Positions 1 to 64,000 of a DNA stretch of 64,000 nt are shown piece after piece. The notes below the pieces were generated by a model. That model worked only from the letters and a program-made list of their open reading frames with translations. It searched no databases and had not been told where the DNA came from. The number at the start of each line of letters is the position of its first letter. The first letter of the stretch is position 1. Source of the stretch: Haematococcus lacustris (Eukaryota; Chlorophyta; Chlorophyceae; Chlamydomonadales; Haematococcaceae); NCBI GenBank assembly GCA_030144725.1, contig JASKMD010000003.1, positions 15,702,582-15,766,581 on the forward strand. Reading direction: 5' to 3'. A program made the translations under genes and the position numbers.

Positions 1-544
1 GCTGCTGCAGGAGGTGATCTCGCTAGTGGTAGTCGATGATGTATCAAAGTCAATCACTGACCCCCCGGTTCTGGTTGTGCGTGTGGAGTCCAGCAGACTA
101 TTGGCTTCATAGTTGGACATCAAGGGCGCTGCATGGGCTGCATTGTTGCAGTGCGGGGGTCGTAAGCCAAGCCCCCAACCAAGAGGCTAGGAAGGGGGGC
201 CATGATAAAGGCATACCTGGGACGTCACGGACCCAGGACTACGCTAATCACTTCCCGCTAGGGCCGGGCGCATCGGGTGCATCGGGCGGGTTTTTACAGA
301 TGCGCTAGCAGCGATGTTGTGAAGCCAAGGGAGCGAGTCGTGCAGGGGGAGTCAGCAGGCCCGATGTCTGTTTGCGCCAGAGTTTGTCGGTATTTGCGTT
401 ACACTTGCTACGGAGGTCTTCGAGCAGCACGAGCTAGAAGTTGAGTATCGTGGGTAGAAAGTGGGTACGGGTTGTCATGCAAGAACGACATGCCTGGCAT
501 GGGGGGGTTTGCTGTGCAGCTCTTCAAACGCCCATGCTTGGTGC
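1..544. other. No gene recognised
   Basis: I see no exon with credible splice sites or recognisable protein similarity here. It lies just outside the 3' limit of the first Fanzor-like relic, and short open frames on both strands have no protein-like features. Confidence 0.4.
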
Positions 545-2693
545 GCATTGGTGCGCTTGGTACGCTTGGCTGGCGGAGGAGTGTTTTGCCCTGGCTTTGA
601 GGCTGCTGGCTATGTGGCTGCCTGGCTGCTGCATAAGGCCTGTGGGAGCTTGCGTGGTGCCACTACCGGGCACCAAATCAGGCCCCGCACTGGCTGGTCA
701 CGCTGCTGGCTGCAGGCTGGACGGAGCAGGCGCTGTTCCACCTGCCCTGCTGGGGGCTTCCAACCTGGACGCCTGGTGGGCTGATCATGGTCCAGCTCCT
801 CCTCACATGGCTGCTTGCCATTCACTTCTTGAAGAACTGCTCCAGCGCCCGGTCCTGGGCTCCGTACAGCCTCAGCCGCTGCCGTGCCCACTTGGGGTCC
901 AGGTACACCTCCCACACTGCGTCCCAGGTGGCCAGGGTGACAGTGATGTGCTTCAGGTTTGACTCCAGGGAGGTGCCGGCTGAGCTTGCTGCTGCCAGGT
1001 GCTGGAGGTGGGGCTAGATCGGAGCCAGCCACTTCTGAGTGGTGCGGCGGGCATTGTTTAGGCCGCTGGCATGCTTCACCTGGCCCTTGGTCAGCTTCCA
1101 CTGGGCCAGCTGGTCAGCTACCAGCTGGCCTGTCGTCTCATCCCAGAGGCTGCGCTGACTGCCTGGGTGACGCCAGGGTCGATGCCCACCCCACTCTGTC
1201 TCTGGGTCAAACACATACTCACGGCTCTCAGCTATGCCACTGCCTATGTGGGGGAGTCCCACTGCATGGGCCGCTGCTGCTGCTGCACTTGGGCTGCTGC
1301 TGCTGCTGCTGGCAGCTGGGGGGGGGCTGGTGGAGGAGGGGGGAGGGGGCGCGTGTAATGGACGCACACACTGACACCGTCTGTCTATTCCTCTCAAACT
1401 GAAACCCCTTGTTGCGAAGCTTGCGCGTGTTGAACCACCTGGCCCAGTTGTGGCTCAGTGCTGGCTCTGAGGTGAACGCTGCCCGGGTCTCCTTGGTTAG
1501 GCCCAGCTGCTTGCACACCCCATGCAGCACCCTGCTGTCCAGTTTGACAAAGTGCACCCCCACCCTGGCCATGGGGTTGAGGGTGAAGGGGGGTGGGCAG
1601 GTCAGGGTCCGGGGGACCAACCCCACGCCTCTTGCCGCGCTTTGGCTGCCCTGGCACAGGGGGGGTGGGGGGCTGCTGCCACTGCTCTAGCCGTCTGCAC
1701 ACATGCACTGCATGTCGCATGCGGCAGGGCAGGGGCAGGGTGTCCTGCAGGGAGCCTTGCTTTTTCATGCCCAATAGGCGGCGGTGCGTGTCGGCCTCCT
1801 CTATCAGGTCAGCCACATGCCCCTTGTCCAGGGTGGCGGCTTGCAGCTCTGAGCTTTGGGCGTTGATGCCATACCCGCACGCCATCTTGATGAACAGCTG
1901 CGCCCTCCTCCCCGCTCCAGCCTAGCCGGGCCCTGGCTGCCTTGGCGTACAGCTTGACGAAGCGCTCTGCAGGTCAGGTCAGGTCAGGTCAGGTCAGGTC
2001 AGGTCAGGTCAGGTCAGGTCAGGTCAGGTCAGGTCAGGTCAGGTCAGGTCAGGTCAGGTCAGGTCAGGTCAGGTCAGGTCAGGTCAGGTCAGGTCAGGTC
2101 AGGTCAGGTCAGGTCAGGTCAGGTCAGGTCAGGTCAGGTCAGGTCAGGTCAGGTCAGGTCAGGTCAGGTCAGGTCAGGTCAGGTCAGGTCAGGTCAGGTC
2201 AGGTCAGGTCAGGTCAGGTCAGGTCAGGTCAGGTCAGGTCAGGTCAGGTCAGGTCAGGTCAGGTCAGGTCAGGTCAGGTCAGGTCAGGTCAGGTCAGGTC
2301 AGGTCAGGTCAGGTCAGGTCAGGTCAGGTCAGGTCAGGTCAGGTCAGGTCAGGTCAGGTCAGGTCAGGTCAGGTCAGGTCAGGTCAGGTCAGGTCAGGTC
2401 AGGTCAGGTCAGGTCAGGTCAGGTCAGGTCAGGAGTCTGTGCACCACCATTACTTGCCTGGGTTGGAGTAGTGCTGCTGCATGGCCACCGCTAGCTGCAT
2501 GGAGTGCGCTCCGACGGTGTTGGTGTCACCCCTCAGATCAATGTTGCCCAACTCCTGCAGCTTGGCCAGCACCGCCTGGTTGCTGGGGTCCTCAAAAACG
2601 GGCATGAGCATGGGGTGGCGGCGCTGCCTTTTGCGCACAAGGCGCCGCTGCAGCTGGTTGTAGACTGCTGGGATTGGCATAGAACTGGCTGAA
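545..2693 (-). pseudogene. Fanzor-like nuclease relic, subfamily C copy 1
   Basis: Read on the minus strand, this is a near-identical inverted copy of 13911-16215. It keeps the N-terminal block (MLMPVFEDPSNQAVLAKLQE), the pentamer-repeat intron, the FVKLYAKAARARLGW and KLDSRVLHGVCKQLGLTK blocks, RuvC-I (GIDPGVTQAVSAASG, in a shifted frame) and the AWSQQRDQPVRGLIWCP block before RuvC-III. The RuvC-II segment (VVFFGNA...VDEFRTS) is missing: QFFKK is followed directly by NGKQPCEEEL. The reading frame shifts several times and both ends are truncated, so this is a dead copy. Family assignment rests on the order RuvC-I, long helical block, C-rich block. The breakpoints are shared with copy 3, so the deletion predates the duplication. 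Confidence 0.75.
1971..2432. repeat. (AGGTC)n pentamer array, ~92 units
   Basis: Nearly perfect tandem pentamer. On the minus strand it reads (CTGAC)n and lies inside an intron of the Fanzor relic that starts with GCAAGT (2457) and ends CTGCAG (1967). The long Gly-Gln-Val-Arg-Ser frames across it are artefacts of the 15-base period. Confidence 0.95.
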
Positions 2694-2734
2694 TAGTCTT
2701 CATGCCTGGTGGGCTGCTCATGGTTGCACTGCTT

Positions 2735-3160
2735 CTCACACTGCTGGTCGCCATTTACAGCTGAGCTCACCCTGCTTTTCAGAAGTTATCCACTTGCCCT
2801 GCAGGGAGCTTCCAGCCTGCAGGCCTGGCGGCCGGCTCATGGTTGCACTGCTCCTCACAGGGCTGCTGACCATTTACTGCTGAGCTGACCCGGCTGGTGC
2901 GGTGCTCATCCTCTAGCACCTCCCTGCCCTGACGCTGGTCTATGCCCCTGGTCCTGCACACCCTACCTAAGAGGACTAAGAGGCCCCCTGGAGATGTGCC
3001 ACTAGGAGCCATGCAGCCCAGCCCATGGTCCTGGCCTTCTTGCTAGGGTAGGTGGCAGGATTGTAATAGCTTAAAACTGACATGACCCAGGTCAGAGAGG
3101 CTGCAAACCTTACGCAAAGTCACAGGTCAAGATAGTCACAGGTCTGGAATATGGCATTTC
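2735..3160 (-). repeat. Dispersed block, Fanzor C-terminal fragment (copy 1 of 3)
   Basis: On the minus strand it encodes a subfamily C-like piece (VSSAVNGQQPCEEQCNHE, then a zinc-finger-region linker). It recurs in direct orientation at 3860-4190 and partly inverted at 12728-12935. The first two copies flank subfamily A copy 1. Confidence 0.7.
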
Positions 3161-3162
3161 AT

Positions 3163-3824
3163 AGCTCAACAGCGGCAATCCAACAGACAGGGTGCCAGGC
3201 AAGGTGGTGACTGTGGATGAGTTCCGCACCAGCAGGGTCAGCTCAATCCTGAACAGCCCCCAGCCCTGTGAGGAGGAGCTGGACAGCAGCAAGCCCACCA
3301 GGCCTAAAGGCTGGAAGCCCAAGCCGGGACAGGTGCAGGACCGCTTATTGCGGTCAGCCTGGAGCAAGCGGTTTGAGGCGCCAGTGCGGGGCCTCATGTG
3401 GTGCCCTTGGCTGGCCCAGGCCACCCCTGGGGACCTTGGCAAATGGGTGGACAGGGACTGCAACGCAGCCCTCAACCTCCAGCGGGCAGGGGAGAGCAGG
3501 TGGCGCCCACTGGAGCTGTGCAGGTGGCAACACCGAGGAAGGCTTCCTGCCCAGGGCAGGGAGTACCCAGCACTGGGCTTCAAGAAGCTGCGAGAGCGAG
3601 CCCCCAAGGCCCAAGCCCAACAGCCTGTAGCACAGTAGCATGTGTGCACCGCATATGTGTGCCTACATCAGAGCATGTGTTTCATGCCATCATAGATTGC
3701 CCGGCCTTCGCAAGCGGGTTGGGGTAGTGAATCACGTAGTGGTACCGGATGCTTGCTGCATGCAAACAGATCGGACTACAGATAACACAGCCCCTGCCCT
3801 GTAGTAATAGTAGGGGAACAACTG
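3163..3824 (+). pseudogene. Fanzor-like nuclease 3' fragment, subfamily A copy 1
   Basis: A frame open to 3638 encodes the C-terminal third of the nuclease: VVTVDEFRTSRVSS (RuvC-II glutamate), PCEEEL, APVRGLMWCP, then WVDRDCNAALNLQRAG (RuvC-III) and the tail RAPKAQAQQPVAQ. RuvC-I and everything N-terminal are absent, so it is a 5'-truncated copy. The stop is followed by the conserved ~185 bp noncoding end, finishing GGGGAACAACTG and then TGCTG like the other A copies. I found no matching duplication on the left; the insertion lies between two direct copies of an older repeat block. Confidence 0.8.
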
Positions 3825-3859
3825 TGCTGTGTAGGAGTCATGCACTTTTTCTTACATTC

Positions 3860-4190
3860 TTACACTGCTGGTCGCCATTTATAGCTAAGCTCACCCTGCT
3901 TTCAGAAGTCATCCACTTGCCCTGCAGCGAGCTTCCAGCCTGCAGGCCTGGCGGCCGGCTCATGGTTGCACTGCTCCTCAGAGGGCTGCTGGCCATTCTC
4001 TGCTGAGCTCATCTACTAGCACCTCCCTGCCCCGACGCTGGTCTATGCCACTTGGCCATGGTCCTGGCCTTGTTGCAAGGGTGAGTGTCAGTGTTATAGC
4101 ACAAACAGACATGACCCAGGTCAGAGAGGCAGCAAACTTTACGCAAAGTCGCAGGCGGGCAAGATAGTCAGGTCTGGGAAATGGAATTTA
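3860..4190 (-). repeat. Dispersed block (copy 2 of 3)
   Basis: Same sequence as 2735-3160 with an internal gap, on the other side of the subfamily A insertion. No gene is seen between here and the end of the F-box gene at 4328. Confidence 0.65.
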
Positions 4191-4327
4191 CACATTACTA
4201 AACTGAAACACTGGTAGGTGTTGAAGGGAGTAATGGGAGGGGCGGTTGTTGCATGCACCATATGGCACACACCAGGTGGCATGATTGGACCGCACGTCAG
4301 TTTAACCATGTTCAAACATTCAGTGTG

Positions 4328-7300
4328 TCATGCCCGGTCTGCCTCGCCGCCGTCTGGCCGTTGCTGCCACTCAGACGAGGCAGCATTCTGCACACGAAGT
4401 GAGCAGCACAGTGACGTCAAGAATGTGATCACCATTTTCAGCGGGTCACACACAGCAGCTGCAATGCCCTGCTGCAGCTGGCTGCTGGTACACTCACACC
4501 AGGCTGCAATGCTCATGGTGTCCGACACAGGTCAGCATGTCCTGAGCTCCCTAGCTGGCTGGCAAGCCCATGTCCTGGCTGGCCAGCCCATTTCTCCTGA
4601 GCTGGGTGCATGCAGTTCCTCACCTCGCCCCAGCTGGCCACGCCTGCTGTGTTGAGCAGGGAGAGCTGGGCGCTGGCTAGCTTGACGCCGCAGGGGCCCT
4701 CCATCACGCCGGCCGCCTCCCTGCCACGCACCAACACCACTGCACGGCGGCACCCCGCTGGGCATGCCGGCAGCAGGTAGGCAAACCTGCTGGGCGTCAG
4801 TGCAGGGGAGGGGGGAAGACAGGAGTGACGAGAGTGGATGCTTGCCTGCTTTGGCAGGGCTTCAAACTGCTACCCAAGCCTGCCACTGAAGGTGTGTGAC
4901 CCCCTTGCGAGTGCAAAGCTGCGGAGCGGGTGCAACACAGTAGTGATAGTAGTCGCCCCGGCCCCTAGGAGGTCAGGCGGCAGTGCAGGGGGCTGAATCC
5001 TACAGCTATTGCTGCACAGCTACAGGTGGCTGAATGGCTGATTAAACATGTTGTTCCTTGTTGAATGAGTTTTGTTTGACTTAATGGTTGATGGTTGAAT
5101 GGCTGCCTCAGGGGCCGTGTCCTGTGTTGCTTGCTGACAAGCCAGTTGGTGAAAAGGTTGTAGCTGTCCAGGGCGTCTCAGGGATGTAGGAGGATGTGTG
5201 TGGAGGGAGGGAACCTCACAGGCCGACACCCTGGCAGGAGACGTCTCAAGAGGAGAGGTTGGGAGGGGTCACACTCCGCAAAGTGTGAACCAGCTATAGA
5301 GCTGACAACACCCCAGTGAGCAGAACAGTAACAAAAACTGGCAGGGCACCACACCGCATATCTACACTGCAGGGGCTACATTAGCTGTAATCCGGATATC
5401 ATGTCCGGGCAGCACAGCGGGCAGTGCTTGCACAACGTTGCGCACACCCTAAACTGTACATTGCATGCGCCGAGCATGCGTGCCTCACCCATAATGTGCA
5501 GGCGCATCATGTGAGCCTGATCATTTGACCCCAACCCGGCTTTCAAGGCAGCTCACACGGCACGAGGTTGCCCACCAGCACGCCGCAGGTCCTTAGTCTG
5601 CAGCCCCATTGTGGGCCCAGGTTGGCGCTGTGGGTCAGGTGCAGACTGGCTGGAGCTGACCACCAACCTCTGTGTGGCTGTGGCGGCCTTGACTCGGGAT
5701 AGGTGACTAAGTGACTGACTGACTGAGTGAAACAGCTGCCTGGCTGAGTCACCAACACATCAGTGGCAGCGCCAAACACCAAGGCTACTGCGCATGCCTG
5801 GGAGCAGGGCAGGGCAGGGCAGCCGGACGCCTCACCTGCGCCAGCCAGGAGTTGGCTGCAGGTGCAGGCGGCCGGAGTAGAACCGGTGACCTCCCTGCCG
5901 GCCCTCCACCCAGGCCTGCATGCTGGGCACTGGCTGCCCAGGGGCTCCAGCATCCAGCATCAGCCCCACCTGTAGGAATGCACAACACCATGCCGCCATC
6001 ACACCACCATTACACCACCAACACACCACCATCACACCACCAACACACCAGTACCACGACACCTGGACCAGGCCAAGGAGAAGCCCTGGCAGGCAAGGCA
6101 GCACCAACCCCTCGTACCCTTCTCATCCTCTCACACTGCAGCCTTGATCTGGCGCTAGCAGCATTACAGGGGGCAGCTCACAACTTATACCTGCACCAGG
6201 TGACCTGTGCAGTAGGGCCCAGCTCCGGCCCTTCCCTGCCCCTCTTCCCTGCCCCCGTCAGAACCTGCACACACGCCCAGCCTGCTCCTAACACTAGCCC
6301 CTGGCCCCCAGCCTCTTGCCTGGCCTTGCATACCCGCGCCAGCACCTGGTCCCTGCTCCCCGCGCCCAATCTACCGCCCTCTTGAACCTGTGCCAGCACC
6401 TGGCCCCTGCCCCTGCCCCTGCCCCTGCCCCTGCCCCTGCCCCTGCCCCTGCCCCTGCCCCTGCCCCTGCCCCTGCCCCTGCCCCTGCCCCTGCCCCTGC
6501 CCCTGCCCCTGCCCCTGCCCCTGCCCCTGCCCCCCACGCCCTGCCTACCGCTAGGTGGGCTGCGTGGCAGGAGTGCGTGGCCACCTGCAGTGACAGGCCC
6601 AGCGGCAGGCCAGAGTCCAGCACTGCAGCTGCCTGGGCAGCGGAGAGGCCCCGCAGGCAAAGCTCACCAGCCAGGTCCACCACCTGCAGCCAGCCAGGTC
6701 GACAGGCAGGGGGTGGGGTAGGCAGGGGGCTGGGTAGTTTAAACAGGGCTCTGACAAGCAACCCCTAAGGCGCCCACAAACATGGCCTGCAGGCCATGTG
6801 ACTGCCAGTGGGCGCCAAATAAAAATAGGGAATGGGTGCAATGAAAATGGAACAAGAATAGGGAATGGATGCAATAGGGGTGACCATGCAATGCCATGCA
6901 TGAAGTCCCTGTTCATGCAATGTCCATCCACAGTTGACAAGGCCCAGTGCCAGGCCAATGCCCTGCATGGCCTTGCATCTGGCTGGATGAGTGTTGCTGG
7001 TTGTGATATGACCTCACGAAGAGCAATCGTAGCATAAGAGTAACAATACTAATTCCAGAAGCAATGGAGATGAAGCCAGCAACAGTGCAGCTGGCGCTGG
7101 GTGCTGCTGGAGAGGATGACAATGATGGTGATGACGATGCTGGCGGTGATGACCGTGCTGGCCGCTCAGCACACTCGGTTCACACGGGGTTGACACCACT
7201 AGTTGAGGCGTGGTGGCTCTACATGTGCCTGAGCTAGCTGAGTCTCTGAGTTGTCACTGCACGCTCATTATGCTCCCTGGAGCAATTGCGAGGAAGCGTA

Positions 7301-10300
7301 TTGCATCAATACAGGTGTCATGATTCCACAAGAATGCGGCAGATCTGGTAGGTGCAGCAGGGCATGAGCAGCCAGGAGTCACCTGCTGCATAGCACATAC
7401 AGGTGTCACAGCTTCTGCCATGCTGCATAGCACATACAGGTGTCACAGCAGGTCTGCAGGTGTCACAGCAGGTCATGACTCCATACAGTCAAACAAAACT
7501 CATTCAACAAGGAACAACATGCTTGACTGTGGGTAATCTCACTCAGCTACTACAAACATGTTGTAGCAACCTCGGTCGCACCCTTGATGACTACAAACCC
7601 CACTCCGGTGGCACGTTCCTGGGGCTAATCCCCCTTGACCACTGGGCACCTCATCAAAACTAACAGCTTAATGCTCTTGATAGGCTAACAGCCTGTGCAA
7701 ACTACTAGGGCCTACGCATTGTTACGGGCCTGGCCATCAATGCCCCGCCGGTACTCCGCAGCCCACTCCACTCCATACAGACAAGACACCACCCCTAGTG
7801 AGGGGACCTGGTTCTGCCTCTGCGGGCCGATGATGGAGGTGCTGTCCTTGTGATCTGCCCTGCACACACGCCGCAAGGGGCGCCATCCCTGACCTGCACA
7901 AGCTCCGCCCACTCCTTGGATGTGGCCAGGCAGCCTGGCATCTCAGGCGCAAGCAACCTCGTCACATGCTTCATCAGGCCGTTGTGGCAGCGGGGATAGG
8001 GCAGCGGTGGAGGCGGGAGGCAGGGCGGCGCTAAGGAGTCGCCTGCGGTGACATCTTGTGGTGGGTTCTCAAACCGTACTGCATCGCCCGTGTTGCGAAT
8101 GGCCTGCAGGAGGAGGCAAGGAGGGGAGATGGGGCCACCAGTGGCCGGCCCTGCACCACTCACGAGCCTGGCTGGTGTTTCCTAATCAGGCTTCTTGTAC
8201 AGGCTATTGCTGCCTCAGCTTGGGGCGACATGATGCTTGCGCATGCTGGCGGCACTAAGTCTTCAGCTACGTCATGTTTGGTAAACGCCATGTAATGACC
8301 ATGGTGATGGTGATGGTGATGGTGGTGAGGAGCCTTGCCAGTGTGTACATGCGGGAGTGTATGTGTGTATGTGTGTGTATGCGTGAGTGTGTGGGTGCTG
8401 AATGGCCCACATTTTGCCTCAACCACAAGCCTTACCTAGCAGGAGCAGCAGCATCAAGAGCAGCAGCAGCAATCCAGCCTTGACTAATGTGGATCTAGGG
8501 GTCAGGCACAGCGTTGACAAGGTGCGGGCGCTGGCAGTGACAATGACGTGTCAGGAACAGTGACAGAGGTGGGTGGAGCGTGCCAGTGCTGTCAATGACC
8601 ACTAATAGCTGTGTGCGCATGGCCATGATGGGTGTGGCATGGGTTGCATGGAGTGGCATGGGTACAAGCATGCGGCACGTGAGCAGCTACATGCGCATGG
8701 CTGTGGTATGCCAGGGGTGGAGATGTTGTGGCATGGGTGGAAAAGGGGTGGGCTGCTGAGGCCAAGGCAGCTGGGGGGGTCCCCTCCCCCATGGCAAGGG
8801 GTGGGCTGCTGAGGCCCTAGGTCAGGCAAGCTGTAGCAGCTTGCTCTAGTGCATGGCTGTCATGCCAAACTGGCTACCCAGCTTCTTGTTGGCCAGGCAA
8901 CAGTGCAGGGGAGCAGGCCCCTGCAGCCACAGAATAACCTGGTTGTTGTGTGCTCCGTGGGCAAGTGCACCAGCCTACACCTATGCTCGGCTCTTCCCTC
9001 CCCACCACACCCCTCCCTGCGGCCACACCCCAGCCTGCCTCACCCATGGCTTGCGGGCCCTATCCAGCGGGTTTAGCACCCAGTTGAGCGACTTGGCAAA
9101 CGTTGGGTTGCGGATGAAATTGCGGGCGTGGCAGGCCAGGTACAGGCTGGCCAGGGGCAGCCCTGATAGAGCCCCTGGTGAGCTGGCCTGCTGCTGCACA
9201 GCTGGCCCCCCAACGTCTTCACTGCTGCTGCTGCTGCAATCGTGGCTGCTGCTCTTGCGTCTGTGTTGGCTGTTTGGCAGGCTGGCTACATCCATGCTGG
9301 GCCCAAGCTGAGAGTAAGAGTTGACAGTGACTGCGGCTGCAGCTGCGGTGGCCGTCATGCTGGCACTGTGGGGCACCTGGAGGCTTGGTGTTGCCTGCAT
9401 CGTTCCCAATGACACCACATCCGTGAAATTACCAACACGATATCATAAAGTGTAAAATGTAAAATGTATAATGTATAATGTACAATCATCAATCATATAA
9501 ATCCTATGAACTTTAAAACCGTCAGCTGGTCTGGAATTGTCAGAAACGTACCTAAATGCAACACTAGCGGCACAATGACTCAGACGAAGCGGCCGCAAGC
9601 AAGGCAAAAGCAGCGCCCAGCAAGACTCAGCACTCCCAAGGTTTGTCAGCAGGCAAGGCTTAGCAACAGCGGAGGGAGCAGTGGAGAACAGAGCAGCACC
9701 AGGTGCAGCCCTATCTCGCATGCTCTCTTCGTGCCTTGTGTCCCAGCCTCGGTCAAGCTCTGTCCATGCTTGTCCTGCTCTGCTGAGGTGTTCAAAGTCC
9801 CTGGGAGCACAGTGCTGCGGGGCTGCTAGACGACCTAGCAAAAGATCACGGCACACCTCCAGCAAAGGATGTGCATTCACTCGCAGCTGTGCTTCATTGC
9901 TGTGCTTCATTGCTTCACAATCAAACAAAAATCGTTCGACAAGGAACAACATGCTTGACTGTGGGTAATCTCACTCAGCTACTACAAACCTGTTGTAGCA
10001 TCCTCGGTCGCACCCTTGATGACTGCAAACTCCACGTAGATGGCACGTTCCTGGGGCTAATCCCTCTTGACTACTGGGCACCTCATCAAAACTAACAGCT
10101 TAATGCTCTTGCTAGGCTAACAGCCTGTGCAAACTACTAGGGCCTACGCATTGTTGCGGGCCCGGCCATCAATGCCCCGCCGGTACTCTGCAGCCCGGTG
10201 CAGCCTCTGCCTGCCCTTGGGCAGCCGGTCATTGACCAGGTACATACAGACAAGACACCTGTATTGATGCAACACCTGTATTGATGGCTCTGAGCCAGAC

Positions 10301-13300
10301 TCAGGTTTTGAATCAGAGTCAGAGTCTGAGGCAGAGCCGGCATGCCAGCCCACCTCAAGGCCACCCAGTGCCCTCCGCATCGCAGCCCTCCGCACCCCAC
10401 CCGAGGGTGGACCACCAACTGCAGCTAGACGACGCCATCCAGGCGGTGTGCGGGTATGCCCTCAATGCTGACAGCCGGGAGCAGCAGGAGCGGGGAGCTG
10501 CACCACATGGACAAGAAGCACGTGGACGAGGGGAAGGCTGCGGGCGCCCTGCACCACCGCCTGCTGGGCATGAAGAGGCAGGCTTTGCTGCAGGACACCC
10601 AGTGCCTGCCTTGCCGCATGCGCCATGCGGTGCCTGGGCCACCTACAGCACCAACTGGGCCACCCCTGCCCCTTGACAGCCAATACTGGGGCAGCTGTGG
10701 TGCGGTGCATGTATGCCTGTGTCAGGAGCAGCGAGAGCAGCCCCCCACCACACCCGCACCAAGGCCCCTAACCCTGACCTGCCCACCCCCCTTTCACCCT
10801 CACCCCCATGGCCAGGGTGGGATCCACTTCATCAAGCTGGACAGCAGAGTGCTCCACGGGGTGTGCAGGCTGCAGGGGCTGACCAAGGTGGGCCTTGCAG
10901 CCTTTACCAAGGACAGGTCCGCAGGCCCACTGGGACAGGTGCCAAGCAGCTGAGGCTGACCAAGAAGTCCAAGCCAGCATCCACCAGGGAAGCAGCCCTA
11001 AGCCAGCACTGGTATAGGTGGTTCAGCTCAGGCAAGCTGGCCACGGGGAAGGGTTGAGTTTCATATAATGATGGAGTAGATGGTGTCAGCGTGTGTGCAT
11101 GCCACCTCCCCAGCCTTCCTCCCCCACCCCCAGCGGCAGGCCACTCCAGCAGCAGCACCCCCCAATGGCAGCCGCAAGTGCAGCAGCAGAGGCCCCGGTG
11201 ATGGGATCCCCCACATCGGCAAGGGCCTAGTTGACAAGCGTGAGTTTGTGCTTGATCTAGAAGCAGGCACTGGAGCAAGTCGTGGTGAAGGTGAACATGG
11301 GTGATGTATTGGGAGGTGGTGGAGGTGACAAGAAATGAAGTGGTAGTTGACAGTGACCCTGACGTGCTATGTCTAGCCTAACAAGAGCCAGAAGATGGCT
11401 GAGGTGTCCATGGAGTGCCACAGGTGTGCCAAGCAGCTGGTGGTCTTGTTTGGTGCAGCTGGCATCAGCCCCAGGGGTGGCTGGGGTGCAGACGCGGTGC
11501 TGCGGGCCTGCTGCAAGGTGGTGTGCAGGCCCAGGGGCATAGACCAGCGGCAGGGCAGGGTGGAGCTAGTGGATTCGTTTTGCACCAGCTGGGTCAGCGC
11601 AGCAGTGTATGGCCAGCAGCCCTGTGAGGAGCAGTCAATCCATGAGCTGGGCACTAGGCCTGCCAGCCCCTGCCAGCCCCTGTCAGACCAGGAGCACCAC
11701 CGCCTATTTTGCCCAGCCTACATTTACTGACATTTACTGACCTACGATCCGGCACTCTCTTGTCAGCCTTGTATGTCCAGCTGCCTGGTGAACTACCTGA
11801 GAGGCCCCCTAGCAACCAGCCAGTCCAGGGCCTGATGTGGTGCCTTCAAACCAAGCCTCACGCAAGCCCCACAGCCCCCACACAGCCAGGCAGCCTCACA
11901 GCCTGCAGCCTCAGAGCCTGGGCCCAGCACTCCCCAGCCAGCCAAGTGCACCACCGCCCACCAGGGTGCCAAGCTCAGCCAGCCCACCAAGGGCAGAGGC
12001 CAGGTAAGGGCAAGGCTGCCAAACTTGAACCAGCACCGCAGCCAGGCAGGTGGGTAGACATTGAACATGCAACGCATGGGGGGAGCAGGTGGAGCCCGCT
12101 AGAGCTGTGCTGGTGGCTCAACTCGCCTGAGCTGCCTGCCTAAGGCAAGGAGTACCCTGACATCCATTACAAGCGGCTGCAATGCTGAACACCTACAGCC
12201 CAGCGACAGTCAGAGCAGCAGCAGCAGCAGCAGCAGCAGGAGGTTCAGGCACAGCAGGGTGTCCCCTTTGAGTTGTTATCAGCTAACATGTTTTGTCATG
12301 ACAGTTCTAGGCTGCAGCCTTGTCACAGGGGTTAGGCAATAGAGTAGGTGGTAGGCGGCCATGCCATGTGTGTGGGAACATAACTCCACACAGACAAACC
12401 AGCACCCCTAGTGAGAGGACAGTGCGGGCATGCTGGCATACCTGCTGGGTTGACCCTGGCTGGCTGGTCCTGGCGCCTTGCTGAGCTTGTTTCACATTGC
12501 AGCTGACAGAGGGAAGGCATGCTTGCTGCAGCAGCTTTGCATCAATATGAGCCTCCCACACTGCAGGGTACTGCTGGATAACGTCGTGCCACAACCTGCA
12601 TGTACACGCAAAACAAGGCGATTCAGTCAAATGCCATCAAACTGCTATTCGTAGACGTGCAGTTTGTGAGGGAGCAAAGGGGGTTGGCAGGAAAAAAGTA
12701 GATGGCAAGGCACCCTTTGACCTGCGACTTTGCGTAAGGTTTGCTGCCTCTCTGACCTGGATCATGTCAGTTTAAGCTATTACAATCCTGCCACCTACCC
12801 TAGCAAGAAGGCCAGGACCATGGGCTGGGCTGTAGGGCTCCAGGGGCATAGACCAGGGGCATCTCCAGGGGGCCTCTTAGGTAGTTCACCAGGCAGCTGG
12901 ACATGCAAGGCTGACAAGGGAGTGTGGCCTGCCAAGGCCTAGGCTGCGTCTTAGTAGCCTTTGTCTGCTGAGCTGAATAGCCTAGGCTCAGTCAACTAAG
13001 ACTGTGGAGTGGCACGGTTGTGGAGTGTGAATGTGCATGCTAGGGTAAGCGGGCTGCTAGTTCCTGAGTGCAACAAAGCGTCAATCCAGCGACAGCTCAC
13101 ATCGCGTGATGGCTAAGAAGAAGAGGAAGGGCAGCGACAAGCACAAGAAGGGCCCGCCAAAGAAACCGAAAGGTGCCTGTCCCTAGCCGACTGTGAGCTG
13201 TGTCGTGAGCTCCGCGCTGTGTAACAACCCGTCGCTCCAGTTGGTTCCATCGCAGCGCCTCGCACGCCTCAAGGCAAGCAACGACAGGAGCGTCGGGATT

Positions 13301-16300
13301 GCTGGAACACGACCAGACGTCAGGTGCGGGTTCGCCCCCGCCTTGTGTCCCCGCACTGTTTGTGTTCCCGCACTGTTTGTGTTCCCGTACTGTTTGTGGC
13401 CCCGCGTTGTGTCCTGCCAAAATGGTAATTGTGCTCGGCCGCAGGTCATCAAGGTCCCGGAGGGCGCTGTGCTGCGCGGCTGCAAGAAGACGAGGCGCAA
13501 GCTAAAGGAGCACCTCCAGCTGCGGGCTGAGGTGCACTCCCAGCTCCGCGTAATCGCCTCTTTGTTTGTGCTAAGAATCTTTCTGACATGCCTGGTGGGC
13601 TACCCCACCCCGGGCTTCCCCAGCGCCCCCACACCCCCAGCCGTGCAGCCCCCCCAAGCCCCTGATGCACCCCCCCACTCCCCCCGCGTGCCCCTGCCCA
13701 GCCTGCCCCAGCCCAGCCTGCCAGCATGGAGTGAGCCAGAGCCACAGTCTGACTCGGAGTCAGAGTCAGAGCCTGAGCTAGTCATGCAACCCCCCCCCCA
13801 AGGCGCTGTAGCGCCCGTCTTGCAGCCCTTGCACCCGCAGCACCCACTGGCCCTCCCTTGCCCCTTGACTGCGAGGACCCTGTCATGCTCAAGCAGCTCA
13901 AGGAATTCAGCCAGTTCTATGCCAATCCCACAGTCTACAACCAGCTGCAGCGGCGCCTTGTGCGCAAAAGGCAGCGCCGCCACCCCATGCTCATGCCCGT
14001 TTTTGCGGACCCCAGCAACCAGGCGCTGCTGGCCAAGCTGCAGGAGTTGGGCAACATTGATCTGAGGGGTGACACCAACACCATCGGAGCGCACTCCATG
14101 CAGCTGGCGGTGGCCATGCAGCAGCACTACTCCAACCCAGGCAAGTAATGGTGGTATTCAGACTCCTGACCTGACCTGACCTGACCTGACCTGACCTGAC
14201 CTGACCTGACCTGACCTGACCTGACCTGACCTGACCTGACCTGACCTGACCTGACCTGACCTGACCTGACCTGACCTGACCTGACCTGACCTGACCTGAC
14301 CTGACCTGACCTGACCTGACCTGACCTGACCTGACCTGACCTGACCTGACCTGACCTGACCTGACCTGACCTGACCTGACCTGACCTGACCTGACCTGAC
14401 CTGACCTGACCTGACCTGACCTGACCTGACCTGACCTGACCTGACCTGACCTGACCTGACCTGACCTGACCTGACCTGACCTGACCTGACCTGACCTGAC
14501 CTGACCTGACCTGACCTGACCTGACCTGACCTGACCTGACCTGACCTGACCTGACCTGACCTGACCTGACCTGACCTGACCTGACCTGACCTGACCTGAC
14601 CTGACCTGACCTGACCTGACCTGACCTGACCTGACCTGACCTGACCTGACCTGACCTGACCTGACCTGACCTGACCTGACCTGACCTGACCTGACCTGAC
14701 CTGACCTGACCTGACCTGACCTGACCTGACCTGACCTGACCTGACCTGACCTGACCTGACCTGACCTGACCTGACCTGACCTGACCTGCAGAGCGCTTCG
14801 TCAAGCTGTACGCCAAGGCAGCCAGGGCCCGGCTAGGCTGGAGCGGGGAGGAGGGCGCAGCTGTTCATCAAGATGGCGTGCGGGTATGGCATCAACGCCC
14901 AAAGCTCAGAGCTGCAAGCCGCCACCCTGGACAAGGGGCATGTGGCTGACCTGATAGAGGAGGCCGACACGCACCGCCGCCTATTGGGCATGAAAAAGCA
15001 AGGCTCCCTGCAGGACACCCTGCCCCTGCCCTGCCGCATGCGACATGCAGTGCATGTGTGCAGACGGCTAGAGCAGTGGCAGCAGCCCCCCACCCCCCCT
15101 GTGCCAGGGCAGCCAAAGCGCGGCAAGAGGCGTGGGGTTGGTCCCCCGGACCCTGACCTGCCCACCCCCCTTCACCCTCACCCCCATGGCCAGGGTGGGG
15201 GTGCACTTTGTCAAACTGGACAGCAGGGTGCTGCATGGGGTGTGCAAGCAGCTGGGCCTGACCAAGGAGACCCAGGCAGCATTCACCTCACAGCCAGCAC
15301 TGAGCCACAACTGGGCCAGGTGGTTCAACACGCGCAAGCTTCGCAACAAGGGGTTTCAATTTGAGAGGAGTAGACAGACGGTGTCAGTGTGTGCGTCTAC
15401 CATTACACGCGCCCCCTCCCCCCTCCTCCACCAGCCCCCCCCCAGCTGCCAGCAGCAGCAGCAGCAGCCCAAGTGCAGCAGCAGCAGCGGCCCATGCAGT
15501 GGGACTCCCCCACATAGGCAGTGGCATAGCTGAGAGCCGTGAGTATGTGTTTGACCCAGAGACAGAGTGGGGTGGGCATCGACCCTGGCGTCACCCAGGC
15601 AGTCAGCGCAGCCTCTGGGATGAGACGACAGGCCAGCTGGTAGCTGACCAGCTGGCCCAGTGGAAGCTGACCAAGGGCCAGGTGAAGCATGCCAGCGGCC
15701 TAAACAATGCCCGCCGCACCACTCAGAAGTGGCTGGCTCCGATCCAGCCCCACCTCCAGCACCTGGCAGCAGCAAGCTCAGCCGGCACCTCCCTGGAGTC
15801 AAACCTGAAGCACATCACTGTCACCCTGGCCACCTGGGACGCAGTGTGGGAGGTGTACCTGGACCCCAAGTGGGCACGGCAGCGGCTGAGGCTGTACGGA
15901 GCTCAGGACCGGGCGCTGGAGCAGTTCTTCAAGAAGTGAATGGCAAGCAGCCCTGTCAGGAGGAGCTGGACCATGATCAGCCCACCAGGCGTCCAGGTTG
16001 GAAGCCCCCAGCAGGGCAGGTGGAACAGCGCCTGGTGCGCCCAGCCTGGAGCCAGCAGCGTGACCAGCCAGTGCGGGGCCTGATGTGGTGCCCGGTGGTG
16101 GCCCCCCGCAAGCCCCCACAGGCCCCACGCAGCAGCCAGGAAGCCACACCGGCAGCAGCCTCAGAGCCAGGGCCCAGCACTCCCCAAGCGCAGCAAGCGC
16201 ACCAAGGCTGAGCCGGCAGCTGAGCCCACCAAGGGCAAAGGCAAGGCTGCCGAAGCAAAGCCAGCCCCACAGCCAGGCAGGTGGCTGGGCAGGGACTGCA

Positions 16301-16967
16301 ATGCAGCGCTAAACATGCAGCGCATTGGGGAGAGCAGGTGGCGGCCGCTGCAGCTGTGCTTCTGGCCAGACCAGGGAGCGCTGCCAGCCAAGGGCAAGGA
16401 GGACCCTGGCCTGGGCTACAAGCGGCTGCGAGACAAGCCTCCCAAGGCCCAACAGCAGCAGCAGCCTGCTGAGGCACAGTAGTGTGCCCCCCTTTGTTGA
16501 GTTGTCATCAGCTTACATTAGTGCATGTTTTTCATGCCCACTCTACACAATAGCCCTCGCGGGTCAGGCAATGATGTAGGTGGTAGGCACTCATGCACTC
16601 ATGTGCCATGTGCACTGGGTATACTCCACACAGCCCAATAACACCACTTGAGTCGGGCGACTATTGCCCACTGGTGGTCCCTAGTATTCCCGCTAGTGGC
16701 CACTAGTGGTCGCTGGTGGTCCGGCTCAAATGGAAGCCCTAGTGAGGGACAAGGGGGCTGCAAGGCACCCTTTTGCATGGCATGGCCGTACCTCGAGACA
16801 AGCAAGACGTGCCGGCACAGGTCATCTGGATGCACGTGCGCGAAGATGTGTGCGAGCAGCTCAGGTCGGTATGTAACAGGGGAGCTGTTGTCGCGAGCGT
16901 CCTCGGGCGCTGTGACCTGCGTTGCGCCCCAGCTGCTCGACAGCTTCCACCCCAACATGTGATGCAT
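4328..16967 (-). CDS. F-box protein, 10 exons, introns loaded with Fanzor copies
   Basis: Exons on the minus strand: 16967-16792, 12595-12442, 9886-9552, 9359-9044, 8103-7894, 6683-6549, 5969-5836, 5627-5559, 4786-4624, 4387-4328. All join in phase and give about 583 residues. The F-box (about residues 33-75) is split by intron 1: RPELLAHIFAHVHPDDLCRH in exon 1 runs into LLVSR|LWHDVIQQYPAVWEAH in exon 2, a standard LPxELL...DLxR...VSRxW...W pattern. F-box proteins recruit substrates to SCF ubiquitin ligases. The remaining ~500 residues match no domain I know; conserved-looking blocks are ARNFIRNPTFAKSLNW, VVDLAGELCLRGL and GVKLASAQLSLL. The start is uncertain: Met at 16967 or 16958, with the frame open further upstream to 17198. 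Exons 1-2 and 5-9 are well supported; the edges of exons 3 and 4 are less so. Introns 1, 2 and 5 hold Fanzor copies in both orientations. Confidence 0.75.
5046..5079 (+). repeat. Solo right-end fragment, Fanzor subfamily B
   Basis: A ~34 bp match to the last bases of subfamily B elements (GTTCCTTGTTGAATGAG then TTTTGTTTGA), inside F-box intron 8. TGAATGGCTG occurs on both sides (5030 and 5093), a possible degraded target duplication. Confidence 0.6.
6403..6531. repeat. (CCCCTG)n hexamer array, ~21 units
   Basis: Pure hexamer tandem repeat in intron 6 of the F-box gene, 18 bases inside the 5' splice site at 6549/6548. On the gene's strand it reads (GGGGCA)n, a G-rich run able to form G-quadruplexes. 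Confidence 0.9.
7489..7769 (-). mobile_element. Fanzor subfamily B 3'-end copy with 11 bp target duplication
   Basis: A 5'-truncated subfamily B copy in F-box intron 5. It holds the last ~18 residues of the coding end (AEYRRGIDGQARNNA) and the full noncoding 3' module. ACTCCATACAG flanks it at 7478-7488 and 7770-7780, a clear direct repeat. It cannot encode a nuclease. Confidence 0.75.
9921..10241 (-). mobile_element. Fanzor subfamily B 3'-end copy
   Basis: The 3' module plus the last ~30 codons (LPKGRQRLHRAAEYRRGIDG), truncated at 10241. It lies in F-box intron 2, about 35 bases from exon 3. No clear target duplication was found. Confidence 0.7.
10260..12190 (+). pseudogene. Fanzor-like nuclease relic, subfamily C copy 2
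   Basis: A degenerate copy covering most of the protein: LNADSREQQERG, HHRLLGMKRQALLQDTQCLP, GIHFIKLDSRVLHGVC, ALSQHWYRWFSSGKLATGKG, then KQLVVLFGAAGISPRGGWGA (the block before RuvC-II) and WSPLELCWW from the C-terminus. Frames shift repeatedly. In the RuvC-II motif the glutamate is lost (VDSFCTS instead of VDEFRTS) and the RuvC-III region reads VDIEHATHG, so the active site is gone. It lies in F-box intron 2, antisense to that gene. A (CAG)n run sits just 3' of it at 12218-12240. Confidence 0.7.
12728..12935 (+). repeat. Dispersed block, inverted copy of 2950-3125
   Basis: Sequence from GCGACTTTGCGTAAGG onward is the reverse complement of part of the 2735-3160 block, and 12860-12920 is also an inverted match to 11758-11815. 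It lies in F-box intron 1. Confidence 0.65.
13109..16482 (+). pseudogene. Fanzor-like nuclease relic, subfamily C copy 3 (longest copy)
   Basis: Starts with a lysine-rich, NLS-like exon (MAKKKRKGSDKHKKGPPKKP). Next come an acidic/proline-rich stretch, the N-terminal block QFYANPTVYNQLQRRLVRK, a GC-AG intron (14141-14791) filled with CTGAC, ERFVKLYAKAARARLGW, INAQSSELQAATLDKGHVAD, VHFVKLDSRVLHGVCKQL, RuvC-I (GIDPGVTQAVSAASG near 15574), QLAQWKLTKGQVKHASGL, then RuvC-III (GRDCNAALNMQRIG) and the tail PPKAQQQQQPAEAQ ending at 16482. RuvC-II is deleted between QFFKK and NGKQPC, and several frame changes are not explained by introns. It is nonfunctional but the best record of the family's domain order. 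It lies antisense in F-box intron 1. Confidence 0.75.
14164..14789. repeat. (CTGAC)n pentamer array, ~125 units
   Basis: Perfect tandem pentamer occupying almost all of a 651-base intron: GCAAGT at 14141, array, CTGCAG ending at 14791. Every unit matches the branch-point consensus CTRAY. It is longer than its inverted counterpart at 1971-2432. Confidence 0.95.
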
Positions 16968-17309
16968 CGCACTGGCGATGGCTGATTCGGCAGGGCGTTC
17001 GGAGCGGTTAGCATGTCTGCTGGAGTGCCTGAGTGTGTCACACATGTCGAAAAGTTGTTGAGGTACAAAACGTCGAGCCATGTACGCATTGGTGTCAACT
17101 ATGCAATAGCTCCTCCAACGCATGGCAAAATTCATTATTAGCGACACCCACTTGCCCGCTGGGTTGATGGGGAAGGGTGCAGGGCGGTCATGAGACACTT
17201 GGCTGTCAGCTGCGACACACCTTAGATAATATACAAATGGGCCAGCATGGGCCGATTACTCCGTGCGCCCGCCATGAACGCTGGACCTGCTTATCGGTGC
17301 TGTGCCAAT

Positions 17310-17735
17310 GGGCATGGGATGGGAGGGTCTCAGTGCGTGCTTGTGGTCATGAGCGGCTGGGAAGAGAGGCTAGACCTGGGTGGTGTCGAGCTGGTGCGTG
17401 GCTGGCAGTAGCAAGCACCATACATCTGGCGCTGATACCCAAGGTGGCTGGTCAGAGGACAAGCGTGGGCTGCTAGCACACACGGGGTGTAGGGAGGCGT
17501 GCCGGCTTGCTGGGGGCCAGCTCCAAGCATTACAGCACTAAGCAAAGGTGTGGTGAGGGTCATGCTTGCCTCCACTTGTGAGGCTAGCTCCAAGCATTAT
17601 AGCATTAGGCAAAGCTGCTAGGCAGCTGAGGTGGCTGCACTCGGCCTGCGCTTATGATAATATTGTGTACCTGACCTGACCTGGTACCTGACCTGACCTG
17701 GTACCTGACCTGACCTGGTACCTGGCCTGACATGC
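17310..17735 (+). repeat. Subfamily B internal (intron-like) region, copy 1
   Basis: About 430 bp closely repeated at 21427-21835. It ends in short CTGAC clusters (CCTGACCTGACCTGGTAC repeats) and a TGCAG 3' splice site, then the next coding block. An internal sub-block (TTGTGAGG...CTGCGCTTATGA) recurs within and near it. Confidence 0.7.
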
Positions 17736-18602
17736 AGGAGGTGGATGGGATGAAGTGAGTGTCACGCTAGCACTACGGCCAGGAGAGAGGAGTGGCGGTG
17801 TTCCTGGGAGCGGACTGCGTCAGCCAGGGTTGGTGAAAGGGGGGGGTGGTGCGGGAGGGGTTTCGCAAGATGTTGCAGCAGCCTAGCAGGCCCATCACGG
17901 ATGCCAGACCTGACAGGCTTGTGATCGTATATGAGTTCCGCACCAGCCGTGTCAGCTCGTCTGTGCACGCCCCCCAGCCATGTGTGCTACACCTGCACGG
18001 TAACCGGCCCAGGCCCGCAGACTGGGTATCCCCAGCAAGCCAGGTCATCCAGCGGCTGGTGCGCCCAGACTGGAGCCTGCGGCATGCTAAGTATGTGCGG
18101 GGCCTGAAGTGGTGCCATGAGGTGCCGCCTAACCCCCATCCCCCTCCCCCTGCCCAGGACCCCCCAGCCCCCGCCCCATTGCCCAGGACCCCCCTGCCCC
18201 TGCCCCAGCCTCGGCCCCCCCTCCCCAGCCCAGGACCAGCCCCCTGCCTAGGCCCCACCTGGCCCAGTCCCACCACCCCAGGCCCCCCCCTGGGACGGGT
18301 AGCTGGACCGGGACACTTACCCTTGCCTCAACTTCCAGCGCATTGGGGAGAGCATGCAGCGCCCCCTGGAGCTGTGCAGTTATGAGGGCTTGGAGGCTCT
18401 GCCCACCGTTGGCAAGGAGTAGCGGGGCTACAAGCGGGTCAATGACCGGCTGGTCAAGGGCAGGCAGCGTCTGCACTGGGCGGAGAGTACCGGCGGGGCA
18501 TTGATGGTCGGGCCCGCAACAAAGAAAAAGAGTGCCACCGGTGTGGGGGCCGCAATCATCAAGGGTGCGACCGATGCCGCTGCAGTTGGAGAGCTGGATT
18601 GG
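17736..18602 (+). pseudogene. Fanzor-like nuclease relic, subfamily B copy 4
   Basis: After the TGCAG site at 17735 comes a degraded RHYGQERSGVAVFLG block, then EGFRKMLQQPSRP, LVIVYEFRTSRVSS (the residue before the RuvC-II Glu is Tyr), WSLRHAKYVRGLKWCHEVPP, a proline-rich insertion, DRDTYPCLNFQRIG (RuvC-III, Asn changed to Tyr) and MQRPLELCSYEG. The coding end runs past the usual stop because ~100 bp of the 3' module are deleted. No target duplication is visible. Confidence 0.7.
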
Positions 18603-18875
18603 GAAATATCTGACTGGATGGCAACAGACAGGAGTTGAGGATAGGCTTCAGTGCGGGGATCGCAGAAAAGATGCAGGTGGGGTGACACTAACTTCTCACA
18701 CTTTTTCATCGCTTTCCCACGATTCATTAATTCCCGCCCGCCGCGATGCACGAGACTGTTACGAGGCAGTTCTTGCTGCTTGCATTTTACTTATCGTGGC
18801 TCCCAACAGATGTAGCCGAAAGTCTTCTTAGCGAAATGGTCACAACGCGCGAGTTGCCAGTTCGGGCGGGCCACT

Positions 18876-19071
18876 GCAGAGGCCTGGAAGGAGAAGGCTG
18901 GCCGTGAGGAGGCTAGCTTGCCGGCCACACAGCGGGACATCCAGCTGCAGGCAGGAGTGGTGGCGGGTGGGCGGGCAGGTGGGCGGGCCATTGCAGAGGC
19001 CTGGAAGGAGAAGGCTGGCCGTGAGGAGGCTAGCTCGCCGGCCACACAGCGGGACATCCAGCTGCAGGCAG
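18876..19071. repeat. 117-bp tandem duplication
   Basis: A unit with GCAGAGGCCTGGAAGGAGAA starts at 18876 and again at 18993. The 117-base offset keeps frame, giving a twice-repeated AEAWKEKAGREEASxPATQR. It may be part of an unrecognised small exon upstream of the WW gene, or noncoding. Confidence 0.7.
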
Positions 19072-19363
19072 GCAGGCAGGCAGCTGCAGGAGCCCTGAAG
19101 CGTAAGATAGAGAATCCTTCTGGTTTGCTGGGATATGAGGACACTAGACACTAGACACTTGCCCTCGCCTCACTGGAGCATGGAAGGGTTCTAGGCACAG
19201 GCCTGTTAACAGCCTGTTAGACTCAGCATGGTGTGCTTTTGCCATGAAACCCATGTGCGCCGTGCACATTCTATTCTGTTCTGTAACACTGGCATGCCAA
19301 TTGGCGCGTGTGGCTACAGGTTAGAAGCTTTGCGCAGGACTCGAGGAGGTGTGACGGGATATC

Positions 19364-19963
19364 ATGAAATCGGTTCAATGCCAGGTTGCCAGCGTCGCAA
19401 TGCAACTCCACGGGCTGCTACTTGCCATACTCATCGTGCGGGCCTGCGTCGCCAATGAGACATACTATTTCTACAACGAGGTCACAGGACAAACACAGTT
19501 TCAGGACCCTGGTGAGCCGGCACCTGTAGGCTCTAATGCATAGCTCGTCGCTTCCTAGCTTGCCTCCTTATCGTACACATCGGTTGATATCATGTCAGGA
19601 GACACCCCATTTGAAGACGAGCAGGGAATGAGGTACTGGCTGCTGCCTAACGGCGAAAAGACCTACACACATCCAGCGGCATTGGCATACACTTGGGTGG
19701 AGCAATACTCCAAGGAGATCAGCAAGTAAGCACAGCCAGTTTAATGCAGGTGAAGGCAAGGATCTGAATATGCACATGCACTGGGTAATGCTGGCAGGCC
19801 GCTGGCAACGTACGCAGCACTGAACGTCTTGCCTGTTGCCTTATGTCACCTGGTGTGCTGCACGCTGTGCAGACCATTCTTCTGGAACCAGGAAACACTC
19901 CAATCGACATGGGACCGGCCAGCAGACTTGGCATGGCGACGCATTCGAGTCACAGATGATTGA
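19364..19963 (+). CDS. Small secreted or membrane protein with three WW-like modules
   Basis: Three exons, 19364-19511, 19599-19725 and 19873-19963, join in phase (1, then 2) to give 121 residues. The N-terminus has a hydrophobic core (LHGLLLAILIVRACVA) typical of a signal peptide or anchor. Three aromatic/Pro modules follow: ETYYFYNEVTGQTQFQDP, MRYWLLPNGEKTYTHP and PFFWNQETLQSTWDRP. The first and third match the WW pattern YxxN/QxTxxxxWxxP, with Phe in place of the second Trp in the first module. WW domains bind proline-rich ligands. I do not recognise an orthologue. Splice sites are GTGAGC/GTAAGC and TGTCAG/GTGCAG. ATG at 19364 is the first in frame with the signal. Confidence 0.75.
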
Positions 19964-20954
19964 GACTTTTCAAACGCAGAGCAGCACAAACCCAGTTTTT
20001 TGCAGCTCAGCGGCTTTGTGTAGTAGTACCAATCTCAGCAGCAATACGTGATGACAACCAGTGAGTAGCATCGACAGCATTGGTTGCATTGACTGGCACC
20101 GCAAAGAGCTATCATTGACCCTGCGTGCAAGATGTGCCTGATCATAGGGAGGGTGGTAGGGTCTACGCACTAGGGGTTGAATTTCGTCTGTTGGGCAAGC
20201 TTGCCTCACACTGTGCGGCCACCCACCGCATACACTACTGCCCGAGTCCTGTGACAAGGCTATAGTCTAGACATGGTTTGACTTGCGTGCTCTTGTAGAA
20301 GCTCCTACACCTTCAAGAGTACCCCAAACCCTAGTGTGCCGCAGGCTACTGCTGCTATCTCTGGGGTGGGCGGTCTTGCTGTTGTTTGCAGCTCAGGCCA
20401 CGACCTTCTTAGCCCCTGGGTCAGGGCCCCAGGCAAGGCAGCCATGAATGATAGTCATTAGCTTGCCATAGCAGGGCAAGCAGCCCAGGCCATCAGTGCA
20501 GCTCCAGTGGGCACCCCTTGCTCGCCCCAGTGCCCTTGCGTGTTCAGCACTGCAATGTGGACCCACCCAGTAGCCTGCCTGGCTGTGGCCCTAGGGGCAT
20601 AGGTTCGGTCACTCTGTCCTTTGACTTGCCAACCTGGATAGACTGCTCCCTACTTAGCCTCGGCTGGCTTGCCTGGAGGGCGAGTGCTGGAGGCTTCGTC
20701 GAGGGTGTGCTTGGCAGCAAGCACTTGACAGATGCAGCCTTCAGTACCTGTGTTGGTGTTTGCTGCCTGCTGAGCCGAGTCATGGGTTGTTGGTGACAGT
20801 GTCCCTAGCTAATCTTGAGGCACTGGGGAAGGGGTACCTACATCACCGGGCAGGGAGGGGCAGGGTGGGGATAGGACAGGCTGCTCCAGTGTGGGAGGGA
20901 GTGCATTGTGGTGTGGCTGCTCTTGGGCTGTGTAGAACTGTCAGTAAATGCGCT
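19964..20954. other. Intergenic, no gene recognised
   Basis: The 3' flank of the WW gene and spacer before the next Fanzor fragment. No exon pair with matching phases was found. Confidence 0.4.
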
Positions 20955-21271
20955 ACGAGCTGGTCAATGACTGTCGAGAAGGTCGGGCAGAGGCTGCACC
21001 GGGCTGCAGAGTACCGGCGGGGCATTGATGGCCGGGCCCGCAACAATGCGTAGGCCCTAGTAGTTTGCACAGGCTGTGAGCCTTTCAAGCACCCAGCTGT
21101 TAGTTTTCATGAGGTGCCTAGTGGTCATGGGGTTTGCCCAGGGACGTGCCATCGATGTGGGGTTTGCAGTTATCAAGGGTGCGACCGAGGATGCTACAAC
21201 ATGTTTGGAGTAGCTGAGTGAGATTACCCACAGTCAAGCATGTCGTTCCTTGTTGAATGAGTTTTGTTTGG
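20955..21271 (+). mobile_element. Fanzor subfamily B 3'-end copy
   Basis: Begins at the YELVNDCREGRQ-like codons, ends coding with AEYRRGIDGRARNNA, then has the full noncoding 3' module to TTTTGTTTGG. CTGTCA occurs just before and just after the copy, a weak candidate target duplication. Confidence 0.7.
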
Positions 21272-21426
21272 CTGTCATGATGCAGCCTCTATGTTGACAG
21301 CTACAACCTTCAGCTTTGTCTGCTCTTGGGAGGGTGCAGTGTAGCAGTGTGGGTTAGTCAACCCAGTAGGCATCTGGCATGACAGCAGTTGTGAATGGGA
21401 TCCTCACCACCAGGGCCAGCTCAACT

Positions 21427-21835
21427 GGGCATGGAATGGGAGGGTCTTAGTGCGTGCTTGTGGTCATGAGCGGCTGGGAAGAGAGGCTAACACGAGGGGT
21501 GTTGCCGAGCTGGTGCGCGGCTGGCAGTAGCAGGCGCCATAGACCTGGCGCTGATGCCCAAGGTGGCTGGCTCAAAGGACAAGCGTGGGCTACTAGCAAA
21601 TACGGGGTGTAGGGAGGCGTGCCGGCCTGTTGCTGGGGCGTATGTGGGCAGGTCATGCTTGCCTCCACTTGTGAGGCCAGCTCCAAGCATTACAGCATTA
21701 GGCAAAGCTGCTAGGCAGCTGAGGTGGCTGCACTCGGCCTGCGCTTATGATAATATTGTGTACCTGACCTAACCTGGTACCTGACCTGACCTGGTACTGG
21801 GCCTGACATGCAGGTGGTGCATGGGATGAAGTGAG
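21427..21835 (+). repeat. Subfamily B internal region, copy 2
   Basis: Copy of 17310-17760 ending in the same CTGAC/GGTAC cluster and TGCAG|GTGGTGCATGGGATGAAGTG, after which coding similarity stops. A degenerate third copy of one sub-block follows at 21850-21945. Confidence 0.7.
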
Positions 21836-21945
21836 GCCAGTTCAGCATCTATTTGTGAGGCCAGTTCAGCATGCACGACCCTGATTTCACAGCACGAAGC
21901 AGAGTTGCTAGTGAGCTTAGGTAGCTGCACATGGCCTACGCTGCA

Positions 21946-22805
21946 AAGATTGCACACCTGTTTTTATTGCTGCTGATGCGCACTCCTCCCACAACCTCTA
22001 GTATCGCGCTATGCATTCCATTGCAGCGGGTTACCTCTGCTTCAATGACCGTGTCAGTTTTACACTCAACCAATGAAAAGGTCTACAGTGCATTGTTCAT
22101 GCCAACAAACCATCCAAACCTGTGTGGCTAATCACGACCATACACAACACGGGCGCCACACGACCATACACAGCACGGACACGGACAGGTGGTTCAGCAC
22201 AGGCAAGCTGGGAGGTTCCACCTTCAGCAGCACATGAGGTTCATGGCTGGTGCCCCGTGCCATCGTACTGTCCGCACCCACCCCTGCCCTACACATGTGC
22301 AGCTGGGCTACAACTATGTTGTACAGCTGGTGTTCCAGCAACCAACACTCCTTCCCATGCAAGGCATCTTCTGCAAAGGTGCTCCTACCCTGCAGCTGTT
22401 GTCAGCTGGCCGCCTCCGCTTTATTGAGCATGCCCACGGGCCTCAGGGCTGTGGACAGTCTTGTGCAAGTTCTCCTGAATGGAGGGCATATGGGTGACAT
22501 CTAGGCCAGTCTTGGGAGTCTCTGCACCCTCGTGGAGCTGCGGGGCAGGCAGGGCAGGGCAGGCAGGGCAAACGTGGGCACCATTGCTGAGGTGCTCGTT
22601 TTGCCACAAGCCAGGCTGCCGGCTTGCACGCTGGGCATCAATGAGACAATGGGTGACAGCGTCCATGAGACTGTGTGTAAGCAAAATGCATCCATTCACT
22701 GCAACCAGCTGCTTGGAGAAATCAACACTGCATGTACCTATCCACTGGCACAGAAGAACGCATCTTGCTGCTAGGCTGGGGGGTGAATGAAGGTAGCGCG
22801 CCTAC
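21946..22805. other. No gene recognised
   Basis: Low-confidence open frames on both strands; nothing matches a family I know. If the LC8-like exon at 22806-22901 is real, its remaining exons should lie here on the minus strand, but I could not find them. Confidence 0.35.
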
Positions 22806-22901
22806 CTGCTGGATTACTTCTACGGAGTGCTGCTGCATCTCTTCGACGGGCATGTTGGGCGCCTTGTCCGCCTTCACAATAGCCTCGGACGACGAGGCCA
22901 T
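22806..22901 (-). CDS. Orphan first exon, LC8-type dynein light chain-like
   Basis: A 32-codon exon, ATG at 22899-22901, ending at a GTAGGC splice donor. The peptide includes AIVKADKAPNMPVEEMQQHS, resembling the LC8 N-terminus (AVIKNADMSEEMQQDAV). LC8 proteins are dimeric hubs of cytoplasmic and axonemal dynein. No exon with the expected WHCIVG core was found downstream, so this is either the start of a gene whose rest is displaced, or a chance match. It is partial and tentative. Confidence 0.35.
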
Positions 22902-23734
22902 GGCTTGGCTCCATCTGTAACCCAGGGTGGCCAAGCTGCGTCAGTCTGCGATCGCGCACCCGTCAAAACCCTGGCAGCGCTCACCCCTCGGTGGAAGGAA
23001 TAACTGTTTCGCTCTCTCCCTTCAGCGCCTTTGCCTTCTCCTCCTGCGCAGCCGGGTATCCGGACGATTAGTGCACAATATTCGCAAAGAGCGTGCATCA
23101 CCGTCAGCTGCGCACCGCCAGCTTTTCGGGATGGTGCTCGCTCATATGACTGCCGGTCCGAGTGCAGCAAGGGCTGCTAGTGGTGAGAAAGCGAGTTCCA
23201 GAGGGAAGGACGGCATTTGAACCCCGGCTCAGGATGCGGCAAGCACAGGACAACATTGCTACTGTTAGATTGTAAGGTCGGCGATGCTTACGCGACCTTT
23301 TGACCGTACAACGTACTCAGTCTGTTTCGCACCGGACGTGACGCATGCTCCCACTGTTTTTACACTTTTCAAAAAGACCCCGGCGGGACCCCATTTACCG
23401 AAGCTAAGCTTAAGCGGGGTACATCGCTCTGTATAAGGCTCGATGCGTCGCGGTACTGGCAGTTCCGGTTCGTCACCTTGCTTGACCAGAGATCACTGCA
23501 AGACCCAGCGACCCAGTGATGCCCTTGTCCTCTGCACCCAGCCAGCAGCAGCAGCAGCAGCAGCAGCAAGCTGTCCCTAATGTGCAGGGCTGAAGCTGTT
23601 GTGGTTGCATGCCTGCCCTGCTGCTGCTGCCGCTGCCGCTGCTGCTGCTGCCGCTGCCGCTGCCGCTGCTGCTGCTGCTGCTGCTGCTGGGCCTTGAGTG
23701 TTCAGACGCGCAGCCGCCTGTAGCCCATGTCAAG
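22902..23734. other. Upstream region with a CAG/CTG-rich tract
   Basis: Possible promoter side of the LC8-like exon. Clusters of (CAG)n at 23540-23568 and CTG/CCG triplets at 23615-23695 give leucine or serine runs in every frame. No gene is recognised. Confidence 0.45.
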
Positions 23735-24100
23735 GTACTCCTTGCCTACGGCAAGCAGCTCATGCAAATAGAGCCACCAGCACAGCTCCAGCGGGCGCCA
23801 CCTGCTCTTCCCAATGCGCTGCATGTTCACTGCTGCATTGCTGCATTGCATTGTGTTGGCTGGGCTTTGGCAGCCTTTGCCTGGGCCGTGCCATTGCCCA
23901 TTGTGTGCTGGCTAAGCTTGGCAACCTGCTCGGCTGTAGTGCGCTTGGTGCGCTTGGCTGGCGGGGTAGCATTGGGCCCAGGCTCAGAGGCTGCTGGCTG
24001 TGAGGCTGGCTGGCTGCCTTGCGGCTTTAGGGGCTGGCGTGGGGGCACATGCGGGCACCACATTAGGCCCTGGACTGGCTGGTCACACCGCACTGCTGGA
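23735..24100 (-). pseudogene. Fanzor-like C-terminal fragment, subfamily C copy 4
   Basis: The minus strand encodes QPVQGLMWCPHVPPR, a linker with PPAKRTKRTTAEQVAKLSQ (basic, NLS-like), then a degraded end corresponding to RuvC-III and QxPLELCW. It abuts the next subfamily B copy in opposite orientation, forming a head-to-head composite around 24100-24150. Confidence 0.65.
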
Positions 24101-24139
24101 CACTGCTCAAGAGTTGGCCTGCCACTTGCCTGGCTAGCT

Positions 24140-25073
24140 CCTTCCACAAGGTGGTGGAGCAGCCCAGCAGGCCCAGCACGGATCCCAGGCCTGACAGGCT
24201 TGTGATCGTGGACGAGTTCCGCACCAGCCGTGTCAGCTCGTCTGTGCATGCCCGCCAGCCATGTGAGCTGCACCTGCTGCCTAACCAGCCTAGGCCCGCA
24301 GACTGGGTACCCCCAGCAGGCCAGGTCAACCACCGGCTTTTGCGGCCAGCCTGGAGCCTGCGGCATGCTAACTGTGTGCGGGGCCTGAAGTGGTGCCATG
24401 AGGTGCCGCCTAACCCTCCTCCCCCTCCCCCTCCCCCAGCCCCCCTTGCCCAGGACCCCCCTCCTCCTGCCCCTGCCCAGGATCCCCCTGCCCCTGCCCA
24501 GGACCCCCCTCCCCCTCCCCCTGGCCCTCCCCCAGGCACAGCCCCCTCCCCCAGCCCAGGACCAGCCCCTTGCCCAGCCCCCACCTGGCCTAGTACAGCG
24601 ACCCCAGGCCCCCCCCTGGGACGGGTAGCTGGACCGGGATACTAACCCGTGCCTGAACTTCCAGCGCGTTGGGGAGAGCAAGCAGCGCCCCCTGGAGCTG
24701 TGCCGCTGGGAGGGCCTGGAGGCTCTGCCCGGCAAGGAGTACCAGCAACGCTACAAGCTGGTCAATGACCGGCTGCCCAAGGTCAGGCAGAGGCTTCACT
24801 GGGCTGCAGAGTACCGGCGGGGCATTGATGGCCGGGCCCGCAACAATGCGTAGGCCCTAGTAGTTTGCACAGGCTCCTAGCCTATCAAGCATTAAGCTGT
24901 TAGTTTTGACGAGGTGCCCAGTGGTCATGGGGGATTAGCCCCAGAACGTGCCACCGGAGTGGGGTTTGTAGTCATCAAGGGTGCGACCGAGGATGCTACA
25001 ATATGTTTGTAGTAGCTGAGTGAGATCACCCACAGTCAAGCATGTTGTTCCTTGTTGAATGAGTTTTGTTTGG
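24140..25073 (+). pseudogene. Fanzor-like nuclease relic, subfamily B copy 7
   Basis: Encodes VIVDEFRTSRVSSSVHA, PCELHLLPNQPRPADW, WSLRHANCVRGLKWCHEVPP, a proline-rich insertion of ~65 residues, then after a frame change DRDTNPCLNFQRVG (RuvC-III), KQRPLELCRWEG and YKLVNDRLPK, ending in RARNNA with stop at 24850-24852. The 3' module follows to 25073 (TTTTGTTTGG, then CTG). RuvC-I and the N-terminal half are absent, so it is a 5'-truncated, catalytically incomplete copy. Confidence 0.75.
24853..25073 (+). other. Subfamily B noncoding 3' module (candidate guide-RNA region)
   Basis: A ~220 bp segment after the stop, conserved in most B copies: 7489-7715, 9921-10140, 21054-21271, here, 28056-28244 (with a gap), 31792-32005 and 37682-37900. 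Internal landmarks are GAGGTGCCCAGTGGTCATGG, AAGGGTGCGACCGAGGATGC, TGAGTGAGAT and TTGTTGAATGAG. It persists where almost all coding sequence is lost. In TnpB/Fanzor systems the guide RNA is encoded at this position, so a guide-RNA role is an inference. Confidence 0.4.
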
Positions 25074-25710
25074 CTGTCTGTAGCCCTAAGGGCGCAGGCT
25101 TGATGAGCTTGATGAGCTGGACGGCTGTTGCAATGCACATTTATTAACACTGCTAGTCAGTGCCACTCTAGTGTTTGCCAACCGACACTTCTTACAGCCA
25201 ACTAAACTTGCAAGTGCTATGCATAAAGATACAAACACAAGGGGGCAGCTTCATAGGGTCCGATACGATCACTGATGCTTGGGATCACACACATCGCAGT
25301 CAACACGCGCCCTCGCACTCTATTGCACCCAGCAGCAAGGCAGCCACAGCAGCTGGCGACAGGTGTCTGACACACAAGCTGCAAGAGCCCACAGGGCAAT
25401 CTAGGCCCTAGTGAGGGATGAGGGGCTGCAAGGGCCCACACCGCATGCATCTCTGAGATTGTTCACTGCAGCTGCTACAAAGTGCAGAGCCTGCCCAGTC
25501 CTCCATCTATACCAAGACGATGCAAACATAAGCATGCATATCGTGATGTCACCTTCATGTGCAACATGCTGAGTTTCTACATGTCATGTGCATATGTACA
25601 TGGCCCTGATGCTGCTCATCAGACCAGCAGACCACACATCAGACCTACTCCTTGCAGGCCACCTTGCATGGCGCAGGTGGGCACATTTGGGCACTTTTTG
25701 CACACTGCCA
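25074..25710. other. Intergenic, no gene recognised
   Basis: Spacer between a subfamily B copy and the 3' end of the lectin-like gene. It holds one copy of the short CCCTAGTGAGGGATGAGGGG repeat (25402-25428). Confidence 0.4.
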
Positions 25711-28700
25711 TCACCCCTTGCAGATGAAGGGGAGCAGCTGCAACACATCCAGCAGCACACAGGCATGGCTGGTGACACCCAGGCAGGGCAGAGCCTCTGG
25801 TCCAGCAATCCCACCAAAGATAGTTGGTGCAAGGGAGCAGTAGGTGGGGCAGTGGAGGCTGGTTCTCACAATCTTAAGAGCAGGGGCAGGCATTGTGAAG
25901 CAGTACTGAGTGCCGTGGGATTCTGTGAGATGCATGTTTGCAGGTAGGGCAGGCCAGGTCAGAGATCAGCCAGAGCGGTAGCCATGCAAGCCTGTGGGTA
26001 GTGGAGTGTGCTGAGCCTGCACCCGTGACCTAGGCAGCAACGCATGTTATGGCATCATTGACTGCCAGGGTGTAGGAGGGTTCGGCTTCGTGGGCTGGTC
26101 AAGCTTGGCAACGTGCTTGGGTGTTTGTGTGATGTTATGTGTTGCAGCAGCCCGCTTGAGGCAGTGAACCGAGCCACACATTGACACATGCAGCACAGTG
26201 GCAATGCTGCCGCTGCTGTTGCTGGATGTGATGGCAAACACATTCAGGACATGATGAAGGCTGACGACCACAGTGGGTGCATGCAAGCACAGGGTGGTGC
26301 TACCTCCTGACCTGGGTGTTCTGATACGCAAGCTGGTCGCTGGTGGTCTTGTACGGAACCTGCCCATTCTGAGTGTTTTCGTTCACCCAGATGGCCAACC
26401 CTGCGCAACAGGCAGGTGCCCTCCTCACTCGTCACAGAGTCACAGCCCCTGGACTACAGATGTTGTCGAAGATGCGACACTTCGGCATGACCCGCCCCGA
26501 GACGACATGACGTAACACACTTCCAGTATGCATGCAAGGTGGTGGATGTGGTGGTGCTAGCTGTTGACCACTGTCCTTCGACCTGCCATTTGCACTGGTT
26601 GATACACAATGTATGGGTAGGATGAGGCCCAACACAGATAAGGCAGCAATTGTGGAGGGGCCCGCACCCTGTTGCGCCTGGCAGCCATCATGACACCTTC
26701 ACCCCCAGCACCCTGACTCAATCCTAGCCGTGCCCTGCACTGAACTCAGCTCACCTGGAGCAAGTGCCAGGGCGGCTTCCTTATCAGTGCCAGAGAAGGA
26801 TGAGAATGTGGTGCCTGAGGGGCAGCCCTGACGGAAGGCTGCCAGGCTGTTGAAGTCCTGGGTCTGGGTGATGAGCTGGTAGCGCACGCCGCCAATGATC
26901 TGGGTCCTGAGCACGTGCAGGTGTGGGTGCAGGTGTGGGTGCAGGTGTGGGTGCAGGTGCAGGTGTGGGTGCAGGTGTGGGTGCAGGTGCAGGTGTGGGT
27001 GCAGGTGCACAATTGGAGTAGGTACGTAACAACATACACTCTGACTGAATCCATAGCAGGGCCCGGGGCCACTCAGGCATCCCAAACATCCAAGACATCA
27101 ATGGCAGGTGATACAGAGGCTGGCATTGCGCACAAGAGATCAACCCCCTGAGATGGCCAGCATCGCAAAAGAAATAATAGTTATGATGTGGTTTTAGAAG
27201 GGGGATTGAACTAGCCATTGAGGTACTATTGGGCACGGCTGGTACGTCCAGCCGTGCCCTGCAACGTGTTGAAACCTGTGTGGGGCCATATACCCCCTGT
27301 GAGACTCTCCTTCCCAGACCCCTGATCGCCCTGCGCCTGTCCCTGCCCAGGTCCCTTCCCACTGCCCTTGCCCCCCCACCTCCCCAAGGACCTCCATGGG
27401 CAGGTAGTTGAACAAGGACATCACCCCATCCTTCAACTCGCAGCACATGGGTAGCTGTGCAAGGTAAGTGACACAGTTGGGTTCAATTAGTGTGCATGAC
27501 TGTCTGCCCATGACCAAGAGACTGGGTACCCCCAGCAGGCCAGGTCAACCACCGGCTGTTGCGCCCAGCCTGGAGCCTGCGGCATGCTAAGTGTGTGCGG
27601 GGCCTGAGGTGGTGCCATGAGGTGCCGCCTAACCCCCCTCCCCCTCCCCCAGCCCCCCTTGCCCAGGACCCCCCTGTCCCTGCCCAGGCCCAGCCCCCTC
27701 CCCCTGCCCAGCCCCCTCCCCCTGCCCAGGACCCCCCTCCCCCTCCCCCTGCCGAGGCCCAGCCCCCTGCCCAGCCCCCACCTGGCCCAGTCCCACGACC
27801 CCAGGCTCCCTCATGGGGCAGGTGGCTGGCCCGGGACACCAACCCGTGCCTGAACTTCCAGCGCATTGGGGAGAGCAAGCAGCGCCCCCTGGAGCTGTGC
27901 CGCTGGGAGGGCCTGGAGGCTCTGCCCCCCATTGGCAAGGAGTACCATCAGCGCTACAAGCTGGTCAATGACCGGCTGCCCAAGGTCAGGCAGAGGCTGC
28001 ACTGGGCTGCAGAGTACCGGCGGGGCATTGATGGCCGGGCCCGCAACAATGCGTAGGCCCTAGTAGTTTGCACAGGCTGTTAGCCTTTCAAGAGCATCAA
28101 GCTGTTAGTTTTGATGAGGTGCCCAGTGGTCATGGGGATTGCCCAGAACGTGCCATCGATGTGGTGCGGCGTGGTGAGTGGAGTAGCTGAGTGAGATTAC
28201 CCACAGTCAAGCATGCTGTTCCTTGTTGAATGAGTTTTGTTTGACTGAGCATGTTGGTAGTCAAGGATGCCCAGTGAGGTGTGATGACGTACAAAAGAGG
28301 GGTTCACCACCCACACTTCATTAGCCCAGAGGATATCATTGCTAGCAAGTTATCAAACACTGGGCTGACATGACAGGCACGCCATGGCGATCACCCTCCT
28401 CCAGCTAGCACTTACTGGGACTCAGTGGCAGGCGTGGCCTCAGGTTGGCTAACGGCCAAGACTTGAGGGATAGGGATCTTAAACATTTGGTTTCCAGAGT
28501 TGAAATGGGGAAGTTGGAAGGGGCGTGTCAAGGGCTGCGCCGTGTCAAGAGCTGGCTGTGTGGCGGCTGGGCTAAAGAGTGGCACCTGAGCCAGCCAGCT
28601 GCCATCACTGCAGCACATCAGTGCACCACACATGTAAGCTGCAACTAATTAAAAATGTGAGAAGCTTTAGGGTGTTGGAGTGAGAGGAAGGAGAGCAAAG

Positions 28701-31619
28701 GAGGGAAGAGGAGGAGAGATGCACGTGCAGGGTTTCAAAGGGTGGGTGCCGATACAGGGTGTAGGGGTCACTTACTTTGAGCCACTGGATGGCGCAGCGT
28801 AGCACACCTGCAAGCACAATGAACCAGGAAGCACAGTGGATGACTGGCCATCTTGTCAGCCCCACGCAGGCTACGACCTACACCCTGCTGAGTATGATGC
28901 CGCCCCCTGCCCTGGCATCCGCTCTCCCCCAGCCCCCTGTGCCTCTTGCATCCGTGCCGCACTCCCAAAGCTGCCCCCGGAGACCCCTAGCAGCTGCGAG
29001 AGCGAGCCCCCAAGGCCCAAGCCCAGCAGCCTGTAGCACAGTAGCATGTGTGCACCGCATATGTGTGCCTACATCAGTGCATGTGTTTCATGCCATCATA
29101 GATTGCCCGGCCTTCGCAAGCGGGTTGGGGTAGTGAATCACGTAGTGGTACCGGATGCTTGCTGCATGCAAACAGATCGGACTACAGATAACACAGCCCC
29201 TGCCCTGTAGTAATAGTAGGGGAACAACTGTGCTGAGTATGATGGTGCGAACGTGCAGCTGCAAGCTTGAGCAGGTAGCCCTCTGGGTAAAGAGCAAGCC
29301 TCTAGAGCATGTCGGTAGGTGTGTCATGCCCAGGAGATTGAACTAGCCACTGAGGTACTATTGGGTGCGACTGGTACATCCAGTAATGGATATGTTGTAA
29401 TAGATACCATTTCCACCCCAATCGAATTCTTGCCCTTCATATTGCTCACTATACTTGAGCACAAACACATCAGCCAAACCACTTCCAAGACACTGGTAAT
29501 ACATTCTTGACCAGAATTCGACAACAGATTAGTGAGGCAGCATTGGCCCTGTACAGTGTTGTGTGAGACGGTGTGACGGATACCATCATACTGGGATGTG
29601 TAACAGTGCAGTGTGTGTGAGAAGGAGTGAGCGGGGTTTGAGTAGCTGCTGATTCCCAGCAAGGTGCTGCAGCCTGGCAGGCTCAAAGAGCATCACCCAC
29701 CGCTGGCCTCTTGGGGTCAAAGCAGTTGGCGCGGTTGAGACTTGCACCTGAGGAGCTCTGGGTCACCAGGGGGCACTGCCCGCCCACCGTGTCCTCCTGC
29801 ACCCAGGCGCTCTGGGCCTGGCCTTGGCCGCCACCCAGCAGGGCTGACACGCCGGCCCGGTCAGAATCAGAGGAGAAGGTGGCAAGGCGAGCACCGGAAC
29901 GCGAGCAGGCCTGCAGCGCATAACAACAGCTGTAAGGGTAAGCAGGGCTGCACGGGTGGGGATGAGGAGGTGCCGGGCATGAAAGCTGGGGTGGGGTGGG
30001 GAGAGGGCAGGGATGTGAGGGGGAGGTTTGACCCCACAGGGCTGAGATGCGATGCAGGGCGCAGCGGGGTGGTATGGGGTGGTGCCAGGAACCCTAAGGG
30101 CTGCAAGAGCACCACCAAGGGTGCAGAGAGCAGCGGAAGGGTAGGGTCAAAACGTTGCGTGCAGGGTCATACCCTGCTGTGAGCAAGGTTGAACCAGGAA
30201 GCACAGTGGATGACTGGCCATCTTGTCAGCCCCCCGGCTGATGGTAAAGTTGTCGATGTTGCCAATGTAACTGTTGCCAGTGTAAGTCGCGAGAGTGATA
30301 GTTGCCAATGTAAGTCGCGAAGCCCCATCTACTACAGAGCGCGATGAAGGGCAAGAAGCGCAAGGGTGCGGATGAGCCCAAACAGCCCAAACCCAAGGTC
30401 CCCAAGCCAAAGCCCAAGGACAAGCCTGACACAGTGGGCTGGGTAGGTGGGGGGGGGTGGGGTGGGTGGGTGGGGGGCAGGGGAGGGGTGGGTGGGGGGC
30501 CAAGGCCGTGCTGCAGGCCTGCCGCAAGGTGGTGGAGAGGCTCAACAGCGGCAATCCAACCGACAGGGTGCCAGGCAAGGTGGTGACTGTGGATGAGTTC
30601 CGCACCAGCAGGGTCAGCTCAATCTTGAACAGCCCCCAGCCCTGTGAGGAGGAGCTGGACAGCAGCAAGCCCACCAGGCCTAAAGGCTGGAAGCCCAAGC
30701 CGGGTCAGGTGCAGGACCGCTTGTTGCGGTCAGCCTGGAGCAAGCGGTTTGAGGCGCCAGTGCGGGGCCTCATGTGGTGCCCTTGGCTGGCCCAGGCCAC
30801 CCCTGGGGACCTTGGCAAATGGGTGGACAGGGACTGCAACGCAGCCCTCAACCTCCAGCGGGCAGGGGAGAGCAAGTGGCGCCCACTGGAGCTGTGCAGG
30901 TGGCAACACCGAGGAAGGCTCCCTGCCCAGGGCAGGGAGTACCCAGCACTGGGCTTCAAGCAGCTGCGAGAGCGAGCCCCCAAGGCCCAAGCCCAGCAGC
31001 CTGTAGCACAGTAGCATGTGTGCACCGCATATGTGTGCCTACATCAGTGCATGTGTTTCATGCCATCATAGATTGCCCGGCCTTCGCAAGCGGGTTGGGG
31101 TAGTGAATCACGTATTGGTACCGGATGCTTGCTGCATGCAAACAAACCGGATAACAGATAACACAGCCCCTGCCCTGTAGTAATAGTAGGGGAACAACTG
31201 TGCTGTGAGCAAGGTGTCTGAGTTTTCCTTGAAGCGCCATGGGCGTGCCAAGCAGCTGGTGGTCTTCTTTGGTGCAGCTGGCATTGGCACCGGGGGAGGC
31301 TGGGGTGCTGACGCTGTGCTGCGGGCCTGCTGCAAGGTGATGTGCAGACCCAGGGGCACACACCTGGCTGGCCGACTGCCAGTCAGAGGGTGGCTGGGTG
31401 GTGATGAAGTAGCCTGAGGGTGTGGGAGATGCGGAAGGTGCTGGCGCTGGGGCGCTCTGGAATGGAGGGGACTGGGCAGGGGAAGGAGAGGGAAGCGTTG
31501 CGGGAGGGGCGGCAGGCAGGGAGGAAGAGGGGGCAGGCTGAAGGCTTGAGGGGACCAGCAGGCTCAGTGGCATGCCGGACTTGGGCACCCTGTCGGCTGT
31601 CATCAGGCCCCAGTTGTAC
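25711..31619 (-). CDS. C-type-lectin-like protein with two CTLDs (5' end not found)
   Basis: Exons on the minus strand: 31619-31364, 29910-29701, 28585-28416, 26906-26755, 26400-26312, 25905-25711. All joins are in phase and the stop is at 25711-25713. A Ser/Pro/Ala-rich stretch leads into CTLD 1 (GYFITTQPPSDWQSASQ|ACSRSGARLATFSSDSD ... SAWVQED ... NRANCF). A linker is followed by CTLD 2 (VRYQLITQTQDFNSLAAF, CPSGTTFSSFSGTDKEA, LAIWVNENTQNG) ending LPFICKG, the standard closing pFIC motif. C-type lectin folds bind sugars or proteins, usually extracellularly. The first exon listed enters in phase 2, so at least one upstream exon, with any signal peptide, is missing. Introns hold Fanzor copies A2, A3 and B8. 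Ca-binding EPN/QPD motifs are not obvious, so carbohydrate binding is uncertain. Confidence 0.75.
26915..27008. repeat. GTGTGGGTGCAG minisatellite
   Basis: Tandem GTGCAGGTGTGG units in lectin-gene intron 4 (in the order listed), immediately upstream of its 3' splice site at 26907. Cys-Thr-His-Thr frames on the minus strand are artefacts of the repeat. Confidence 0.85.
27515..28244 (+). pseudogene. Fanzor-like nuclease relic, subfamily B copy 8
   Basis: Starts within DWVPPAGQVNHRLL, then WSLRHAKCVRGLRWCHEVPP, a proline-rich insertion, RWLARDTNPCLNFQRIG and the complete B tail (LPPIGKEYHQRYKLVNDRLP, RARNNA, stop 28054-28056). The second motif is ARDTN, so the first Asp of DRD is Ala while the catalytic Asp is kept. 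The 3' module is partly deleted. The 3' flank to about 28330 matches, inverted, the flank of copy 10 (37575-37680), so one of the two was made by segmental duplication. It lies in a lectin-gene intron. Confidence 0.7.
28900..29230 (+). mobile_element. Composite Fanzor subfamily A 3'-end copy with foreign 5' segment
   Basis: Bounded by perfect 14-bp direct repeats TGCTGAGTATGATG (28886-28899 and 29231-29244). The first ~85 bp match the Ser/Pro-rich gene exon at 45762-45848 (about 90%). The rest is the A-family tail (QLRERAPKAQAQQPVAQ in a shifted frame) and its 3' module ending GGGGAACAACTG. It lies in the lectin gene between exons 29701 and 28585. Confidence 0.75.
30190..31200 (+). pseudogene. 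Fanzor-like nuclease, subfamily A copy 3, internally deleted
   Basis: Flanked by 15-bp direct repeats TGCTGTGAGCAAGGT (30175-30189 and 31201-31215). The leader carries two GTTGCCAATGTAAGTCGCG-like repeats, then a lysine-rich NLS-like first exon (MKGKKRKGADEPKQPKPKVP) at 30344 up to GWV|GTAGGT. A G-rich stretch (30438-30500) follows, then GGWGAKAVLQACRKVV, VTVDEFRTSRVSS, LMWCPWLAQ, WVDRDCNAALNLQRAG and the usual tail, with stop at 31012-31014. RuvC-I and the middle domain are missing, so it cannot cut DNA as a normal Fanzor. It lies in a lectin-gene intron in antisense orientation. Confidence 0.8.
31015..31200 (+). other. Subfamily A noncoding 3' module (candidate guide-RNA region)
   Basis: About 185 bp after the stop, conserved at 3639-3824, 29036-29230, here, 35635-35799 plus 36089-36130 (minus), and 42145-42335 (minus). 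Landmarks are CCGCATATGTGTGCCTACAT, CGGCCTTCGCAAGCGGGTTG, TGCATGCAAACA and the end GTAGGGGAACAACTG. Conservation without coding need, in the position of the TnpB/Fanzor guide RNA, suggests an RNA or cis role. The RNA itself is inferred. Confidence 0.4.
31216..31362 (+). pseudogene. Fanzor RuvC-II-region fragment
   Basis: Encodes AKQLVVFFGAAGIGTGGGWG and ADAVLRACCKV, closely matching 11423-11530 of subfamily C copy 2. It sits between the right duplication of copy A3 and the lectin exon, as an older insertion. Confidence 0.65.
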
Positions 31620-31791
31620 CTGCGGGAAGCAAGGGGCTAAAACAGGTAACAAGGCCAATGCGTAATGCGTAATCCTGACCCACCCCATCACTCCGTGAAA
31701 GCCGTGATAACCCAAGGGGTCGAAACAGGTAAGGGAGAAGGGAGGTGGGAGAGGAGCACATACACTGGAGGACGTTTAACACACAGGCCAG

Positions 31792-32105
31792 CAAAACTTA
31801 TTCAACAAGGAACAACATGCTTGACTGTGGGTAATCTCACTAAGCTAAATAACTTGCAGCAACCTCGGTCGCACCCTTGATGACTGCAAACCCCGCTCCG
31901 GTGGCACGTTCTGGGGCTAATCCCCCATGACCACTGGGCACCTCATCAAAACTAACAGCTTAATGCTTTGTAAGGCTCACAGCCTGTGCATACTACTAGG
32001 GCCTATGGGTCATTGCGGGCCCGGCCATCAATGCCCCGCCGGTACTCTGCAGCCCGGTGCAGCCTCTGCCTGTCCTTAGGCAGCCGGTCATTGACCAGCT
32101 TGTAG
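31792..32105 (-). mobile_element. Fanzor subfamily B 3'-end copy
   Basis: The last ~35 codons (KLVNDRLPK to AEYRRGIDGRARND, where the stop region differs) plus the 3' module, truncated at 32105. It lies between the lectin-like and GH17 genes. No clear target duplication was found. Confidence 0.65.
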
Positions 32106-32366
32106 CGTCCACCAGATGCCTGATTTTTAGCTCAAACTGGCAAGACCCATTAAAGGATTCCCGTGCTGTGTTCACATGATGAGACAAGTGCTTGTCACAT
32201 GTACTACTTGCCCGCTCAAATGACAAGGGATGTGCTTATGAGGCCTTCCAGAGCCAGGGCCATGGACTGGGTGCATGTTTGTTGATTATGAATGCTCACA
32301 CAGCTCACTCACCGTTGACGGTGAACAACAGCAAGTGCTTTATGATCGAGTGGCTCAGTTCTGAAC

Positions 32367-35223
32367 TCACTCGTAGGTGCACTGGCCATTTGAGCAGGAG
32401 TCCAAAGGGGAGCAGAAGGAACAGGGGGCGTAGGTGCGCTTCCAGTCCGCATCAAACGGCTCAAAGTAGTAGTACGATATGCCTGCAGCCAGGCAGATCC
32501 AGCCACTGCCTGGAGCCCCTGACCCAGACACATGTGCTCACTGGCCACAAGCCCGTCACCAGTTGGCCCACAGGAGGCTCCTTACAACTCGGTGGACGTA
32601 TGCAGAGCGGGCGAGCAGCTAATACACAGCTGCAGTTGCAGCAATGGCATCGGCTACAGCATGGCTGGTGGTTGTAGTGGTTGTGAAGGGTCACCAGCAT
32701 CTGTTGCACCCCTGGCCCCGAGCTCCACACCCTCAGTGTGAACCATACCTGCGAATGCTGCCTGGGAAACGAAGGAGGCTAGCATTGCAGCTGAAGCTGC
32801 GACGGAGGGAGCCGCCATGAAGAGCGGGGCAGAGGAGGGAAAGCCTGAGGGCCGGTAATTGCTGCACACAACAACAACAATGACACATGTCAGGTGCATG
32901 TGTACAGGTATTTGCATCTTGGTGCTTGGCAGCAGACAAGCATGGCAGCTGAGAGTGAGCTGTAGCATTCATTGACATATTGGTGTAAGCTGCAGCATAG
33001 CATGCTGTGTGTACGGTATGGCGACTTCAACCCAAGTAACGTACCAGCAGCGCTCGCCAGCTGTAGGGAACCCAGTCTCAGCGAGCACCACCCTCTTGCC
33101 AAGCGACTTCTGGAGCCCCTGCACCCTGTAGAGTTAGGGAAGGGGTCAGGTCAGGGTCAAATTCAGGGTCAAAGTTAAAGTCAGGGTCAGGTCAGGGTCA
33201 GGTGGTTTGATGGGGAGTGGTAGGTAAGGGTGAGATGCAGTAAGAATCCAAGAAAGAAAAAGAGCCTGATGGTCACCCACACCTTTCCTTATCTTGTACA
33301 ACCTGCCAATGTGACATAGCCCAACAGCATTGTTGGCCGCATGGCCTACAAGCCAACACCACGACATGACTTACATGGATGTCTCAATATTAGTGTGAGA
33401 TGACTTGGCCAATGTTACAGATGTATCTTATGTAATATATGTGATTGACCCATGCAATACATCTTACTTCAGCCCTGGATGATTATGGGAGATACAAATG
33501 ATTAGCTTGCTAAACCACCACAAGTGCAAAGATAGCTCACCTCTGGACAGCCCAGGTGGCAGCGTCATAGCAGCCTGTGATGTTCAGACCTGTCAACAGG
33601 CCACACAGATGTGTCCGGCTTACATAAACGAGGCACAGAGCAACAGTGCAAGCACAACACATGCAGCAACCGCAATAGCAGCAACAGCGATAGCCCTGGC
33701 AGTGCGAGCAGTAGCAGCTGTCGGGGTGGCGGCCCTATTCATGACATGTTTTGCCTCATGCCAGATGCCGCATGCGCCTGACCTTGGCAGGTGGCTGGGA
33801 GGCCTTCAAAGTACGGGTGCGCATTCACCCCCACAAAGTCAATCTCCGGCAGCAGCTGGGCGGCATAGGAGCCCTGCTCCGACACCTTGTCCCACACAGA
33901 CGCAATCTCCACAGAGGTCACTGGGATGCTGCTGACCCTCTTCACAAGGTCCCGTCCTCTGCAACAGCACAGCCCGAGATGTAACATTCCCAACCCTGGC
34001 ATGATAGGCCACAGGAACCGTGTGGCTATACATCTCCGCACACCTTGGTCATACACATGCAGGTGAGCAGTGTAATGCAAGCAGGACCCCTTAAGGTCAG
34101 AGCGAGCACTCCACCAAACACGGCGACTCCACTGTACTTTTCCCACAGCCCCACACACAGCCATGAGCAGTGGGTAGACTTGCTCACCACGCAGGCCCCC
34201 ATGTCATCACAGCCCAGACCATTGGGCTCAGGGTTCGACTAGCCCACCCTGGCCATGCCTGCTGGAGCTTGCACACATGCTCCCACAACACACAACATTG
34301 CCAGCTGCGGTGACGAGCGCCCATGATGGATCAGTGTCAACAGCATCGCAATGGGGATGGTGGCACCCCATTATTGTGCCAGACCTCCTTGACATAAAGG
34401 GCCGTCAGCACACCTCTTGACAAGTGGCAGCACAAAGGAGGGCTCCAGGCCAAGAAAAGAGACAGGCTCGTTCCCTACAGCCACTGATTGGATGACCCCA
34501 CTGTAGCCAGACAGCAGGCCAGGTAGTGCAGCTAGCTCCTGCAGCAAACATATGCATCAGTCACATACATACACACACGTTCAGCAATGTGTGTGGGTTA
34601 CATTATCTGTTGCTGTTCCTTTCTCGCTTTGCTGTGTTATGCGGTGCGCTGTACTGATGCGCTGATGCGCTGTGTAAAGTTGTCGATGTGTGTTGTTCTC
34701 AGCTCTTTCTCAGGGAAGTATCTTTCTCTGTCTTGTTCTCAACTCTTTCTCAGGGACAAGCCATTGCCACTGTCAGTGCACTCTGACCAAGAAAGCATAT
34801 ACTGGCCCTTCACAATCCTCCTTGCTGCTGTACCTCCTCGTTTGATTTGGAGTCCGAGCCAATCCACAGCCCCAGCATCACTCGCATCGAGTTCTTCTCT
34901 GCAAAGGCCAGGATTTGTTGGGTGGCAGGGAGGCAAGCCGCTACCCCGTACCTGCAAGACTTGCACATCACCCGTCAGATACGAGCTGTTGCACGTCTAG
35001 GAAGCAAAGTGACTCACATGCGCAGGTAACTTGTATATTGCGCAAGGATTTTGAGGTCGCGCGCAACATCCGAGGCGGACAAGCAGAAGTTGTTCTTGTC
35101 GCTTGAGTACGGGGAGTATGCCAGGCCGCGCTCCTGTGCTGAAGCGCCGCTCAGCAACGACTGACAACAAACGACAAAAAGGCCCAAAACCCAAAGTGGC
35201 TTCACTGCCTGTCGACACATCAT
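32367..35223 (-). CDS. GH17 family beta-1,3-glucan hydrolase, secreted, 8 exons
   Basis: Exons: 35223-35018, 34951-34834, 34538-34414, 33958-33783, 33589-33541, 33125-33045, 32861-32749, 32482-32367. Phases agree throughout, giving 327 residues. A signal peptide (LWVLGLFVVCCQSLLSGASA) precedes RGLAYSPYSSDKNNFCLSA, the usual GH17 start. LRMYGV and FAEKNSMRVMLGLWIG follow. The acid/base motif is VAVGNEP (E132), then LLPEIDFVGVNAHPYFEG. The nucleophile motif is VVLAETGFPTAGE (E241) and YYYFEPFDADWK comes near the end. GH17 enzymes cleave or rearrange beta-1,3-glucans, here probably in the cell wall or periplasm. Exon 5 could start 15 bases later. Intron 5 is rich in CTGAC near its 3' end, and intron 2 holds a short match to the Fanzor-A left end (GTGTAAAGTTGTCGATG at 34674). 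Confidence 0.88.
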
Positions 35224-35634
35224 CGCCGCTTGAAATCTAAGTTGCCTCTGACCTCTGCGTGTGCTAGTGGCTTGTCGCTGCCAAGTCCGAGGCTCAGCGG
35301 TTCGGGTCTCGAACTCTCACATTCAAAGTTCGTATTTGATTGGGGATCGCAACTTCTTGCCAGCTCGTGATCAAGAATATAGCATTTCTTACGGGGACAG
35401 CAGCGGTAGCAGCAGCAGTAACAGCAGCACCTTCCCACTGCCACTTCAGCGAGTACTATGCTATTACTACACACGAGCAGCAAGCAAGCTAGATGAAGCT
35501 GGTATGTAACTGCAGAATACAAACTAACGATATGTTCCATGGCAGCGCGCACGGCGAGTGCGTAAAGTCCGCTAATGTCGCGCATCATGCTATGAAAAGA
35601 TCGTAAACTTCGCTGACTGCCCTCTCCCCAGCAC
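35224..35634. other. Upstream of the GH17 gene
   Basis: Probable promoter and 5' UTR of the glucanase gene. It contains an AGCAGC-rich patch (35398-35432). No other gene is seen. Confidence 0.45.
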
Positions 35635-36830
35635 AGTTGTTCCCCTACTATTACTACAGGGCAGGGGCTGTGTTATCTGTTATCCGGTTTGTTTGCATGC
35701 AGCAAGCATCCGGTACCAATACGTGATTCACTACCCCAACCCGCTTGCGAAGGCCGGGCAATCTATGATGGCATGAAACACATGCACTGATGTAGGCACC
35801 AGTGTTTTTTTTTTCAAAACAGCCACGCTGATGCTGGTCACGAAGGGTCCAGGACCGTCACATGGCTGGTTACGCAGCTGGTCCCGACTGGTTACGAAAA
35901 CCAAACATCGCAGCATTTTTTCAAGGCAAAAGTCATTTTTAATGAATAATTTTCACGTAAAAGACATTTTTCGGTTACGAAGCAGCCGAGGCCAGCCAAC
36001 GCAAGGGTCCGTTTGGTAACGAAATTCAGGCCTAGAAAACAGGCTTTTGGTTCCGATCGTTACGTATTACGCAAAAAAAAAATCACTGGTAGGCACACAT
36101 ATGCGGTGCACACATGCTACTGTGCTACAGGCTGCTGGGCTTGGGCCTTGGGGGCTCGCTCTCGCAGCTGCTTGAAGCCCAGTGCTGGGTACTCCCTGCC
36201 CTGGGCAGGAAGCCTTCCTCGGTGTTGCCACCTGCACAGCTCCAGTGGGCGCCACCTGCTCTCCTGATGGCTGCGTTGTCTGGGTCAGCAAAGAAGGCCT
36301 TGGGGATTTGGCGCAGGTTCTGCCTGTGTGCGGGGCCGCGCATAATCTGCTTCCAGCCTGACAGCTCGCTGGGTGCGGCGAACTCCGCAGTCCAGTCCTG
36401 GACGTTGTGGGCTGCCAGTGGGTCCATGATGTTGAGGGGTTGGGGAGGGACTGGGGCAGGGGGGAGGGGTCGCCTACTGGCCAGCCTGCTGCTGCTGCGC
36501 TCCTGCAGCTTGGGCTGCCAGGCAGGCTGGGCTGGGCCTGCTGCTGGACCTGCTGCAAGGCTGCCAGGGAGAGGGTCCAGGGGGGCTGCACCCTGGGCTG
36601 GAGGTGGCTGCACTGAGGGAGGGGGAGGGGCAGGATGGAAGCCTGGGGTAGGAGGCCCCACCAGGCACTTGGCCAGCAGCACCAGGGCCGCTAGGGACAC
36701 AAGCTTGCGCTGCTTGTGGTGGATGCCCATCCTCAGCCTAAGGTGCGCCACAATCTTGTTTTTGTCGATTTACCCACATTGTGGGCGATTTACCCACATT
36801 GGCAACAGTTACATTGGCAACTATCCCCTT
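35635..36830 (-). pseudogene. Fanzor-like subfamily A copy, internally deleted, split by a MITE
   Basis: On the minus strand the leader has GTTGCCAATGT repeats, then an N-terminal block (RKLVSLAALVLLAKCLVGPP, a proline-rich stretch, DWTAEFAAPSELSGWKQIMR and FFADPDNAAI) matching the N-terminal part of subfamily C copy 3. It jumps directly to the last ~45 residues (GGAHWSCAGG in a shifted frame) and the A-type 3' module. All RuvC motifs are deleted. A 289-bp hAT-like element interrupts the 3' module at 35800-36088. The end is GGGGAACAACTG followed by TGCTG, as in the other A copies. Confidence 0.75.
35800..36088. mobile_element. hAT-type MITE, 289 bp, 8-bp TSD
   Basis: Starts CAGTGTTTTTTTTTTC and ends AAAAAAAAAATCACTG, inverted termini of the hAT CAGTG type. 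GTAGGCAC is duplicated on both sides (35792-35799 and 36089-36096). Subterminal GGTTACGA/GGTTACGC motifs repeat inside. There is no ORF. Removing it restores the conserved subfamily A 3' module exactly. Confidence 0.9.
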
Positions 36831-36840
36831 CCCCTTCCTT

Positions 36841-37681
36841 CTCTGAGTTCTTTCTCTCCTAGGTAGTTCCCCTTCTTTTTCCCTTTCTCTCTGTTCTCTC
36901 CTTAGTCTTTTACCTTTGGAGGTTGGCTTGTATCCACCCGAGCCCTACCTCCATAGTGTAACAACTACTACTACTATCTTACATTGACAACTATATTGGG
37001 CTTGAGATACATGGCATACATGGATATAGTTTGGCCTTGCTGTTTTCTATAGCTAAAAAAAAATCATACTTGGCAGCGCCTCCATGGCTGTCAATGGCGC
37101 AGGTGGAGAGGGGCTGTGTTGGTAAGGAGTTAGGAGAAGGAAGAGGGTGGAAAGGAAGGGAAAGGTCAGGGGAGGTAGGCATGGTAATGACCAGGTGGTG
37201 GCATCCTGGATGCCAGTCCTGCCTCCAGGCAGTCGCCTCGTGGCTGGTGAACCTAGTTGCCCGCTACTGGCCCGGTACTGCTGGCCATGTTGGCTAGGAG
37301 CTCGACACCTTCAAGACGTTGCTGCACCTCTCTCAAGGCAAGCGGTGCTTTACATGCGCATGCGCTTTACAATATTTACATATATACAAGATTTACATGC
37401 GCTTTACAATATGGCAAGCTGGCAGACCAACACAACTTATTCAACAAGGAACAACATGTCGGCCTGTGGGTGATCTCACGCTGGAGGAGGGCGATGCCCA
37501 TGGCGGCCTAACGTAGCGTGCCTCTCATGTCAGCCCAGTGTATGATAACTTGATAGTAAAAATATCCTGGGGCTATTGAAGTGTGGGTGGTTAGCCCCTC
37601 TTTTGTACGTCATCACATCTCACTGGGCATCCCCTCATTTGTATGTCATCACTGGGCATCCATGACTACCAACATGCTCAA
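36841..37681. other. Noncoding spacer with small subfamily B fragment
   Basis: A CT-rich stretch (36835-36905), then a GGCATACATGGATATAG segment near 37012 that also borders the Harbinger element. At 37436-37490 there is a short degenerate subfamily B right end (minus strand). No gene is recognised. Confidence 0.5.
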
Positions 37682-38680
37682 TCAAACAAAACTCATTCAA
37701 CAAGGAACAACATGCTTGACTGTGGGTAATCTTACTCAGCTACTACAAACGTGTTGTAGCATCCTCGGTCGCACCCTTGATGACTGCAAACCCCACTCCG
37801 ATGGCACGTTCTGGGGCTAATCCCCCTTGACCACTGGGCACCTCATCAAAACTAACAGCTTAATGCTTGAAAGGCTAACAGCCTGTGCAAACTACTAGAG
37901 CCTACGCATTGTTGCGGGCCCGGCCATCAATGCCCCGCCGGTACTCTGCAGCCCGGTGCAGCCGCTGCCTGCCCTTGGGCAGCCGGTCATTGACCAGCTT
38001 GTAGCGCTGATGGTACTCCTTGCCAATGGGGGGCAGAGCATCTAGGTCCTCCCAGCTGCACAGCTCCAGGGGGCGCTGCTTGCTCTCCACAATGCGCTGG
38101 AAGTTCAGGCACGGGTTGGTGTCCCGGTCCAGCCACCTGCCCCATGGGGGGGCCTGGGGTCGTGGCACTGGGCCAGGTGGGGGCTGGGCAGGGAGCTGGT
38201 CCTGGGCTAGGGGAGGTGGAGGGGGGTCCTCGGCAGGAGGAGGGGGGTTCTGGGCAAGGGGAGCTGGGGGAGGGGGAGGGGGAGGAGGGTCGGGCGGCAC
38301 CTCATGGCACCACTTCAGGCCCCGCACACACTTAGCATGCCGCAGGCTCCAGGCTGGGCGCAACAGCCGGTGGTTGACCTGACCTGCTGGGGGTACCCAG
38401 TCTGCGGGCCTGGGCTGGTTAGGCGGCAGGTGCAGCTCACATGGCTGGGGGGCGTGCACAGACGAGCTGACACGGCTGGTGCGGAACTCGTCCACGATCA
38501 CAAGCCTGTCAGGCCTGGGATCCGTGCTGGTCCTGTTGGGCTGCTCCACCACCTTACCGCCCGCACCGCCCCCGCCTTCCACCCACCCTGGCTGAAGTTG
38601 CCCGCTCCCAGGAACACCACCACTCCTCTCTCTTGGTGGTAGTGCTGGCGTGACACCCACTTCATCCCATTCACCACCTG
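37682..38680 (-). pseudogene. Fanzor-like nuclease, subfamily B copy 10 (most complete B)
   Basis: After an intron ending CTGCAG at 38681, the coding frame gives VVNGMKWVSRQHYHQERSGV, VVFLGAGNFSQGGWKAGAVR, then a frame change and KVVEQPNRTSTDPRPD, VIVDEFRTSRVSS (alternative RuvC-II Glu), PCELHLPPNQPRPADW, VRGLKWCHEVPP, a ~50-residue proline-rich insertion, DRDTNPCLNFQRI (RuvC-III) and the B tail to the stop at 37902-37904. The frame change lies where copy 4 still reads REGFRKMLQQ, so it is a real lesion. The 3' module runs to 37682. Confidence 0.78.
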
Positions 38681-38869
38681 CAGGTCAGGTCAGGTCAGGT
38701 CAGGTCAGGGTCAGGGTCAGGGTCAGGTCAGGTCAGGTCAGGTCAGGTCAGGTCAGGTCAGGTCAGGTCAGGTCAGGTCAGGTCAGGTCAGGTCAGGTCA
38801 GGTCAGGTCAGGTCAGGTCAGGTCAGGTCAGGTCAGGTCAGGTCAGGTCAGGTCAGGTCAGGTCAGGTC
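38681..38869. repeat. (GGTCA)n pentamer array in Fanzor B intron
   Basis: About 37 units with a few GGGTCA hexamers. On the minus strand it is (CTGAC)n ending at CTGCAG, directly before the coding block of the subfamily B copy, as in the subfamily C introns. Confidence 0.95.
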
Positions 38870-39362
38870 ATCCAACACATACGCGGCGCAACATGTCTTG
38901 AACGTCTTGCACATGATGCAACCTTCGTATGCAGCTCCATATGCTACCTCACTATAGTTGCCTCCTGAATGCCTATGCCATGCTCCACTTGTGACACAGC
39001 AACTGCCTTCCATCTGCTCACGAGGAGCAAGCTGCACGTCACGACAGTTCGGCTAGCCTTTCCTCATGACAGTAGACAAGCCTGTCTGCGGCTCTCATTC
39101 ATGAATGACAGTTGACTCTGAACGCGGTGGTTGCTGGTAATGCATTTATACAAACACTGTTGCAATACCCACAGGCATTAGAAATGAGTCGTAGGTTTAA
39201 GAATCCCGGTCAACCTCGCACGTCTGCGGCATCTCTGGGTCTACAGGAATAGCCAGCTGGCACACCGCAAACAACTGGGTGTTTCAGCGCTCCGTTGGGT
39301 CTGCGGCTGGGCGTTGACCTGCGAGACCAGAGCTGACACATCCCCAGCTCTGGCTTGCAGCG
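38870..39362. other. Intergenic, no gene recognised
   Basis: Between the pentamer array and the first ATG of the Ser/Pro-rich gene; it probably contains that gene's promoter. Confidence 0.4.
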
Positions 39363-42300
39363 ATGGCAGGTACAGAAGTCAGCAGTCAGATGTTAAGTAG
39401 CAACTCCGCCAGGTTGCTCGACACACGTGTGCATGTCCCTAGAGGTAGCATTTGCACAACTCTAGCTAAGCATCCCCAGGCATGCTCAGGTGGCCAAACA
39501 ACTCCTGGAGGCCAACCCTTGCCATCGCATGCATCTGCCAACCTTGAGCTGGCAATGTGCATTCGACAGGTGCATTGGAGGGATGCCACCACAAGGATGG
39601 TGAGAGTTTGAGCCAGCCTGCCGCAGAACAAGCCATAGGCCGGAGCAGGGCACTAAGCGTAGTGTCGGCCCCACCTACACCTTTGAAATCGGACTCTGCC
39701 CTCATGGGTGCATTGGAGCAGCATGAGCAGGCTACCAGTAAACCATTGCACAAGCTCGCAACCAACTCAACAGCCACGCACTCCACAGCAACAGCACTGA
39801 GCCAAAGTGTGTCAATTGTGGAGGACACTGCTGGAGAGCCGGCCTGCCTCTTGCCTGGGGGTTGCCACTTCTCTGCCCTGGAGGCTGAACTGACAGAAAT
39901 TGAGCGCGTGTTCATGAACTGCTCCATTCACCGCCGCACCAAGAGCGAGGACGGGGCAAAGCCTGGCCGCAGCAGTCCTGTGGGGCGTAGAAGTCCAAGT
40001 CCTGAAGGGCAGAGTCATTCAGCTCCTGGGGGGCTTGGGTCTGCTGCCCCACCCCAGGCAGGCCCCAGCAGCATGCCGACAAGCTCCACACAGCCAGCAG
40101 ACAATGTTCAGACCCAGCTGCAGCATCTAGAAGCGATCGCTCAGCAGAGCGGGTCGGTACTGCCTGCCCCAGCTGGCAAGCGGCGCCGTGCTCAGCTCCA
40201 GGAGCTCAGCCGGATGCAGGCACAGATGCTCACGGAGCTGCACCAGAGGGCTTCCCACCACCAAGCTGACTACCTAGCAGTGCCTGTGCAGCCATTGTCG
40301 GAGCCGTCAGAGTGTGTGTATCGCAGCACTGCAACCAGCCTTCATGACGCAGCGGTGTCAGCGGCCAGTGACCATGCGGCTGCAGAGCTGCAAACGTGCC
40401 ACGGCCAAGTCTTGCCGGCAGAAGTCAAGCAAGGTGATGCCCTGCACTTTTGCAATTCATCCTTGGCTGCTGTGTGTTTCTGTTGTGATGCTTACTGCTG
40501 AACAGCTTGGCATGTGGCACTTGTGGCTGCGGGTTTCTTGGGGATGGAATATCGTCTCTATCAAGTCTTGCTGACTGAGCTTGCTACCATAGCTCAGCTG
40601 CCTTGGACTTTGGGCGTGACACATGGCACGCCTGGTGACAGACAATTGCCTCAACCCTGCACCTAAGTAAGCTGGCTCCTGCATTTGGCGTTCCTGTTGC
40701 AGTGCACAGCTATCCATCGCAATGGGACGACGTGGTAGGGCCAGTGGATACCCTGCAAGAGTGTGCTTGGCAGTCCCATGCCTCACTTCCCATGTTCACA
40801 CATGTCGCTTCAGATGTGCTTGTGTGCGACACACTGCCAGGGCTGAGAGGCTCTGCAGCCCCAGCTGTAAGGCGCAACTCCATGTCTTGCAAGCTTGTCT
40901 TGCTGCAGGAGCGCACGCCACCTCATCCAGTGAGCTGTCCTCCCTGTCAGCAGCCAGTGAAGCGGCAGTAGCGGCAGAAGCTCCAGCTGACAGGGCAGTT
41001 GCTTCCCACATGCCCAATGCCTCAGGCACGGCCTACTTGGACTCTACAGCTGCAGCAGCAGTCCCAGCATTGGTGCCTGCCCCATGGGAGTTGGCTGCAG
41101 CACCACCGCCCCTGACAGGCGCACTGCACATGCTCAACGCTAACAATACAGGTGCGACAACAACACTATACCTCATGCAACACATCTCCTGCTCAGTGCA
41201 TATTGCCCCATACAACTATGAGGCTACGTTGTCTGTAATCGCCAGTACCTAATACCTAATGTAAGCAACAGCTTAAGCATTGCCTAGTGCACACATGCTA
41301 TTGTGCTCCAGGCTGCTGGGCTTGGGCTTTGGGCGCTCAGTCTCGCAGCTGCTTGCAGCCCAACGCTGGGTACTCCTTGCCCTTGGCAGCAGCCGCTGCT
41401 TGGTGTTGCCACCTGCACATCTCCAGTGGGCGCCATGTGGCCTCCCCAGCCCGCTGGAGGTTGAGAGCTGCGTTGCAGTCCCTGTCCACCCATTTGCCAA
41501 TGTCACCAGGGGTGGCCTGGTCCAGCTTAGGGCACCACATGAGCCCCCGTACTGGTGCCTCAAACCGCTTGCTCCAGGCTAACTGCACTAAGCGGCCCTG
41601 CACCTGACCTGGCTGGGGCTACCAACCTACAGGCCTGGTGGGCTCGCTGCGGTCTAGCTCCATCTTACAGGGCTAGGGGCTGGTCATAGCTGAGCTGACC
41701 ATGCTGGTGCAGAATCCATCTACCGTCACCACCTTGCCTGGCACCCTGTCTGGTGGCCTCCCGCTGTTGGTCTTCTCAACCACCTTGCGGCAGGCCTGCA
41801 GCACGGCCTTGGCCCCCCACCCACCCCGCGTGGCAATGCCAGCGATGACATCTCCTGCTAAATGCTGGCCTGTGGGTGGTCCTTCCTGAACTATAACATA
41901 TTCATCCATGGGCACTATAACCTATTCATCCTTGACGGCTGCACATTCTAGCCTGGTTCAGGCATAGCACTCGGACCCTAGGCCTGTCTTGCAGCATTGT
42001 GACAACATCAACATTGTCAGCAGGTGCCCCATAACCGCCCCTTGCAGCCAATACCAGCACCTTCCTCATTGGCCCACAAAGGCAGAAACAGGTCCCGCCA
42101 AACGGGGTGGCGTCACTATTTTTTTGGGATAGCTAATACCAGCACAGTTGTTCCCCTACTATTACTACAGGGCAGGGGCTGTGTCATCTGTTATCCGGTT
42201 TGTTTGCATGCAGCAAGCATCCGGTACCAATACGTGATTCACTATCCCAACCCGCTTGCGAAGGCTGGGCAATCTATTTTGGCATGAAACACATGCACTG

Positions 42301-45300
42301 ATGTAGGCACACATATGCGGTGCACACATGCTACTGTGCTACAGGCTGCTGGGCTTGGGCCTTGGGGGCTCACTCTCGCAGCTTCTTGAAGCCCAGTGCT
42401 GGGTACTCCCTGCCCTGGGCAGGAAGCCTTCCTCGGTGTTGCCACCTGCACAGCTCCAGTGGGCGCCACCTGCTCTCCCCTGCCCGCTGGAGGTTGAGGG
42501 CTGCGTTGCAGTCCCTGTCCACCCATTTGCCAAGGTCCCCAGGGGTGGCCTGGGCCAGCCAAGGGCACCACATGAGGCCCCGCACTGGCGCCTCAAACCG
42601 CTTGCTCCAGGCTGACCGCAACAAGCGGTCCTGCACCTGTCCCGGCTTGGGCTTCCAGCCTTTAGGCCTGGTGGGCTTGCTGCGGTCCAGCTCCTCCTCA
42701 CAGGGCTGGGGGCTGTTCAGGATTGAGCTGACCCTGCTGGTGCGGAACTCATCCACAGTCACCACCTTGCCTGGCACCCTGTCGGTTGGATTGCCGCTGT
42801 TGAGCCTCTCCACCACCTTGCGGCAGGCCTGCAGCACGGCCTTGGCCCCCCACCCACCCCGCGTGCCAATGGCTGCGTTGCCAAAGAACACCACCAGCTG
42901 CTTGCGGGTCCCCCACTCCTGCTGGGACACGCTGGCTGCCTCCTCCTCCAGCTGCATGGCACACAAGGCACACACAATGCGCATGACATCCTTGGCAGAA
43001 CTGTGGACATGGGCACCTAGCAGGTCACATGTGGGGGCGGTCATCAGCCCTTGGCCTTGTACCTCCCCCCCAACCCTTGGCACTCCCACCTTCATGAAGT
43101 AGCGCTCCAGGACCGTCTCCTGCGCGCCATGCAGCCTCATCCTTTCAGCCAGGGTGACGGCCACATGCCTCTGGATGGCCACCTGGGAGGTGCCTGCTGG
43201 GGTGGCTGCTGCCAGGTGCTGCAGCTCCAGCTTGATGTTGTCATTCCACCGCTGAGTGTTGCGGCGAGCCTGGATCAGGCCGCTGTCATGCTGCACCTGG
43301 CTCCTGGTCAGCTTGCTACTGTAGAAGCCTTGCAGGCGGCCATCTGCATGCCACATCCCTGAAGCTGCGCTGACTGCCTGGATGGCCCCAGGGTCCAGCC
43401 CCCTCGAGCTGGCCTCCCCCTTCAGCCTAGCCTTACGCGCCCTCCCTTGTGGCGGTACGGGGCCTACCCAGCCCACTGTGTCAGGCTTGTCCTTGGGCTT
43501 TGGCTTGGGGACCTTGGGTTTGGGCTGTTTGGGCTCTTCCGCACCCTTGCGCTTCTTGCCCTTCATCGCGCTCTGTAGTAGATGGTACTTCGCGACTTAC
43601 ATTGGCAACTGTCACTCCCGCGACTTACATTGGCAACAGTTACATTGGCAACATCGACAACTTTACACTCACTCAACGCCGACAGCTAATACCAGCATGG
43701 GCCCCAGCATGGGCCCCAGGTGCAGTGTATCATACTTGTCCATAATATGGTATCAAGCAATCCCAGTTGTGTAGTGTCAGCTGCTGATCCTTCGCCCTGC
43801 CTTCCTTTGTTGTGTTGTCTCTCTGCTCGCAGCAAAACAGGCAGAGCGGCAGAGCAGCCCCTCATCCCTCACTAGGCACAGCTTTGGCACAGCCAGCCAA
43901 TGGGTGGGATCCCTGACTGCAGCAGCTGCAGCGGCTGTGGGCGAGGTGGGCGTAAGCAAAGCCGACCGAGCCATGCTACACCAAGCAGCTGTGCAGCTAC
44001 AGCACCGTCAGCCAACTCACCAACAGGCTTTTCAACATGTTGCAGCGCATCAGAGCTACCTGTATGTGCCAGCCTCTCCCTCCCAGCCCCTCCATGTCCA
44101 GGCCCCCTCCCCTCAGCACCTCTCCCTCCATGCTTCCAAGGCTGCCTTCACCTCCATGGCTAGAGGGGTCAGTGGCCCTTCACCAGTGAGGCCCAGTGTT
44201 GCTTCCTCCATCAACCGCGGCAGCCCACCCCCTCCCCTTCCACGCTCAGGGGCTGGCACCTCCCCTCGCCGGGCTCTCGGCTCCCACCCCTCGCCCGCCA
44301 CTGACAGAACTGGAAGCCCTAATCTGCGCTATGGCCGTTTGCCTGCCAGCCTGTCTGCACACACCATGCTGGCCCCATTCTTTTCCGCTTCTGCCACCAC
44401 CGCCGCTGCCACTGGCAGCACTTCAGCGAACCTAGCCAGAGGCCGCAGCTCCACACCGCCCTCAAAGCTACAGAGCTACAACTCAACAAGTGCCACAGTG
44501 CACGTGGAAGCAACGCTGCCAGCCTCTATAAGGAGTGGCAGGCTGAGCCCCCACCCTTCCCTTCAACCACAGCCAGATTATTTCAGCCTAGCACAGGCCC
44601 ACAAGGGTGCCCCTGCCAGCCACACCACACACACCTTCGTGCCAGCGAGCCACACCCACATGGGTCCGGCCTCCCAGGCCAGGCTCTCTAGCCTGCCTAA
44701 CCCTCAAACGTCACTGCACCAGCAGGCCCTGTCAAACCACTGGTTGGACACCTCCCTCAACATTCGCGCCACTGCTAACACTGACGCCACCAGGTTCCCA
44801 GCAGCTCCTGCTTCAGCTGTGGAGCCCGCACCTCCATCCGGACTGCTGCGGCCCGAGCCCCCTGCCTTGCAGCTCCATGCCCATGCCATGCTGCACGCCC
44901 TCCCCCTGCTACCCGCAGCCACCCCTGCCTCTAACATCCTTCCCTTCTCACCAGCAGCTGTGCTAGCCGCCCCTCCAGACTCAGCTGTGTCTGTGCCTCC
45001 CCCTCATCATCATGCCGTCACCATGACGGGCCAACCAGGTGCCAAGCCCCTCCACGCTGAGCTGCTGCTGGCAGAGACCCGCACAACCCAGTTGAATGTG
45101 TCCAGCCCAGGCAAACCTGCACTGGCCAGCACTGTAGCCACCACCTCTCAGCTCTTTGGCTCTGCCCGCCCTGAGCTGCACTCGTCTGCCCTCCTTTCCC
45201 CTGGGCACCCCAGGCTGAGCAGGGCGCCCCAGGCGGGAGCAGAGCAGCCGCCCCTCCAGCTGCTGATGCACCAGCTACAGGGCAAGCAGGCCCAGCAGGC

Positions 45301-46390
45301 AGCAGCTGCCGTAGCTCTACTGCTGCAGCCAGGCAATGGCCTGCAGCAGCGCCTGGCCCAGGGGGTGACGCAGGAGGAGGCGCAGGAGCTGCGGGCGCTG
45401 CATGCCTTGGTGGCACAGCAAAAGGTGACTCACCTAGCAGTGTGATGCGCAGTGGACCACTATGCAGCATGGAAGGTGGCATGGCAGTGCATCAAGGCAC
45501 CAGTCTAAGCATATCATCAGCTGTTGCTTGAACATGGGCGGCCAGCAAAACAGTAGTGTGTTGATGTGAAGGAGCCGTTTGCATATGTCACTGATACTGG
45601 ACACGCCACTTCTCCCAGGCAACGCATCACAGCAGCCAGCTCAAGCCAGATGCCCCGGTGCATCATTGTTTTTCCTTCATGGTTGTGTGCTCAGGTGCTG
45701 GCCCCCCAGGAGCACATGGCGCTCTGGTCTCGTGTGGAGGCCCTGCTGGCTGCCAGCCTGCCACCCCCTCCCCTGGCATCCGCTCTCCCCCGGCCTCCTG
45801 TGCCTCTTGCATCCGTGGTACACTCCCAAAGCTGCCCCCGGAGACCTCTTGGCGGACGCTACCCCTCCGCCCAGACTGTGGCCCAGACTGAGGCGCGCCG
45901 ACCCGGAGCCTTGGCAGGCACCAGCAGAGCCTGCCCTTCACCTACCAAGCACTCTCTGACCATCACGTCACAGGCTGCCCAGGCACACAGCCAGCCACCT
46001 AGTGGCCTGGCCACCTGGCGCCCTGCACAGCAACCGCCAAGCAGCATGCCCCAGGGCCAGGCCAGCCTAGACAGAGCGGGGCATTACATGGAGCCAGGGC
46101 GCGGCAGTCCGGCCTCTCAGGCATCAGGCCAGCACAGCCGCCCCTCACCCCGCAGGGACCTGTTCAGGGACATCTCCCCCATGCGGCCAGACAGCCATGT
46201 GGCCCGTGAGGCCAGCACCTCTCTCTCACGATCAGAAAGCCCAGAGCTGCAGCTGACCATGGCCAGGGTGCACCGGGCGGTGGCTCCTAATGCCACCCTG
46301 GCATGGGCCATGGACAGGGAGTGGCAGGCGCTGCGGCAGAGGCAGGCGCTGCAGGCAGCTGCGGCAGGGTCTGTGCCCAGCACCATGTGA
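39363..46390 (+). CDS. Ser/Pro/Ala-rich protein of unknown function, interrupted by Fanzor copies
   Basis: Proposed exons: 39363-39369 (MA), 39570-40433, one or two exons in 40703-41151, then 43833-45424 and 45695-46390. Phases fit except within 40703-41151, which I could not resolve. The protein (about 1,200 residues) is low-complexity, with a short coiled-coil-like stretch (KRRRAQLQELSRMQAQMLTE), Arg-Ser-Pro patches (RRSPSPEG), and a Gln/Leu-rich helix (LLMHQLQGKQAQQAAAAVAL continuing to EEAQELRALHALVAQQKVLAPQEH). No enzymatic domain is visible; a scaffold or disordered regulator is possible. Intron 41152-43832 contains subfamily A copies 6 and 7. The 39570-40433, 43833-45424 and 45695-46390 exons are the best supported. 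Confidence 0.55.
41287..41851 (-). pseudogene. Fanzor-like relic, subfamily A copy 6
   Basis: An older, diverged copy with no 3' module. It keeps GGWGAKAVLQACRKVVE, VVTVDGFCTSMVSS (RuvC-II Glu changed to Gly), FEAPVRGLMWCPKLDQ, WVDRDCNAALNLQRAG, WRPLEMCRWQHQ and YPALGCKQLRD. It is catalytically broken at RuvC-II. Confidence 0.7.
42145..43683 (-). pseudogene. Fanzor-like nuclease, subfamily A copy 7 (all three RuvC motifs in one frame)
   Basis: The frame 43566-42370 encodes 398 residues: a lysine/proline-rich NLS-like start (MKGKKRKGAEEPKQPKPKVP), RuvC-I GLDPG (D58), a helical block (FYSSKLTRSQVQHDSG, RRNTQRW), VVFFGNAAIGTRGGWG (226-240), RuvC-II VDEFRTS (E273), a degenerate zinc-finger region, RuvC-III DRDCNAALN (D352), then WRPLELCRWQ. 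The usual N-terminal recognition part is missing: the NLS exon is joined straight to RuvC-I where other copies have a GTAGGT donor. The last ~15 residues are lost to a TGA where relatives have CGA. It is bounded by 14-bp repeats AGCTAATACCAGCA (42131-42144 and 43684-43697). The leader has GTTGCCAATGTAAGTCGCG twice. It sits antisense in an intron of the Ser/Pro-rich gene. It may be a dead or trans-mobilised copy. Confidence 0.82.
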
Positions 46391-47212
46391 CGATGCCAGT
46401 GATGACATGGTGGCTGGTATTTCACCGTTTGGTCTGTCACCGTGACGTCAATAATGCAGTGTCATTACATGGCCATCGCCCGTGATTGAGCTGAATGGCT
46501 TGCATTGTCACATCCCCGGTCACTCTGGATGGCTATAGTGCTCTATTGGCTGTGCATCGCTAAGATTGTTTCGTTGATGTGATGCCCCTAAAGTGCAGGG
46601 GCTTTCCTGCCCCATTACTCACCGCCTTGCTGCAAGCAGCCTGCAAAGAAACCTCAAAAAACACTGCACAGGCAAAGGTGCGCACAAGCTTAGCAGCATG
46701 GCTTATACTTTTCATGATCTAGATTCTTGGTCTAAATCATTCTTATAGGTCGAGGGTTTCTTTGGGAAGACTCGTGGCCGTGCAGGGAAACGCTGATGAT
46801 GGGATGATCAAGTCAATGCAGGTTGGGATGATGGTGTAGATGATGGCCTACAAACGTGTGAGCCAATAGGCTGCTTGACCACCCTCCCCCTCTAGGGTTA
46901 ACAGAGTAGGGCGTAATCTTCAGTTGTCTTGATCTGTCTGGATTAAACCCAGGCTTTGACAAACCACTGCAAACTACGGTGCAACGCTCCCATGCACAGT
47001 TTGTATGTGAACACGGGCAAGGACACATAAAGTAAGCCGGCACTCGGTGACAAGCATCGCGCACTTTGCAAGCCCAGCCGTTCATGCTGCGTGGATGTCC
47101 GCGTGTGCATGGTGTTCATCATGTACCTGACACTGCGTGTCACCTAAGCTTTGTGAGCAATCCCAGCGCCCAAGGGAGGCACACGTGACAAAATCTGCCT
47201 CGCGTCGCTCAA
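46391..47212. other. Convergent intergenic region
   Basis: The 3' flanks of the Ser/Pro-rich gene (plus) and SF3B3 (minus). No gene is recognised. Confidence 0.5.
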
Positions 47213-50200
47213 TTACAGGATCTTGTTGCGGATGTCCTCCAACTTTTTCAAAACCTCGCCAGGTGTGCGGGTCAACTCCTCCCCGATGCTGCGTTGCTTG
47301 GCGTTTGGCACCTGCGGCCAGCAAGGGCATGCGTCCTATGAGCGTCTGGTGTCGACCGCAGTACTGGCAAAGGTGTGTTTGTTGAGTAAGATGTCACTGG
47401 CAGCAGCGGACATCGAGGCGGGCAACAAGCCACGTCATCAGGGTATGTGATCAGGGTATGCAGAAGCAAGTGAAAATGGCAAGAAAAACAGGGCAGAGGT
47501 TGAGTCAGCACGGATGCCTACCAGAACCCAGGTTGAACCAGGTGGCCTGGAGAGTCAGACCCTGCTCTACTCACAGAGGGGTATTGAGAGCATAGGTCGC
47601 CATCCACACAGTCCTTGACGGGAATGTAGGCGGAGCGGAAGGCCATGTGGTCACGGCCAGCTAGAGGCGGGTGCTCTTGCCGCAAGTGCATCTCCAGGTG
47701 CGTGAAGAAGTCCGCGTCCTCCTTGCTGCTGAAGGGATACAGCACCCCTATGGCCCCCATCACTGTGCCATACACGATAACCTGTGGCAGCCGGGGTCAA
47801 GACCAGGGTCTGGGTCACACTCAAGTTTGGATTAGGGTTTATGTCAGGTTCGTTTTTTATTTTTCGAAATCTAGTGACTGTGTGACGGTTTTAAGTTAGG
47901 GTTGTATGCATCAGCACCAGCAGGGTCCATGCAACCCAGTGTGTCGGGCTCCAATGCAGTTTGAGCCAGGAAAGCGAGGAAAGCCGGTACCTACCAGACC
48001 ACATTCAAGCCAGCTGTCATGTCTTGGCGCTAGCTATATGGACTGTAAGAATGATGGCCTGGACTCTCCTTGGCATAGGGGCATAGTGGCATTGGTGGAG
48101 GTGCTCAGTGGCTGTGGTGCTACTGTACCGGTGCTGTGCATGCTAGGGGTGCATGCCACTGCCTGCAGTGCACACCATGTTGCCTCAGCTTCACTCTGCC
48201 CCTCGCCCCTGCCCCTTTCCCCTGTGTCCCGCACCTCCTGGCCTCCAGGCTGCAGGGCTGCACGCTGCATGGCGGTGATGGTGTCGCCGATGTGGAAGTT
48301 GGTGATGGCCTGCAGCTTGTGAGGGGCGCCGTTCAGCTTGCCTGTGGAAGCTGCTAGCTTGCCACCAGTGGGGTCCTCTTCCACCTGCAACTCAAGGCGT
48401 GGCATGGCATGGCGTGGCGTGGCGCGGTGTTGTGTTGTGCGGCGCAGCGCTCCCGCCTGAAAGGCCATAGTAGGGGTGCCGCAGGGGTGGGAGGAGGGTG
48501 GTGTGGTGTGGTGTGGTGTGGTGTGGTGTGGTGTGGTGTGGTGTGGTGTGGTGTGGTGTGGTGTGGTGTGGTGTGGTGTGGTGTGGTGTGGTGTGGTGTG
48601 GTGTGGTGTGGTGTGGTGTGGTGTGGTGTGGTGTGGGTAGGTCAGGCATCACAGCAGGTAAGGCTAGGGTTCTAACCCTTTCTTTACCATCAACCAGGTC
48701 CAACCCACGGCGAGGGCGCTGCCAGCATGCATAGGTGCAAGCTTTCCACCGCTGCAGCACATATCCCACGACTGTGGCTAGTGATGACAAGCTAGAGCAG
48801 CAGCAGCCCCTGCAGCCCCTGGGCAGCGCACCTGGGCTGAGATGTCAGCAGGCAGCCGCAGCACTGTCAGGTTGCCAAACTTGTCTCCCACGGCGAAGGT
48901 GTCAAAGTCCAGTGGCAGGATGCTGGTCACGAATCGTGGCATAGTGTCGTCAGCAAAAATGTAAAAAATGTTCTCTGCTTTCTTGTACTGCAAGCAGGCA
49001 ATGTGAAGGCAGCAGAGCAGCCTGGTATCGGCAGCCTTAGAAAAGCCAGAGCTGACCAGGGTAGCTGACATTGCTGTGACTTGCAGTGAAGGTCTGGCAG
49101 GGTGGGTGAGATAGGGGTTAAGCCTGAGGCAGCCCTCCAGCTGCCCTCACCTTCATCAAGTGCACCGATTCTTGCGAGTCCCCGACAATGATGCGGCTGC
49201 CCTGCACCTGCAGCGACATGATGTTCACTGGCAACCTGCAGGGCACAGTGCGCAGTGTGGGCTGAGCCAGGTGACATCAACAGCCGACACAAGCTGCAGA
49301 GGCAGCAGAGGCAGAGACAGCAGGGAAGGAGCCACCACCGTGCCCACACCATATCCTGCACTCCTGACTGCCAGTCTTGGTTCAGCATTGTCAGCCCTGA
49401 CCACCCACCCCACTCCCTCACCCACTTTTTGTACTCGCATTTGCGCAGCAGCTTCTTCTTGCCCAGCTCATACAGGCGCAGCACTGGGCCGCTGCTGGCC
49501 AACAGGCGCCCCTTGTAGCCTGCCACAGCCCCCACTGGGCCGCCCTCTGTCTGTGTCTTGTGCAGCAGCTCCAAGCGCCGCCCACTATCCAGCACCCGAT
49601 ACACGCGGATGTAGGCGGCTGCACAGGCAAGCGGTGGAGGGCGGGGTGGCCAGCACTAGGGTCAGGTGCTACCCCTGCAGTGTGATGAGGGCAGCGGTCT
49701 GGGTGCAGGCGGGCAGGCGTGCTGCAGAATGCCTGCCCCCTCCTATTGTTCTGCCCTCACTTCCACTTCCCTTTTCGTTTCATGTCCTTCCCCTCCCTTC
49801 CCTCCCTCCCCATCCTCGATGCGCTGGCACCTTCACAGTCTGTGGGTAGGTACCGCAGCCCCTGCGCTGTGCCCACTGCCAGGAAGGTTTCCTGCGGGCC
49901 CTTGGTCGAGGGACTGAGGGCTGCTAGGCCCATGCAGGTCACGCCCTCGTTGTTGTCCAGCTCGGTGACAAAGGCGGTGGACAGGGTAGCGGGGTCCACC
50001 ACCCGCAAGCAAGCTGCCCACTGCCCTGGGCTGCCCTTGGGAGGCCCGTACTGCTCCTCCAGGGCAGCTGCCTCTTCATCAAACTCAACACCCTACGACA
50101 GGGTTGCCAATGTTAGGGGTAGGTGGGTGGTCTGGCAGGAAAAGGGAACAATGCAGAGCATTGCGCAAGTGGGTGGGTGGGCGGGTGGGTGGTGGGTGGG

Positions 50201-53200
50201 TGGGTGGGTGGGTGGTGGGTGGGTGGGTGGTGGGTGGGTGGGTGGGTGGGTGGGTGGTGGGTGGGTGGGTGGGCGGGTGATGCGTACACAGCATGTCCAG
50301 GGCGGATGGGAGGGATAGGCTGAATCAGGGGTGCTGCTCACAGGCCCACCCCCTGAACAATCACCTTTAAGCACAAGTAACCATTTCTCCTGCACTTGTC
50401 ACCTCAACTTTGCTTTCCCTTTTTTCCTCCTTGATCACACTAAACCTGCCTTCTCACACCCAGTCATACATTTTTCAGCCTTGCTGCAACCCAATGCTGC
50501 ATGTTGAGTGCTACTAGCAGCAGCTCAGAGCCAAGCAAGCTATCGTCAGCAGTAGTGACGGGAGCAGCACCAGCAGCGCTGTCAGCAGCGGCTGAATCTT
50601 GCTCTGCTGTCAAGCCTGACCTGCAGCACGCCGTTCTCCCCAGACTGCAGCTGCTGCTTCAGGTCCTCACGCTCTGCCAAGGGGATGGCGCCGTAGTCGG
50701 CCTCTGCGACCATCAGCATGTTGTGCTGAGGGTGGATGACCAGGCGGCGTGGCGTGTAGCGCAACCGAGTGACCTGGGCAAGGAGCAGGCAGCGGCAGGT
50801 CAGGGGCCATGCTACACAGTGAGATGATCAGAGGCCTGCGGGCAGGGCAGGGATGACAGGATGAGGGAGACAGGTCAGAGTGCAATGGAGGTGGAGAGAG
50901 AGGTAGAGGTTGAGAGGTGAGGAGGACAGGTGGAGGGGTCGAGGGCAGCAGGAGGAGAAGAGGAGACCATGCTACCATGCAGCCATAGCCAATCTAGTTC
51001 ATAGCAGGACGCAGCTGTGGCAGACTCCAGGCGCCTCGCCTGTTGCAGCTGCCCCATGTCATCTCAGCTTGCGCCCCACAGCCTGGCACCTGAGTTTGCT
51101 TAGCCATGATGTTCCTACACCCCTGGCTGCCTGCAGCTAGCTGCCCTCACCTGCTGGTTGAAGGTCTCGCCAACATTCTCCACTGACAAGATGCGCAGGC
51201 TGCCCTTGGCCACCGCCACAAAGCCCTCAGGGCACTGGTCTGACGCAAAGCCTGCAGCACAAGAGCCCGGGCGGGGCACCGGCTGTGATAGGGAGCTGGC
51301 CAGGCATGGCAAGCGTCAGGCTGTCGGGAGCGTCAGGCTTCAGGCTGGGAGGGTGAGCATGGCCAGGCAGTCAAAGGGATGTAACAGGTTGGCAGTGAAG
51401 GCGGGCAGTGAGGGCATCATCAGGAGGACACGTCAGGGACGGGGATGAGCCCTGTTGCAAGCAGGCACTGCCTGGTAGCCCACCCCCTCCTCTGCCCAGT
51501 TCGCCCTATTGCATGGCCACATCAGGTTACTAGACAAAGCCAACAAGCACGCCACCCAGTATCACTGCCTGCCCAGCACAGCTACACACGCCCAGTGCCC
51601 GATACCATGCCGTCCTGGCCACAGCTACTGAACCTGTGCGTACCAGCATCACACCCCTCCCTGCCCTGCCCCCTGCCTCCAGCCTGCACTCACTGGCTGC
51701 GTAGTCCAATGCCTCGTAGGAGAGGGGGCTGATGGAGAAGCGGCCCTGGTCGCTGTAGCCCAGCCAGGGGCGGCTGGACAGCGCCAACATGGACAGCTTG
51801 CCACGCACCAGGGTGGCAAACAGGCGTGGTGGGCGTGTGCCAAGAAAGCGTGACCGGGGGTCCGTCAACTGACCACTCACTCGGTCCACCTGGAGGTGGT
51901 GGCAAGCACAGCAGCCCCAGGCAGATCCTGGCTGACACCTGCCCACACCCACAGCAGCAGCTGCAGCAGCGGTGAGGGTGGCTGGGCTACCAATCGTACA
52001 ACAGTCGTCCCGGCTACAACACATCATTTAAATGTTCTAGATATCTTGGAAGCAGGCAGCATACACACGTGGCCATGATGCACACCTCAGTCCTCAAGAG
52101 CACGCCATTGATGAGGGCGACCTGCAGGAACAGGGAGCTGTCAACCCCTGCATCACCCGCGCCTGCCTGGCCACCATACAGCAGCAGCACGCTCTCAGCT
52201 GCTGCGGGCAGCGCCTGCGAAGGAGCAGACAAATAAAACAGCCTTGCAATGTAACAGCACCTGTGTTAGACTCCCATTCCAGCTGCTGTATGGCTGCCAG
52301 CCTGATGCTACCTGTGTCTCATTTTCACTGCACTGTGATACACCTAGAATTGACCTGCTGCTAGGGCTTGCATGGCGCTTGCATGGCGCTTGCCTGTAGC
52401 GCCAGCCCCTTGAGGCCGTCCTCAGGGTCAAGGCCCAGGATGCGCACGGTGCTGTCATAACAGCCCACGGCCAGGTAGCGGCACCGTGCACGGCCTTCAG
52501 GTACTGGGGCCACATTGAGGCAGGCCACGTCATCTCCCATCTGCAAACAGCCCATCACTGGCCTGCCTTGGACGCAGGCACAACAAGCCCAGCAAGCGGG
52601 CAGTTGGCTTCCACAACACATTATGCAGCATGACACGATGCACTGCCAACTTGCAGGGCTGCATTGAGCGTCGTGATGCATAGGTCGGCAACATGTGTGA
52701 TGATTGCAACCAGCCCCAGCAGCCAGCCACCATAAACATGGCATGGGGGTCCATACTAGCACCATTTCATGTGCCTCCACATGTGCTACCGGCCCTACAC
52801 AGAGGGTGGCCAAAATCTGATAGGCCTGATTTGGCGGTTCTCCCGGTTCCGCGCTCGAACACGCGCGCTTCCTTCCATGCACCGTCCTTTGCGTGCGTAT
52901 TGGTGGTGTGGGGCAGCATGGGGCAGCGCGTCACGTTCCGACGGCTGAGATCTGGCCCCCGCCTGTCACGCACTTTTTGACCCTCCCGGCAACCAAGGTG
53001 CCGCTTGCACCGCTGCAGCACGGAACGCGTGCGAGTCAGCCCCTTCTAGACACCTCGGTAGGTGCCCGATGTGGCGCAGCCTTTGCGCCCCGTTTGCTCG
53101 TTCGCTCAGGCCGCGGCCTTGCGGCAACATTCGCGTTGGTTGGGTTGATCCTGTTGATCCATGGCCTCATGAGCCCAGATCCCACCGCACACTACCGACC

Positions 53201-56200
53201 CCAATGGCCAAACTGACCACTGGGGCTGCTGGGCAGTCCACCAAGGCTTCCAGCAGCGCAGGCGATAGAGCCAGCAGGCTCTCCGAAGCTGCTTGGGCCT
53301 ACCTCAAGCCTAAGCGGGGCCAGCCACAGCCGTCCATCGCTGCCCTGGCCCAGCAGTTCAGCGTCCCCTATGCCACCCTCCACGGGGTCATCAAGAGGGG
53401 TGGGGTGGTTGCAAAACGGGGGCGGCCAACAGTTTTGTCAGCTGTAGCGGAGCAGCAGCTCAGGGACATGGTGGTGGGGGCCCAGCAGCAGGGTGTGGGG
53501 GTGACCAAGACAGCACTGCTGGCAGCCGTGAGCACGACGCAGCGGGTCACGAAGCGCAAGGGCAAAGTGAACCCCTTTAAGGGGAAGGCCCCTGGCAAGA
53601 AATGGCGCCAGGGGTTCATGCGGTAATTAGTTATAATTATTTACTTGAAGTATATAATTAAACACTGATAACAATACATGTCGGGCGGCATTTGAAAAGA
53701 GCGTGCACTCTAGAAGTGGCTTAAACCCCCCAGACAAGGATAACATGCTAGCAGCAGCAGCAGCCAGCATGGAGGGTGGCAAGCAGCAACCAGCCTTCAA
53801 ACCCTGGGTCCCCTTGACAGTCGACGCCGCAATGTTGCGTGTTGCAGCTCAGCGATCAGCCCAACCGCAGCCCAGCTTACGTTTCCCAGCAGAGGATAGG
53901 TTCTATTTCAAGCATGAGGTGGTTGCTGAGGCAGCCAAGAAGGCCGTGAAGAAGAGCAAGTGAAATTTCAAGTAGCATGCTGACATGCCCACGCACACAA
54001 CTTTGAGGGACTGCCATCAGCCTCATGCCCATGTTTTAAACGACCTGAGTGACCTAGTGGGGGCAGAGGGGTATGGTGTAGCTGCGTTGAGAGTTGCAGG
54101 TGCTTGTGTCCCCTGGATTTGTTGCAGTTGCAGCATATCAGCATTAAGACAACTTGGCTGCAAAACTGGGGTTTAAGGGGTAGCTGACTTTATATCACCA
54201 TATCTCAGCAGCCACTGAGTGAAAGAAGATGAGCAAGGGCACAGCACACAGAGGGCAACGTATGCTGCATGGCTGTGTGCTTCTTGGCGACCGGTGCACA
54301 TTCCTTGGCCAGCAGCACCGAAAATGCTATCAAATCTATCAGGTTTAGGCCAGCCTCTGTGTAGCCCCTGCCCCAGCCCCAGCCCCAGCCTCAGCCCCAG
54401 TCCCAGCCTCAGCCTCAGGTCCAGCTCCAGCCCCTGCCGCACCTCCTTCTTTTCTGTCTCAAGCAGCTGGCCCATCTGGTCCAGCTCAAAGTAGATGACG
54501 TCCCCGCCTAGCGCTATGGCCACCTGGCGTTCATTGCTGGTGGCCTTGGTGATCTGGCGCCGCCCGGGCACCTTCCATTCGTTCATGCGTCGGTCAGGAC
54601 GGATGTGGCGCAACCCACCTGGGTGAACCTGCAGCAGCAGCAGCAGCAGAGCAGCAGCAGCCGGTGGAGTGGAGAACACAATTGGATCGGAAGGGAAAGG
54701 GGCATAGCAATCAAGGATAGTGGGGGATGGAGGGGAGCAGCAGCAAGGAAAGCAACAGCAGTGGCATCCAGAAGCTAATAGCAGCAGTGGCAACGGATAG
54801 GAGTGCTCTAAGCCCTGATCCCAAGGTGGAAAGCCAGGGAGGCCTGCCAGGCAGTGCCGGATGTGGTCGTTGTGTTTACCCAGGCTCACTTGCAGCAAGG
54901 AGTTGTCGGCCAGCAGCTGGGTGTGTAAGGTGGGCACTGTGCCCAGGAAGCCGCTATCATTTGTTTCCTTCACCTCCTCACCAATAGAGAAGACCTGCAG
55001 GGGAAGGCAGCGGTGCAGGAGGGTCAGGTAGGGACAGGGTCAGGGTAGATAGGGTCAGGTGCAGGAGGGTCAGGAGGGTCAGTGGACAGGTGCCAGGCAG
55101 CCAGGATGGAGCAGAGGAGCTAGACAACTGGAGGTGTGCAGGCTGTACAAAATCCTCCCGGCTTCACTCAGGTCCCTTACAGGTTGTGTACAGGCACATG
55201 CTACACACTAACCCCAACCTCCTCCCGCATCCTCCCTGCCCTCACCACACCCTCCTCCTCCTCACCCTCCTCCTCCTCCCTTCTCCACCCTCCTCACCAG
55301 GGTGGCGTTTGTGAAGGACACCACGATGTAGGCGTCAAACTCGTCGCCCACCGCCCGCTTGACGGTGAACACGGCCGTAGGGTTGCCGGGCAGCGGGCTG
55401 ACGGCCAGCTCTGTCACCGCCAGGCCGGGGCGCAGCACTGCCAGGCTGGAGCGCGGCCCACGGCCACTGATGGCGTAGATCTGAGGGATCTCCTCATTCA
55501 GCAGGTTGGCCACCTGGCAGCAGCAGTGGCAGCACGCCCAGCTGTGCCTGGCTCAACCCTGATATACCAGCCTCACCTAGTGTCACACAACTGCAGCCTT
55601 TTCCAAGCACCAGGTCATGTAGGGGCCAGGTGACAAGGTCAACCTGAGCAGTAGTGAGGTGCAGGTGACCAGCCAGGCAACCAGGCAGCTGTCACCGTGC
55701 CAGACGAGCTGCTGACCTTCATGTCGGTGATTGGCATGAGGGAGGGCATCTCATCCACCAGCAGCAGGTTCTTCAGCGGCCGGGGGTCAAAGAACACAGG
55801 CTGGAAGCCCTCCTCTGTCTGCACCAGCTGCGCGCTGCTGCTCTCCACGTCCTCGTCATCACCAGTGCCCTGAGCACGGGGCGCAAGCATGGTGAGCCGA
55901 GGTGGGTGGGACCAGGGGCGCTCAACACAGGGACATGAGGCAGGGCCAGGGACATGAGGCAGTGGCTAGAAGGCAGGGGCTGTATTTGGTGGGCCAGGGG
56001 CAGGGCCAGGGGCAGGGGCAGGGGCAGGGACCGAGTCAGGGTCAAGAGTGTGAGATGAGAAACACGCAGGGCATGAAGCAGGGAGCAGGCACTGGGATGA
56101 TGGGCGCATGTGATGCTCCTCACATGGCTCACTACCACACCACGTCTCACCCACACCTACACCCCACCTTGCCTAACCTGAGACTAAAACTAACCTTGAA

Positions 56201-58844
56201 GCATACCAGACAGTGCTACCAAAACAGGCAACGTGCTCCATCACGCTTGGTGCTCCAGCATGTCAGGCAGCTCACAATCTGGCCTGCCACCCTGCAGCCA
56301 GGGCCCAGCTGCCCTAGCCCACAGCCCCACTCTTTCCTCACAATGAACTGGTACAGGGCATGGTTGCCGGTCTCTGAGGCTGCGAAGAGGAAGCCGGTCT
56401 TGAGCACACAGATTGAAACGCAGGGCGGCAGCGTGTCAAAGTACTTGACCTTGACCTCCCGCACTGTGTCCCCGTCTGTTGTCAGGGTGACCTTGTAGAT
56501 GTCCCCGTATTCACTCTGCCGCCAGGCACACAAGGGCAGCAGCTCATCAGGCAGCTGACCAGGTAGTCCAGGTAGTCCAGTGAATAGGCAGTCCAGAGAG
56601 GTAAGCAGGCACCCAGCCAGCATGCCAGCCATGGGTGACATCATGGTACAGCTGTCATCCTGAGCCAAGGTCAAGGTGCTCTGCTCCTCATCCTGACAGA
56701 CTTTCTAGGTAGCTACCATGAGCCACCACATGGGGCACCACATCCAGCGTGACACGCAAGGCTTGCGAGGGAGAAGAGGTGCCGGCTGTGTGAGTGGTTT
56801 GATGGCACGTCTAGGCATGCAAATATGTTGCCGGCTAGGGTGATTACTAGGCCTGTGTGACTGATGCCTGGCCTGCCGTCAATGTTGCAAACCCCCAACC
56901 CCATTCATCAGCTGCCACTGTCTGATACCAGGCAAAGTAAGGCTGTGTGGCAACCGCCCCTATAGCTGCCTCCCATGCTGAGCTGCCCAGCCCCTATCAG
57001 GCTGTGTCCGCGGCTGTTGAGCCACTCCTGCCTCCCGCCTGCTCTCAGGGACGGGTACGGACACCGTGCGCAGGATACTCTGCAGCCGGCTGACCTGGAC
57101 TAAGAAGAAGGAGTAGGCCTTCTTCTTGTGTGCCGCAAAGCTGACGATGAGCACACCCCGATCACCAGGCAGGTCATTGCGGCGAGGGATGACGGCGCGG
57201 ACCTGCAGGCAGGCAAAGCCTCGCACAGTGACATGGTGTGACATGGTGTGACCCAGCTGCACCAGAGACACTCAAAATGTGCACCAGGTGACAGTGTGGT
57301 CTGCTGGAGTCGCGCTCTCGCGTCCCTGTACCCACCTCCTCATGGTCCTGGTTCTTGTAGATGATGAAGTTCTCCGCACACACCAGCACCCCACCCGGCC
57401 CATCAGCCCCTCCGGGCACTGGCATCAGCAGGTTGGCGCCGTTGTCCACTGGGTCGCTCCACTTGCGCACCACGTGGTTCAGCCCCAGGTCCAGCTCGTA
57501 GAAGGTGAGGTGCTTCTGGGCCACAGAGGCGGCTTCGCCTGTGGGATCCTGGGCGAGCAATCAGCAGAGAGTGCGGCATCTGGGTGGACTGGGTGGGGTG
57601 GGCGGACACCCCATGGGATGGGAAGGGTGGGTGGGAAGGGTTAGGGGGCGCGTGCTGTCATACAGGCTGTCATACAGGCTGGTGACCTGCTCCACTCAAC
57701 CGAAGATGGTGCGCTGCAGCTGACCTGTATGTGTGGTCTTCACTGAGCTTCAGCATGCACCTGCTGCTGTGCCATGGAGCTGAGTGGTGGGCTAGGTCTG
57801 GCCAGGCTGTCTTGGTGTCAGGGAGTACCGCTGGCTGTGGGGCTAGCATTGTCACTGGGGTGTGGCTAGCCTGCGGCTGCGGCTGCTGCTCCTGCTGCTC
57901 TTGCTGTCGTAAGGTAGACTGATGTTGTGGCAGCACATCAGCTGCTGCTGCTGCGCCAGCAATGTAGGGGCCTTGGGTTGAGCATGCGATGCTTGCACAG
58001 TACCATGTGGACCCATGCTCTCTGCAGCACTGTCCCTGCCTGGTGCTGCACAATGTGGCTGTGGCAGGTACAGCAGGCATGAGAGGCACAGCAAGCAAGC
58101 AAGACCCAGTGGCATGTTCAGTAGCCTGCAGCCATGGCCTTATCACAATCCAGCCCCAAGCTGCGCTGTACACATGCCGTGTATGCACATGCCCACCTGG
58201 TCAGCATCTGCATAGTCCAGCTCGATTGTGGCAAAAATGGGATTGTCAAAGCCACAGTCCATGCCCACGATGCTGAACACGATGTTGTGTGACTTGTGAG
58301 CTTCCAAGGGTGACGAGATGGTGAGGTTTGCTGCACTGTCACGGTTCAACACGTACACGAACTTCTGCTTCTCAATGGCAGCAATCATACATGCCCTCCC
58401 CTTGGGGTCGCATGTCAGGTACTGGCCTGGCACCAGCCGGCGGCAGCCACTCTTGCCATAGGTCTCCTGATGCACCTTCTTCCACGCATTCCTGTCCTTG
58501 TCGTATTGCAACACCACGATGCGCCCAGAGTCGGAACCCACTATCAGGTAATCCGTCTGGGCACCAGTGATGCGGAAGGGTGCGATGGCGCGGATGCAAC
58601 CAAATACGTCCGTCGACAACACGGTGACCATTTTGCCCAGCTCGTTGGGTCGTAGTAGCTCGAGCATCTTGCCGCGCGACACAGCGATCTCCTGGGCTTT
58701 CGGCCCAGAGAAGTTGCCATAGGCTGCAGACTGCAAGCACAAATGGTGCACACCGTAAAGCGCCGAGGACCACTACAGCGTGCCATGATCAATCCTAACC
58801 TGGACGCCAGACGCTCTGCTGAGCGTCAGGTGGTACAAATGCAT
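47213..58844 (-). CDS. SF3B3: Splicing factor 3B subunit 3 (SF3b130/SAP130)
   Basis: 21 exons, all in phase, encode 1,201 residues against 1,217 in human. Exons: 58844-58800, 58730-58197, 57548-57336, 57202-57095, 56515-56342, 55869-55717, 55513-55298, 54994-54890, 54628-54443, 52540-52394, 52214-52086, 51889-51694, 51251-51151, 50773-50621, 50092-49837, 49618-49426, 49235-49151, 48987-48832, 48384-48235, 47781-47575, 47311-47213. Signature stretches: [127 protein letters not shown], and [12 protein letters not shown] at the end. SF3B3 is the three-beta-propeller scaffold of the U2 snRNP SF3b complex, which recognises the intron branch point, in the nucleus. Intron 10 is GC-AG (CAG|GCAAGC). 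Intron 9 carries a pogo-like element (52798-54361). Introns 7, 14 and 18 hold CTGAC clusters or microsatellites. Confidence 0.96.
48499..48635. repeat. (GGTGT)n pentamer array
   Basis: About 27 GTGTG units in SF3B3 intron 18. Apparent Val-Trp-Cys-Gly or Thr-Pro-His frames are artefacts. Confidence 0.92.
50166..50280. repeat. (GGGT)n microsatellite
   Basis: GGGT/GGTG tetramer tract in SF3B3 intron 14, C-rich on the transcribed gene's strand. Confidence 0.88.
53204..53626 (+). CDS. Transposase N-terminal DNA-binding fragment (HTH psq/CENP-B type)
   Basis: 140 residues from ATG 53204: [40 protein letters not shown] (a helix-turn-helix of the Pipsqueak/pogo type), [19 protein letters not shown], then [18 protein letters not shown] and RQGFMR, where the CENP-B-type second HTH would continue into the catalytic core. 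The stop falls there, so the protein would bind DNA but not transpose. It might bind its own termini and repress or recruit related elements. It is part of a transposon, not a host regulator. Confidence 0.7.
   Translation: MAKLTTGAAGQSTKASSSAGDRASRLSEAAWAYLKPKRGQPQPSIAALAQQFSVPYATLHGVIKRGGVVAKRGRPTVLSAVAEQQLRDMVVGAQQQGVGVTKTALLAAVSTTQRVTKRKGKVNPFKGKAPGKKWRQGFMR
53703..53963 (+). pseudogene. Transposase C-terminal tail remnant
   Basis: The frame [20 protein letters not shown] to [11 protein letters not shown] ends at a stop followed by noncoding sequence to the right terminus. Its place after the truncated N-terminal gene suggests it is the C-terminus left by an internal deletion; an AT-rich 53627-53660 marks the junction. 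Confidence 0.5.
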
Positions 58845-59559
58845 CCTATCTCCCCTCTATGTTCCTCCGCTACACGCCTGGTGGCGCATCGCAGGCAACA
58901 AGGCGTCACTGTGCAACAGGCTCGCTTCCATGTTCGCCATGAGTGAACCTATGGCTCAGGCGTTCCCAACATGGGGTTGGTAATCTTCATGCAACTGCAG
59001 CCCACCTACTCAATCTTTTGATGTAACGTTTGTTGCGTCTGCTGCGATGTGATATTGCGCGTTTAATGTAAGACTGGAATTGCCATCGGAGTCTTTCGAT
59101 GCGGGCAGCCACATGTGACCCCGAATGTGTCCCAATCGCAGACCGTGATTAGCTACACCGGTAAGCTACGTCCTTGGCTATCCGTTAGCGATGCACGACA
59201 TGTATGGCGCCTTGTGCATTGTGCACAATGAAATGCGCACAGCAGTCTGTGAGGCGTGTGTGGGGCCTGGCTGTTACTCTTGTAGTATCCAGCATATGCT
59301 TCTTATGTTTGCTAATGCCAGATGACCAGAATAGCCCGGTGCTAAGCCAGGTGTAACTGAGCTTTCCCAGGGATGTATGTAGGGCAAGAGCCTAGAAGAG
59401 GGCTTAAACTAATAGTGGAAAGGTATGTACACGCATCATATGGCAAAGCCGGAACATAGCAGTAGTGTTAGCTGGCAGCTTAGACCTCGCACCCTGTGTC
59501 GTCTGGCAGCTTGGGTGTCAGGAACATAGTTTGGCAATACCAACATGGCATACATGGAT
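58845..59559. other. SF3B3 upstream region
   Basis: Probable promoter and 5' UTR of SF3B3 (minus strand). No gene or tRNA is seen before the Harbinger element. Confidence 0.5.
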
Positions 59560-59882
59560 ATAGGGCGCGTTTCCAATGCACGGAGAGAAAGAGAAAAGAG
59601 ATCGGAGAGAGAAAGAGAAAAAGAGAGAAAGAGAAAGAGAAAAAGAGATCGCCGCCGGCCCATGTCCCTCTAACTGCCGCCAACGGTCCGGATCTCTTTT
59701 CTCCCGTTTCCAATGCGCGGAGATAGAGACGAATAACTCTCCTAGAGTGAGCTCCATTTCATCTCTTTTTCTCCGCTAGGGTCCTCCAGGCCGACCCCCC
59801 CAGGAGAAAAAGAGATGTGACCGAGAGATGTGACCTTTTGCACCGGAGCCGCCGTGAGAGCTGGGTTAGGCTGAGCGACAGC

Positions 59883-61790
59883 ATGTTTCTCCAGGGCATC
59901 GCTGTGACGCCCCAACGTCCCGTTGCCGCACCTGCGCCACCAAAGCCGCAAGAGCAGCTGACGAGGAAGGATTCCCAGGAGCTGGTGCTTGTCCGTGTAG
60001 TTATGGCAATAGGGAAAAATACAAACAAAAACTTCGGTAGCAACTGGGACAGCATTAGCACCAGCGTTGTTGCTGAGTTGCAGTGCAGGACGCTCTACAA
60101 GAAACTCCAGGACAGTTGGAAGCTGTTCAACAACGCTATGGGGCCCAGTCGCACAGGTTTTAACAGCGCTGCTCGCTTGCTCGCTTCCACCTCTGTCTCA
60201 GCTTTGACTCTGGCGCTGGTTGCTGCTCAGGTGGAGGGCCCCATCTGTGGCAGATGACGTCCAAGCAACGCCGTGCATTTATCCCTGTTCCAGGGAACAT
60301 GAAGAACATGTCCCAGGAGGTGAATGGGCAATGTATGCTACCATTGCAATACATATCATGTGTAAGCTGCTCTTGCTGACTAGCATTTCTGTGCTATCTT
60401 GCAACCTTTTGATCTGATGGCCCCTGTAATGAGGGAGAACCCAACAGCATTTCCCAAGACTACTGTATCCGGTGGAGTCAACACGGTGAATGACAACACA
60501 ATGCCTCATGCCTTGCCTAATGCCTTGCCTTGCCTCATTTTGTGCCCACCCATGATTGCCTCATTCTGTGCCACGCAGGCTGTGACCAAGCGTCACGTGG
60601 TGAGCGAGAGCAGCAGTGAGGACGAAGCAATGGCAGATGCTCGTGAGGTTTCCCACGCACGCATGGTGAGTACCACATGGCTATGGTTTTATTGCAACTA
60701 AATTGTAAGCCACCCAGTGCCTTGTGGCCACCCAACGATTGATTGCTGGCTGCAGTTGGGCCGTGAACCTGCCCTGGGTGAGCGTGTGCTGAAGAACAGC
60801 CGCAAGAAGGCCCGGGCTAGCATGGACAAAAAGGACGGCCTTGAAGAGGCCTTGGGCATGAGTGTGGCGGCATTGAAGACAGCTGGGCGCCTGAGCAGTG
60901 CCACCAGGCGCTTGACTTCAGTCCGCCAGTCCATCTTGAAGTACAAGGGCTGGCTCATGCAAGGTGTGTCATGTCATGTGCCTCTTCCTCCTCACTCCTC
61001 ACTTGCTCCTCACTCCCACACTCCCCACCACCTCCCAGTCTAAAGTACAGGGGCTGGCTCATGCAAGGTGTGTCATGCAAGGTGTGTCATGTGGCTCTTC
61101 CTCCTCACTCCCACACTCCCCACCACCTCCCAATCTATGCCATTGTTGCAGTTGTTGCAGTTGAAGTCCACCATGGTTTGTGCCAATGGTTCTCTGGCTG
61201 TGTGTTGTTGTGCAGCCAGTGGTAAAGACAAGGTAGAGTTGCAAGCAGACTTCACCAAGCTACGTGAGGAAGAGAAAGAACTGCAAGCCATGATCAGAGA
61301 GCTGGAGAATCCAGAGGAAGCACGTGTGCTGCCTTCAGCCCCCGCCAGGTTGTCAGCTACCAAGACACACCCCAAGCCAGCAAGTGGTGCAGCTCCAGCA
61401 GCCAATGGTGCAGCAGCAGCAGCCAGTGGTGCAGCAGCAGCAGCCAGTGGTGCAGCAGCAGCAGCAGCAGTATGGAGTGGAGCACCAGCAGCCTGGGGTG
61501 GAGCACCAACAGCCATGGGTGCAGCACCAGCAGCTTGGGGTGCAGCAGCAGCATCAAGTGGTGCAGCACCAGCATCAAGTGGTGCAGCACCAGCAGCCCA
61601 AGGACTGCATCAGATGTATCTGCAGCAGCTCGCCATTTTGTACCAGGCGGTCCAAAGGCAACAGAAACAGCAGGAGCAGGTGGCAGCTGTGGAAGGAGAA
61701 GCCTTGCAGTCTCAGGCGTTTGGCCCTGATACGCCCAAGGAGGCTAAACAGAGGGACGCGTTCTTTGTGCCTGGTACACAGTACCCTTAG
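59883..61790 (+). CDS. Harbinger Myb/SANT-like DNA-binding protein
   Basis: Four exons fit in phase: 59883-60230, 60579-60665, 60756-60963 and 61216-61790, about 405 residues. The Myb/SANT-like part is in exon 1 (NKNFGSNWDSISTSV, CRTLYKKLQDSWKLFNNAM). Then come an acidic Ser patch (VVSESSSEDEAMADA), a basic region (LKNSRKKARASMDKK), a coiled coil (LREEEKELQAMIRELEN), an Ala/Gly repeat from a GCAGCAGC-type array and a Gln-rich helix (YLQQLAILYQAVQRQQKQQE). In Harbinger elements this partner binds the termini and helps import the transposase. The exon 1 donor (CAG|GTGGAG) and the start ATG are the least certain points. Confidence 0.7.
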
Positions 61791-61794
61791 TGTT

Positions 61795-62005
61795 ACAGTG
61801 ATAGTACCCTCAGTGTTACAGTACTTTGGTCATGTGATGGTGTTGTAAGAGATCAGGTGATAGTGTTACAGTACTTTGGTCATGTGATGGTGTTGTAAGA
61901 GATCAGGTGATGGTGTTGTAACTGATCAAGTGATGGTGTTGTAACTGATCAGGTGATGGTGTTGTAACTGATCAGGTGACGGTGCTCTAGCTGATTAGGT
62001 GATGC
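61795..62005. repeat. Minisatellite between the two Harbinger genes
   Basis: Units of GTGATGGTGTTGTAACTGAT (about 24 bp) and a ~56-bp larger duplication (61809-61918) lie between the convergent stop codons. Confidence 0.8.
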
Positions 62006-62213
62006 TTTTCTTGCACTTAAACCATGGTATGTTACATCAACCATTACAACATCCTTGACCGAGGGGTACTAGAAACTGAAGACACACCTTTGTGACCATT
62101 GTGTTACATCAACCCATAGCTGCAAACAAAACAACAGCATCACGAATGTCCCTACCCTCTTGCAGAGCTGCAGCTGGCACTTGTCCACGGTGTGCCGGAT
62201 GAGCAAACTGCCG

Positions 62214-63627
62214 TTAGGCCTCATGGAACCTACGATTGAAATCTGCCACAACTTCACCCAGGACCTCATCCCTACGCAGCAACTCATCAGGATTCATGGG
62301 CTGCACACCTCGCATGACGCAGATGTTGTGCAGCAGGAAGCACGCCATGATGACATACGGAGCAGTATCAACCTCTGTGCGCACGCCGTGATGCAAACAC
62401 TGAAACCTGGCCTTCACCTGCCCAAAGGCCCTCTCAATCACATTGCGTGTGGATGCATGCTTCCTATTGTATGTGCGTTGGCCTTGATCACGTGCCTCTG
62501 TTGTCCTGATGGCTGGCAAGATGTACCTGCGTGGGGGGTAGGCTGAATCTGCACAAATTATGTATGGCACCACCCTTCCCCCAATACGCCTTGCCCCACG
62601 CTCAAAGGCCAGTGTGACAGGGCTGGCAGGGTTCGACAAATGTTCCCACAACCCCGTGCGCTGGAGCACGTAGTAGTCATGGCACCTGCCTGGGAACCCT
62701 GCCAAGACATCACAAAACACCCCCCGGTGGTCACAAACACAATGCACGTTCATGGAGTTGAACCCCTTATAATTGTAGTAATCATGGCCAGTTCCCGGGG
62801 GCTTACGCAGTAGACGGACCTGTGTACCGTCCATGGCCAACACCACTTGTGGCATACCCACCCGCACGCCCCATCGGTACTCCACAAACCTACTAAAACC
62901 ATCAGCATACTCAGCCCACGCCTCATCAGACTGGGGCAATACCATCTTACCTGCCAGGGTAGATTGGATAACCATGGACACATTGCGGACACAGCGGCTG
63001 ACGGAGGTCTTGCTGCACCCCCATCTCCCACCAATCAGGCTGAATGTCCCTCCTTTAGCAAAGTAGCTTAGAGCGATAGCCAGCTGTTCCTCAACTGAAA
63101 GGTAGTCCCTCCTCAAGCATTGCCTTTGCAGCAAACGGTGTCCACTAATTGCCTTTAAGACCAGGTAGAACACCTCTCTGCACAACACAATGCAAGTGCA
63201 AGAATGCCATTGGTGTCAAGTACATGGCGCCACTGTTGCAATCTGCACATAGATGTTGCGAGTGCTTACGTCCTGCTAGTGCATGATGTGTAGTGCTTGC
63301 GTGTGTGTGCTGAGAAGATGCACCTTGTAACGTGGAACTCCTCAGGGTAGCGGTCGTCCAGGCAATCACGCACTGTGCGATAATATGCCTTGTAGTTGCG
63401 TGGACGCTTCCAATACACCGAGGTCCTTACGTACGGTCGTCTACAAAAAAGCCATTGACGATTGCTTATGCCGGATGGCTTGCATCGGATGCCTGCTTGC
63501 TTGCTTACCGGCGGCCAATGAGGGCAAAGGCCCGCGTGTTGGCCAGCAGGTTCTGGTAGAAGAATTCTCGAAGACGTTGGCTGTTGTCACTACTTCCGCT
63601 ATCACCGCTGCTGCTACTGCTATCCAT
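62214..63627 (-). CDS. PIF/Harbinger DDE transposase (HARBI1-like)
   Basis: Exons 63627-63509, 63425-63324 and 63177-62214 join in phase to 394 residues. The start is MDSSSSSGDSGSSDNS. An N-terminal helical region (YRTVRDCLDDRYPEEF) and a helix-turn-helix (LSYFAKGGTFSLIGGRWGCS, KTSVSRCVRNV) precede the DDE_Tnp_4 catalytic core: MDGTQ (D190), YNYKGFNSMNV, CADSAYPP (D284) and NVIERAFGQVKARF (E322). All three catalytic residues are present and no stop or frameshift was found, so it may be active. It excises and inserts the element by cut and paste, working with the Myb-like protein encoded convergently. Confidence 0.92.
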
Positions 63628-63830
63628 GTTGCTGGGCAGCTCGTGTGTAGGTCAATGAAGGCGTTGGCGGCGGACTTCCATGCATCTCTTTTCTCTTTTC
63701 TCCGTCCATTGGAAACGCGTTTGAATTCATGCACATGGGCGATCTCTTTTCTCTTTTCTCCGTCCATTGGAAACGCGCCGATAGGTTGGCATTGTGAATC
63801 ATGAATTATGAATTATGGTTGACGTCATGC

Positions 63831-64000
63831 ATCTTATGGTTGACGTCACGCTGAACATCCGCCGCTGTGCAGTCGGCCCAGGCCCACGTCCCACGGAGCT
63901 GTGCTACTGGGAAAGCCGCCCCGCCATGCCAAAGCCAGGCAGGCTAGGCCAGGAGTGGGTGTACGTGCGTGACAAGGCCCTGTTGCGTAAATGGCGGCGC
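63831..64000 (+). pseudogene. Fanzor-like C-terminus, divergent subfamily, cut by window edge
   Basis: The frame VDVTLNIRRCAVGPGPRP, TELCYWESRPAMPKPGRL, GQEWVYVRDKALLRKWRR matches the layout after RuvC-III in the other copies (DxxxxLNxxR...RPxELCxW...KEYxxxYKxVxDR). It begins right after a TTATGGTTGACGTCA repeat next to the Harbinger element. Upstream coding sequence is absent or unrecognised, and the rest lies beyond the window. Confidence 0.55.

Follow-up and report, generated by a model that had tools for sequence, protein, structure and literature searches.

Fanzor-like proteins are annotated in volvocine algae. The closest described systems are the Chlamydomonas reinhardtii Fanzor1 elements CRe-1/2/3, whose genes have 5-10 exons and whose copies are truncated at the 5′ side and deleted internally but intact at the 3′ end, with filler at 5′ ends and duplications that vary from 7 to 19 bp and lie beside TTTT. 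One-ended transposition of the Helitron2 type, starting at the 3′ end, has been proposed for them (Bao & Jurka 2013, PMC3627910). Their 5′-complete copies carry a consensus 5′ end common to Helitrons and lack duplications, and most truncated copies are flanked by them (PMC3627910). The same source describes the Mucor circinelloides family MCi-2, in which the 3′ part is constant, the 5′ parts vary and the TSDs measure 11-12 bp. The truncation and duplication signature from which the original prediction for the present locus derived a new kind of Fanzor lineage, one riding LINE machinery, had been published in 2013 for CRe-1/2/3.

The window analysed here is a 64,000-nucleotide stretch of Haematococcus lacustris DNA. 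It contains five 3′ ends of one element family (3813+, 29219+, 31189+, 42156- and 35645-); the three copies with exact direct repeats that had been predicted are all present, but the family has five 3′ ends in the window, not three. Copy A1 (28900-29230, + strand), an unrelated 5′ leader of ~90 nt followed by the 3′-terminal ~240 nt of the family sequence, lies between two occurrences of TGCTGAGTATGATG (28886-28899 and 29231-29244). Copy A2 (30190-31200, +) consists of a 44-nt leader, 5′ UTR, a large internal deletion, the C-terminal RuvC part, 3′ UTR and tail, and is flanked by TGCTGTGAGCAAGGT (30175-30189 and 31201-31215). Its 3′ terminus is predicted to fold into a hairpin, CACAGCCCCT...AGGGGAACAACTGTG, followed by CTG (31162-31205, +). 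Copy A3 (42145-43683, - strand), the longest duplication-flanked copy in the window, has TGCTGGTATTAGCT on its 5′ side (43684-43697, -) and its 3′ side (42131-42144, -). The 5′ sides of A1-A3 are unlike, as had been noted, and all three copies end in GGGGAACAACTG.

The two remaining ends belong to copies with the same tail. For the copy at 3164-3829 (+), no repeat of at least 10 nt was found in the 3.8 kb that lie upstream of its end at 3813 in the window, and none of at least 10 nt was found for the copy at 35629-36264 (-). The latter is broken by a short element (35800-36088, -) with CAGTG...CACTG ends and, by eye, an 8-bp duplication, GTGCCTAC; from these features we take it to be hAT-like. 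A 44-nt segment upstream of A1 (28820-28863) is identical to the 5′ leader of A2 (30190-30233), 1.3 kb away, and that leader is possibly templated filler from the neighbouring locus. Elsewhere in the window, positions 62214-63188 (-) contain a DDE_Tnp_4 transposase frame (E 2.8e-33).

All five window ends read GGGGAACAACTG, then TGCTG, then unrelated sequence. The statement that the three duplications start with TGCTG is in part the same fact as the constancy of the ends, since all five ends precede TGCTG. Because GCTG is common to the element end and the target, it can be assigned to neither side.

We searched the 308-Mb host genome with a 201-nt tail query, scoring 40 of 1477 first-look candidates, of which 30 were taken as loci; longer stretches were read at 20 places. 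The 3′ end ...AACAACTGTGCTG was read in 41/41 distinct copies from the window and the genome loci. At every one of these ends TGTGCTG directly follows AACAAC, though the search query stopped short of TGCTG, and the junction is base-exact in 41/41 copies, with neither poly-A nor extra bases. The exact 17-mer AGTAGGGGAACAACTGT occurs 306 times genome-wide and goes on with GCTG at 277 of these places; reversed-pattern controls for the exact-tail search gave 0. The tails of subfamilies A and D are both predicted to fold into a 3′-terminal hairpin, and the 192-nt A tail region as a whole is predicted to be no stabler than shuffled sequences (z -0.15). Rfam gave no match in the six source sequences queried.

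An exact GCTG-anchored direct repeat of 11-16 nt (median 13.5 nt) lies within 4 kb upstream in 22/41 copies, a lower bound because the full 4 kb of upstream sequence was covered for 28/41. No GCTG-anchored repeat of at least 11 nt was found within 4 kb upstream in the other 19. When the flank of one copy was compared with the upstream region of another, a repeat of at least 11 nt appeared in 17/1630 such swapped-flank controls; at 13 nt or more the figures are 19/41 copies and 7/1630 controls. The duplications are far beyond chance. L012 and L047 share one target, which leaves no more than 21 independent duplications among the 22. L046 was counted with a 13-nt duplication, its 39-nt repeat being the flank of a neighbouring copy; the 39-nt repeat of L038, a duplicated flank, and the 11-nt repeat of L040, which at 5.3 kb lies beyond the 4-kb limit, were left out.

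Ordinary segmental duplication or ectopic recombination, with repeats arising by chance, would account for flanks that some copies have in common: A3 with L033, L012 with L047, L014 with L041, and L026, one flank of which recurs at L029 and the other at L024. Some copies that have no repeat have flanks in common with others, which shows that both recombination and segmental duplication have taken place. As a general explanation, however, segmental duplication is refuted by the swap control (22/41 against 17/1630); it holds for a few copies. A [CG]CTG-anchored repeat scan of 35 of 54 sequences also speaks against it, recovering the family tail in 20/99 rows (most of the loci having been chosen for the tail). 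We consider it highly improbable for the family. With 21 joined-flank queries against the sequences examined (window and loci), no empty site was spanned. At L012 (1100-1720) and L047 (8940-9345), on two contigs, one target and duplication accompany different 5′ parts; either one copy derives from the other by deletion or the site was used more than once.

The elements insert preferentially at CTGCTG. The base preceding GCTG at the 5′ sites is T in 18/22, against 33% among the 1905 GCTG sites of the window (p ~4e-6, uncorrected), and the base before that is C in 17/22, against a background of 36% (p ~1e-4, uncorrected).

The 22 duplication-flanked copies span 316 to 3718 nt, all different, and even the longest (3.66-3.72 kb) are still flanked by duplications of 13-15 nt. 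L021, L011 and L047 start within the coding part straight after the duplication, with microhomology at the 5′ junction of L021 (6 nt) and L011 (3 nt), scored by eye and without a control. In many copies an unrelated leader of up to ~450 nt precedes the common 5′ UTR, and internal deletions are frequent. By eye, no constant 5′ terminus was found among the 21 copies extending to the start-codon context; 5′ termini are in common only in pairs that also share upstream sequence (the L035 pair, L014/L041 and A3/L033).

Diverged relatives are present as well. A copy of subfamily D (7478-7780, -) has an 11-bp duplication, CTGTATGGAGT. The subfamily D tail reads ...GAGTTTTGTTTG, usually followed by CTG, and CTG-containing repeats of 11-17 nt accompany it in 5/16 rows (best of several offsets, without a swap control; two rows represent window copies that the loci also contain), which suggests that subfamily D behaves like subfamily A. 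Another Fanzor-like subfamily forms a near-identical inverted duplicate in the window (545-2694, -, and ~13905-16208, +) that contains a long CAGGT tandem array.

The 398-aa open frame of A3 (42370-43566, -) contains LDPG ... VDEFRTS ... DRDCNAALN in the RuvC D/E/D order. These three motifs recur in the protein of the long copies, in L045 together with TDGVSV, and a 371-codon C-terminal stretch is open in L049, L043 and L035. Within L049 (~6170-7950), an otherwise open copy, a 78-nt coding tandem repeat has grown to more than 1.6 kb. The published Fanzor motif is D-X(125-275)-[TS][TS] ... RD with a C4 zinc finger between [TS][TS]xx and RD (PMC3627910). The spacing from LDPG to TS, 233 residues in L049, L043 and L035 and 217 in A3, agrees with this motif, and DRD lies 78 residues past DEFRTS. 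In place of a C4 zinc finger, the four subfamily-A proteins have two cysteines between TS and RD, and one protein of another subfamily has three. Searches of Pfam, NCBIfam and PDB sequences gave no relevant match to the element proteins, and structure prediction of the A3 frame yielded no usable fold (pLDDT 34). Because of the two cysteines, the lack of a database match and the lack of a usable fold, we call the protein Fanzor-like; it may be a true Fanzor.

Two GT...AG segments interrupt the frame. One, of 153-206 nt, was seen at 9/9 distinct places, in 11 rows that include two re-reads, and the other, of 138, 146, 164 or 180 nt, at 4/4; several of the lengths are not multiples of 3. Judged from these features, the segments probably behave as introns. 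They are retained at 13/13 junctions in nine copies, which are not all independent, two pairs among the nine places having common flanks, and joined-exon probes across the copies examined found 0 spliced junctions. Retention at every junction argues against a spliced-mRNA intermediate. Together with the base-exact, tail-less 3′ junction, it makes a template of DNA or of unspliced RNA more likely than a spliced mRNA that a LINE carries, and on sequence grounds the intron test favours DNA.

Variable duplications with 5′ truncation are also the textbook pattern of target-primed reverse transcription (TPRT), and non-LTR retrotransposons are 3′-anchored and 5′-truncated, with variable TSDs. An RT element in trans, non-LTR or Penelope-like, would nick the bottom strand after CAGC, the RNA 3′ GCUG would pair with the CAGC primer, and early stops in cDNA synthesis would produce 5′ truncation and duplications. 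Such a process would fit the fixed 3′ end, the ragged 5′ ends, the variable 11-16 nt duplications, the GCTG common to element end and target, the microhomology in L021 and L011, and the predicted 3′-terminal hairpins; Penelope-like elements, moreover, are known to keep introns. The unspliced junctions stand against it, as does what was found of potential partners, and we judge TPRT possible but on the improbable side.

A profile search for RVT_1, in which the best 150 of 4540 candidates were scored, provided three loci, sampled from the strongest matches, that read as LTR elements and that we take, by their motifs, to be chromodomain LTR elements. Apart from one frame, a scan for RT and endonuclease motifs in the frames of the sequences examined found nothing convincing, and around a FADDT match at window positions 48781-49146 no RT was seen by eye. 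The exception, at L014 (35-1150, +), is a 372-aa C-terminal frame with no Pfam match above the cut-off, presumably from an L1-like LINE, judging by its motifs. This family has at least 110 matching places at 95-100% identity (110 scored of 3428 candidates). Its 3′ end is ATC-rich, with an inverted repeat, GTGTAAGCC...GGCTTACAC, close by, and the duplication of its L041 copy, the one readable case, starts with CATATATC, not GCTG. We rejected it as the tail donor because of this end and this duplication, that is, a different tail and a different target in one family, the target being read from one copy. The proposal that LINE machinery carries the elements is therefore not borne out: the one LINE family read, with its one readable duplication, shares neither 3′ end nor insertion preference with them, and their introns are unspliced. 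The broader proposal of 5′-truncating TPRT fares unevenly, duplications being present in 22/41 copies but introns being retained at 13/13 junctions and the link to a LINE being unsupported. The copies examined from the window and the genome loci do bear out a constant 3′ end (41/41), with duplications in 22/41 and, among 21 copies compared by eye, no constant 5′ end.

A version of TPRT that accommodates the introns would act in trans on unspliced nuclear RNA, through an intron-tolerant (e.g. Penelope-like) or stringent RT; we consider this unlikely. That the RT would read the 3′-terminal hairpin and prime from CAGC at CTGCTG sites, as this version supposes, seems to us just as doubtful. If it were true, CRe-1/2/3 would need reinterpretation.

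The Helitron N-terminal domain PF14214 has 18 matches in the genome. Within 200 kb of six of the seven strongest (on C22, C56 and C2, and three on C143), there was no exact tail among the first 100 of the 277 tails, a comparison that diverged tails would escape; the seventh strong match, on C542, lies outside those first 100. No Helitron with these element ends was found among the matches compared, nor was an autonomous partner found.

The elements differ from IS200/605-type and cut-and-paste elements in their constant 3′ end, variable 5′ end and variable-length duplications, as the original prediction held. IS200/605 and IS607 elements have constant left ends. Movement of this kind, by a single-strand mechanism or a serine recombinase with GCTG as the retained cleavage site, would suit the tetranucleotide common to end and target and the predicted terminal hairpin, but these elements leave no target duplications (PMC3627910), whereas duplications and variable 5′ ends are found here. 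This makes it a very remote prospect.

We regard one-ended, DNA-templated HUH/Helitron-type transposition in trans, a process of the same kind as for CRe-1/2/3, as the best explanation, and as somewhat probable. The elements, non-autonomous and encoding a Fanzor/TnpB-like protein, would copy themselves into CTGCTG-like sites, starting from a fixed 3′ end that bears the predicted hairpin. An HUH/Helitron-type enzyme, probably supplied in trans, would cut the target at (CT)GCTG and join the exact element 3′ end at the cut; the template would most likely be DNA; the 5′ end would mark the point where copying or strand capture stopped; and end repair would heal the 5′ side, leaving a duplication of ~11-16 bp and sometimes filler or microhomology. 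Against this one-ended Helitron reading stand the failure to find a Helitron with these ends, the lack of a constant 5′ terminus, the duplications around the longest copies, and the 19/41 copies without a duplication. What any mechanism has to explain is observed directly: a fixed 3′ end, a variable 5′ end, duplications, a target preference and retained intron-like segments. It is possible, and we prefer, that a one-ended HUH-type process rather than TPRT of unspliced RNA is responsible, and the LINE reading is disfavoured. The one-ended Helitron and reverse-transcription readings differ in their predictions on introns and partner ends, and this genome, where the family's 3′ ends run into the hundreds with 277 exact tails, is another in which to settle how transposase-less Fanzor-like genes copy themselves.

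With non-LTR retrotransposons and their passengers the elements share 3′ anchoring, 5′ truncation and variable duplications; unlike them, they show no RT, have no poly-A or microsatellite tail, keep their introns, and have no partner with the same tail among those found. Among open-licence papers, PMC10711439, PMC10432273 and PMC6338049 included, titles and abstract openings showed no report of LINE-mobilised Fanzors. The elements resemble MCi-2 in a constant 3′ part, differing 5′ regions, TSDs with a common motif and the lack of TIRs, but MCi-2 has the TSD motif ATAATTNNNN(N) and a 6-kb constant part, and one of its subfamilies contains part of a Crypton transposase. Helitron2 elements have a 3′ subterminal hairpin; here a terminal hairpin is predicted, in a 192-nt region no stabler than its shuffles. 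From CRe-1/2/3 the elements differ in their target (CTGCTG, with the tetranucleotide GCTG, versus TTTT or T-rich sequence), in showing no constant 5′ end, in the duplications around their longest copies, and in that full-length CRe copies share a 5′ end with Helitrons, whereas here none of the exact tails compared lies near six of the seven strongest Helitron matches. They share with CRe-1/2/3 the constant 3′ end, 5′ truncation, internal deletions, variable duplications beside a fixed tetranucleotide, 5′ filler and introns, and on this comparison they appear to be a further case of the published CRe-1/2/3-type behaviour, with another target.
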